Below, piece after piece: positions 1 through 36,716 of a stretch of DNA of 36,716 nt. Origin of the DNA: Candidatus Margulisiibacteriota bacterium (GTDB taxonomy: Bacteria > Margulisbacteria > Riflemargulisbacteria > GWF2-35-9); assembly GCA_028715625.1 (NCBI GenBank), contig JAQURL010000023.1, positions 1-36,716 on the forward strand. The letters run 5' to 3'. The position numbers were made by a program, and so were the translations under genes. The first letter of the stretch is position 1. Each line of letters begins with the position of its first letter. The notes beneath the pieces are model-generated. The model saw only the letters and a program-made list of their open reading frames with translations. It had not been told where the DNA came from and ran no database searches.

Positions 1-2
1 CC

Positions 3-827
3 CCGCCCTTTCTGATTAACTATCTGCAAAAAATGGACCGGACTAATAATTATTCCAATTATGAACCTTCATCATCAGACTCGCGGATGATTGCGGATTA
101 TATTGAAAGATTACCGGAGTTAAATAAAAAAGTTTTGACTGACCATGTGCTCGGGATATATTTCATTAATAATTACAGGGGAAGCGGCCTTACCGACTAT
201 ATTCTGGAAAACCACAAAGTCCGTTATTTTATTCTCGTTTTTAATCCAGGTACCCTCACAACCGATGCTTCAGCCTGGCTGACCTATAAGGAAAATACCT
301 GTTTTAAACCTGATAAAAATATACATATCGAAATTGATTGCGGCAAAACTTATACAGGTTTTATGTACATTCTGTTGCATGAAACCAGCCATATGGCTGA
401 TTATCTTTATCATTTTTCACCTTATGTCGAACCGGACCTCAGGTTACTGGAAAAAACCGGAAAAAATCCTCAAACTGCTTTTACCAAAGATATTTGGCAA
501 AACTATACCCGGCCGGTTTCAAACTATCAATTGCCCTGGCAAAACCGGATACATTTCTATGATTCAGGGAAAAAGCCCAAATTGAGCAGTAAGCAAGCTT
601 TAGCCATCTATAAAAAATTGCAGCAAACTCCTTTTGCTTCGCTTTACGGCAGTCAGAACTGGGCTGAGGATTTTGCCGAATTTATTACCTGGCACCATTG
701 GACGCAAAAACTTGGCCAGCCCTATACCATCAAGTATTTCCAGAAAAATCTGCCGGTTTTTGCCTATGCTCCGCTTAGTTCTCCGTTAATTATACAAAGG
801 TATAATAATTTTCCTGCAACTATTTAG
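3..827 (+). CDS. Zincin-like putative metallopeptidase, 5'-truncated by the window edge
   Basis: The reading frame is open to the left edge of the window, so this is probably the C-terminal part of a longer protein; the first internal ATG (position 33) has no Shine-Dalgarno sequence. About 96 residues after that ATG it carries LLHETSHMADY, an HExxH-type zinc motif, and near the C-terminus WAEDFAEFITWHH could supply a third, acidic ligand. That arrangement is typical of gluzincin-like peptidases in which the distant ED lies on a second helix. No signal peptide can be judged because the start is missing. The next gene follows after 23 bases, so they may share a transcript. I see the motif directly; peptidase activity is inferred, and the substrate is unknown. 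A non-catalytic zinc-binding protein is the alternative. Confidence 0.55.
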   Translation, partial: PPFLINYLQKMDRTNNYSNYEPSSSDSRMIADYIERLPELNKKVLTDHVLGIYFINNYRGSGLTDYILENHKVRYFILVFNPGTLTTDASAWLTYKENTCFKPDKNIHIEIDCGKTYTGFMYILLHETSHMADYLYHFSPYVEPDLRLLEKTGKNPQTAFTKDIWQNYTRPVSNYQLPWQNRIHFYDSGKKPKLSSKQALAIYKKLQQTPFASLYGSQNWAEDFAEFITWHHWTQKLGQPYTIKYFQKNLPVFAYAPLSSPLIIQRYNNFPATI

Positions 828-850
828 AGTTCCCTTCGATAATTAGATTA

Positions 851-1744
851 ATGTTTTATAAAGTAATCTCTAGCGTTGGACAATTAATTAGGGATATTGC
901 TATCAGTAATGAAAGGTTTGAAATAACCTGGACAACTGATGCCAATCAGGGCCGTATGCAGCTTTTTGAAGACTATATCGGCGCTGATCCAGCCCGAGTA
1001 AGCGCTCTGACTTATAATTTTCTCAAGCATATTGATACTGAAAACACAGATGAATACAGCTGGGCCCTGGAATTTGTTATAGTGATTTCCGGCAAGTACC
1101 CCGAATTATTAAAACAATACCTTGAAGGTCTTAATAAATATTATTTAGAAAAAGAAAAAACTGAAAAATTAAATAATATTTATTACAACCTTATTGGTTA
1201 CTCTGCGCAAACCCTGTTTGACAACAAACAGTATTGTTATATGATTGATCTTATCCGCGATTTGGCTGCTGCAGGTTTGAATTTCGACCTATTTACCAGC
1301 ATTCTCCAGAGGTTCAACGACAGTTATGAAAAAATCCTTAACAATAAAATGCGGATCATCTCCAGCGGGCTTTCAGCTTTACCAAAACCAGAATATCACT
1401 CTATATTGCTGGATATAACCGCTTCGATAGAGCTGGAAATGTTACCGGTTACTGCCAAAAATATCTATAACTATTTATTTCCGGCATTCAACGAATTAGC
1501 TGTAAATGGTATAAATAGCCCCCATTATAATCTGATAAACAGAAGTCTTGGCAGATTGCTTGAGGAAAGCAGGAAGCCTGATAATTTTGCCTGGTATGGT
1601 ATCAATTTTGAATCTTTTTCAAAGAATATAGAAAAATTATTGGCAGGTATGTCTGGGAATTACAGACAGGGTCTGCTAAATAACATTGATGATGCGCACA
1701 AACCATTCATAGCTCAATGCTTAAATAATATCAGCCATGAATGA
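851..1744 (+). CDS. Unknown protein, 297 aa, mostly helical
   Basis: I do not recognise this protein. It is predicted to be soluble, with no signal peptide and no membrane segment, and its composition (many Leu, Asn, Tyr, Lys and Glu in amphipathic stretches) suggests an alpha-helical, possibly repeat-like fold. It contains no obvious catalytic motif. The start at 851 has no Shine-Dalgarno sequence; it is preceded by a CGATAATTA stretch that resembles the upstream sequence of other genes in this window lacking a ribosome site. Its last eight bases overlap the next gene, which indicates translational coupling, so the two products probably act together. The preceding zincin-like gene ends only 23 bases upstream, so all three may form one operon. 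Confidence 0.7.
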   Translation: MFYKVISSVGQLIRDIAISNERFEITWTTDANQGRMQLFEDYIGADPARVSALTYNFLKHIDTENTDEYSWALEFVIVISGKYPELLKQYLEGLNKYYLEKEKTEKLNNIYYNLIGYSAQTLFDNKQYCYMIDLIRDLAAAGLNFDLFTSILQRFNDSYEKILNNKMRIISSGLSALPKPEYHSILLDITASIELEMLPVTAKNIYNYLFPAFNELAVNGINSPHYNLINRSLGRLLEESRKPDNFAWYGINFESFSKNIEKLLAGMSGNYRQGLLNNIDDAHKPFIAQCLNNISHE

Positions 1745-2711
1745 ACTGCAAACCAAAGCACAGCAAATAAAAAATCTCTGGTTACAGCGCTATGACAATT
1801 ATAATGAAATGGTACCAGCTACAAAATATCTGAGAGACCGCGCAAAAATGGATAAGCTGTTTGACTACGCGGCAAATATGAACAGCAACGATATACTTGA
1901 ACCGACAGAAGCAATACTGCTTGATGAATATTTGAAACAGCAGATAACCTGGTTCGGCCTTCAGACATATTGCAGTGAATATGATCTGGAAAAAGTCAAA
2001 CATAGGATCGAAAAAACATCTGAACAGCTTACTGAAAAAAATTATAAAGAAACCTGTGCATCCTTAAATGAATCATTTAATACAAAAAATTCAGGACGAC
2101 GTCCATTGCCGGTCATCATCGATGAAAGATGCAATTATGAAGACCATACCGAATATAAAAGATTTCATGAAGTAAAACTTGTCGGGCAGTATTTTCTGTT
2201 ACAACTGGAAAAAAATCAGGATAAATATATTTTACTTAATCATGGGCCCATACGCACAAAACATTTTGAACATCTGGAACGAAAATTCAATATCAGTTCC
2301 GAAACAATTATGCAGGAACTTAAAGACAACCAACTGATTTGCGGCAATAAAATTAAGGATGGAATAGATATCCATTCTCAAAATTTCAGACTCAACCCTT
2401 TTCAAAATAATCACAAACTGCAAAGAGAAGTGTTGGTAGTGCTTAAAACATTTCAAAAAAAATATTCCATTGAAAGTTTTCTGGAAAAGTCTTATGAAAA
2501 ACCTCTAAATTTCGGACATAAAGCAGGTTCACAGGCAGACTCGGCAAATCTTGTTCATTTTTATAAAACTCTGCAGGAATTCTTTCATTTATCAAAAGGG
2601 CTGGTACGATGCGATACACTGGAATTGACCGCGCCCTGCTATCCTAAAGTTGTTGTCGGCGAAAACACACTGGCGCTGATAAGTAATATTCTGGAACAAA
2701 TAAAAAAATAA
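1737..2711 (+). CDS. Unknown protein, 324 aa; C-terminal half faintly MutL-C-like
   Basis: The gene overlaps the previous one by eight bases and has no ribosome site of its own, so it is probably coupled to it. The first 130 residues look helical and charged. From about residue 140 a pattern KLVGQYFLLQ, KYILLNHG and IRTKHFEHLE recalls the beta-strand and helix arrangement at the start of the MutL C-terminal dimerisation domain (strand, strand, 'DQHA' turn, helix). The characteristic DQHA(x)2E(x)4E endonuclease motif is not present and there is no N-terminal ATPase half. I therefore treat the resemblance as weak and the function as unknown. No signal peptide, membrane segment or clear metal-binding cluster is visible. 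Confidence 0.65.
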   Translation: MNELQTKAQQIKNLWLQRYDNYNEMVPATKYLRDRAKMDKLFDYAANMNSNDILEPTEAILLDEYLKQQITWFGLQTYCSEYDLEKVKHRIEKTSEQLTEKNYKETCASLNESFNTKNSGRRPLPVIIDERCNYEDHTEYKRFHEVKLVGQYFLLQLEKNQDKYILLNHGPIRTKHFEHLERKFNISSETIMQELKDNQLICGNKIKDGIDIHSQNFRLNPFQNNHKLQREVLVVLKTFQKKYSIESFLEKSYEKPLNFGHKAGSQADSANLVHFYKTLQEFFHLSKGLVRCDTLELTAPCYPKVVVGENTLALISNILEQIKK

Positions 2712-2724
2712 ACTGCAACTTTTA

Positions 2725-2898
2725 CTAAACTTCTTCTTCCAGTTCTTTCTTCAGTTTTGCTTTTTGACTGGATCTTTTTTTCTGTTTGTCTTTTTCTGAA
2801 AGCTGCACTGATGGCCTGAACTGCAAAAAACTATGTTCGGATTTAGCTTTAAGTTCTTTTATTTTTTCCAGCACTTCTTTCTTTTTTATTTTTTTCAT
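2725..2898 (-). CDS. Small Lys/Glu-rich protein, 57 aa
   Basis: A 58-codon frame on the minus strand begins MKKIKKKEVLEKIKELKAKS and ends KKELEEEV. The sequence AAGGAAG lies about eight bases upstream of the ATG, a good ribosome-binding site. More than half of the residues are Lys, Glu, Arg, Gln or Asp, with alternating charge that would favour a helix or coiled coil. There is no signal peptide. It converges on the gene ending at 2711 and lies 217 bases downstream of the stop of the minus-strand peptidase gene, so it probably has its own promoter, possibly within the adjacent repeat. The function is unknown. A chance frame in AT-rich DNA cannot be excluded, although the ribosome site and composition argue for a gene. 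Confidence 0.5.
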   Translation of the reverse strand: MKKIKKKEVLEKIKELKAKSEHSFLQFRPSVQLSEKDKQKKRSSQKAKLKKELEEEV

Positions 2899-2918
2899 AC
2901 ATGCATCTTCCTTTTGCA

Positions 2919-3053
2919 GTCATACGTCACCCTGAGCTTGCTTGCCTCGACGACTTGTCTCGGCGAAGCTTCAGCGAAGACGGAAGCTTTAGCGTAGGCG
3001 GGACGAAGGGGGGACTATTACGATTAGTCATACTTCGTCTAGCTCAGCATGAC
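2919..3053. repeat. Degenerate palindromic intergenic repeat
   Basis: The ends are inverted: GTCAT followed by CTGAGCTTG at the left, and TAGCTCAGCATGAC at the right. Inside is a hairpin with arms AAGCTTC (2966-2972) and GAAGCTT (2983-2989). The GTCAT...TGAGCTTG / AGCTCA...ATGAC ends match the cleaner 67-bp copy at 5254-5320, so both belong to one intergenic repeat family. It occupies most of the 217-bp gap between the small minus-strand gene and the peptidase gene. No protein-coding role is likely. Confidence 0.6.
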
Positions 3054-3115
3054 TCGACTCAACGACTACACGATTACACAATTCAACCTTAAATCTTAAG
3101 TCATCAACTTACCAC

Positions 3116-4609
3116 TTACCACTTATCTCTTATTTCCTCCATCGGTTTCCCCAGATAAGTTATTCCCCTGACTCTTTCAATAAGCGGTTTATAAATATCA
3201 GGCAGTTCCTTGCCTGGTTCCAGGGTAGTGATTACTGTTTTGCCTACAATAAACCGCCCCTCCTGTCCTTCATTGTTTATAGTTTTAATACCCCACATAT
3301 TATGCAGTACCAGCGGTTTGTTTTCATATGAACCTATATAGAGCATGATATGTCCTTTCAGCCAAACCAAAGTAAAAAACGGTACAGCTTTTTCCTGAAT
3401 TATTTTTTCTTTTTCATCAGAGCTTACAACATTTATTTCCATATAATATCCGGCATTTGCTTGATAATTGCCATTTCGTGGCAGCCATATCCCGAAAGGC
3501 ACAAACAGGTCTTTTATCAGCGATGCGCAATCCCGATCTTCATACATGTCACCCCAGCCATAAGGCTGCTCCATGACTCCGACGGCAAGTGAAGCGATAT
3601 TTTTCTGACTAATCTTTTCGGGCTTTTTGACGGATACGGTTTTCAGAATCTTACCGGTTTTTATAATCGCGTTCCTGTTGGAGTCCGCGGCTGCATATAA
3701 GCAAGTATAATAATCGTTGTCCGGATGTCTGGCGTCAAACAACGAACCTAAAAACCCGAAAATGTTATTAATAATATCATAGGATATGTCAGGAAAAATA
3801 CTGCCGATATTTGCATGCACACCATAACGATAGCCTGTATTGTAAATTGCACTGTTATCTTTTACTACAGCCAAAAACTTATTAAATTCCCAGCTACTGA
3901 CGAACTCATCATCAACATAAGCGATATCATCTGCCGGTATCCAACCTAACGCGAAACTTGATTCAGCCAGCACCCAACTCCCATCGACTGACTGATGCGA
4001 GATATAAACAGGGGTGTTCACAGCTATTCCCGAGTTTTGCAGATTATCAAAAGGATACCCCTGACCCGCTTGATTAAAATCATCAAATAGCGGTCTGCTT
4101 GTTGGCAGCAATCTTAGGCTGGTGTTTCTCACGGTTATTGCTTTCCGTTTTGTGTTGGGATAATCCTGCAATCCGGCCAGTTTTTCCAATTGAAATACCC
4201 TCTCTATAGAATGTTTGAGCTTGTTTTCACCAAAACCAGGATCTGATTTATATCTGTTAATTATGCCCTGAATATCTGTTTTGGAATAATATGGCCTGTA
4301 CTGATGCCAAGGGATAAAAAATATTTTATTAAATCTGCTGTTCCTGCTTACCTGTTCATCATCCGACAACAAAGCTTTATCAGCATCAGACGGATTAAGA
4401 TAAAACAAAGGGTTTTGGGTAAGCGTTATCAAATCCTGCAAAATATTAAGCGAAACATTATTTTCACTATTCTCAGAAATCAATACAGGGCATTCATTTA
4501 TTGAAGATAAAATATCAGAGCTGATATTTCCCGCGAATGACAATGTCCAGAACAAATAAAAACCTATGAGCAGGTTCACATAATAAAATTTTTTATTGAT
4601 ATTGCGCAT
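3116..4609 (-). CDS. Secreted SH3b/NlpC-P60 cell-wall peptidase
   Basis: The 497-residue product starts with a basic segment and a hydrophobic stretch (about residues 8-26), a Sec signal peptide ending near SFAG. Residues 30-150 match the layout of the N-terminal helper domain of YkfC-like gamma-D-glutamyl-diamino-acid endopeptidases, followed by two bacterial SH3 domains (about 160-320). The C-terminal NlpC/P60 domain contains YGWG then the nucleophile in DRDCASL (Cys361), His420 in KGHIMLYIG and His436 in LHNMWGI, giving the Cys-His-His triad. Family members cut the stem peptide of peptidoglycan between gamma-D-Glu and the diamino acid, often during wall recycling. It is a single gene, separated from the hydrogenase operon by 205 bases. 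The family assignment is firm; the substrate is inferred. Confidence 0.88.
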   Translation of the reverse strand: MRNINKKFYYVNLLIGFYLFWTLSFAGNISSDILSSINECPVLISENSENNVSLNILQDLITLTQNPLFYLNPSDADKALLSDDEQVSRNSRFNKIFFIPWHQYRPYYSKTDIQGIINRYKSDPGFGENKLKHSIERVFQLEKLAGLQDYPNTKRKAITVRNTSLRLLPTSRPLFDDFNQAGQGYPFDNLQNSGIAVNTPVYISHQSVDGSWVLAESSFALGWIPADDIAYVDDEFVSSWEFNKFLAVVKDNSAIYNTGYRYGVHANIGSIFPDISYDIINNIFGFLGSLFDARHPDNDYYTCLYAAADSNRNAIIKTGKILKTVSVKKPEKISQKNIASLAVGVMEQPYGWGDMYEDRDCASLIKDLFVPFGIWLPRNGNYQANAGYYMEINVVSSDEKEKIIQEKAVPFFTLVWLKGHIMLYIGSYENKPLVLHNMWGIKTINNEGQEGRFIVGKTVITTLEPGKELPDIYKPLIERVRGITYLGKPMEEIRDKW

Positions 4610-4684
4610 TATCTTATTGTAGATGAATATTTCTTACAAGTTAAGCTTATAACCTAAACAAATTGTGTTACAGTATACTCGCAC

Positions 4685-4791
4685 AAAATTGGGAATTCTG
4701 CCCCGCTGTAGCTCTATGCGAAGGCGGAAGGCTTATTCAAACATACGTCGAGCACTTGGCGACGCAAAGAACAAAGCTGAAAACCAATTTT
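4685..4791. repeat. Possible small inverted-repeat element
   Basis: Inverted eight-base ends, AAAATTGG (4685-4692) and CCAATTTT (4784-4791), enclose about 90 bases that are more GC-rich than the surroundings and contain GCGAAGGCGGAAGG, similar to the interior of the repeat at 2919-3053. It lies in the 205-bp gap between mvhD and the peptidase gene. It could be a decayed palindromic element or a transcription-end structure. Eight-base ends can arise by chance, so this is a weak call. Confidence 0.3.
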
Positions 4792-4814
4792 GAAAGAGTA
4801 TAATTGATCGCCGG

Positions 4815-5237
4815 TCAGTTTGTTTCTTTAAGAGCCAGTTCCCCCAGCTGTTTGACCTTGTTTACAGTATCAGTGATAATCTGAACGAATTTCTCACCTT
4901 CACCTGCGGAAACATAGTCAAAAACGCAACGTTCTAACTCAATGCCGTATTGCTTTAAAAGACAGCTAAGTATTTCATAACGTTGCCTGGCCCTGTAATT
5001 ACCTTCTTTGTAATGACAATCTCCAGGATGGCAAGCCAGAATAATGACTCCGTCCGCGCCTTCCTGAAATGCCTTCAGAACGAACTGGGCATCCAGTCTG
5101 CCGGAACACATCACCTTCACAATCCTTACGTTCGGCGGGTATACCAGTTGGGCCGAACCTGCCTTGTCTGCCCCGGCATAAGAACACCAGTTACACAAAA
5201 ATCCGACAATCTTCGGTTCAAAGCTATTAACCTGCAT
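4815..5237 (-). CDS. mvhD: MvhD-type [2Fe-2S] electron-transfer subunit of hydrogenase
   Basis: The 140-residue product has the MvhD signature: CNWCSY (Cys15, Cys18), CSGR (Cys44), and ACHPGDCHY (Cys69, Cys74). In methanogens and many anaerobic bacteria MvhD carries electrons from the [NiFe] hydrogenase MvhAG to HdrA. I chose the ATG at 5237 because GGAG sits five bases upstream; the ATG seven codons earlier lies inside a palindromic intergenic repeat and lacks a ribosome site. It is the last gene of the hydrogenase operon, 117 bases after hdrA, with the repeat filling the gap. No membrane segment is present, in line with a soluble cytoplasmic complex. Fusions of MvhD to HdrA exist in other organisms, but here it is separate. 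Confidence 0.92.
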   Translation of the reverse strand: MQVNSFEPKIVGFLCNWCSYAGADKAGSAQLVYPPNVRIVKVMCSGRLDAQFVLKAFQEGADGVIILACHPGDCHYKEGNYRARQRYEILSCLLKQYGIELERCVFDYVSAGEGEKFVQIITDTVNKVKQLGELALKETN

Positions 5238-5253
5238 CTTATCTCCATCTCGT

Positions 5254-5320
5254 GTCATGTTGAGCTTGACGAAACATGACCGGACTAAACTTGGTCACCC
5301 TTCGTCAAGCTCAGGATGAC
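5254..5320. repeat. 67-bp palindromic intergenic repeat
   Basis: A perfect 13-base inverted repeat, TGAGCTTGACGAA (5261-5273) and TTCGTCAAGCTCA (5301-5313), is bounded by GTCAT and ATGAC. The RNA would fold into a long hairpin in the hdrA-mvhD gap. It is the best-preserved copy in the window of the family also seen at 2919-3053. Its position in an operon could affect expression of mvhD relative to hdrA, by attenuation or by stabilising the upstream RNA; that is inference. Confidence 0.75.
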
Positions 5321-5354
5321 TCCCACCCATCAACTCATTTACCCTTTTACCCCA

Positions 5355-7319
5355 TCAACTCATCAACCCTTTAATTTCAGCAAAAATTTGTTCTAGTGTA
5401 AAATTATTTCCTTTTATAGCGCCAGCCGGACATGATGCTACACATGTTCCGCAACCCTGGCATAAAACAGCGTTAACAGTTGATTTTTTCTTTTCTTCAT
5501 CAAACTGTACAGCCTTGTACGGACACACGCTGGCGCAAACCCTGCAACCAGCGCATTTTTCATCGATAACCGTTGCGGTTATGGGCTCTATTTCCAGCTG
5601 ACGACCCGGGATTAGTCCGGATAAAATATATCCGGCCGAAGCCATACCCTGGGTCATGGACTGAGCAATATCTTTGGGCGACTGGCAAGAACCTGCCAGA
5701 TAGACACCCTTTACTTTGCTGCTGGCGTTATCCGCGATACCGTGAAGTTCTTCAAAAAAACCTTCCTTGTCAGGATTAACTTCCAAAAGTTCAAGGAAGG
5801 ATTTGCTATCTGAACTGGGAATAACAGCCGGAAGCAGAATAACCATATCGACATTTATCTCACCACTGTGTCCATCACAATCCTTATACTGAATTATTTT
5901 TGAAGAATGATTGTCAAAGACATTTATATCCTTAATATTTTTATATTTTATTAATATAGAGTCAGGGTTATGCATGGCTTTTTCATACAGGTTATAATTA
6001 CTTTTCCCCGGAAATACAAACTGTCTGTACAAGTGAACAATCTTTGCACCATGGAGCTTCTGATGAATTTCATGATTATATTTAAAAGCAGACTGACAAC
6101 ATGTGCCTGAACAATAAGATTTATGCTCTTTATCAAGGCTTCCTACACAATGAATAATAGCTATGCTGCCAGGCAGTCCGCCATCTTGTAATTGTATTTT
6201 CCCACTGGTAGGACCTGTCGACGCCAGCATTCTTTCAAATTCCAGACTACTGATAACATCATTCATTTTTCCATATCCCAGATTGGGTAAACGGTTCAGA
6301 TCATATAATCCTGAACCTACTGCTAAAAGAACAGCCCCGGCCTTTATATTCACAATTTCTTCCGTATCTTCGTAATTCACCGTACCTTCTATAGGGCAAA
6401 CATCCCTGCAAGATGTACAATTCTCGCCTTTAGCTCTCAGACATACGGAATAATCGATATAGGTGGCATTGGGTAAAGCGCCGAAAAAAGTAAAATCAAT
6501 TGCTTTTTTTTGATTCCTACCGAAATTTAAAGGGTTCTTGATGCTTATCGGACAAACATTAACACATTCACCGCAACCAATACATTTGTGAACCTGCACA
6601 TAACGTGGATGTTTTTTAACCTGCAATATGAAATTGCCATAAAAACCTTTTACTTCGTGCAATTCAGAAGAAGTCATGATCTCAATGTTTTTTGCGTAAT
6701 CACCATGAAAAATTTCGTGTTCCAAGGGCTCCAGCATACAAGGTCCGCATTCCATTTCGGGAAACAGTTCACCATATTGTACGGGTAAGCCACCAACCAT
6801 TGGCGACTTTTCCACAATAGTTACTTTGCGATCAGCCTTGGCCAGAGTTAAAGCAGCTTTAAGCCCGGCCGGTCCGGCGCCGATAATGACTACATCCGTT
6901 GCCATACTCAGCTTTTGTTTGGTCAACGATTCCTGTAATCGTACCCTGCCTAATGCGCCTTTCAACATGCTTATTGCTTTTTGCGTAGCTTTTTCCCCGT
7001 CCTCAGTAACCCAGGCCAGTTGCTCTCTGAAGTTAACCATTTGCATTAAATAGGGGTTTATCCCAGCCTGACTTAGCGCATCCATAAATGTTTTTTCATG
7101 GTCTCTGGGTGAACATGCCGCGATAACTACTCTGTCCGGTCTTTTATTAAGCAGGCTGGAAATAAGGGCCTGTTGTCCGTCAAATGAACACATCAGATTT
7201 ATACGTTCCACATATCCGACAAATTGCTGCAGCATTATTTCCTCGGTCACTTTTTGCAAATTGATTTTGTCGGAAATATTACCACCACACTCACATAAAT
7301 AAATCCCGGTTTTCATCAT
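5355..7319 (-). CDS. hdrA: HdrA, FAD/Fe-S subunit of a heterodisulfide-reductase-type bifurcating complex
   Basis: The 654-residue length and domain order match HdrA: an N-terminal Fe-S domain with CECGGN (Cys9, Cys11); a dinucleotide fold with GAGPAG (147-152) and a second glycine-rich strand near 334; a [4Fe-4S] site at Cys246/249/252/256; a further Cys group at 293-308; the CVGS...CSGTCC segment (391-408); and two ferredoxin clusters at Cys589-599 and Cys620-630. HdrA is the flavin subunit that splits electron pairs from H2 between ferredoxin and a high-potential acceptor. The start overlaps the protease gene by four bases and GGAGG lies five bases upstream. HdrB and HdrC, the usual partners, are not in this window, so the high-potential acceptor is unknown. 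Confidence 0.95.
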   Translation of the reverse strand: MMKTGIYLCECGGNISDKINLQKVTEEIMLQQFVGYVERINLMCSFDGQQALISSLLNKRPDRVVIAACSPRDHEKTFMDALSQAGINPYLMQMVNFREQLAWVTEDGEKATQKAISMLKGALGRVRLQESLTKQKLSMATDVVIIGAGPAGLKAALTLAKADRKVTIVEKSPMVGGLPVQYGELFPEMECGPCMLEPLEHEIFHGDYAKNIEIMTSSELHEVKGFYGNFILQVKKHPRYVQVHKCIGCGECVNVCPISIKNPLNFGRNQKKAIDFTFFGALPNATYIDYSVCLRAKGENCTSCRDVCPIEGTVNYEDTEEIVNIKAGAVLLAVGSGLYDLNRLPNLGYGKMNDVISSLEFERMLASTGPTSGKIQLQDGGLPGSIAIIHCVGSLDKEHKSYCSGTCCQSAFKYNHEIHQKLHGAKIVHLYRQFVFPGKSNYNLYEKAMHNPDSILIKYKNIKDINVFDNHSSKIIQYKDCDGHSGEINVDMVILLPAVIPSSDSKSFLELLEVNPDKEGFFEELHGIADNASSKVKGVYLAGSCQSPKDIAQSMTQGMASAGYILSGLIPGRQLEIEPITATVIDEKCAGCRVCASVCPYKAVQFDEEKKKSTVNAVLCQGCGTCVASCPAGAIKGNNFTLEQIFAEIKGLMS

Positions 7320-7831
7320 CCTTGCCTCCTGTTAGTGCCGGGAACCGGTTCCATATTTGTTAAATTACCGACCAAGCCGTCTATTACTTGCTCTATTTCT
7401 TGTACTACCAGGGGAACGGCTTGTGATACTTGAGCTGTTAACATCTCGCTAAAGGTCCATATATCCTTAGCCTCAATTGCCCAAACTGATATTTTCTCCG
7501 GACATTTCAAACCGGAAATGCGGGCCAGTTCTAAAGCAGAAATCAAATCCAGATCATGTGAACAAGAGAGGTTCCTGCTAATAAAGGAAGTTTGTAAATC
7601 CGATTTGATTATTGTTCCAGGCTTATATTTATCTGTGACTATTGAGTCGACGATAATTGCCTGCTCATAGCCGATCAATTCATCCATAAGTCGCAATCCT
7701 CCGGCATACGCTTCTTTGATTATGACTTCAGAGTTAGCAGGTAACTTTTTTGCCAGTTCACGTACTGTTTTAATTCCTACACTATCGTCACTCATTACCG
7801 GATTACCAAGACCTACAACAACCAGTTTCAT
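7316..7831 (-). CDS. [NiFe] hydrogenase maturation endopeptidase (HycI/HyaD family)
   Basis: The 171-residue product begins MKLVVVGLGNP, the family hallmark, followed by the acidic pair Asp15-Asp16, Asp61 in IIVDSI and His91 in CSHDLDL. These align with the Glu16, Asp62 and His93 nickel-binding residues of HybD, with Asp in place of the Glu. The enzyme removes the C-terminal tail of the hydrogenase large subunit after nickel insertion. I chose the ATG at 7831, which overlaps the large-subunit stop (TGATG) with GGAG six bases upstream; a TTG one codon earlier is less likely. Its place directly after the large-subunit gene indicates that it processes that protein, whose tail it matches. Confidence 0.92.
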   Translation of the reverse strand: MKLVVVGLGNPVMSDDSVGIKTVRELAKKLPANSEVIIKEAYAGGLRLMDELIGYEQAIIVDSIVTDKYKPGTIIKSDLQTSFISRNLSCSHDLDLISALELARISGLKCPEKISVWAIEAKDIWTFSEMLTAQVSQAVPLVVQEIEQVIDGLVGNLTNMEPVPGTNRRQG

Positions 7832-9312
7832 CAATCTCTCCTTATTTCCTGCAACAATTGTCCGCTATTGTTTTTCAGCGCTATATGTAATGGCATTTTC
7901 CCGGGCAAATTATGAGTAGCGCAGGAAAAACAGGGATCATACAAACGAAAGGCCATCTCAACTTTATTCAGAAGACCTTCATCAACAATACCGTTGTGAA
8001 TAAACTTTTGAGCGGCTTTTTTAATAGACATGGCAATTGGCGCATAATTATTGGTAGTGCCGACTATCAAATTTGCTTTGGCAACTATACCTCTTTCATC
8101 TGTTAAATAATGATGGGTTAAAGTACCTCGTGGTGCTTCCACACAACCGATTCCCTCGCCTTTAACACCACTGGGAATAACCCTGACATCAGGGCAAGTG
8201 ATTTCCTCATCTGTTGCCAATTCCAGCATGCGTTCTGCCGCGTAGAGTAGTTCAATAAGCCTTGCCCAATGCGTCGCCAGCCTGAAATGGATTGGTAAAT
8301 AGCGACCGTTTACTTTTTTGCTACCTAAAGTTTCGTACATCTTTTCAAAATGTTCCTGGGCCAGAGGTGTGGCCATACTATCAGCTACGTTAAGTCTGGA
8401 AAGAGGTGTGGCGCAGTAAACTCCGCTACTCGCGCCATCAACAAAACCTTTCCAGCCGATATTTTTCAAATAAGGGAATTTCAAGTATGTCCAGGTCATT
8501 ACTATTTCAGCTATATGCTGCCGGTAATCACACGGATGATATTTTACATATTCCTGACCGTTTGGAGCTACAATCCGCAACATACCATCGTAAAAATTTA
8601 CTCTGTTACTATTGTCCACCAGACCCATGTAATATGTTTCATGCCGATAAGTATCGGAGGTGATAAGGTCTAGATATACAGAGTTTTTTAAAACAATCTC
8701 GTCAAAAGCTTTCAGGGTGAACAAAGCAAACTCAATATTGGCGCGCGCGGTTTTTTCAATACCCTGACGCTCTTCTTCATTAATCGCTTTACTCCAGCCT
8801 CCGGGAAGTCCGGCAGCAGGATGAATTCCACGACCGCCCAGCAACTTGATCACCTCATGATTTCGCTGACGACAGGCTATAACTTGTTTTCCTATATCAA
8901 CCCCTACTTTTCTGATAACCCCCAGAATGTTGCGTTCGCCGGCAGGAGCATCCGGACCTACAATAAAATCAGGTCCGCCCAGAGCATAAAAATGTGTCGT
9001 ATGATCGGTTACAAAAAATGAAGAATAAAAAAGTTCTCTGAGTTTTTTTGCCGCGGAATTGGGCACAACCTGAAAAAGATCATCTAAAGCTTTAGTCGCG
9101 GCCATATGATGAGCTTCAGGGCATACGCCGCAAATCCGGTTTGTGATCACCGGCATATCTTCTGCCGGACGACCTACTACAAACTGTTCAAATCCTCTGA
9201 GCTCGGGAATTTGCAGATACGCGTTTTCCACGTTTCCGTCATCATCAAGAAATATCTCTATTTTGCCATGACCTTCCAGCCTGGATATGGGATCAATGGT
9301 CACCTTTTTCAT
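7831..9312 (-). CDS. mvhA: Group 3 [NiFe] hydrogenase large subunit (MvhA-like)
   Basis: The 493-residue catalytic subunit contains both nickel-binding motifs: RICGVCPEAHH (Cys61, Cys64) and DPCFSCATH (Cys461, Cys464). After His467, the usual cleavage point, there remains a 26-residue tail that the neighbouring protease would remove. The L1 motif and the absence of an export signal fit the cytoplasmic group 3 enzymes, which couple H2 oxidation to soluble acceptors; the MvhD and HdrA neighbours point to group 3c. A GGAGG sequence lies five bases before the ATG, and the start overlaps the small-subunit stop by four bases. Subgroup assignment rests on gene context and needs a tree. Confidence 0.95.
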   Translation of the reverse strand: MKKVTIDPISRLEGHGKIEIFLDDDGNVENAYLQIPELRGFEQFVVGRPAEDMPVITNRICGVCPEAHHMAATKALDDLFQVVPNSAAKKLRELFYSSFFVTDHTTHFYALGGPDFIVGPDAPAGERNILGVIRKVGVDIGKQVIACRQRNHEVIKLLGGRGIHPAAGLPGGWSKAINEEERQGIEKTARANIEFALFTLKAFDEIVLKNSVYLDLITSDTYRHETYYMGLVDNSNRVNFYDGMLRIVAPNGQEYVKYHPCDYRQHIAEIVMTWTYLKFPYLKNIGWKGFVDGASSGVYCATPLSRLNVADSMATPLAQEHFEKMYETLGSKKVNGRYLPIHFRLATHWARLIELLYAAERMLELATDEEITCPDVRVIPSGVKGEGIGCVEAPRGTLTHHYLTDERGIVAKANLIVGTTNNYAPIAMSIKKAAQKFIHNGIVDEGLLNKVEMAFRLYDPCFSCATHNLPGKMPLHIALKNNSGQLLQEIRRD

Positions 9313-10298
9313 TTGACCCTCCTGTTCACCATAGCTTTGGCCATTCCGAATTTATAAAACGTTCCGGCACAATCCGGTATGTCTTTAAGAATATTCCTAA
9401 TGTACTCAGTTATTTTATCTTCGGACATACCTTTTAACGGTTCTATATCAATAATACTTCCCAAAGCTGAAATCATTTTAGCGCCCTGGTCTTCCACACC
9501 TTCTGCTGCTCCATAGCAACCGATACAGGGCATGTTAACTTCCGGGCATAATCCTCCGCAACCTCCGCTGGTAGCTATGCCCATACAAATAAGGCCCTGC
9601 TCCAGAAGACAGGTTTTTTTATCAGGTATTATTTCCCAGGTCCGGCAAAATTTTTTGATTTTTTTATCATGTTTTATTCTTTTGCATTCTTCGCAGACTG
9701 TAGTTTTGCCAACACCTATCCGGCTTCCTTTTGGGGGAAGCGCGCCGCCGGAAAGAATAAAATCTAAAACATTAATTAGTTGTTCCGGTTCCGGTGGACA
9801 ACCCGGCATATAATAATCAACGTCAACCACCTGGTCCAGTGATCTTACGGTTTCATACAGGGCGGGAAGAGTAAGCTGGCCTTCCTCAACATTGGTATAA
9901 ATTTTTGGTGTTACTCTAAATGGATTGTCAACCGTTAAATTATCCATATAAATATTTTTAAAATGTTCTTCCGTTGAATAAAGATTACTGAGTGAAGGAA
10001 TACCGCCGTCTTTGGAACACGCACCATATGCAATCAATATCCTGCTCTTTTTTCTTAGCAGTTGAGCCATTTCTTCATTATCGGAATTACGTATGGCGCC
10101 GTTAAAAAAAGTTATAAAAATATCTTTATCAGACATTTGTTCTATATCATGCAATTTTGTATCTACCAGACATGGACAAAATATCAGATTAAAATTTGCC
10201 TCAACATCCAGAAGTTTGTCATGAATATTTGCCAGAGAAATTTCACACCCTCCACAGGAGCTGGCCCAATACATAGCTATTTTCGGTTTTATTCCCAT
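9309..10298 (-). CDS. mvhG: Group 3 [NiFe] hydrogenase small subunit (MvhG-like)
   Basis: The 329-residue protein begins with WASSCGGCE (Cys15, Cys18), continues with Cys94 in YGACS and Cys167 in PGCPPEPEQ, the four ligands of the proximal [4Fe-4S] cluster, and has further cysteines from 202 to 261 for two more clusters. There is no twin-arginine signal, which agrees with a cytoplasmic enzyme. It passes electrons from the Ni-Fe site to MvhD. The gene precedes the large subunit with a four-base ATGA overlap and follows hypA after 87 bases. A GAGGGG sequence stands about nine bases before the ATG. The C-terminal extension (about 265-329) is of the type seen in F420-non-reducing hydrogenases. 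Confidence 0.94.
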   Translation of the reverse strand: MGIKPKIAMYWASSCGGCEISLANIHDKLLDVEANFNLIFCPCLVDTKLHDIEQMSDKDIFITFFNGAIRNSDNEEMAQLLRKKSRILIAYGACSKDGGIPSLSNLYSTEEHFKNIYMDNLTVDNPFRVTPKIYTNVEEGQLTLPALYETVRSLDQVVDVDYYMPGCPPEPEQLINVLDFILSGGALPPKGSRIGVGKTTVCEECKRIKHDKKIKKFCRTWEIIPDKKTCLLEQGLICMGIATSGGCGGLCPEVNMPCIGCYGAAEGVEDQGAKMISALGSIIDIEPLKGMSEDKITEYIRNILKDIPDCAGTFYKFGMAKAMVNRRVK

Positions 10299-10385
10299 GA
10301 AAGGTTCCCCTCAGACTTTATCTGATTAAATGATAGCCGGATAGATTTTTTTATTCAATGATTTCAGAAAATTTAAACTTTGAAA

Positions 10386-10733
10386 TCACTCTTCAATTTC
10401 CAAACTTAAAATTCGGAAATCCTTACCGGCGATGATAACAGAATCGGATATATTACATTTCTCACAAATATACCAGTTTTCTTTAAAATCCCAGGTGCTT
10501 TTACAACGATTGCATTGTACGACAGTTTTCTTGTGAATTATATTCAATTCAGCATCTTTTGCCACATCCGATTCCATAGTTACAGCCTCGAAACAAAGCT
10601 CCAGCGATTCGTCCACTATATCCAAATAATCTCCTACTTCTATATCCACGGACAATAATTTTTTATAATGCTTTTTTTTCATCTCTTCTTCGATTATGTT
10701 CCAGGCGGACATGATAACAGACATTTCGTGCAT
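10386..10733 (-). CDS. hypA: HypA, nickel chaperone for hydrogenase maturation
   Basis: HypA proteins start MHE, where the N-terminal amine and His2 bind nickel, so I place the start at 10733 even though the frame is open 26 codons further upstream into a repeat region. The resulting 115-residue protein has the zinc site Cys74-x2-Cys77 and Cys90-x2-Cys93, at the positions expected for the family. HypA delivers nickel to the large subunit with HypB, which is not in this window. There is no Shine-Dalgarno sequence. Instead a TATACT hexamer ends six bases before the ATG, so the transcript may be leaderless. It is the first gene of the hydrogenase operon. Confidence 0.93.
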   Translation of the reverse strand: MHEMSVIMSAWNIIEEEMKKKHYKKLLSVDIEVGDYLDIVDESLELCFEAVTMESDVAKDAELNIIHKKTVVQCNRCKSTWDFKENWYICEKCNISDSVIIAGKDFRILSLEIEE

Positions 10734-10739
10734 GAGGTA

Positions 10740-10745
10740 AGTATA
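10740..10745 (-). promoter_or_regulatory. Putative -10 element of the hypA-hydrogenase operon
   Basis: On the minus strand TATACT ends six bases before the hypA ATG, and TTTTCA (4 of 6 matches to the -35 consensus) lies about 17 bases upstream of it. Transcription from it would begin at or next to the start codon. That would explain the missing ribosome-binding site. The call is by pattern only. Confidence 0.35.
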
Positions 10746-10756
10746 TAGAAAAGGAT

Positions 10757-10842
10757 GAAAGGTGAAAAGCAAAAAGTGAATGGTCAAACGATAACACCTT
10801 TCACTACTCACTATTCACTATTCACGATTCACGATTCACGAT
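10757..10842. repeat. Inverted repeat plus 7-bp tandem repeats between hypA and exbB
   Basis: Arms GAAAGGTG (10757-10764) and CACCTTTC (10795-10802) could form a hairpin. They are followed by six tandem 7-mers, TCACTAC, TCACTAT twice and TCACGAT three times (10801-10842). This is non-coding spacer between two divergent operons. Similar TTACCACTTACC and CATCAACTCATCAACC runs occur in other gaps of the window (about 3105 and 5350), so simple AC/T-rich repeats appear to be a recurrent kind of spacer here. Confidence 0.7.
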
Positions 10843-10850
10843 TTATCATA

Positions 10851-10879
10851 TTGCAATTAAAATATTTACTGTTTATACT
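10851..10879 (+). promoter_or_regulatory. Sigma-70-type promoter of exbB
   Basis: TTGCAA (10851-10856) and TATACT (10874-10879) are separated by exactly 17 bases. The expected start, about 10886, lies only about five bases before the ATG at 10891, or about 17 before the ATG at 10903. There is no Shine-Dalgarno sequence at either. The exbB message is therefore leaderless or nearly so. Confidence 0.65.
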
Positions 10880-10890
10880 AATAATTAATC

Positions 10891-11550
10891 ATGTATCAAA
10901 ATATGACTATTTATCAATTTCTGCAGCAGGGTGGCATGGTTTTATGGTTGCTGACCTTTTGTTCCATCCTTTCAATATCGGTAATCATTGAACGTCTGTT
11001 CGTATTTGGCATAATTAAAAGAAAAATAAAAAAACTGAACAGGGATTTACTGCCTAAACTAAAAAAAAATAAGATTAATGACTCCATAGATATTTGTGAA
11101 AAAAATAAATCTCTTGTCGGAGACATGTTTGCCCAGGCCATTGATAAGAAAGGTCAAACTAAAGACAAACTTGAGGAGCTTGTGCATCGCAAAGGTATAG
11201 CTCTTACTTTGCAACTGGAAAATAAGCTAAGCATATTGGCAACCCTGGGTAATATTACACCATTTATCGGTCTGTTCGGTACTGTCCTGGGGATAATTAA
11301 AACATTCAGAGGATTATCTCTGGCGCAAACCTATGCCGCCGGAATGGTAGCCAGCGGTATTGCGGAGGCATTGCTAAACACCGCTGCCGGATTATTCGTC
11401 GCTATACCAGCGGTCATAGCCTTTAATTATTTTACCCGCCAAACTTATGGCATATTACGTGGGCTGGAAATAACCAGCTCTGAAGTGATCGAACTTTTAA
11501 CTGGAGGGAACGGGCCATCATCCACTTCCAACAAGACACCAAAAAATTAA
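10891..11550 (+). CDS. exbB: MotA/TolQ/ExbB-family proton channel protein
   Basis: The 219-residue protein has the ExbB topology: a first membrane helix at about 16-37, a basic cytoplasmic loop, and two further helices at about 117-140 and 150-180. The last pair carries the family signature LGNITPFIGLFGTVLGI and GIAEALLNTAAGLFVAIPAV. With ExbD it forms an inner-membrane proton-driven motor that energises TonB- or Tol-type transport. The initiator could also be the ATG at 10903 (MTIYQFL). The 3' end overlaps the apparent exbD frame, and the stop codon follows a run of six A residues. A TonB gene is not recognised downstream. Confidence 0.93.
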   Translation: MYQNMTIYQFLQQGGMVLWLLTFCSILSISVIIERLFVFGIIKRKIKKLNRDLLPKLKKNKINDSIDICEKNKSLVGDMFAQAIDKKGQTKDKLEELVHRKGIALTLQLENKLSILATLGNITPFIGLFGTVLGIIKTFRGLSLAQTYAAGMVASGIAEALLNTAAGLFVAIPAVIAFNYFTRQTYGILRGLEITSSEVIELLTGGNGPSSTSNKTPKN

Positions 11551-11939
11551 TATCTGAAATAAATATTATCCCTTTCACAGACATAGTTCTGGTCATTCTT
11601 GTCGTTTTTATTGTAGTCACACCTGTTCTGTTACAATCATCAATAAAAGTTAATCTTCCTTACATTGAAATGAAATCTCCTGTTTCCACCACAGATAAAA
11701 TCCGGATTTCTGTTCAGGAAAATAATCAACTGGCTGTGAATGACGAACCTGTCAAAGATTTTGAGGCTTTGGATACCCTGTTAAAACAATTACTAGCTGT
11801 AAAAAAGCCAGTACTTATCTATGCTGACAAAAGTATTAATTACGGACTTGTGATAAAAGTAATGGATATTGCTCAGAAAAATGGAGCAGAAAAACTGGAA
11901 CTCACGGCTAAAAATCAAAATGATGAAAAAGCTGATTAA
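11517..11939 (+). CDS. exbD: ExbD/TolR-family biopolymer transport protein with a non-standard start
   Basis: The frame encodes KKLISEINIIPFTDIVLVIL and a following membrane helix, the diagnostic ExbD N-terminus with the proton-carrying Asp (Asp22 in this numbering), then a periplasmic domain including VLIYADKSINYG. The frame is open upstream only to 11484 and has no ATG, GTG or TTG before the membrane helix; the first ATG (11670) would delete the helix and the Asp. GGAGG at 11503-11507 lies nine bases before ATC at 11517, so I give that as the nominal start of a 140-residue protein, a normal ExbD length. The alternative is a -1 frameshift from exbB at A AAA AAT (11541-11547), directly before the exbB stop. 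A sequence error in the A run is the third possibility. Confidence 0.8.
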   Translation: MIHFQQDTKKLISEINIIPFTDIVLVILVVFIVVTPVLLQSSIKVNLPYIEMKSPVSTTDKIRISVQENNQLAVNDEPVKDFEALDTLLKQLLAVKKPVLIYADKSINYGLVIKVMDIAQKNGAEKLELTAKNQNDEKAD

Positions 11940-12093
11940 ATTTAGCTTATCTGGGCAATTTATCAGAAGAAGCATAAATTTTTTATTTTCTTTTATTCTA
12001 ATTCTAACCGCGACCTCAGCAGACCTTGTCTCAAATTTCCTGACAGAGCAGATTACGCAGCAAAAAACCGGGACAATATTTGGAACTTCTTAA
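11920..12093 (+). CDS. Small membrane or secreted protein, 57 aa, in the TonB position
   Basis: This short frame starts with two ATG codons overlapping the end of exbD and encodes MMKKLIKF, a basic region, then a hydrophobic stretch FLFSFILILTATSA that could be a signal peptide cleaved after TSA or a membrane anchor. About 30 polar residues follow. In exb operons the third gene usually encodes TonB, which also has an N-terminal anchor, but this product is far too short and lacks the Pro-rich spacer and C-terminal domain. It may be an independent small protein or the remnant of a longer gene. The ribosome site is weak. Function unknown. Confidence 0.4.
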   Translation: MMKKLIKFSLSGQFIRRSINFLFSFILILTATSADLVSNFLTEQITQQKTGTIFGTS

Positions 12094-12150
12094 ACTGCGG
12101 GATTGTTTCAAATTTAGAGGGGGATAATTTATTAAAGGGAGGCTGTTTGT

Positions 12151-12912
12151 ATGAAAAAAAATATCAAAATTTTTATTAGTATTATCCTACTTGCGGTTTT
12201 ACTTCTGATCGGGTATCTTGTCGCCAATTTCATCACAGTAAATAATACCATCAAATCAATGAAAGCCATCCCCTCCGGAATGGTAGAAGATGACATATAT
12301 CTAATTAATAATCAGTTTGTCAGTTTTTACATAGTAAAAGGTACAACCGATAACTATATAGCAATAGACGCTGGTAACAATAATATTTTAAGCGCGGCAG
12401 CCATGAAAGAAAATAATCTGGATCCTAATAAAGTAATCGCAGTATTTCTTACTCATACCGACCCTGACCATACAGCCGGTATTTCTCTGTTTAAAAATGC
12501 ATCCGTGTATATTTCCAAACAGGAAGAAGATTTGATCAATGGCAAAAAGAATCGAAAATTTTTTAAAAAAAATTCACTCGGGCATTCGTATCTGTTACTT
12601 TCAGACAATCAGGTGTTGGATATCGACAGGATAAAGATAAAATGCATATTAACACCGGGTCATACACTTGGTTCGATGTGCTACCTGATTAATGATAATT
12701 ATCTGTTCGTGGGTGATACTTTAAGTTTGATAAATGGTAAAATAGGAGTATTTGATCCATTTTTTAATATGGATACAAAAACACTTAAAAAATCCATTAA
12801 AAAAATTGCGACAATACCGAATGTAAAAATAATTTTTACCGCACATTATGGCTTTACCGAGCAACAGTTAACCCCCAAAATAGCTAAGGGTATTGCTGGC
12901 TCGTTGAATTAA
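12151..12912 (+). CDS. Membrane-anchored metallo-beta-lactamase-fold hydrolase
   Basis: The 253-residue product has an N-terminal hydrophobic segment (about 6-27), a signal or anchor. The metal-binding residues of the fold are visible: HTDPDH (His102, Asp104, Asp106, His107), His171 in TPGHTLGS, Asp189 in VGDTLS and His232 in TAHYG. The usual HxHxDH motif has Asp104 in place of the second His, a variant known in some hydrolases of this superfamily. The domain probably hydrolyses an ester, thioester or lactone outside the cytoplasm, but the substrate cannot be told. AGGGAGG lies about eight bases before the ATG. It follows the exb genes after 57 bases and may be cotranscribed. Its end overlaps the convergent hypE by four bases. 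Confidence 0.82.
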   Translation: MKKNIKIFISIILLAVLLLIGYLVANFITVNNTIKSMKAIPSGMVEDDIYLINNQFVSFYIVKGTTDNYIAIDAGNNNILSAAAMKENNLDPNKVIAVFLTHTDPDHTAGISLFKNASVYISKQEEDLINGKKNRKFFKKNSLGHSYLLLSDNQVLDIDRIKIKCILTPGHTLGSMCYLINDNYLFVGDTLSLINGKIGVFDPFFNMDTKTLKKSIKKIATIPNVKIIFTAHYGFTEQQLTPKIAKGIAGSLN

Positions 12913-13922
12913 CAAATTCTTGGCAGTTGCGCCCCGGTGAGCATATGCACAATGCGATGCCCACCTGCATTTGTTTTCAGGGTAACTGTTCCTGGTGTCT
13001 CTTTGACGACTTCACCAATAACAGCCGCATGTTTACCTAAAGTATCTTTTTTCATGATATTCATAATTGCCTCAGTATCTTTTGTAGAAACAACCATAAC
13101 AACTTTTCCTTCGTTAGCCACATATAGCGGATCAAAACCCAAAAGCTCAGATATACCCTTTACTTGCTCTTTGACCGGGATATCCGGTTCGTATAGCTTA
13201 ATACCAAAGGTTCTTTTCTCTACACATTCACATAGTACCGAAGCCAGCCCTCCCCGAGTGGCGTCTCTCATAAATTTGATATCCGGGCAGACAACCAAAA
13301 TCTTTTGGATCAAATGGTTCAAGGACGCACAATCTGACTTTATTTTTGTATCAAATTGAAAACCATGGCGCTGCATCATGACCGCTAATCCGTGTTCAGC
13401 GATGCTTCCATTAATAATAATTTTATCGCCAACTTTAATATTTTTACCGATAGCTATTTTACTGCTATTTTTATGTAGTATGCCAATTCCTGTCGTATTA
13501 ATAAATAGTTTATCGCAACTTCCTTTTTCCACGACTTTGGTATCGCCTGTTACTATTTTTATCCCTGCATTTTTTGCTTCGGTTGCCATGGATTTAACAA
13601 TTATTTCCAAGTCCTTTAAAGGAAATCCCTCTTCGATAATAAAACCACAACTAATGTACAAGGGAGTAGCGCCAACCACAGCCAAATCATTAACTGTTCC
13701 GCATACTGCCAGCTTGCCTATATTACCTCCCGGGAAAAAAACAGGATTAACCACATAGCTGTCCGTTGTCATGGCCAATTCTTTTTCAGGAACTTTTAAT
13801 AAAGCTGAATCTGTAAGAATAGCTTGTTTGCCCGTGTTAAAATATTTCAGAAAAATATTTCTAATTAAATCTTGAGAAAGCAGCCCGCCGCTGCCATGGT
13901 CGAGCAGCACATAATTAATCAT
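12909..13922 (-). CDS. hypE: HypE, carbamoyl-dehydratase of the hydrogenase CN ligand pathway
   Basis: The 337-residue protein starts MINYVLLDHGSGG, the HypE N-terminus, has an AIR-synthase/PurM-type ATP-binding fold with the DATRGGLASVL and TNTTG-like segments, and ends in PRIC, whose terminal cysteine carries the thiocarbamate converted to thiocyanate. It supplies cyanide ligands for the Ni-Fe site with HypF and HypCD, none of which is here. The start at 13922 has AAGGA five bases upstream; 35 upstream in-frame codons overlap the preceding gene and are not expected to be translated. It overlaps the end of that gene by eight bases, so it is probably translated by coupling. It lies on the same strand as the hydrogenase operon but is separated by the plus-strand exb block. 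Confidence 0.95.
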   Translation of the reverse strand: MINYVLLDHGSGGLLSQDLIRNIFLKYFNTGKQAILTDSALLKVPEKELAMTTDSYVVNPVFFPGGNIGKLAVCGTVNDLAVVGATPLYISCGFIIEEGFPLKDLEIIVKSMATEAKNAGIKIVTGDTKVVEKGSCDKLFINTTGIGILHKNSSKIAIGKNIKVGDKIIINGSIAEHGLAVMMQRHGFQFDTKIKSDCASLNHLIQKILVVCPDIKFMRDATRGGLASVLCECVEKRTFGIKLYEPDIPVKEQVKGISELLGFDPLYVANEGKVVMVVSTKDTEAIMNIMKKDTLGKHAAVIGEVVKETPGTVTLKTNAGGHRIVHMLTGAQLPRIC

Positions 13923-14184
13923 TTTTATCCTTATCTTTATCCTGCGCTCTTTCCACAAGAATCGTACATTCAGTGAGCAGAGCTGCCACAGCCCCAACAG
14001 CTGCGAGGGCTGGAGCAAGCATCGCACCTACTACACCCACAGTTAAAGGTAAAGTGATGATTATGTGCCCTTCCCGATCTTTAATTGTAATCTTGCGGAT
14101 ATTACCCTCATGGATCAATTCTTTAATCTTCTTAAGCAGCATATCACCGTTAATTTTATATTCTTCTTTATTTTGTTCGCTCAT
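13915..14184 (-). CDS. DUF4342-like small membrane-associated protein
   Basis: The start at 14184 is set by GGAGG six bases upstream, giving 89 residues. The N-terminal half (DMLLKKIKELIHEGNIRKIT) is a short amphipathic helix followed by a beta region, KDREGHIIITLPL. Then comes a small-residue-rich hydrophobic stretch, VGVVGAMLAPALAAVGAVAA, a membrane helix or hairpin, and a charged KDKDKND tail. This pattern resembles the DUF4342 family, with moderate certainty. The family has no firm function. It overlaps hypE by eight bases and would be cotranscribed with it, which suggests but does not prove a link to hydrogenase assembly. Confidence 0.7.
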   Translation of the reverse strand: MSEQNKEEYKINGDMLLKKIKELIHEGNIRKITIKDREGHIIITLPLTVGVVGAMLAPALAAVGAVAALLTECTILVERAQDKDKDKND

Positions 14185-14310
14185 AAGCCACCTCCAGAAA
14201 TTGGTCATATTGTAACACAATTATTATCTTCAGCTAATCAGTTTAAAAACATGTTTCAGGCAACAAACCATACTTATTGCCGATATATTTATATACTCGT
14301 GAAAAATATT

Positions 14311-15171
14311 ATGAAATACAAAATCATCTCTTTTACAGGATCACCAAAACCACCTATAAAATATTTAGAAGATTTAGCAGATAAACATCCATTTCTAAAA
14401 CCTTGTGTAGCTTATATTATGAAAAATCCTTTAGAAATTATGAGACGCAACAAAGATTATCACCAATTCTATCCTCATAAAATTATGGAAAAACTGATTT
14501 TTTTGTACAACGAAATAAAACTTTTACATAGGGACCAGAATATAGACGCAGATGAACGAATTCAGAAAGAATTAATGATAATCGGGGATCTGCGAAACTT
14601 ATTTAAACAATATAACTTCTACCCGTATGAACATTCCTTTAGTGAAACAGCACCGGAGACCTGGGTTGCTTATTGTCATATTAATTGCGCTGTATTGAAC
14701 CTTTCGGTTCACATAGTTACTAAAAACGCTTTTCTGAACATAAAGGAAGCCAGAGAATTGTTATTGGAAATTGCCAAAGTGTTAATGTTCGATCGTCAAA
14801 CAAAAGCTCATTGCGTAAATCATAGTCTGGCGAGCGCTTTGTCTATTGTATATCCTCTTATGGACGATAATTTGAAAGAAAATTTCATGGCACGAATAAA
14901 TAAAATTATGTCAATTAATTCATTAACAGAACACGAAAGTGTAATTTTCCTGCTATATTCAATAATAAAATTTTACGGTTACAAGACTGTATCTGCCAAA
15001 CCGGATTCTTTATCTGAGGAAGAACAGGGATTATGTGATTCGCTTAAAAGAAAGTATGAATTAGACAAAGAAGCTGAAGGCGGTTCTTATCTGAATCCGG
15101 AAAGTTGTATGGGATTTTTACTAAACAATATTACTGATTTCCTGCGCATCGCTAAAAAAATATTCCAATAA
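14311..15171 (+). CDS. Unknown protein, 286 aa
   Basis: I do not recognise this protein. The likely start is MKYKIISFTG at 14311; the frame stays open far upstream, but that stretch overlaps the DUF4342-like gene on the other strand. No ribosome site precedes any candidate, and GTG at 14299 or ATG at 14251 are alternatives. The protein has no signal peptide or membrane segment and seems mainly helical, with a His/Cys-containing middle (VAYCHINCAVLNLSVHI; KAHCVNHSLASAL). It heads a same-strand series of four genes ending at 19056. Function unknown. Confidence 0.7.
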   Translation: MKYKIISFTGSPKPPIKYLEDLADKHPFLKPCVAYIMKNPLEIMRRNKDYHQFYPHKIMEKLIFLYNEIKLLHRDQNIDADERIQKELMIIGDLRNLFKQYNFYPYEHSFSETAPETWVAYCHINCAVLNLSVHIVTKNAFLNIKEARELLLEIAKVLMFDRQTKAHCVNHSLASALSIVYPLMDDNLKENFMARINKIMSINSLTEHESVIFLLYSIIKFYGYKTVSAKPDSLSEEEQGLCDSLKRKYELDKEAEGGSYLNPESCMGFLLNNITDFLRIAKKIFQ

Positions 15172-15231
15172 TTATTTTGAAATTTCTTTACTAGGCAATC
15201 GATATATAGATGTTATCAACAGGAGGTCATT

Positions 15232-16146
15232 ATGAAAACAAAAATAATCGCTGAAAAATCCAAACAATTATTCAATCAATTATTGGAGATGAGTAAAGGA
15301 TATAAATTCAATAAAAAACCGCAAGAACAGGCAGAATCGATAGGAACAGCTGTCAAATTGCTTAAGGCTAATAAATCTTTAAACCTTTATGATCTGGTTA
15401 AACAGCTCACAGATAAAGCGATTATAGAATATGACGTCAGGGGCTTTCTTGTAGATTTGATTGCTGCCCTATCAAACAAAAATCAATTTGAGGTTATAAA
15501 TATTATTATTAACGAAAAGGAAAAACTGATCCGTTATCCTTATCTGGACAGGCACACAATCAATAAGAATTATGAATATATCAAAAACATGTCTATTCTA
15601 AAATTTAATACCACCTCACTTAAATATCTGTTGAGCGCGGACATTTTTACCAGAGAATGCCTACACGAATGGTTCCTGAAGACTTACAGCGATTATTCAA
15701 TTCACAACAATCATTCCGGTCTGTTAGATACTTTTTTTACCAAAGCTATAAAAAGCGGAATTATGGATATAGCAACAATTTTTAATGAAGCTGTAAAAGA
15801 AACTGCCCCTGATTATCGAACCAAACAACTTATAGAAAATATTATTAATAACTATATTAAGGGTAAATACAAAGCAGAAGTTATTAATAACATATTTAAA
15901 CATAAAAATTCCAAATTAAACAGGACGATTGCCGAGACTTTGAAAAATTTAAAACCTTCGGACATACTTAGTATTCTGCATAGTATGGTTAACGCGCCCG
16001 AAATTAAACCTGAAATAAAAAAACAAATGGTCCTCTTTTTCTTCGAACCGAATATGGGAAAGCTCAGCCTGCCAACTTCTCACGGTAAACTGATAGTGCT
16101 AAAAGATAATGAAGAGGTTTTTGACAAACACGGCGGTTGTCCATAA
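15232..16146 (+). CDS. Unknown alpha-helical protein, 304 aa
   Basis: CAGGAGG lies six bases before the ATG, a strong ribosome site. The product has no signal peptide and no membrane helix, and its stretches of paired amphipathic helices resemble a HEAT- or ARM-like solenoid rather than an enzyme; no repeat unit is clear enough to claim. It ends HGGCP ten bases before the NDK-Maf fusion gene, so the two are probably cotranscribed. The solenoid idea is inference from composition; the function is unknown. Confidence 0.75.
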   Translation: MKTKIIAEKSKQLFNQLLEMSKGYKFNKKPQEQAESIGTAVKLLKANKSLNLYDLVKQLTDKAIIEYDVRGFLVDLIAALSNKNQFEVINIIINEKEKLIRYPYLDRHTINKNYEYIKNMSILKFNTTSLKYLLSADIFTRECLHEWFLKTYSDYSIHNNHSGLLDTFFTKAIKSGIMDIATIFNEAVKETAPDYRTKQLIENIINNYIKGKYKAEVINNIFKHKNSKLNRTIAETLKNLKPSDILSILHSMVNAPEIKPEIKKQMVLFFFEPNMGKLSLPTSHGKLIVLKDNEEVFDKHGGCP

Positions 16147-16155
16147 ACTAAAAAA

Positions 16156-18021
16156 ATGCAAAAATTTAAGATCATCGCTTATAATACTAACGTGGCTGGT
16201 CTGAAGAATATCGCTTTTGTTTTTATAAAACCTCATGCTGCCGCGAACAACGCTGCGCAGGAATTTATTGAACAGTCCCTTGCTAAAAAAGGTATTAATA
16301 TCCTGAGCTCCGATACCATCTCGGGAAAAGAGATCAGACAGAAAAATATCATTGACCGGCATTATTCGGAGATATCTAAAAAATCCGCTGTAAAACCTGC
16401 TGATCTGGAAATATCGTCGGAAGTAAAAACAAAATTTGCTGATATCTTTCAAGCAAACTGGGATAAAGCCATTACTCAAAAGCAAATGATTAACGGGTTT
16501 GAATTCATGAAACTGCTTAATATTGACGCGAAACAGCTTAATGAGCTCTGGGAAAAAGCGGAACGTCATAAAATTGGAAGCGGCTTGTATGCTATTGAAT
16601 ATTTACACCGGGGACAAAAACTTTATGTGCTTAATGGTTTTTACCCGGCCATGCAGGCAAAATATACAAACGAAGACAGTCAGGTTAGATATTATATAGT
16701 CAGCTTTCCGCAAACCGGCTGGCAGGAGTTTCGTAAGCTCATCGGGAGCACCGACCCTCAAAAAGCTGACCTTAACTCTATCAGAGGATATTTTCAGCAG
16801 CATCAGGATGATTACGGTCTTATGGTTACCAACCAGGACAATGTGGTACATGCCAGCGCATCTGCTCTGGAAGCCATGCAGGAACTTATGATCTGGCAAA
16901 ACATTCAACCGCAGGAACATCCGCTGGGCAATGCTTTGCTGGAAAACGGGTTAACTCAGGAAGACCTGGAATACTTTCAAACTAATCCGGTCATATCATA
17001 TAAAGGAGAAAAAACCAATTTATGGAATATTCTTGAGGACAGGAACACAACTGATGCTCTGGATATTATATTGGAAGCATATAGCTATTATATGACCGAT
17101 AAGATCGAAGCGGAACCCGCTGTTTACACCAAAAAATTTCTGGGCTTTACAGAAAAATTGCAGACGGAAATTGTTGGCCTGCTCTTTGAAAAATTCGGCA
17201 ATCAATCTGTAGCTGCACTGTTTAAAGAAATTGCCCTTATACATGTGCAAAATCCTCTGATTAACGAAGAAGTTCTGCTTGCGTCCAAATCTCCAAGACG
17301 GCAATATCTGCTGGAACAAATGGGTGTAAAATTTATTTCTCTGGAATCTTCTTCCAGCGAACATAAACCCGCGGTTTGCACAAATTTTAATAATATTACC
17401 AAAACCGTTGCCGCGATGAAATTGCTCCCCTTTTTAAAAAACAAAGATTTAAAACAGCAAATAATCTTAACATCTGACACTCTTTTATACCTGCATGATA
17501 AATCTGTTGTAGGTAAAGCCGAAGGAAAAACCAAAGCAGAGCAGTTAAAAGCAGCTGAAAAAATTTTATATTCGCTGATGGGCAAAGAACACAGGGTATG
17601 TTCAAGCGTAGTAGTCTTTGACGCCTCAAAAATGGCAATGTACATCAGTTCTGTTCAAACCAGAATTATTTATAAAAAATTAGATTCCTCCACCGATGAG
17701 TTGTTAAAAAAATATATCAGTCTGGCACTGGATGATGAGCTTAAAAACCGCGGACCGCTGGGCAAGGCAGGAGCATATGGCTTGCAGGAACCTGAGATTC
17801 TTCAGCTTATGGAAAAAGTTATCGGAGATCCCTTCACTGTTATTGGCCTGCCTGTCAGAAAAACCGAAACAATGTTAAAAAAATGCGGAATAAAGCTCAA
17901 GGAAATAAAACCTGCTGATCTTTATCAGTCTATCTGGGGTATTTGGGATAAGCAAAAATACTATACGTTGAATGACCGCCAGGTAAATCTGCTGGATTTG
18001 GCCTTCAAAATTATTGAATAA
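16156..18021 (+). CDS. Fusion of NDK-like and Maf-like nucleotide enzymes
   Basis: Residues 18-250 follow nucleoside diphosphate kinase: FVFIKPHAA (Lys25), then after an insertion of about 100 residues GSTDPQKADLNSIRGYF and NVVHASAS, whose His232 aligns with the phosphorylated catalytic His. A linker of about 120 residues leads to a Maf domain at 372-580: LLASKSPRRQYLLEQMG, TSDTLL (Asp441, the Maf catalytic Asp), VVGKA, GKAGAYGLQ and VIGLPV. NDK equalises nucleoside triphosphate pools; Maf proteins hydrolyse modified or surplus NTPs to monophosphates. Such a fusion would make and discard triphosphates in one chain. The start has no ribosome site, only TAAACT six bases upstream. Domain assignments are from motifs; the NDK half is divergent and might be inactive. 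Confidence 0.85.
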   Translation: MQKFKIIAYNTNVAGLKNIAFVFIKPHAAANNAAQEFIEQSLAKKGINILSSDTISGKEIRQKNIIDRHYSEISKKSAVKPADLEISSEVKTKFADIFQANWDKAITQKQMINGFEFMKLLNIDAKQLNELWEKAERHKIGSGLYAIEYLHRGQKLYVLNGFYPAMQAKYTNEDSQVRYYIVSFPQTGWQEFRKLIGSTDPQKADLNSIRGYFQQHQDDYGLMVTNQDNVVHASASALEAMQELMIWQNIQPQEHPLGNALLENGLTQEDLEYFQTNPVISYKGEKTNLWNILEDRNTTDALDIILEAYSYYMTDKIEAEPAVYTKKFLGFTEKLQTEIVGLLFEKFGNQSVAALFKEIALIHVQNPLINEEVLLASKSPRRQYLLEQMGVKFISLESSSSEHKPAVCTNFNNITKTVAAMKLLPFLKNKDLKQQIILTSDTLLYLHDKSVVGKAEGKTKAEQLKAAEKILYSLMGKEHRVCSSVVVFDASKMAMYISSVQTRIIYKKLDSSTDELLKKYISLALDDELKNRGPLGKAGAYGLQEPEILQLMEKVIGDPFTVIGLPVRKTETMLKKCGIKLKEIKPADLYQSIWGIWDKQKYYTLNDRQVNLLDLAFKIIE

Positions 18022-18048
18022 AAAACGTTTTTTTCACGATAAATTTAT

Positions 18049-19056
18049 ATGCCCGCAAAAATTATTTCTTTAAATAATTCTATTAAACCGATTAACTCTG
18101 CAGAACTGGGTATTTCCACTGAAGACCTGCCTAACCTTGATAAACCGATTAAGCTGACGGCTGGCAAAATGCTGGGGCAGAGGAAAATCAATTTACTCAA
18201 AAAAGATTATCCTGATTTATACAATATTTTGTTTGATGTGGAAAACGCAACCAAACTGTTGAAGATCGCTTCTCAATTAAGAATGAAATTTGATTTTGAC
18301 AAATACAGACCACAGGGCTGGCAAGACCCGCTGGAATACGCCGTTGCAAACAGTTTATACCTGCATCTGGGTGCTGATATTTATATTACTCCGGTAACCG
18401 AGTCCTATCGCCGCCACACTTTATTTGTAATGAACGCTGCCAAACAAATCAGCTTTGCGCTGGAAATAAAAATCCCCGGCGAACTGGACGACCGAAGAAA
18501 TATTTCTCACAAAAATTTTGAAATCGCTGAAAAAATAACGGGTGACCCTGCTACTCAGATAGTCAAACCTTTATTTTTTGAAGCTCTGCCAAAAGGACAA
18601 TATAGTCTGTACAAACAAACATTTAATTATAACTGGAACGAACCGCTGGGAATTATGGGCTACGAATATGTTCAGGGCAGACGACTGTATAATCTGGGAG
18701 AAGTCGGCCTGAAGAGCTTGTTCCTCAGCATTGCCAGCAGTTATAAAAATATAAAAAAATTTTATGACGATCTGGCTGAACAGGCAGTAAAAATTATCCA
18801 AAATATCCATCAGGCCGGTTTTATCTGTCAGAATAACGAAGGCACGGACCTGCATACGGAAAACTTTAAAATATTTATAGAAAATGGAAAAGCCAGGCTT
18901 TTCTTTGTTTCAGATACAGGAGCCTTTCATGAACCGCCGCTATTCAGCCCTGAGACTTATTTCGGTCTGGATGTAAGGAATTTTGCGCTGTCTCTGCAGG
19001 TGTTAATACCTGACCTGGATATTAAAAAATTTGAAGAAAAATATAAAAAGACGTAA
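18049..19056 (+). CDS. Divergent protein-kinase-fold protein, 335 aa
   Basis: Several kinase-fold landmarks appear in order: ALEIKIPGE (a candidate ATP-binding Lys, as in VAIK), an acidic helix NFEIAEKI, a hinge-like IMGYEYVQGR, then IIQNIHQAGF leading to TDLHTENF, which resembles the catalytic loop HxDxxxxN of small-molecule and lipid kinases, and LFFVSDTGAF at the DFG position. The catalytic loop keeps Asp and Asn. No signal peptide or membrane helix is visible. It may phosphorylate a small molecule or protein, or be a pseudokinase. It follows the NDK-Maf gene after 27 bases and lacks a ribosome site; GATAAATT lies just before the ATG. A hairpin 122 bases downstream may end the transcript. 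Confidence 0.6.
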   Translation: MPAKIISLNNSIKPINSAELGISTEDLPNLDKPIKLTAGKMLGQRKINLLKKDYPDLYNILFDVENATKLLKIASQLRMKFDFDKYRPQGWQDPLEYAVANSLYLHLGADIYITPVTESYRRHTLFVMNAAKQISFALEIKIPGELDDRRNISHKNFEIAEKITGDPATQIVKPLFFEALPKGQYSLYKQTFNYNWNEPLGIMGYEYVQGRRLYNLGEVGLKSLFLSIASSYKNIKKFYDDLAEQAVKIIQNIHQAGFICQNNEGTDLHTENFKIFIENGKARLFFVSDTGAFHEPPLFSPETYFGLDVRNFALSLQVLIPDLDIKKFEEKYKKT

Positions 19057-19177
19057 TAAATCCTACCAGCCTTTTTAAATGTTTAGAAATTTTGAAACCG
19101 GGCATATATATAAATGAAACAAAGATAGTATAGGTGTATTTGGGGGTATGGGTTGGTCCGCTTGTCGGAAATCCGCT

Positions 19178-19200
19178 AAATGCCAGTGATTCTGGCGTTT
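19178..19200 (+). terminator. Possible terminator hairpin
   Basis: AAATGCCAG and CTGGCGTTT pair over nine positions (one T-G wobble) around a five-base loop, TGATT, and end in TTTT. It lies between the kinase-fold gene and the PorV-like gene, on the plus strand. The short T run makes it a weak terminator; it could also be a leader structure of the downstream gene. The rest of the 191-bp gap holds no recognisable feature. Confidence 0.45.
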
Positions 19201-19247
19201 TCCCAAAAAAATTAAACACCATACGCATTAAGAAACGGACTTTTTAT

Positions 19248-20135
19248 ATGCGTTTTGGGCTCAAATTACTGACAGTAATTTTCTTTACTGCATTTAGTTA
19301 CGGTGAGATCATCGGCGGTTATGCAAGTGATTATCTGGACTATGGAGTTGGGGCCAGAGCCGCTGCCATGGGTAAAGCTGCCCGGACTATAATGAGCGAT
19401 GCCACAGCCGGCTACTGGAACAGCGCCAGCCTGGCTAAAGTGAAGCAAAGCAGTATAACCTATATGAACATCTCTTTGCTTGATGATGTAAGCTACATAC
19501 ACGCAGGTATGGCATTTCCTTTAGGCAAATCACAAACAATCGCTATCAATTACATCGGCCTTAATGTTGCAGGCATTGAAATGCATAATGGCAATCAACC
19601 TTCAGCTACAGCCGATAAAATATTCAGTGCCGGAGCCGGATCGATAATGATGAGCTATGGCTGGGAGATCAATAAATCTTTCAGTGTAGGTTGTACAGGT
19701 AAGTACGGTTTTCGCAATATAGACCAGAGTAATGACAGCGTGCTCAGTTGTGATCTTGGTTTTCTTATGAATATCAACACTATTAAAGTAGGCGGTAATA
19801 TAAGAAATCTGCTTTCCATAGTTGGCGGAGATACTTCCAATCAATATGAATTAGACCTGGATTTGGGAATAAGCGGTAAAATAACCGACAAACTGCTCCT
19901 GACCATCGACAGTGCCCGCTTGCTCAGAGGTACAGCCTACTATGCGGGACTGGAGTATTTATTTATTGAAAGTAATTCCTTAAACTGCTCACTGCGCGGA
20001 GGTATAAATTCATCAGAAATAAGCGCAGGTTTTGGGCTGCAAGTTTATTGTGTTTCTTTTGATTATGCCTGTATCATTAATAATATTGGTACGCAACATC
20101 AAGTAGCGTTCAGTTATGATCTGGGGGCTTTTTAA
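19248..20135 (+). CDS. PorV-like outer-membrane protein
   Basis: The likely start is MRFGLKLLTVIFFTAFSYG at 19248, a classic signal peptide; the frame extends 38 codons further upstream through a non-coding gap that contains a hairpin. The mature protein (about 275 residues) begins with SDYLDYGVGARAAAMGKA and continues with ATAGYWNSASLA, features of the PorV/PorQ (UPF0164) beta-barrel family. These are outer-membrane proteins; PorV guides cargo of the type IX secretion system to the surface. The following gene, which starts on its stop codon (TAATG), encodes a protein with a type IX-like C-terminal domain, so the pair may be secretion partner and cargo. Other type IX components are not in the window. 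Confidence 0.8.
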   Translation: MRFGLKLLTVIFFTAFSYGEIIGGYASDYLDYGVGARAAAMGKAARTIMSDATAGYWNSASLAKVKQSSITYMNISLLDDVSYIHAGMAFPLGKSQTIAINYIGLNVAGIEMHNGNQPSATADKIFSAGAGSIMMSYGWEINKSFSVGCTGKYGFRNIDQSNDSVLSCDLGFLMNINTIKVGGNIRNLLSIVGGDTSNQYELDLDLGISGKITDKLLLTIDSARLLRGTAYYAGLEYLFIESNSLNCSLRGGINSSEISAGFGLQVYCVSFDYACIINNIGTQHQVAFSYDLGAF

Positions 20136-22075
20136 TGAAGAAAAAACAGCTTATGCTTATACTACTATGCGGGTTTATCTTTGGCGGGCAAGCGCAGAAT
20201 TTTAAATCCACAAATATTTCCGGACTGAACAGTTATAAAGGGGGTTCCAATACTTTCCAGGCCCAAACCAGATTTTCCGAAACCTTGTCAGACGTAAAGC
20301 AGGATAATAATTATTTGAACCTGGACCTGGCCAATGAAATACTTTTTAAATCAAAACATAACGAATTCCCTTCTGTAATAAATATAACAGTATCACCGTC
20401 GTACCTGATACTGGGGCAGGACCTGATCATGGATATTGAGCTCAGCGAAGCATTGCAGGACTGGGCATCGCTTGTTAAAGACTTAAATCCTGTAAAAAGC
20501 TGGGCAAGAAACAATCATATTTATGTCCAGTGCCGACCTCTGGACATCTTTGACGGCACAACCAACCTGCTTTTAACGCTTCTCGATTACGGGCAAAACC
20601 AGAAAATTTATTATTCGTCATTAAATATTATTGTGGATGACGGACTTAACCCCGTACCCTATGAACTTTTAGAAACCGGCATAGCAGATGAGGTACATAC
20701 GGGCAGTCAAATTAACCAGGGTGTTGTATTCAATATGCAGGCCAGGCATAATGAATATGTTTTAAAAAATATAAAATTTTCCATAAATCCTGAATTTGAT
20801 TTTACCCAGATTAATAATATCGCACTTTATACTGTGTCCGGCAACAATAACGAACTGCTGGGAAAGATTGAAATTCCGCAGGGATACGAATTCACTCTCA
20901 ATGTAAAAAGCCAACAAATCATAGACCTTGTTCCAAAAAAATATATGCTCGGCTTTGATCTGGCCGACAGCACGGTTTCAGGTTCGTTAAAATTAACCAT
21001 AACCTCCATTTTAACCCGAAAGCTTACTGGTAATATGTCTGAACATATCACCACTGCAAATATGTCCGGTAAAGAGTTGTCTGTAGTGCCAAAAAGCAAA
21101 CCTATAATTACAGAATCGGAAGTTTATCCGTTTGTAGGGAAATCTCAGCAAATCGAGCCTGATGTGGTTTATCTGGACCCCTTGAAACAACAGTTAAAAT
21201 TTCGTTATTCAGTAGTCAACGCGGATAGCGGCAAAACCGTGAGAGACTGGGAAGAAATAAACGTTAAGTCTCAGGCTTTATCCGAAACAAACGGACAGCA
21301 GAAATTGTATAGCCTGCCCACAAAATTACCGCTGGAGCATAATCAGCATTATCAGCTCATCTATGAACTGGTCGGTGTATCCACCAGCAAACGAATAAGC
21401 AGTAATATCTTTTTGGCGGACCTCACTCCACCCTTAAAGCCTTCATCTGTTTTGTTGCAGCCAATTGTAAATCAAAATTTGCAGCAGGTAGATAATAATC
21501 TGACACTGGATTTTATGTTCAACGCATCTTCAGCGCTGGACCCGGAAAGCGGACTCGCCAGCTACAGGATAATGATGAAATCCTCAAAAAATCCCTACTG
21601 GAAAAATATCTATGAAGATAATGTTATTACAGCAGAGGTGCAGACAGTTCCACTGTCCTTACCCAAAGATGATTCTTATACCTTTAAAGTAGCGCTGAAA
21701 AATAAAGCAGGTGACTGGGGAGATTTCAGCGAAGAATACTCCTTCAATAATACTCAGGCTGACGAACTGGTAAAAGTGCTTTTCAACGCTCCCAATCCTT
21801 TTGACAGCCGCAAGGAAAATACAACCATCTATTATACCCTTGGCAGTCAGGCTAGCGTGGAAATTGATATTTACAGCCTGTTCGGCTACTTCATAAAAAA
21901 ATGGAATTTCACGGCCACTGAACTGGGGACAGCCGGAGATCATATTCTGGTCTGGGACGGAACCAATGTTAACGGAATGAAGGTGGCCAAGGGGGTTTAT
22001 ATTTTGATACTTAAAGCTACGGATAGCGCAGGCAAAACGCAAACCAAAAAATATAAGTTAGCGGTAGTCAGTTAA
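20135..22075 (+). CDS. Large secreted protein with FlgD/T9SS-like C-terminal domain
   Basis: The 646-residue product begins with a signal peptide, MKKKQLMLILLCGFIFGGQA. Most of the length is beta-rich, with Ig- or fibronectin-like segments, for example around the DLTPPLKPSS and LDPESGLASYRIMMK regions (about 430-530). The last 100 residues contain NAPNPFDSRKENTTIYY, VEIDIYSLFGY, ILVWDGTNVNG and KGVYILILKATD, which is the FlgD-like Ig fold used as a type A sorting domain in type IX-secreted proteins. The start codon overlaps the PorV-like stop codon by one base, so translation is coupled. Its precise role is unknown; a surface scaffold or adhesin is plausible. Confidence 0.78.
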   Translation: MKKKQLMLILLCGFIFGGQAQNFKSTNISGLNSYKGGSNTFQAQTRFSETLSDVKQDNNYLNLDLANEILFKSKHNEFPSVINITVSPSYLILGQDLIMDIELSEALQDWASLVKDLNPVKSWARNNHIYVQCRPLDIFDGTTNLLLTLLDYGQNQKIYYSSLNIIVDDGLNPVPYELLETGIADEVHTGSQINQGVVFNMQARHNEYVLKNIKFSINPEFDFTQINNIALYTVSGNNNELLGKIEIPQGYEFTLNVKSQQIIDLVPKKYMLGFDLADSTVSGSLKLTITSILTRKLTGNMSEHITTANMSGKELSVVPKSKPIITESEVYPFVGKSQQIEPDVVYLDPLKQQLKFRYSVVNADSGKTVRDWEEINVKSQALSETNGQQKLYSLPTKLPLEHNQHYQLIYELVGVSTSKRISSNIFLADLTPPLKPSSVLLQPIVNQNLQQVDNNLTLDFMFNASSALDPESGLASYRIMMKSSKNPYWKNIYEDNVITAEVQTVPLSLPKDDSYTFKVALKNKAGDWGDFSEEYSFNNTQADELVKVLFNAPNPFDSRKENTTIYYTLGSQASVEIDIYSLFGYFIKKWNFTATELGTAGDHILVWDGTNVNGMKVAKGVYILILKATDSAGKTQTKKYKLAVVS

Positions 22076-22083
22076 AGGAAATT

Positions 22084-23592
22084 ATGAACACTATTTTACA
22101 TAAAACTGCTTCTCATTCATTGGAAAATTGTTATTATTCTATTATGAAACGAATAATACTGCTTTTAACCTTTTCTCTGGCGTTTTCGCAGTCTATTATG
22201 GAAAGCGGCATTCTCAAGGATAACAGCGGACATCCGGTGACCGTCAATGTTTCCATGCAGTATAAAATTTACCGCAGCCCGGAATTAACAAAACCCTTAT
22301 GGACTTCCGCTCTTCTGACTGTTAAACCTGATGAAGGAGTTTATTCCATCGTTCTTGGTGACAGCACAAACCCGCTGGATGAAAATATTTTTTCAGGGCC
22401 CGGAGATTATTATCTGGAACAAAGTATTAACGGTGAAACATTAAAACCCTTAAAACAAATATTTTATAATCCGCAGTCCATATTTGCGCTCAAGTCTAAC
22501 ACCGCTGATGTGTCGCTGAAGGCTCAGAACTCTGAGTTCAGTGCTCTGGCCAATACAGCAAATATCGCATTGTCAGCTTTAAGTGCTCAGATATCCAATA
22601 CAGCCGACTTTGCTCTGCTGGCGCAATCTGTTTCCTGGATAAATATCACAGACAGGCCGGACATAGTTACAAAAGGAATGCTGGCTCAGGTACAAAGTAC
22701 GGCTAATTACGCACTAAGAGCTCAGAGCTCGGAGCTTAGCGCTCTGGCTGGAACTGCTAATATAGCAATAACCGCAAATACTGCTCTATGGGCTCAGAGC
22801 TCAGGGTTCAGCGCTTTGTCCGGAACTTCTGACTATGCTTTACTCAGTAAAGAAACCGAACTGGCCAGAAAAGTGTACTGGAACAATGTCTATGATAAGC
22901 CTAACAGCCTGGTCTATAAAGACGATACAGAATATATTGCCCCAAAAGCTGCAGTCTCTTCCTCCTCTTACAAAGCTGATTTTGCTTTAACAGCCAATAA
23001 ACTCGTCAGCATGAAAATTTCTCAATTTTCCAATGATAGCGCTTATCTGGCCCAGGAAAGCGACCCGCTGGTAAAATCCTACGCCAAAACAAAGGATGAA
23101 AACCAACTCAGCGTGAGTACAGCTAATTACGCGCTTAGGACTCAGAGTTCGGAGCTTAGTACTCTGGCTAATATGGCTCAAAACGCAAATTATGCAATAA
23201 CCGCGAGCGCTCTGACCAGCATGAAAATTTCTCAATTTTCCAATGACAGCGGATTTATAACCAGCCAGGCGCTTAATAATTTGCAAACCCGGTCCTCAAC
23301 AATGAATATAAGTCCAGGCACCGCCGCAAACATTTTTCTAAATATGAATGACCAAGTCATTCTGGCAAATACAGCAAACGGCCCTGTAAGTATCTTTCTC
23401 CCGGCTGCCGCAAATTTTACCGGCAAATTTTATACAATTAAAAAAATTGATTCAGGCAAAAACAAAGTAACAATCAGAACAAATGGTCTGGATAAAATTG
23501 ACACAGACGACCTGTATTTCCTGTCCATTCAAAATGAATATGTAAATTTGATTAGCGATGGAGACGGGTGGCATATAATCGGAAACAATTGA
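22084..23592 (+). CDS. Secreted repeat protein with tail-fibre-like modules
   Basis: AAAGGA lies four bases before the ATG at 22084, so I keep that start although the signal peptide proper begins 20 codons later (MKRIILLLTFSLAFSQ). Residues 40-130 form a globular domain (YKIYRSPE, GVYSIVLGD). The middle is made of low-complexity modules with TANYALRAQSSELSALA-type repeats and two MKISQFSNDS units. The last 80 residues (ILANTANGP, YTIKKIDSGKNKV, NEYVNLISDGDGWHIIGNN) form a domain shared with the next gene. Such ISQF/W-TNDSGYLT modules and the YTIKK end domain are common in phage tail fibres and in bacterial surface proteins. With a signal peptide and the PorV-like gene upstream, a surface appendage is the better reading. 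Confidence 0.72.
   Translation: MNTILHKTASHSLENCYYSIMKRIILLLTFSLAFSQSIMESGILKDNSGHPVTVNVSMQYKIYRSPELTKPLWTSALLTVKPDEGVYSIVLGDSTNPLDENIFSGPGDYYLEQSINGETLKPLKQIFYNPQSIFALKSNTADVSLKAQNSEFSALANTANIALSALSAQISNTADFALLAQSVSWINITDRPDIVTKGMLAQVQSTANYALRAQSSELSALAGTANIAITANTALWAQSSGFSALSGTSDYALLSKETELARKVYWNNVYDKPNSLVYKDDTEYIAPKAAVSSSSYKADFALTANKLVSMKISQFSNDSAYLAQESDPLVKSYAKTKDENQLSVSTANYALRTQSSELSTLANMAQNANYAITASALTSMKISQFSNDSGFITSQALNNLQTRSSTMNISPGTAANIFLNMNDQVILANTANGPVSIFLPAAANFTGKFYTIKKIDSGKNKVTIRTNGLDKIDTDDLYFLSIQNEYVNLISDGDGWHIIGNN
22990..23108 (+). repeat. 119-bp coding module, copy 1 (diverged)
   Basis: This segment encodes TANKLVSMKISQFSNDSAYL followed by AQESDPLVKSYAKTKDENQL. It matches, without a gap, the modules at 23946-24064 and 24222-24340 in the next gene, all exactly 119 bases long. 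A shorter fourth version (SMKISQFSNDSGF) begins near 23219. Confidence 0.75.
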
Positions 23593-23669
23593 AATTATTT
23601 AAATAACAGGAGGTGGTTTTTTAAAAATTAGTTTATAATTTTGTTTCGAAATATTGGAAAGGGGTTCAC

Positions 23670-25106
23670 ATGAAAAATATCTTTAAATACAAATTAATAA
23701 TTATCACCCTGATAGCCTGCTCCCAGCTTTTTGCCCTCACCAGCAAAAGACCTGACGGGTCTTTACAAATGTATGTAGATACACCATTGGAAGGTCTGGT
23801 TATTTCCATTAACGGTTATATCGGGTTGGGCACTCTGTCACCACAGTCCAGACTGGATGTAATAGGTGACATAAAAGCATCCGGCAAAATTACTGCTGCT
23901 TCTCTTGTAGGTGACGGAGCTCTGCTGACCAATGTTTTCGCTGCCACAGCCAATAAACTTGCCAGCATGGCTATTTCTCAGTTTACTAATGACAGCGGCT
24001 ATCTTACAACAGAATCCGATCCATCGGTCCAATCCTATGCTAAAACCAAAGCTGAGAATCAACTTTCAGTTGGCACAGCGAACGTCGCGCTCACTGCTCA
24101 GAGCTCAGGAATCAGTGTTTTGGCCAATTCAGCACTGACAGCAAATTATTCTGCAAACTCCGCATTACTGGGTAATAAAACTGAAGCGGCCCTTAATGTT
24201 AATAGTGCCTTAACTGCGACTACAGCCAATAAACTTGCCAGCATGGCTATTTCCCAATTTACCAATGACAGCAGCTATCTTATAGCCGAATCTGACCCAT
24301 CTGTCCAATCCTATGCCAAAACCAAGGCTGAAAACCAGCTAAATGTTGCCACAGCCCTGACAGCTGTTACAGCTAATTATGCCGGCAATACAGCACTTCT
24401 TGGCGGCAAAACTGAGGCAGCTCTAAATGTCGCAACTGCAGTAACTGCTACTACCGCCAATTACGCAATCGCTGCAGGTTCAGCCATTAACGCGCAGAAT
24501 GCTAATAATGCCTCATTATTAGGCGGCAAAACTGAAACTGCTCTGAACGTTAACAGTGCTCTGACATCAGCAACCGCAAATTATGCTTCTAACTCGGGTT
24601 TATTGAGTAATAAAACTGAATCAGCTTTAAACGTTAATAGCTCACTAACATCAACTACAGCCAACAAAGCTCTGGCCATGGATTCCTCAGGACTTACTGG
24701 TGCCGTAAATGTAAGTTCCACTGCACCTGCAGGCTCATTGGTGCTTACTTCTGCGGGAGCAACCGGTATAAAAACAGCAAACCCCAATAGCACTCTTGAT
24801 GTTAACGGATCACTGTCTGTAGCTTTAAGCATCAAAACTTCCAGCTATACTCTCACCGGATCAGACAGCATAGTGCTGGCTAATGCCGGCAACGGGCAAA
24901 TAACCATGACCCTGCCGACCGCAGCAGGTATAGACGGCAGATACTACACGATTAAGAAGATAGATACCGGCAAAAACAAAGTTGTCATTGCTACCAGCGC
25001 AGGACAATTGATAGACAAGGACAGCACCTATGTTTTAACCATGCAATATGAATATGTAACTCTGGTTAGTGATGGAAGCAACTGGGTGATCATAGGAAAT
25101 AATTAA
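23670..25106 (+). CDS. Secreted repeat protein, paralogue of the preceding gene
   Basis: A signal peptide (about residues 1-22, ending LFA) is followed by SKRPDGSLQMYVD and GYIGLGTLSPQSRLDVIGDI, the start of a head-like domain that is also present in the next gene. The body consists of two copies of a 40-residue ISQFTNDSGYL...KTKAENQL module and at least four units of the LLGGKTEAALNVNSALT type separated by TANYA segments. This short-period pattern suggests a beta-helical or trimeric stalk. The C-terminal domain (YTIKKIDTGKNKV, YEYVTLVSDGSNWVIIGNN) matches that of the previous protein. A GGAAAGGGG ribosome site is present. A surface fibre or adhesin is the likely role; the binding partner is unknown. 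Confidence 0.75.
   Translation: MKNIFKYKLIIITLIACSQLFALTSKRPDGSLQMYVDTPLEGLVISINGYIGLGTLSPQSRLDVIGDIKASGKITAASLVGDGALLTNVFAATANKLASMAISQFTNDSGYLTTESDPSVQSYAKTKAENQLSVGTANVALTAQSSGISVLANSALTANYSANSALLGNKTEAALNVNSALTATTANKLASMAISQFTNDSSYLIAESDPSVQSYAKTKAENQLNVATALTAVTANYAGNTALLGGKTEAALNVATAVTATTANYAIAAGSAINAQNANNASLLGGKTETALNVNSALTSATANYASNSGLLSNKTESALNVNSSLTSTTANKALAMDSSGLTGAVNVSSTAPAGSLVLTSAGATGIKTANPNSTLDVNGSLSVALSIKTSSYTLTGSDSIVLANAGNGQITMTLPTAAGIDGRYYTIKKIDTGKNKVVIATSAGQLIDKDSTYVLTMQYEYVTLVSDGSNWVIIGNN
23946..24064 (+). repeat. 119-bp coding module, copy 2
   Basis: It encodes the TANKLASMAISQFTNDSGYL and TTESDPSVQSYAKTKAENQL halves. Copy 3 lies 276 bases further on and differs mostly at synonymous positions. 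Confidence 0.8.
24222..24340 (+). repeat. 119-bp coding module, copy 3
   Basis: It is closely similar to copy 2 and has the same length. The differences are mainly third-position changes such as TCTCAGTTT against TCCCAATTT, so the protein unit is conserved while the DNA has drifted. Confidence 0.8.
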
Positions 25107-25107
25107 G

Positions 25108-25818
25108 ATGAAAAACTCATCCCCAACCCTTCTCTTACAAAGAGAAGGGAGTATTTCTCTTACAAAACGATCCCCCTCTCTCTTTAAGAGAGGGGCCAGG
25201 GGTGAGTTCATCCTCATCCTTCTTATCATTACCACACTCTCCTTCCCGATAATGCGTAAATTACCGGATGGGAATGTAAAAATTTACTCCGATTCCGAAA
25301 TTGGCGGGATCACCATCTCGCAGAATGATTTTGTCGGTATCGGCACAAATAATCCGCAGCACAAACTGGATATAATCGGCACTGTCAATGCTACAAATTT
25401 TGAAGGAAACGGATCAGGACTAACAAATATTACAACTGAAACTGCTAATCATCTGTCTAACAACAATATATCACAATTCGTCAACGATTCAGGGTATATA
25501 GACAATATTACTCTTATTCCCGGCCCAGCTCAAAATATCAACAACAATGATACGATCAGCGTAGGCAATTATAATTATAAAATCGTTAATGGAAACAATA
25601 ACAATGTTAATTCTAACACTTATACTCCTATCCAGGATGGTCTCTATGACGGTCAGCTATTGATCATAGTGGGCGGGAATAATAATACTGTTAATATTAA
25701 AGATAGCGGCAATACGATGCTGAAAGGTATGGCTTCTATCAAGCTGGGGCAGACGTTAACGGTAATATGGGTACAACCTCTGGGTAAATGGGTGGAAACT
25801 AGTCGTTCTATCAACTGA
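25108..25818 (+). CDS. Short secreted repeat-family protein with a repeat-derived N-terminus
   Basis: From residue 34 the product reads FILILLIITTLSFPIMRKLP followed by DGNVKIYSD, IGGITISQNDFVGIGTNNPQ and HKLDIIGTVNATNF, matching the head domain of the preceding paralogue (RPDGSLQMYVD, GLGTLSPQ, RLDVIGDI). It also keeps one ISQFVNDSGYI unit, then has a distinct Asn-rich C-terminus instead of the shared YTIKK domain. The first 33 residues, including basic KRSPSLFKRGARGEF, are translated from a 95-bp palindromic intergenic element (25114-25208). Together with the hydrophobic stretch these residues can still work as a signal peptide. No other ATG precedes the hydrophobic segment. It starts one base after the stop of the previous gene and is probably cotranscribed. 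Confidence 0.7.
   Translation: MKNSSPTLLLQREGSISLTKRSPSLFKRGARGEFILILLIITTLSFPIMRKLPDGNVKIYSDSEIGGITISQNDFVGIGTNNPQHKLDIIGTVNATNFEGNGSGLTNITTETANHLSNNNISQFVNDSGYIDNITLIPGPAQNINNNDTISVGNYNYKIVNGNNNNVNSNTYTPIQDGLYDGQLLIIVGGNNNTVNIKDSGNTMLKGMASIKLGQTLTVIWVQPLGKWVETSRSIN
25114..25208. repeat. 95-bp palindromic element inside a gene start
   Basis: The outer arms AACTCATCCCC (25114-25124) and GGGGTGAGTT (25199-25208) are inverted. Inside are two hairpins: CCCTTCTCTT paired with AAGAGAAGGG, and CCCCTCTCT paired with AGAGAGGGG. This organisation and sequence type are typical of intergenic palindromes scattered in bacterial genomes. Here it forms codons 3-34 of a secreted protein gene. Confidence 0.75.
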
Positions 25819-25849
25819 TATTTTAACCAAACTTTACGGCAGTAAACCC

Positions 25850-25877
25850 TTGCGCTTTATAGGCAAAGCGTTATACT
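25850..25877 (+). promoter_or_regulatory. Possible promoter of the 125-aa gene
   Basis: TTGCGC (25850-25855) and TATACT (25872-25877) are spaced by 16 bases. A hairpin CGCTTT/AAAGCG (25853-25870) covers the spacer, so the same stretch might instead act as a weak terminator of the upstream operon. Transcription would start near 25884 and give a leader of about 50 bases with AAGGAG before the ATG. Confidence 0.35.
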
Positions 25878-25937
25878 ACTATGCGAAACTAAAATTGACG
25901 CAAAAAGCGTATTTTAAACAAGTCTAAGGAGAATATA

Positions 25938-26315
25938 ATGGAATGTCATGAGATCGCCGACCGCAGCGCTGTTAGCATAAAACCCAAACAACCTTTTGCT
26001 GATTGGCTTAACAAAATTTTTCCTGATGAAAAACAATTTACACTGAAAGAACTGTTATACAGTGTGAATAGTTCTGTTTACCTGATCCCGCCAGCTGATA
26101 CTCCCGAAGAAGTTGAAGAATACCTGGCTGCGATATTTGATAGTATTTTCAGTAATGAACTCATTACCTGGGTCACAGTAGATTCATTATGGCCGCAAAA
26201 CAGGACCTTTGAGCTCTTTAAATCCTGGTTCAGCTGGGATATTGCCCCTATTATTTTTGATTTGGCAGAGGAACATGTACATGATGAGGACTGTGATTGC
26301 GGCTCAGAACACTAA
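25938..26315 (+). CDS. Unknown acidic protein with a His/Cys tail, 125 aa
   Basis: AAGGAG lies about seven bases before the ATG. The soluble 125-residue product is acidic, has several Trp and Phe residues and a PPADTPEEVEEYL helix. It ends in EEHVHDEDCDCGSEH, a tail with three His and two Cys residues that could bind a metal; similar tails occur in metallochaperones and in proteins that hold zinc or nickel. I do not recognise the family. It stands alone, with its own likely promoter upstream and the fluoride-controlled gene downstream. The metal-binding idea is inference. Confidence 0.7.
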   Translation: MECHEIADRSAVSIKPKQPFADWLNKIFPDEKQFTLKELLYSVNSSVYLIPPADTPEEVEEYLAAIFDSIFSNELITWVTVDSLWPQNRTFELFKSWFSWDIAPIIFDLAEEHVHDEDCDCGSEH

Positions 26316-26331
26316 TTTTTTAACAATCATT

Positions 26332-26360
26332 TTGACCTGCTGTCTATATTTATATATAAT
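26332..26360 (+). promoter_or_regulatory. Sigma-70 promoter of the fluoride-riboswitch transcript
   Basis: TTGACC (26332-26337) and a perfect TATAAT (26355-26360) are separated by 17 bases. The predicted start, near 26367, coincides with the first base of the riboswitch aptamer, so promoter and aptamer fit each other. It is the best promoter match in the window. Confidence 0.85.
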
Positions 26361-26365
26361 ATAAA

Positions 26366-26444
26366 GTGGTGATGGAGTCCGCCTTCAACCGCCTTCATTA
26401 AATTATGAATGCTGATGACTCCTACTTATAGCTATGGTAGGAGT
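26366..26444 (+). promoter_or_regulatory. Fluoride riboswitch (crcB motif) with translational switch
   Basis: The aptamer shows the crcB consensus: GGTGATGGAGTCCGCC, a P2 stem TTCAT/ATGAA, and GCTGATGACTCCTAC. GGTG pairs with CGCC, and GGAGTC (26374-26379) pairs with GACTCC (26417-26422). The expression platform is a second helix: ACTCCTAC (26418-26425) can pair perfectly with GTAGGAGT (26437-26444), which contains the ribosome site AGGAG of the antiporter gene, ten bases before its ATG. With fluoride bound, the aptamer holds GACTCC and frees the ribosome site; without it the site is masked. It is therefore an ON switch acting on translation. Confidence 0.92.
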
Positions 26445-26453
26445 TGATAAAAA

Positions 26454-27608
26454 ATGCAACCGGACATAATACCCTTAATTGTTATACTGCTTATTTTTGT
26501 TTCCAGTATTCTAGCCGCATATTTAAAATTATCTGTTGCCATCATTGAAATAATATTGGGCGCGGCTGCAGGAATTCTCGGGTTACGTCCGGAAGAATGG
26601 ATGATTTTCCTGGCTACCTATGGCGGGATTCTCTTAACCTTTCTAGCCGGGACTGAAATCGATACCACCCTGCTGAAAAAAAATTTTAAAGTGTGTTTTA
26701 TTATTGGATTCTTTTCCTTTATTATTCCCTTTATCGGCTGTTTTTCTTTTGCATATTTTTTCCTGCATTGGAATACCGCGTCCTCACTGATCACAGGGAT
26801 TGCACTTTCGGAAACATCCCTGGCCGTTGTTTATTCTGTTCTAATTGAAATGGGGCTTTCCAACACCTATATAGGAAATATTTTAATGGCCACTACCTTT
26901 GTAACCAATATGTTTGTGGCCCTGAGCCTGAGCATAATATTTATCAAGCCGACATTATTTACTTTAATATTTTTTATAATAGCGGTTTTGGTAATTTTTC
27001 TGGCATACAAATATTCTGACAAACTGTTTAAAAATAAAATTATAAAAAACAAGGTAATCGAACCTGAAATAAAATATATTTTTTTGCTATTAATGATTTT
27101 TATATATTTTGCCAAACTTGGAGATTCACACGCAATTTTGCCGGCCTTTCTGCTGGGGCTGTTCATGTCCGGTCATTTTTCACGTACCAAAGATGAAAGA
27201 GTAGTAATGGTCAGACTGCGTACCGTAGCATATGCCTTTATTACTCCTCTTTTCTTTATAGTAGGAGGTTTGAGGATTTCATTGCCCATGATAATTTCCT
27301 CTTTTTCTCTTTTTGCTATTTTCTTTTTAATTAAAATAATAACAAAATTTGCCGGCGTGTATTATTTCGCGAAAAAATATATCCCTTCAGGCAATATGTA
27401 TGTTACTCTGCTGATGAGCACTGGACTGACTTTTGGAACTATAGCCAGCATATTCGGTCTGCAATCCGGATTAATAGATCAGGCTCAATATTCAATACTT
27501 ATAGGTGTAATGGTAACCAGCGCAATTATCCCTACTTTTATCGCGCAGCGCTGGTTCGCCCCAAAAGAGGAAGAAGATATGCTGGATATTCCTCAACCGG
27601 AAAATTAA
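26454..27608 (+). CDS. CPA2-type cation/proton antiporter under fluoride control
   Basis: The 384-residue protein is almost entirely hydrophobic, with about 11-12 membrane helices, and follows the monovalent cation:proton antiporter-2 (KefB/NapA-like) pattern: LAAYLKLSVAIIEIILG, GGILLTFLAGTEID, and a core helix GIALSETSLAVVYSVL. That core has SETS where many relatives have an Asp pair. A C-terminal PKEEEDMLD tail is cytoplasmic. Fluoride riboswitches are known to control CrcB/Fluc channels, CLC-F exchangers and Na+/H+ antiporter-type genes, so this protein probably helps survive fluoride, by exporting it or by correcting ion balance. The ribosome site AGGAG is part of the riboswitch hairpin. 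Ion specificity cannot be read from the sequence. Confidence 0.88.
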   Translation: MQPDIIPLIVILLIFVSSILAAYLKLSVAIIEIILGAAAGILGLRPEEWMIFLATYGGILLTFLAGTEIDTTLLKKNFKVCFIIGFFSFIIPFIGCFSFAYFFLHWNTASSLITGIALSETSLAVVYSVLIEMGLSNTYIGNILMATTFVTNMFVALSLSIIFIKPTLFTLIFFIIAVLVIFLAYKYSDKLFKNKIIKNKVIEPEIKYIFLLLMIFIYFAKLGDSHAILPAFLLGLFMSGHFSRTKDERVVMVRLRTVAYAFITPLFFIVGGLRISLPMIISSFSLFAIFFLIKIITKFAGVYYFAKKYIPSGNMYVTLLMSTGLTFGTIASIFGLQSGLIDQAQYSILIGVMVTSAIIPTFIAQRWFAPKEEEDMLDIPQPEN

Positions 27609-28714
27609 GCGTAATGATAAACGCCTTTATATCCTTGTTTGGAAAAAACAATTTGCCATAGATGGATATTACGGGCCCGGAACGCTCCGGCGCAAGTGAG
27701 CAGATAATAACGCCACATACGATAAAAAGTATCGGAATAATGTTCCTTAAGTTTTGGCCAGTTCTTTTCAAAGTTCTTATCCCAGGCCATTAATGTCTGA
27801 TCATAATATGCCCCAAAATTCTGCCAGTCTTCCATTACCAGGACTTTTTCGCTGGCTTTCGCTATCCATTGTATAGATGGCAACATGCCATTACGAAAAA
27901 TATATTTTTCCAACCAGGGTTCGCCTCTGGTTTTGGAATCGTTACCGCCAATTGTATGCAATAGAAAAAGGCCATCATCCTTAAGCAGTCGGCGTACGAT
28001 CTTCATATAGGTAGAGTAATTTTTGTATCCTACATGCTCGAACATACCTACGGAAACTATAGCATCAAATTGCCCTTCCAATTTCCGGTAGTCCTGAAGT
28101 TTGATCTCGACAGGCAAACCATTACAATTTTCACGGGCAAGCTGAGCCTGTTCTTTGGATATGGTTATCCCGACTACATTCACGTTATAATTTTCGGCCA
28201 TATATTTAGCCAGTCCTCCCCAGCCGCATCCGATGTCCAGAACTTTCATCCCCGGTTGCAATTTAAGCTTGCGGCATATCAGCTCCAACTTGGCTTCCTG
28301 TGCCTTTTCCAGTGTCCTTGCATCCTTCCAGTAAGCACAACTATATATCATGCGCTTGTCCAGCATATTCTCAAACAGGTCATTACCCAGATCATAATGC
28401 AATTGTCCAACCTGAAAGGCACGTTTGCTGCTTTGATAATTCCATAAACGCCCCCAAAGCATATAAAGGGCTATATGGATGTTTTTGATCTGATTATTTA
28501 TTCGATCCTTTAGAAAAAGATAAGTTAACTTATCCAGTTTCTGGCAGTCCCAAATTCCCTGGATATAAGATTCGCCCAGCCCTAAAGTGCCTCTGGACAA
28601 AGCAGTAACAAAATTTCGTTTATCATGGATTTGTATATCCCAGGGACGTTTACCGTCTATCTTTATATCCCGTGGGGCTAAAATTGTCTGTAATTCTTGT
28701 GTTCCGGTAGCCAT
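27605..28714 (-). CDS. cfa: Cyclopropane-fatty-acyl-phospholipid synthase
   Basis: The 369-residue protein has the Cfa layout: an N-terminal lipid-binding domain (about 1-95) with GLGESYIQGIWD, then a SAM-dependent methyltransferase fold with VLDIGCGWGGLA (158-169). The conserved active-site positions are visible: Cys126 in YSCAYW, Glu226 in GMFEHVG, His253 in LHTIGGN and Tyr304 in GAYYDQT. It adds a methylene bridge to unsaturated phospholipid chains at the membrane, often in stationary phase or under acid stress. GGGGTGAG lies close before the ATG. It follows the 67-residue gene after 29 bases and is probably cotranscribed with it. Its 3' end overlaps the convergent antiporter gene by four bases. 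Confidence 0.95.
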   Translation of the reverse strand: MATGTQELQTILAPRDIKIDGKRPWDIQIHDKRNFVTALSRGTLGLGESYIQGIWDCQKLDKLTYLFLKDRINNQIKNIHIALYMLWGRLWNYQSSKRAFQVGQLHYDLGNDLFENMLDKRMIYSCAYWKDARTLEKAQEAKLELICRKLKLQPGMKVLDIGCGWGGLAKYMAENYNVNVVGITISKEQAQLARENCNGLPVEIKLQDYRKLEGQFDAIVSVGMFEHVGYKNYSTYMKIVRRLLKDDGLFLLHTIGGNDSKTRGEPWLEKYIFRNGMLPSIQWIAKASEKVLVMEDWQNFGAYYDQTLMAWDKNFEKNWPKLKEHYSDTFYRMWRYYLLTCAGAFRARNIHLWQIVFSKQGYKGVYHYA

Positions 28715-28743
28715 TGCTCACCCCATTACATCTGCTAAATTTA

Positions 28744-28947
28744 TCACTCTACGTAAAGATAGTCCAGCGTATCGGAATCCTCTGTGCAGGAAAATCTTTT
28801 TTTAAATACCGGAAAAAAAATTACATTATCAAATTTTGTTGCCGGATCCATAAAATGATAAATATTCCATTCCTTATCTTTGATAGAATTTTCAAGAATC
28901 TGTTCTGTCTTGACACCCTCTGTTAAAATCGCAACTTTTGTTCTCAT
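28744..28947 (-). CDS. Small unknown protein, 67 aa
   Basis: A strong ribosome site, GGAGG, lies seven bases before the ATG. The product begins MRTKVAILTEGVKTEQILEN and ends DTLDYLYVE, with no signal peptide or membrane segment. The first strand-loop-helix looks like the start of a small alpha/beta (Rossmann- or DJ-1-like) unit, but it is too short for a full domain. It is the first gene of a two-gene transcript with cfa. Function unknown. Confidence 0.65.
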   Translation of the reverse strand: MRTKVAILTEGVKTEQILENSIKDKEWNIYHFMDPATKFDNVIFFPVFKKRFSCTEDSDTLDYLYVE

Positions 28948-29086
28948 AATATTCCCTCCTTTTTGTTACACTTTCATTTTTTTTATAAAAGTATAACTTC
29001 TGTACTTAATCTTGGTATAGGACGTGTTGCTATATATAATTGACTATTTTCTACCATGCCCAAGTATTACTTTGAGTTTTTAAAGA

Positions 29087-31120
29087 TTAAATCAGGGAAA
29101 AAACTTTTCTGTTTTTTAGTTTGTCAAAATAGATTACATAGCCCAGGGCGATATCAAAATGCGCCTGCGCCCAGGTACGATGATAGTGGTATTTAGGTAT
29201 TGGATTTTCTTTGGTATATGGACCTTTAGGAGGAATATCTTTTGCTGAAAATCCCGGACGAAAATCAAGAAAATTACTGGAAGGTGTAACATAACTGCCG
29301 TTAGCTAGCTTCTTTACAAGACCCTTGGGCAGTACTGAGTTTGTCCATGCCTGGGAGTAATCCGGACGATATTCCAGCGGAGCAATACCGACACCATCAT
29401 AATATTTTTTCCACATACGAGTTAACATTTTTTTTGCAAGCATTGTCGTATGCGTTTTTTGATGTATCCATTTCTGGTTCCCTTCGTCCCAAAACATAAA
29501 TGTCATGGCTAAAAGGGATACGCAAGCAACATCTGAATTATAACCAACAACCTTTGCGCTAAGGTTTAGTGTTTCAGGGGAGCCAGACCATTCCAGGGTT
29601 GACGGAACTAAAACATCTCTGTTAAAAAATGACATTTTAAGATTATTCTTAGCCCAGGGTATCCAGCGCGACAGGATAGCGTAAGCTGTTCTATCACCAC
29701 TTTCATAATAATACTCGGCTACTCTTTCCATTAAAAAGAACTGCCAGCCGGCCCATACATTACTCGGGGGATCATTGTACATCGGAGCCTGGTTGTAGCG
29801 CATACCATAAAAAAACCCTCTGGGTTTATCATAATCATTAATAACACCTCCGCCAACTACACCTTCCTTGCTTTGTACCCAGGAAATTAATTCCAGTTGT
29901 CTTTCCAGAGATTTTCTCCAGGTATTTACTCCCAGACGATCCAGGTAATAAGCTGCCAGAGGATTTTGGTATCCGGAATGAGCTTCGTTGTAGCCAATCC
30001 TCCAGCTCCACTTCCTGTTATATCCATATCCAATGCCGCCACCCCAACCTGCTACCCAGGAAACCAGATAGTGAGCGCTATTTGCACCTTTCCCGCGCTT
30101 CCATCCTTCACCAATCTCATGGAAATATTTATCAAACAATGCGTAACGAATAAAATCTCCCATTTTTTTGGTTCGTTCGATGTAAGGTTTTATATCTATT
30201 TTTTGATTTTTTGCGAAAATGCTGGCCCAGTACATTGACTGCACTACCCTCATTTCGGCATCAGGAGCGCTTATGTATCTCCACTGGGGCTGACTGTCTG
30301 TAACGTATGTATCATTATACCCATATAAACCTCTGCCATGAATATCATAGCTGGGATGAGGAATAGATTTCCAGATAGACTCATTTCTGCCTCGTTCGAA
30401 CAACTTTATTTTGACAGCTTTTGTAGTTCCCTTTTTAGCAAAACCGAACCAGTTGTCCGGGTCTAACATCCAGTGCATCAAATATGGATATCTGCCATAT
30501 TTTTTAGTTAACTCTGTGTATAAGGGGTCAATACCTGGTTTTTTTGAATAGTCTATACGAGCCGGATACTTATGAATATCGTCAAAAAAGGGTACAAAGG
30601 CTGCGGGGTATCCCCAATTATATCTTTCTAAATTGGGCTGTTCTTTTTTGGTTGGAATATACTGGTCCTCAATTATTGCCCAGGTTTTATGGAAATCTTT
30701 CCAGTCACCTGTTAAACCGGCATGGATAGTATTCATCCAGAGTATACTGCTTATTCCTTCTGAAGTGGAGACGTGGCCATGGTCAACCGCCTCTACAATA
30801 AAAGGCTCCACACTATGATAAGGTAGCAGATTTTTGGCAAAATAGCCGTTTTTCGGATCGTAAATATCTTTGTAAAGTTCATTGTGAGCTTTACGAAAAT
30901 TTATATTTGGTTCCCAGGCAATAAATAAAGCAATAGCTAATAAAATTAATAAAAAAATTATCAGACCTGCCCTCTTCTTCTTTTTCTTTTCCGTTATATT
31001 ATGAGCTCGTAGTTTTATTCCATCTTTGAGAACAATTGTGCTTGGCGTTAAGATAATTTTTTTCTTTATCCTGGCAGGTGATATTGTAGTCCTTTTGGTT
31101 AAATGTTTTCTGGTTGCCAT
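29087..31120 (-). CDS. Membrane-anchored glycoside hydrolase family 48 enzyme
   Basis: From residue 75 to the end the protein follows GH48: YKDIYDPKNGYF, PYHSVEPFIVEAVDHGHVST, SEG, GLTGDWKDFHKTW, YPARIDYSKKPGIDPL, MHWMLDPDNWFGF, IPHPSYD and YISAPDAEMRVVQ. Glu110 and Glu121 have the same spacing as Glu44 and Glu55 of Clostridium CelF, where Glu55 is the proton donor. The domain of about 600 residues is full length. GH48 enzymes are processive, reducing-end cellobiohydrolases, some acting on chitin. Instead of a cleavable signal, CBM or dockerin, the N-terminus has 50 very basic residues and one membrane helix (51-68), so it is probably held in the inner membrane facing outwards. GGAGA lies 11 bases before the ATG. 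Confidence 0.92.
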   Translation of the reverse strand: MATRKHLTKRTTISPARIKKKIILTPSTIVLKDGIKLRAHNITEKKKKKRAGLIIFLLILLAIALFIAWEPNINFRKAHNELYKDIYDPKNGYFAKNLLPYHSVEPFIVEAVDHGHVSTSEGISSILWMNTIHAGLTGDWKDFHKTWAIIEDQYIPTKKEQPNLERYNWGYPAAFVPFFDDIHKYPARIDYSKKPGIDPLYTELTKKYGRYPYLMHWMLDPDNWFGFAKKGTTKAVKIKLFERGRNESIWKSIPHPSYDIHGRGLYGYNDTYVTDSQPQWRYISAPDAEMRVVQSMYWASIFAKNQKIDIKPYIERTKKMGDFIRYALFDKYFHEIGEGWKRGKGANSAHYLVSWVAGWGGGIGYGYNRKWSWRIGYNEAHSGYQNPLAAYYLDRLGVNTWRKSLERQLELISWVQSKEGVVGGGVINDYDKPRGFFYGMRYNQAPMYNDPPSNVWAGWQFFLMERVAEYYYESGDRTAYAILSRWIPWAKNNLKMSFFNRDVLVPSTLEWSGSPETLNLSAKVVGYNSDVACVSLLAMTFMFWDEGNQKWIHQKTHTTMLAKKMLTRMWKKYYDGVGIAPLEYRPDYSQAWTNSVLPKGLVKKLANGSYVTPSSNFLDFRPGFSAKDIPPKGPYTKENPIPKYHYHRTWAQAHFDIALGYVIYFDKLKNRKVFSLI

Positions 31121-31264
31121 CTTTATTAATTCTCCATGATAATGATTTGTTAAGAAGTCTATGCTTTTTTGAACATAAAAAACAGGATGTTATTCTTTAT
31201 ACCGTTGACTATTATCTACTATTTAAAAATTTGCAGAGATTTGACAGTAAATCCCGGGTTTTCA

Positions 31265-31438
31265 TTATATCCAGAGCGGGATACCAAAATCTATATCTTC
31301 AGGGTTCTGCTGCTGATTAAACCATTCCATGAATAATTCATATTCATCAATATCAGTTTGTTTGTTTTCATTAGTAAGTTTGTCATCAGGCGTAATTGCG
31401 AATTCCTGTTTTCTATTATTCTGATTATTATATTTCAT
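31265..31438 (-). CDS. Small acidic protein, 57 aa
   Basis: AGGAGT lies six bases before the ATG at 31438, which I prefer to an ATG eleven codons upstream without a ribosome site. The 57-residue product starts MKYNNQNNRKQEFAITPDD and ends PEDIDFGIPLWI. It is rich in Asn, Gln, Asp and Glu and probably partly disordered. It lies between the PLP-GNAT gene and the GH48 gene on the same strand, so all three could be one transcript. Function unknown. Confidence 0.6.
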   Translation of the reverse strand: MKYNNQNNRKQEFAITPDDKLTNENKQTDIDEYELFMEWFNQQQNPEDIDFGIPLWI

Positions 31439-31496
31439 AAATTTACTCCTTATCTGAAATACTATAATCAAAATAAGTACATGTACTAAGACTTTA

Positions 31497-34400
31497 TTAC
31501 TCTATTTTTCTGACTTTCTTCCTTAGATTATTTAATATTCGAAGCGCTTCTTCAGGGTTATTAGACTCGCTAATCGCCTGATAATCACTATATTGCAAAC
31601 ATGCGGGAGGCAAAATTCTAACATTATCAGGCTCATCTGTACGCAGCTCCATCTTTACTTTAATCAGTGGCCATTTATTAATAATCTCACCGCAATAGTC
31701 GTATACCTTGAAACCGCTTCTCGCGTAACGCTGTACAACCCAATCATTTTTCGGGCTGGCAGAAGTTTCCAGTATAATACGTTTTATTCCTTGTTGTTTG
31801 GCCCTTTGTTTGAGTTTAATAAGCATCTTCTTGAAAAGCCCCATACCCTGATAATCATTATCCACGGCTGTTTTGGAAACATAGATGACCGGCTCCCCAT
31901 TTTCCGTTTTCTGATAAGCCAGCATCATTCCGGCGATTATCCCTTGTGCCTGAGCAATTTGCGAAAATTCCCATTTGCCGGTTTCTTCTCTTAAATAATA
32001 GGACCTTCTTGCTTTCTCCTGACCTTGAGGCTGGGGTATTAACTTATCAAGTTCCATGATTCTGGAACCTGTAAGGGGGGATTCCATCATACTTTTTGTC
32101 AAAGGTGCAACAAATAAGAAATCATCAGATCCCGTAAACAGATCTTGCAGGATTGAAGCAATGATCCGGCCCAGTTTGTCCAGGTTTTCCCTGTGTTCCA
32201 ATCCCACCGCAATACGTAATGTATGCATGTACCAGTCCATTCGTGTATTGACAAAACCCCAACTGGTTCCATCAGCGATATGGATTCCTTGTGCCGAGGC
32301 TTCCTCAAATATACGACGTTTAATCTCGTCGAAAACCTGGCCGGCTATGTATCTGTCTGTCGGTTCTTCCATAATTTCAAAATATGAATGTATGCAAGAG
32401 TCAGGGTCATAATGAAACGCAAAAGATACTTTATGGACTATATTCATATCCTTGGGATCCTTAATGTTTAGGAATCTTTGTCCTGTGCTTTGATCTTGAT
32501 AATTGAAACGCTTTGATTTATACGGGTCTTTGACCAAAAATTCCCCCAATTGTTCTGTAAGGACTTTGTTAAGTTCAATAGTATTACGTTGTCTTTTACG
32601 GACCATAAAATCCAGATACCTTTTTTGAGAAGATTGATTCTCCTCTAACCGTTGGAAATAAGTGTTGATAAGCATTTGTTGCGACAAGGCATTCTGCCTT
32701 GTACCTTCCTCATTCAGCCGCGATCTGATTGACAAAAAAAGTCTGTGTGCTGTGTTCTGGTCCTCAGACTTGTCCGAACAGTGTATGCTTATAGCTCCTC
32801 CCTGTAATAAATCTAATCCCAGCTGATGTAATTTGGCATAACTGGGCGTAAAAAATAAAAATACATTATCCGGTATGCCGTTAGGGAAAAGTGTTTGAGC
32901 ATTTATTCCGGCAAAATCCAGGGTATTATCCACCATCAAGTATACAGGATTTGTTATCCTCATGCTGTGTATATCCAGATATCTGCAAAAACTTAAAAGG
33001 TCAAAACTTTCTGTATGAAAAAAAGGAGAAATACTGTTGTCAAGACAAAGCAATTGTCCTGTGGGATGCCGGGAATTGTTTTTGAGAATTGTTTCAACCC
33101 AATCTTCAATCTGCTCCTTATTGATACCTGCCGGCACTGTGATCATTCTCTCCTGCATAGTGACTGGAATGTTCGGATAATGCGGGTTATGTTTGAATAT
33201 ATTCTCCAGAAGAAAGTCGATTTCCCAATAATGAGGTGTAGTATATACTTCACCCACAGATTCCAGTTCCATTACTGTAGCACGCGCTGCGGTCATTCCG
33301 GAATTTGTGGATATATACAGACTGTGCTCCAAAAGACCGATACGACGGTCCAGTTCGTCCACTGTAGTACCCTGTAACCTGTTAATTAACAACGATGAGT
33401 ATTGTATAAGTGTACGCAACCGATAGTAACCTGAATGAAAAGTAAAAGACACATCCCGGACCAAAGGACTTTCTTGTGATTTTATATCCTCCAAAGTTTT
33501 TTCCAGTTGCTGTATCTCTTCCAAAGTTTTTTGTCGAATATATTCATCTGTTTCATTACCTGGTGGCAGTTCTTTTAAACGCTGGATTAAAGGTTTAATT
33601 GTATCTATTAATACTTGATAGGTTCGTTGAAACTCGGTGTAATCCTCATTATTCTTCACGCGCTGTCCGTTTGCAGGTAGATGCAGAAGCGTATCTTCAG
33701 TCTTTCTGGTAGTATTCAATATCTCCTTCAATCGACCTGTAATCGAATAATGTTCTACAACATCTCCTAATGTGGGACGATAGCCCATGGACGCTGAATC
33801 TTGCAGTAATTGATAACGTGTCTGATCACCATTAGTATCAAGGGTGCTGGAATTATCGTCATGAATAAAGGTAACTTTGCGCATTGTTGTCAAATTGCTA
33901 CCAAAAGGGTCATAGGGTTCTTCAATTATTATCTGCGACTGGCTGCAGTATTTTAGTATGAGTTGCTTCAGGTTGTTCTTGTCCGAAGTTGGCAGTACTA
34001 CGTCCGATCGCAGATAAACACTGCTTCTGATTGTATCCATCTTTAATATACTTTTAAACCGATCAATGAAATTACTAAATTCCTCCGTTGAACGCAGGTT
34101 AATCAAATTCATATTAGAACTGGCACCTGGCTTGTGTAATCCTGCCACAAGTTTGTCATCATAAGGAAATGGGCCGGAAATTTTCTTTGCGGAGGCCATA
34201 ACAATATACCTCGCTGCCAATTCCTGGAATCCTTTAACTGATCCCGAACGGATCAGTACTACGTTACGATCATAGTCATCGCCAAACAAACTTGTATTGA
34301 TTTCCGAGCGCAGGTATTTAACATGCCCGGGAAGATTGAGTACACCACCCTGAAATAAACTGGTGTACTTTGTGTGTGCGGGAGAACAATATTCCTGGTT

Positions 34401-34628
34401 CATTAAGGCCAGTTCAGACCAGTCTTTTAGAGTTTCCAGTTCGGAATTTTCATGATATTGTAAAAGATCGATGCGTCCCAAAAGATAGCTGATAATCTTA
34501 TGATTAAATTCGTTCAGCGATGTACCCGCCAATAAAACAGACATCCCATTATTCATCGCGCGCAAGATCGCTGCATTTCTTGTTTGTTCGTTATTTGTTA
34601 CCTTAACAGATATCAGTTTTGTCTGCAC
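31497..34628 (-). CDS. PLP-fold (Cys/Met-metabolism type) and GNAT acetyltransferase fusion, 1043 aa
   Basis: The N-terminal 390 residues are unrecognised and end in a charged coiled-coil-like segment (about 345-385). Residues 425-830 follow type I PLP enzymes of the Cys/Met metabolism family: RRIGLLEHSLYISTNSGMTA (cofactor-phosphate loop), PVYLMVDNTLDFAG (Asp567, to the pyridine nitrogen), FFTPSYAKLHQLGLDLLQGG (Lys599 at the cofactor position) and TLRIAVGLEHRENLDKLG. An insertion sits between the large and C-terminal subdomains. Residues 855-995 form a GNAT domain with YVSKTAVDNDYQGMGLFKKM (acetyl-CoA loop) and SGFKVYDYCG. The start codon is GTG with GGGGG five bases upstream. It may make and acetylate an amino acid derivative; substrates are unknown. 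Confidence 0.82.
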   Translation of the reverse strand: MQTKLISVKVTNNEQTRNAAILRAMNNGMSVLLAGTSLNEFNHKIISYLLGRIDLLQYHENSELETLKDWSELALMNQEYCSPAHTKYTSLFQGGVLNLPGHVKYLRSEINTSLFGDDYDRNVVLIRSGSVKGFQELAARYIVMASAKKISGPFPYDDKLVAGLHKPGASSNMNLINLRSTEEFSNFIDRFKSILKMDTIRSSVYLRSDVVLPTSDKNNLKQLILKYCSQSQIIIEEPYDPFGSNLTTMRKVTFIHDDNSSTLDTNGDQTRYQLLQDSASMGYRPTLGDVVEHYSITGRLKEILNTTRKTEDTLLHLPANGQRVKNNEDYTEFQRTYQVLIDTIKPLIQRLKELPPGNETDEYIRQKTLEEIQQLEKTLEDIKSQESPLVRDVSFTFHSGYYRLRTLIQYSSLLINRLQGTTVDELDRRIGLLEHSLYISTNSGMTAARATVMELESVGEVYTTPHYWEIDFLLENIFKHNPHYPNIPVTMQERMITVPAGINKEQIEDWVETILKNNSRHPTGQLLCLDNSISPFFHTESFDLLSFCRYLDIHSMRITNPVYLMVDNTLDFAGINAQTLFPNGIPDNVFLFFTPSYAKLHQLGLDLLQGGAISIHCSDKSEDQNTAHRLFLSIRSRLNEEGTRQNALSQQMLINTYFQRLEENQSSQKRYLDFMVRKRQRNTIELNKVLTEQLGEFLVKDPYKSKRFNYQDQSTGQRFLNIKDPKDMNIVHKVSFAFHYDPDSCIHSYFEIMEEPTDRYIAGQVFDEIKRRIFEEASAQGIHIADGTSWGFVNTRMDWYMHTLRIAVGLEHRENLDKLGRIIASILQDLFTGSDDFLFVAPLTKSMMESPLTGSRIMELDKLIPQPQGQEKARRSYYLREETGKWEFSQIAQAQGIIAGMMLAYQKTENGEPVIYVSKTAVDNDYQGMGLFKKMLIKLKQRAKQQGIKRIILETSASPKNDWVVQRYARSGFKVYDYCGEIINKWPLIKVKMELRTDEPDNVRILPPACLQYSDYQAISESNNPEEALRILNNLRKKVRKIE

Positions 34629-34779
34629 AATATCCCCCCGGATAAACCATATAATTTATAAAAACTCTGATTTTGCCCAATTATTTCCCTCTGCTAATTT
34701 ATCGTAAAAATTTTTTATAAATCCCACTAATTAAAGTCAAATCCACTGCAATTTATGGCAAAAAAACCGATAAATTATT

Positions 34780-35577
34780 ATGAGGGATAAAATTAAAAAA
34801 TCCTGCCTAAAAAATAAACTTATTGCGCTTACCCGGGTAACTCACTATGTAAGTGTCGAACCTATAATTGAAAAACACCTGCACAACACCCGGCATGTTT
34901 TAAATACCCTGAAACAATATTTCTTTGATCTTACCGGACAAGAGCAAAGTAAAATAATCTACGAATCCGATGTTATTTTTAACCTCAAAGAATACGGTTA
35001 CTGGAAAAAACTTCCCTGGTCATCTCAGCGTAAAATGTCTGATTTCAGGATTGTTTTTACAAAAATTGAAGAAAACATGCTCAGTCTGAGTTTGAAAAAC
35101 AGGCATTACCTATATAATAATCTGGGACATCTGCTGGTAAATGCTGCTGATTCTTTTTCCAGAGCGGCTTTTGAAGACAAATATAAAGAACAATACCCGG
35201 GTATTAAAATCATAGTTTTGAATAACGGACAACTGGCTGTTTTAGACAATGGTTTCGGTAGAACCTTTGAAAAACATTATATAGGTCATGCTCTGGCCTT
35301 ACCTTTAAGAAGAATAACAACCATATTCAACCGCTATCAACCCTTCTTTTTTGGCGGTGTCTGCGAAGGTCTGGACATTACCGGGGCCAAACTTTACACG
35401 TTTGGATCAGGAGCAGTTGCCACGCTGGGCTTTAAAAATGTGCCTGCTGATCTGAACCCTGCACAAATATCCAGAGAACATATCCAAAGAACCGAGAGAT
35501 TGATATTCAAGCTGGTAATAGCTACAGCAGCTTTGTCGGGAAGCTGCGCGGGATTGCTGGCATATATATTCGGATAA
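34780..35577 (+). CDS. GHKL-type ATPase with C-terminal membrane helix
   Basis: The 265-residue product shows the three nucleotide-binding boxes of the histidine-kinase-like (GHKL) ATPase fold: an N box NLGHLLVNAADS (Asn121, Asp124), a G1 box LAVLDNGFG (Asp156) and a G2-like GGVCEGLDITGAKL (192-205). About 100 helical residues stand in front; I do not find a clear phospho-accepting H box, although HLHNTRHVLNTL is a candidate. A membrane helix (241-263) ends the protein, an unusual place for a sensor kinase. It may be an anti-sigma-like kinase, a split histidine kinase or a non-signalling ATPase. The start has no ribosome site but is preceded by CGATAAATT, as in the kinase-fold gene at 18049. 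Confidence 0.6.
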   Translation: MRDKIKKSCLKNKLIALTRVTHYVSVEPIIEKHLHNTRHVLNTLKQYFFDLTGQEQSKIIYESDVIFNLKEYGYWKKLPWSSQRKMSDFRIVFTKIEENMLSLSLKNRHYLYNNLGHLLVNAADSFSRAAFEDKYKEQYPGIKIIVLNNGQLAVLDNGFGRTFEKHYIGHALALPLRRITTIFNRYQPFFFGGVCEGLDITGAKLYTFGSGAVATLGFKNVPADLNPAQISREHIQRTERLIFKLVIATAALSGSCAGLLAYIFG

Positions 35578-35630
35578 CCTCTTGATTTGACTGTTCGCTT
35601 GTTTTAGAACACAATAGCATACGGTGATTT

Positions 35631-36710
35631 ATGACTGAATATATTGATTTGGCAGTCTATGGTTTTGATGACTATTTTTCAAAACAAATATCGGACGATA
35701 AAGAGCTATATGCCGTGCGAGTGGCTTCTCAGCATCATGATATATATCAGGTTTTAGGGAAATACGGCGAAATGCGGGCCCAGGTCTCCGGCCGCTTGAT
35801 ACATCTCGCCACGGCAGTGACTGATTATCCGGCAGTAGGTGATTGGGTGCTGGTTGATCGTGAAAACGACAACCATGGAGATGCTATAATTCATCGGGTA
35901 CTATCGCGTCGCTCGATGTTTACACGTATTGCAGCCGGCACTGTTAATCAATCTCAAATTGTAGCGGCTAATATAGATGAATTGTTTATTTGTATGTCCC
36001 TGAATCAGGATTATAATCTGCGGCGTCTGGAACGATATTTATCCATCGCCTGGAACAGCGGGGCAAAGCCGATAGTAATCCTGACCAAATCTGATCTTTG
36101 CAATGACTTGCCGGACAAACTTAGGGAAGTGCAAAGTATTGCTTCTTCTGTTGATATTGTTGTCACCTCCTGTATCCATACGAATGGTATTCATGATCTG
36201 GCACCATACCTTACACCAAGGCACACCGTCGCTTTCATAGGATCATCAGGCGTCGGTAAATCCACGCTTATCAACCGGCTTTTGGGTAGTGATGTATTGC
36301 ACACCATGAAAACCCGTAAAGATGACAAAGGACGCCATGCAACTACCCATCGCCAACTTCTGTTACTACCTAACGGGGTTATAGTAATAGATACACCTGG
36401 AATGCGCGAAATCCATTTGGACACAGCGGATATTGCCCAGGTCTTTACAGACATCGAAAACTTGGCTGCCGGTTGCAAATACCATGATTGTAATCATGGA
36501 ACAGAACCCGGGTGTAAGGTGCGCGAGGCGCTGGAAACAGGTGAATTATCAACCCAACGGCTGGACAGCTACCTTAAGCTTCAGAAAGAATTAGGTTATC
36601 AGGGACTGAGTTCCAGACAAGTGGAAGAAAAAAAGATTCGCCATATGTTTGGTAGCAAAGGTCAGATGAAACAGGCAATGGATTATGTGAAACGCAAGAA
36701 GGACCTGTAG
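35631..36710 (+). CDS. rsgA: RsgA, ribosome small-subunit-dependent GTPase
   Basis: The 359-residue protein has the circularly permuted GTPase order of RsgA: an N-terminal OB-fold (about 25-100), then G4 TKSD (152-155), G1 GSSGVGKS (204-211), the switch region with TRKDDKGRHATTH and G3 DTPGM (254-258). The zinc-binding domain follows with Cys282, Cys287, His289 and Cys295, and a basic C-terminal tail. RsgA checks late maturation of the 30S subunit. It is complete, six bases before the window ends. GGTGA lies close to the ATG. It shares its strand with the GHKL gene 53 bases upstream, but a functional link is not evident. Confidence 0.96.
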   Translation: MTEYIDLAVYGFDDYFSKQISDDKELYAVRVASQHHDIYQVLGKYGEMRAQVSGRLIHLATAVTDYPAVGDWVLVDRENDNHGDAIIHRVLSRRSMFTRIAAGTVNQSQIVAANIDELFICMSLNQDYNLRRLERYLSIAWNSGAKPIVILTKSDLCNDLPDKLREVQSIASSVDIVVTSCIHTNGIHDLAPYLTPRHTVAFIGSSGVGKSTLINRLLGSDVLHTMKTRKDDKGRHATTHRQLLLLPNGVIVIDTPGMREIHLDTADIAQVFTDIENLAAGCKYHDCNHGTEPGCKVREALETGELSTQRLDSYLKLQKELGYQGLSSRQVEEKKIRHMFGSKGQMKQAMDYVKRKKDL

Positions 36711-36716
36711 AAAATT

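What the first reader, a model, noticed from the sequence alone, without database searches (positions are those of the whole stretch)
16156..18021. Nucleoside diphosphate kinase-like and Maf pyrophosphatase domains in one protein
The N-terminal half keeps an NDK core with His232 in NVVHAS but has an insertion of about 100 residues. The C-terminal half has the SxSPRR motif and Asp441 of Maf. One domain normally makes NTPs and the other destroys non-canonical ones, so the fusion suggests nucleotide pool editing or production of a signalling nucleotide. The flanking genes encode unknown helical proteins and a kinase-fold protein, and may form one pathway.
Basis: partly seen in the sequence, partly recalled or inferred. 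Interest (0 to 1): 0.78.

Follow-up and report, generated by a model that had tools for sequence, protein, structure and literature searches.

The report
Tagged enzyme from suspected export regulon

Summary
In detail: window 16156-18021 encodes an NDK-like domain (all recalled catalytic residues kept, His232 included; about 80 extra residues between Tyr70 and Phe162) fused through a helical segment to a Maf domain. AlphaFold and Foldseek confirm both folds. The fusion is seen in one genome only; in relative GWF2_35_9 the halves are separate genes.

The larger find lies around it. The protein starts MQKFKIIA, a tag M-x(2-3)-K-[ILV]-I-[SA] shared with unrelated neighbours (6 of 30 window ORFs; 0.02 expected). 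Genome-wide the strict tag pattern occurs 71 times against 1 in the reversed control. Tagged proteins fall into some 60 unrelated groups: ankyrins, a SET domain, and divergent GAPDH, PGK, TIM-aldolase, PFK, phosphoglucomutase, adenylate kinase, CoA and NAD enzymes; untagged copies of PGK, GAPDH and NDK exist. Codon use shows protein-level selection. Tagged genes share a promoter (TGmAAy-N14-nmCGATAw), also found upstream of a FliA-like sigma gene behind a second FlhA, part of a second flagellar-type export apparatus.

Best reading: a tagged, sigma-controlled substrate regulon of a second type III export apparatus. That coupling is inferred; export itself is untested. Rival: an internal glycosome-like compartment.

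The parts
16156..18021 (+). P0001: tag (1-11), NDK-like domain with ~80-residue insertion (about 18-310), helical segment (about 306-372), Maf domain (373-576), C-terminal tail
16156..16188 (+). N-terminal tag MQKFKIIAYNT of P0001, predicted disordered (pLDDT < 50 for residues 1-11)
15177..15206 (+). shared promoter TTGAAAT-N14-ATCGATATA of the operon 15232-18021 (20.2 bits, 25 nt before ATG 15232); P0001 is second gene, 9 nt after the first
15232..16146 (+). tagged protein MKTKIIAEK..., 304 aa, no Pfam match; first gene of the operon
14258..14287 (+). shared promoter AGGCAAC-N14-GCCGATATA (15.7 bits) before the tagged start at 14311
14311..15171 (+). tagged protein MKYKIISFT..., 286 aa; true start is probably ATG 14311, not GTG 14065
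18014..18043 (+). shared promoter TTGAATA-N14-CACGATAAA (16.3 bits) before 18049
18049..19056 (+). tagged protein MPAKIISLN..., 335 aa, no Pfam match (kinase-like motifs by eye only)
814..843 (+). shared promoter CTGCAAC-N14-TTCGATAAT (21.5 bits) before 851
851..1744 (+). tagged protein MFYKVISSV..., 297 aa
31497..34628 (-). tagged protein (GTG start) MQTKLISVK..., 1043 aa with C-terminal GNAT acetyltransferase domain; shared promoter at 34698-34727 (-), 18.4 bits
34780..35577 (+). 265 aa protein with shared promoter at 34746-34774 (17.9 bits); tag-like KNKLIA sits at residues 11-16, further in than usual

Best explanation
P0001 is an enzyme with an NDP-kinase-like and a Maf (NTP pyrophosphatase) domain whose first ~10 residues are a targeting tag. 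It belongs to a regulon of roughly 100-150 unrelated proteins with the same tag, transcribed from a sigma28-like promoter by a FliA-like sigma factor encoded behind a second FlhA export gate. The tag most likely is the entry signal for that second flagellar-type type III export apparatus, which would deliver ankyrin and eukaryote-like proteins together with a second set of sugar, cofactor and nucleotide enzymes out of the bacterial cytoplasm, probably to a host cell or a host vacuole. P0001 would then charge and clean the nucleotide pool at that place. Shown by calculation: both domains, the tag, its enrichment, the shared promoter, the second export genes, the sigma gene under the same promoter. 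Inferred: that this sigma factor reads the promoter, that the tag is read by the second apparatus, that export happens, the destination, and the enzyme activities.
For: Tag: 6 of 30 window ORFs against 0.02 expected; loose pattern 149 against 27 reversed-control hits in the genome, strict pattern 71 against 1. 84 retrieved tagged ORFs fall into 62 BLAST clusters. Codons at the tag follow general usage (all three Ile codons, TCN and AGY serines), so selection acts on the peptide. The tag of P0001 is disordered outside the fold, and in the tagged GAPDH the match to solved GAPDHs begins only at residue 7-12. Promoter: ACGATA in 32 of 100 tagged against 10 of 276 other upstream regions (Fisher 1e-12); held-out tests 28 of 51 and 26 of 50 against 29 and 31 of 278. 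The same promoter lies between FlhA2 and the ORF120-ORF101-sigma genes in G000, G001, G002, G003, G005, 5 of 6 loci looked at, and before tagged genes in G002 6/12, G006 5/7, G005 4/6, G004 4/5. FlhA: G000-G007, all of one class, have 2-3 matches each (the third of G002 and G006 are fragments), 4 of 4 others have 1; larger FlhB copies 2 against 1 likewise. FlhA2 is followed by a FliA-like sigma gene. Precedent: Chlamydia glycogen enzymes carry type III signals (passages of PMC4829429) and its phosphoglucomutase gained one (abstract of PMC9251005).
Against: G001 has the second export genes and the sigma/promoter circuit but no tag excess (31 against 31 loose; 3 against 6 strict). G041, of another class, has 14 strict tag hits against 1 but none of its 3 tagged ORFs tested has the promoter. 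NCBIfam files FlhA2 as flagellar FlhA (792 bits, cut-off 772), with SctV below its cut-off (662, cut-off 692), so it may be a second flagellum. No translocon, secretin or needle was looked for. Histidine kinases, a RelA/SpoT domain and radical-SAM proteins among the tagged set are odd exports. P0001 holds the only Maf domain found in the genome. Sequence composition after the tag is only weakly unlike the rest.
Confidence: 0.55

Rival explanations
1. The tag addresses proteins to an internal compartment of the bacterium, a glycosome-like body that holds a second glycolysis with its own NAD, CoA and nucleotide enzymes. P0001 would keep the compartment's NTP pool.
For: The set covers most of a pathway: PFK (nearest solved relative is a PPi-dependent PFK), aldolase-TIM, GAPDH, PGK, phosphoglucomutase, PEP-utilising protein, 4-alpha-glucanotransferase, FBPase, adenylate kinase, PPAT-CoaE, NAD kinase, NAPRTase; glycogen synthase and branching enzyme in G002. 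Untagged PGK, GAPDH and NDK copies exist. Regulators such as histidine kinases are tagged too.
Against: Ankyrin (15 of 81 scanned), LRR, SET and PLD proteins look like host-directed proteins. The promoter and sigma gene tie the set to an export gate. No shell or organelle protein was searched for.
Confidence: 0.22
2. P0001 is an ordinary cytoplasmic nucleotide-editing fusion; the tag marks co-regulated proteins but has no address function.
For: Both active sites look complete; it carries the only Maf found in the genome.
Against: A peptide shared by some 60 unrelated groups with free codon use needs a protein-level reader. The separate NDK-like relatives in G002 and G005 keep the tag and promoter.
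Confidence: 0.1
3. The second apparatus is a second flagellum, and the tagged proteins are its co-regulated but not exported regulon, for example cell-body proteins of a motile or attached stage.
For: FlhA2 scores as flagellar FlhA; its partner operon has an FlgB/FlgC-like rod protein by eye; sigma28-type control is typical of late flagellar genes (recalled).
Against: Gives no reason for the peptide tag.
Confidence: 0.1
4. The fusion is an assembly or frameshift artefact.
For: Seen in one genome only; halves separate in G002.
Against: One open frame of 624 codons, tag only at the fused N terminus, confident joint model.
Confidence: 0.03

Closest known systems
Nucleoside diphosphate kinase (PF00334)
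   Same: Fold and recalled catalytic residues, incl. His232, Arg193, Thr199, Arg210, Asn229
   Different: ~80-residue insertion, extra C-terminal part, HGSD Asp replaced by Ala235; a canonical NDK gene exists elsewhere in the genome
Maf nucleotide pyrophosphatase (PF02545)
   Same: SKSPRR, Asp441, GK, KAGAYGLQ and GD motifs; fold
   Different: helical N-terminal segment and C-terminal tail shared with a GWF2_35_9 Maf; the Asp of DKAG is Gly536; fused to NDK
Type III exported glycogen enzymes of Chlamydia (PMC4829429, passages; PMC9251005, abstract)
   Same: Housekeeping carbohydrate enzymes with N-terminal export signals (glycogen synthase, branching enzyme, MalQ, phosphoglucomutase)
   Different: Here a strict short motif, a far wider set incl. 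glycolysis and cofactor enzymes, separate divergent copies; export not shown
Salmonella SPI-2 effectors with WEK(I/M)xxFF (recalled)
   Same: Many unrelated type III effectors share an N-terminal motif
   Different: Different motif, longer leader
Trypanosome glycosome (recalled)
   Same: Glycolytic enzymes, adenylate kinase and PEP enzymes sent elsewhere by a short peptide
   Different: Eukaryotic organelle with PTS1/PTS2; no compartment known here
Flagellar FlhA/FlhB and sigma28 (FliA)
   Same: FlhA2/FlhB2 and a FliA-like sigma; promoter resembles TAAA-N15-GCCGATAA (recalled)
   Different: Second copy, separate loci, TGmAA box, drives tagged genes

Membership tests
Nucleoside diphosphate kinase | NDK fold and Pfam score above cut-off | tested here: met
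   41.1 bits, cut-off 27; Foldseek NDK hits
Nucleoside diphosphate kinase | phospho-acceptor His and nucleotide-binding residues | tested here: met
   K25, Y70, R193, T199, R210, N229, H232 align with canonical NDKs; roles recalled
Nucleoside diphosphate kinase | NDP phosphorylation | not testable with these tools
   needs assay
Maf pyrophosphatase | Pfam score, SxSPRR, catalytic Asp | tested here: met
   106.1 bits, cut-off 27; SKSPRR 377-382, D441
Maf pyrophosphatase | curated NCBIfam subfamily cut-off | tested here: not met
   TIGR00172 66.3 bits, cut-off 117; so a divergent Maf domain, not a standard Maf protein
Type III secreted effector | N-terminal, uncleaved, disordered signal | tested here: inconclusive
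   residues 1-11 disordered; secretion not tested
Type III secreted effector | secretion that depends on the apparatus | not testable with these tools
   needs bench work; uncultured organism
Non-flagellar injectisome | SctV-type gate | tested here: not met
   SctV model 662 bits, cut-off 692; FlhA model 792, cut-off 772
Non-flagellar injectisome | secretin and translocon | not tested
sigma28 promoter regulon | -10 CGATA-type box and spaced -35 box upstream of the genes, with a FliA-like sigma gene in the genome | tested here: met
   consensus of the family recalled; reading by this sigma factor not tested
Glycosome-like organelle | membrane-bound body with the enzymes | not testable with these tools
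   needs imaging

The most novel reading that the evidence does not exclude
A bacterium keeps a near-complete second set of central-metabolism enzymes, from glycogen or glucose phosphate towards pyruvate plus NAD, CoA and nucleotide enzymes, made from divergent paralogues that all carry one ten-residue address tag and one dedicated sigma factor, and runs it in a second place: a host cell, a vacuole, or its own organelle.
Probability: 0.4. Interest if true: 0.95.

Novelty: new variant of a known kind. Interest (0 to 1): 0.85.

Why it matters
If true, a phylum next to Cyanobacteria has a simple readable address code for a large protein repertoire, so substrates can be listed from sequence alone. 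It would show that whole metabolic pathways, not only single enzymes as in Chlamydia, can be relocated by adding a short N-terminal tag to paralogues, and would give a handle on how these uncultured bacteria live with other cells.

Tried and rejected
Searches for relatives with the single protein in genome contigs and with the NDK-like profile in viral contigs found none. A profile of the NDK-like half found 4 full relatives in 74 phylum genomes; the remaining matches are short ones, nearly all to canonical NDKs, apart from one to a 759-aa protein (L081). Neighbour conservation was tested and rejected. That the tag is a DNA or translation element was rejected on codon use, with ordinary Shine-Dalgarno sequences upstream. 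That it is a Sec signal was rejected by eye for most members; chance hits of that kind (FlgI-like L145, L119, L196 2442) exist. Four of 88 candidate ORFs were dropped because the tag lay 100 or more codons into the frame. From the 84, three (L124, L125 2-685, L145) were left out of the Pfam scan as likely chance; L124 may be real, as it has the promoter. MreB-like L099 was kept although probably chance. Second PGKs are not one lineage: those of G000 and G007 are sisters (100/99), that of G004 groups with untagged G037 and G050 copies, long branches throughout; the G002 second PGK was not in that tree. The promoter matrix was trained on tagged genes; only the k-mer test and held-out halves are free of that, and the seed of the matrix came from the k-mers of the whole set. 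The tag-poor sample of 138 kb (13 sites, 3 within 150 nt of an ORF start, 0 tagged ORFs of 102) came mostly from contigs or parts without listed tag hits, so it is not random. Literature: searches listed no paper on such a tag or on a second type III apparatus in Margulisbacteria; the library is open-licence only and I judged from listings except where said.

Full report
1. The flagged protein. ORF 16156-18021 is one open frame of 621 codons. Pfam gives Maf (373-576, E 2.2e-30) and NDK (190-247, E 2e-10). In an alignment with three NDK-like relatives, one extended Maf, ten Maf rows and nine canonical NDKs from other genomes, the residues recalled as catalytic in NDK are all present (K25, Y70, F162, R193, T199, R210, N229, H232, E243), as are the Maf motifs (SKSPRR 377-382, D441, GK, KAGAYGLQ, GD). 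AlphaFold gives pLDDT 86.6 and pTM 0.81, with residues 1-11 and nearly all of 601-621 below 50. Foldseek returns Maf (4heb, 2.3e-10) and NDK structures (3mpd, 1.6e-5).

2. Relatives. The organism belongs to Margulisbacteria: three relatives have names, GWF2_35_9, a Candidatus Termititenax sp. and RA.bin73. A full-length NDK-like match exists in 4 of 74 phylum genomes: G000, G002, G005, G062. In G002 the NDK-like protein (L002) and a Maf with the same helical N-terminal segment (L052 5673-6746) are separate genes on different contigs. Of 95 genomes searched, only G000 has both halves in one frame. G000 also has a canonical NDK and no other Maf match. G005 holds a 759-aa protein with a degenerate NDK-like stretch without the histidine (L081).

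3. The tag. P0001 begins MQKFKIIA; the unrelated neighbours begin MKYKIIS, MKTKIIA, MPAKIIS, and two further window genes MFYKVIS and MQTKLIS. Six of 30 window ORFs carry K-[ILV]-I-[SAT] at residue 4 or 5, against 0.02 expected from its frequency inside the same proteins (binomial 1e-13; the motif was chosen after seeing it). Genome-wide the loose pattern has 149 hits against 27 for the reversed control and the strict one 71 against 1. Strict counts in relatives, hits/control: G002 16/0, G006 20/1, G005 10/1, G004 10/1, G003 4/2, G007 10/6, G001 3/6, G041 14/1, G034 12/2; the other genomes of the 95 have at most 10. From fetched loci 88 candidate ORFs were collected, 84 kept, in 62 clusters: one of 22 (which takes in the ankyrin proteins), one pair, 60 single. 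Codon choice at the tag follows general usage, so the peptide is what is conserved.

4. What is tagged. Of 81 proteins scanned 15 have ankyrin repeats. Single proteins have PFK, PGK, TIM fused to class II aldolase, FBPase_2, phosphoglucomutase, PEP-utilising, adenylate kinase, PPAT-like fused to CoaE, NAD kinase, NAPRTase and a neighbouring isochorismatase-type hydrolase, SET, PLD, GT9, MutS_V, radical SAM, HD and PAS-histidine kinase domains. A second batch added GAPDH, PfkB kinase, 4-alpha-glucanotransferase, two histidine phosphatases and an inositol phosphatase in G000, and glycogen synthase, branching enzyme, a RelA/SpoT domain and a hybrid histidine kinase in G002 and serine dehydratase in G006. 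The tagged GAPDH matches solved GAPDHs from residue 7-12 on, so the tag is an added leader. The tagged PFK is nearest to a PPi-dependent PFK. G000 has an untagged PGK beside an untagged GAPDH (by eye). Untagged copies of the other enzymes were not searched for. Enolase, pyruvate kinase and glucose-phosphate isomerase were not seen among the tagged proteins scanned.

5. The promoter. In 100 tagged against 276 other upstream regions ACGATA is enriched 32 to 10. A two-block model gives TG[CA]AA[TC]-N14-[TA][AC]CGATA[AT][AT], mostly 5-45 nt before the start; 61 of 101 tagged and 28 of 278 others reach 12 bits, 2 of 101 shuffles. Held-out halves: 28 of 51 and 26 of 50 against 29 and 31 of 278. Many of the others with the site have variant tags (KLVS, KIVA, KIVS, KILA). 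In the window 8 sites reach 15 bits: 6 stand before tag-bearing genes (one with a displaced tag), 2 lie inside genes. P0001 has none of its own; it is second in an operon, 9 nt behind 15232, whose promoter is 15177-15206.

6. The export link. FlhA-type gates: G000-G007, all of one class, have two each (three matches in G002 and G006, where some are fragments), G008-G011 one each. FlhB shows two larger copies (one partial, in G004) plus a short one in G000-G007, against one plus a short one in G008-G011. The first G000 FlhA lies next to a gene I read by eye as FlhF. The second is followed by two small ORFs and a FliA-like sigma gene. The tag promoter stands in the gap behind the second FlhA in G000 (18.9 bits), G001 (19.5), G002 (22.3), G003 (15.1) and G005 (16.9), not in G007. 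The second FlhB locus of G000 also has, by eye, FliP, FliR and a rod-like protein. NCBIfam scores the second gate as FlhA just above cut-off and as SctV just below.

7. Reading. A dedicated sigma factor, an export gate in the same locus and a peptide tag on unrelated proteins are best joined as a type III substrate regulon. Chlamydia shows that carbohydrate enzymes can be such substrates: five of six glycogen-enzyme chimeras were secreted in a heterologous assay (PMC4829429, passages) and a phosphoglucomutase gained a signal (PMC9251005, abstract). One Margulisbacterium is an intracellular symbiont of Trichoplax (PMC6784892, passages). Counter-evidence: G001 has the circuit without tag excess, G041 tags without promoter in the 3 ORFs tested, and some tagged regulators are strange exports. 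An internal compartment remains possible.

Noticed in passing
window 5355-14027 (-): Hydrogenase-type gene cluster read by eye: two hydrogenase subunits, a maturation protease, an HdrA-like flavoprotein, HypA- and HypE-like proteins. Not searched by profile.
   Followed up: no
window 19134-25818 (+): PorV/PorQ-family protein (NCBIfam 7.2e-21), a protein ending in a FlgD_ig / PorU-like C-terminal domain and repetitive secreted-looking proteins: traces of a type IX-like system.
   Followed up: partly
L081 52-2331 (-), G005: 759-aa tagged protein with a degenerate NDK-like stretch that has lost the histidine, in a Termititenax genome.
   Followed up: partly
G037, G048, G050, G051, G060 second PGKs (L182-L187): Divergent extra PGK genes without the tag in other classes of the phylum, on long branches; perhaps a parallel system with another signal.
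   Followed up: partly
G041 (L263-L268): 14 strict tag hits against 1 in a genome outside the class, several opening long unknown ORFs, but no shared promoter in 3 tested.
   Followed up: partly
L230 10267-10962 and relatives: Two small conserved ORFs (about 120 and 101 aa, the second with FSRKELSGWGD) between FlhA2 and the sigma gene, without NCBIfam match; possible chaperone or anti-sigma.
   Followed up: no

Follow-up and report, generated by a model that had tools for sequence, protein, structure and literature searches.

The locus raises the question of whether one long reading frame on its minus strand encodes a genuine enzyme that holds a PLP-dependent domain and a GNAT domain in a single chain and, if so, what such a chain might do. 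The window, by which we mean the whole stretch of 36,716 nucleotides that was analysed, is a contig of a genome (2.6 Mb, 97% complete) from the Margulisiibacteriota, a phylum known largely from metagenomes. A preliminary description had announced a protein of 1043 residues with the motifs TNSGM, VDNT and SYAKL in its central part. The reading frame is real and runs without interruption from 34628 down to 31497, and the motifs lie where they had been placed, TNSGM at residues 441-445, VDNT at 566-569 (with D567) and SYAKL at 596-600 (with K599). The gene and the three parts of its product are as follows.

31497..34628, minus strand: complete fusion gene, 1043 amino acids, with a GTG start, no internal stop and a full-length homologue of 1040 amino acids
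33459..34628, minus strand: N-terminal domain (residues 1-390), of no known family and restricted to the fusion architecture
32133..33416, minus strand: predicted fold-type-I PLP domain (residues 405-832), from alignment, profile comparison, model and conservation
31629..32021, minus strand: GNAT domain (residues 870-1000), from a profile match in both proteins and from the fold

A rare fusion protein kept in two families

Two full-length copies of the fusion were found among 74 Margulisbacteria genomes, the window protein and a homologue encoded by a Candidatus Termititenax sp. (DYQY01000007.1; locus L007, 5364-8486 on the plus strand). The genus Candidatus Termititenax belongs to the phylum Margulisiibacteriota, and the homologue's genome and the window genome fall within one order but in different families. 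The two proteins share 43-44% identity and the same three-part domain order. The PLP domain is the best conserved part (51%), ahead of the N-terminal residues 1-320 (41%) and the GNAT domain (38%). No further full-length copy turned up when the scan was widened to 383 genomes, the remaining matches being GNAT-sized or weak and local; a GTDB scan with conserved peptides, which requires exact short peptides and misses distant relatives, recovered the Termititenax copy only; and no further relatives came from plasmids, phages, viral contigs or a single-sequence GTDB scan. One match (L004/G034, 24%, residues 667-792) was considered as a relative and rejected, its own sequence being that of a different protein. 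A search for defence systems gave no match. Because both the domain order and the active-site residues described below are preserved in the full-length homologue from a second family, we conclude that the window protein is a genuine, rare, two-headed enzyme made of an N-terminal domain, a divergent PLP domain and a GNAT domain.

Active-site residues of the PLP domain

In CalE6, PLP is contacted by Ser75, Gln77, Tyr100, Glu143, Asp172, Thr174, Ser194, Thr196 and Lys197 of one subunit and by Tyr46 and Arg48 of the next (PMC4851618). The equivalents of the same-subunit contacts in the window protein are, in order, S443, M445, Y467, D530, D567, T569, S596, A598 and K599, i.e. the series Ser, Tyr, Glu/Asp, Asp, Thr, Ser, Lys is present in order. 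The main positions, compared with enzymes of the cystathionine gamma-synthase (CGS) type, are these.

33294..33308, minus strand: T441-N-S-G-M445, predicted PLP phosphate loop (motif and alignment; invariant in the homologue)
33228..33230, minus strand: Y467, counterpart of the PLP-stacking Tyr in CGS enzymes, CalE6 Tyr100 (alignment, conservation, PMC4851618)
33039..33041, minus strand: D530, at the position of CalE6 Glu143 in the ETPxNP strand (alignment, conservation)
32928..32930, minus strand: D567 of VDNT, predicted pyridine-nitrogen aspartate, CalE6 Asp172 (motif, alignment)
32832..32834, minus strand: K599, predicted Schiff-base lysine, CalE6 Lys197 (motif, alignment, conservation)
32214..32216, minus strand: R805 of LRIAVGLE, counterpart of the carboxylate-binding Arg in RLSVGLE (alignment, conservation)

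A collinear alignment with 18 CGS-type proteins sets S443, Y467, D530, D567, T569, S596, K599, R660 and R805 on CGS residues. With L-INS-i and the same 18 proteins, collinearity extends throughout, over R..T..ELxRR.xLLE, TNSGM, HYWE, LDNSISPFF (ETPxNP-like), VDNT and SYAKL, and in the C-terminal stretches LINTYFQRL comes opposite RGLKTLxxRM and LRIAVGLE opposite RLSVGLE. Smaller CGS sets in MAFFT shift the lysine segment, and its register is therefore based on the larger set together with the pattern of a strand followed by SxxK. S443/G444, Y467, D530, D567, T569, S596, K599 and R805 are invariant in both fusion proteins, and the eleven-residue stretches around the kept residues are 71% identical, as against a circular-shift mean of 50% (fraction 0.0175).

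The region had been called a Cys/Met-type domain in the preliminary description. The order of the residues and the fold speak for this assignment, but the Pfam cut-off, the PROSITE signature and the phosphate clamp speak against it. PF01053 matches the region with 12.4 bits (E=0.057), below its gathering cut-off of 27 bits, and gives no match in the homologue; TIGR01328 reaches E=0.019; every curated cut-off lies above the score of the domain, and a PDB search by sequence with the PLP part returned no further relatives. The PS00868 signature around the lysine matches 13 of the 18 reference CGS-type proteins and neither of the two fusion proteins. Around K599, S596 (three residues earlier) is kept and the Thr immediately before the lysine has become A598. 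The Tyr-x-Arg phosphate clamp is absent, the aligned positions reading I-N-R in the window protein and I-D-I in the homologue. Because it falls below the Pfam cut-off, leaves the PROSITE signature unmatched and is without Tyr-x-Arg, the PLP domain, CGS-like as it is, lies outside the described Cys/Met family, to which it should not be assigned.

Fold of the PLP domain

Although the direct profile search thus stays below the family cut-off, a profile-profile comparison with the 18 Margulisbacterial CGS-type proteins scores 34.2 (E about 1e-3), beyond its controls: the best of 100 column shuffles reaches 27.6 and the reversed profile 16.9. The significant local match spans residues 417-459 only, around the SGM loop, and the alignment in global mode was uninformative.

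A full-length model computed from the two sequences (pLDDT 39) was not good enough to judge the PLP region. Residues 385-840 were modelled with the homologue and five CGS relatives from viral contigs as input, the latter cut to their N-halves as far as VDNT; the N-halves alone were used because the alignment of the viral-contig sequences beyond the DNT Asp is unreliable. This arrangement was the sole one of several tried that had all known anchor residues in register, and it was chosen before the model was seen. Since the five CGS N-half sequences are helper rows, recognition of the fold in the N-half of the PLP domain is partly led; the Lys region is covered by no helper row, and the placement of K599 and its surroundings is therefore not forced by the helpers. 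The model has a mean pLDDT of 66 and a pTM of 0.58, and locally the pLDDT is near 90 in the strand ahead of K599 and about 50 at K599 itself.

Foldseek, run with the 385-840 model against the PDB, returned 503 matches at E<=0.001. The best 50 of the 503 are all type I PLP enzymes, among them aspartate aminotransferases, CGS, cystathionine gamma-lyases, CalE6, a C-S lyase and an allo-threonine aldolase. TM-scores to PDB entries are about 0.3-0.4 and the rmsd is large; low TM-scores are expected because of insertions and weak regions. A type I PLP fold in the middle region is thus supported as to fold class by a model of medium confidence, and we infer the geometry of the pocket around K599 and D567 from the topology.

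The GNAT domain

The C-terminal domain is a GNAT domain by descent, in agreement with the preliminary description. PF00583 matches residues 884-973 of the window protein (E=1.1e-9, 39.1 bits for a cut-off of 20.7) and scores 47.3 bits with the homologue, and GNAT structures rank top in a fold search with the full-length model. Three features of the domain deserve mention.

31833..31850, minus strand: Q927-G-M-G-L-F932, CoA pyrophosphate loop, off-consensus (degenerate RQHRFF in the homologue)
31767..31769, minus strand: E954, conserved candidate catalytic Glu
31725..31727, minus strand: Y968, conserved candidate general-acid Tyr

The acetyl-CoA loop that had been announced is present in position, as QGMGLF, but departs from Q/R-x-x-G-x-G/A by an F at the usual place of G/A, and the corresponding RQHRFF of the homologue is without the key Gly. 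As the CoA loop is lost in the homologue, acetylation should not be taken for granted. Both proteins have E954, N961 and Y968 unchanged, and in RimI-type GNATs a Glu and a Tyr at the positions of E954 and Y968 can act as base and acid. Acyl transfer by the domain is likely.

The N-terminal domain

The roughly 390 residues ahead of the PLP region, described earlier as unrecognised, have indeed no Pfam match over threshold, and nothing better than E=0.5 was found for them in the PDB by sequence. Taken on its own, the N-terminal region is matched in the two fusion proteins only. An NCBIfam TdcA-like match (E=1.1e-4) is seen at residues 12-130 of the homologue and is absent from the window protein. 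One motif stands out.

34296..34316, minus strand: Y105-L-R-S-E-x-N111, invariant in both proteins (conservation); a correspondence to the CGS Tyr-x-Arg is speculative and was seen by eye only

This motif, together with a strand/helix order of residues 123-280 that in a low-confidence model is much like that of PLP-domain residues 437-641, suggests a decayed second PLP fold carrying the missing Tyr-x-Arg. The likeness of the Y105 motif to Tyr-x-Arg was not reproduced by alignment. A profile comparison of the N-terminal domain with the PLP domain gave 21.4, for shuffle maxima of 22.9 and 21.2; the alignments with CGS proteins were unstable; and the inclusion of predicted secondary structure gave no matching register. 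A duplication of the PLP fold was rejected on these grounds as an account of the N-terminal domain and, with three sequence tests giving no support, a decayed second fold stays a conjecture.

Gene neighbourhood

A small acidic protein and a GH48 enzyme had been pointed out next to the fusion on the same strand, with a hint of a link between them. Both lie downstream: an acidic ORF of 57 amino acids runs from 31438 to 31265 behind a good ribosome-binding site, and the GH48 gene occupies 29087-31120 on the minus strand, its product having at the N-terminus a stretch that resembles a membrane anchor and, apart from GH48, no match in Pfam. The link did not survive comparison. A second full-length GH48, besides that of the window, is found in a genome without the fusion (G004), the fusion is found without GH48 in the homologue's genome (G005), and no relative of the 57-amino-acid ORF stands beside the homologue. 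The gene neighbours of the two loci are completely different, those of the homologue being a TonB-type receptor, a periplasmic binding protein and a DUF2147 protein. An operon of GH48 and the small ORF with the fusion was rejected, since the neighbours are not conserved, and the fusion therefore stands alone as a unit. The homologue gene is followed by an ORF of 39 amino acids (8589-8708 on the plus strand of L007) with a good ribosome-binding site, the peptide of which is unrelated to that of the 57-amino-acid ORF.

Other genes of the window may be recorded here. A protein of 621 amino acids (16156-18021, plus strand) unites in its chain, in an unusual pairing, a Maf domain at residues 373-576 (106 bits) with an NDK-like stretch at 190-247 (41 bits). 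It is followed at 18049-25106 (plus strand) by a series of large proteins that have no Pfam match, with the exception of the FlgD-Ig-like end of a 646-amino-acid protein. A cluster at 4815-10298 (minus strand) encodes a Ni-dependent hydrogenase, a maturation protease, an Fe-S/FAD protein and an FlpD (methyl-viologen-reducing hydrogenase delta) subunit.

Possible function and alternative explanations

The structural reading first proposed, a type I PLP fold that carries CGS-like residues and is followed by a GNAT domain, holds, and the architecture is conserved in a second family. As to function, the explanation that we favour, and to which we would give about an even chance, is a single-chain bifunctional enzyme combining a divergent, probably active, CGS-type fold-type-I PLP domain with acyl transfer by the GNAT domain. 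The analysis establishes the reading frame, a domain order common to two families, the fold class, the invariance of the active-site residues and the GNAT fold; for PLP binding, activity, reaction type, acyl transfer and the order of the steps we infer the following. K599 would bind PLP and D567 would hold its pyridine nitrogen, while S443/G444 and S596 would hold the phosphate; Y467 may stack on the PLP ring and act on the leaving group as acid/base, and R805 may bind the alpha-carboxylate of an amino-acid substrate. By analogy with the nearest relatives, the reaction would be a beta- or gamma-elimination or replacement. The GNAT domain would most likely move an acyl group from acyl-CoA to the amine of either the substrate or the product. 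For the N-terminal domain a structural or substrate-selecting role is probable, and it may stand in for the Tyr-x-Arg pair with which a second subunit normally clamps the phosphate. We count in support of the bifunctional enzyme the homologue, the CGS alignment, the shuffles, the fold matches of the model, the invariance of the residues and the GNAT profile and fold; against it we count the scores below cut-off, the low TM-scores with their large rmsd, the pLDDT of about 50 at K599, the helper rows that partly led fold recognition in the N-half, the degenerate CoA loop and the different neighbours.

It is conceivable, though somewhat unlikely, that the PLP domain is the sole catalyst and the GNAT-like domain, without acyl transfer, a structural or acyl-CoA-sensing module. 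Such a module would fit the F at the G/A place of QGMGLF, the RQHRFF of the homologue and the better conservation of the PLP domain (51% against 38%), but both proteins exceed the Pfam GNAT cut-off and the candidate catalytic E954 and Y968, as well as N961, are invariant. The middle domain might also belong to another class of type I enzymes (aminotransferase, alpha-oxoamine-synthase-like or aldolase-like), with the GNAT domain supplying acyl-CoA chemistry. The best 50 of the 503 fold matches do mix aspartate aminotransferases and an allo-threonine aldolase with CGS enzymes, and SxtA offers a precedent, its single chain including a GNAT domain as well as a PLP domain of AONS-like type (PMC2885083). 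We nevertheless consider this unlikely, as the residue pattern follows CGS proteins in the R..T..ELxRRIxxLE-SGM stretch, at the Tyr position and at the LRIAVGLE end.

A further possibility concerns the N-terminal domain and is compatible with the bifunctional enzyme: a decayed second PLP fold would form an internal pseudo-dimer in which Y105 and R107 hold the phosphate and the middle domain keeps the Lys site. The chain would then contain two CGS-like folds, an N-terminal copy that lost the Lys and an active copy that lost Tyr-x-Arg, with the GNAT domain acylating the product; for this extended version, as for the pseudo-dimer itself, we see rather poor prospects. The complementary pattern of a middle domain without the trans Tyr-x-Arg and an N-terminal domain with an invariant Y105-L-R107-S-E-x-N speaks for it, as does the similar strand/helix order, but the latter comes from a low-confidence model and many folds have strands alternating with helices, the comparison of the two halves is at shuffle level, and neither the CGS alignments, which are unstable, nor secondary structure provide a register. 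Finally, the PLP match could be due to chance and the middle region have an unrelated fold, given that no curated cut-off was reached and that the full-length two-sequence model was poor. We disfavour this explanation as very improbable in view of the ordered invariant motifs, the profile score beyond the shuffles and the number and uniformity of the fold matches (503 at E<=0.001, the best 50 all type I PLP enzymes).

Relation to known systems

If active, the bifunctional enzyme would represent a deep branch of the sulfur/amino-acid PLP enzymes, with two reactions per chain and possibly a non-standard cofactor site, and the fusion protein is a defined, expressible target. The preliminary description knew of no enzyme with this architecture, and searches in a library of open-access papers gave none that joins a CGS-like PLP domain to a GNAT domain; SxtA of the saxitoxin pathway is the sole fusion found, of a different type. 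Like the window protein, SxtA unites a GNAT domain with a type I PLP domain in a single polypeptide (PMC2885083), but its PLP domain is of the AONS type, it includes methyltransferase and ACP domains, its domain order is different and it has no CGS-like part.

With the Cys/Met PLP enzymes (PF01053: cystathionine gamma-synthase, methionine gamma-lyase, CalE6), the window protein has in common the type I fold and, in the same order, the SGM loop, the stacking Tyr, the DNT Asp, the Ser and Lys of SxxK and the carboxylate Arg of RLSVG. It differs from them in its score below the cut-off, the unmatched PS00868, the Ala before the Lys, the missing Tyr-x-Arg and its extra N-terminal and GNAT domains. 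Compared with one CGS-type protein (L023), insertions widen the spacings, which are 124 versus 98 residues from SG to Asp, 32 versus 25 from Asp to Lys and 206 versus 162 from Lys to Arg. With the GNAT acyltransferases (PF00583; RimI-like) it shares the profile and fold match and the Glu and Tyr at the expected places, whereas it is set apart by its position behind a PLP domain in a fusion and by a CoA loop that departs from the consensus and is degenerate in the homologue. In glycine decarboxylase, GcvP, one chain contains two PLP-fold halves, one of them active and the other inactive; this is a conceptual precedent only, relevant should the N-terminal domain be a PLP fold in decay.
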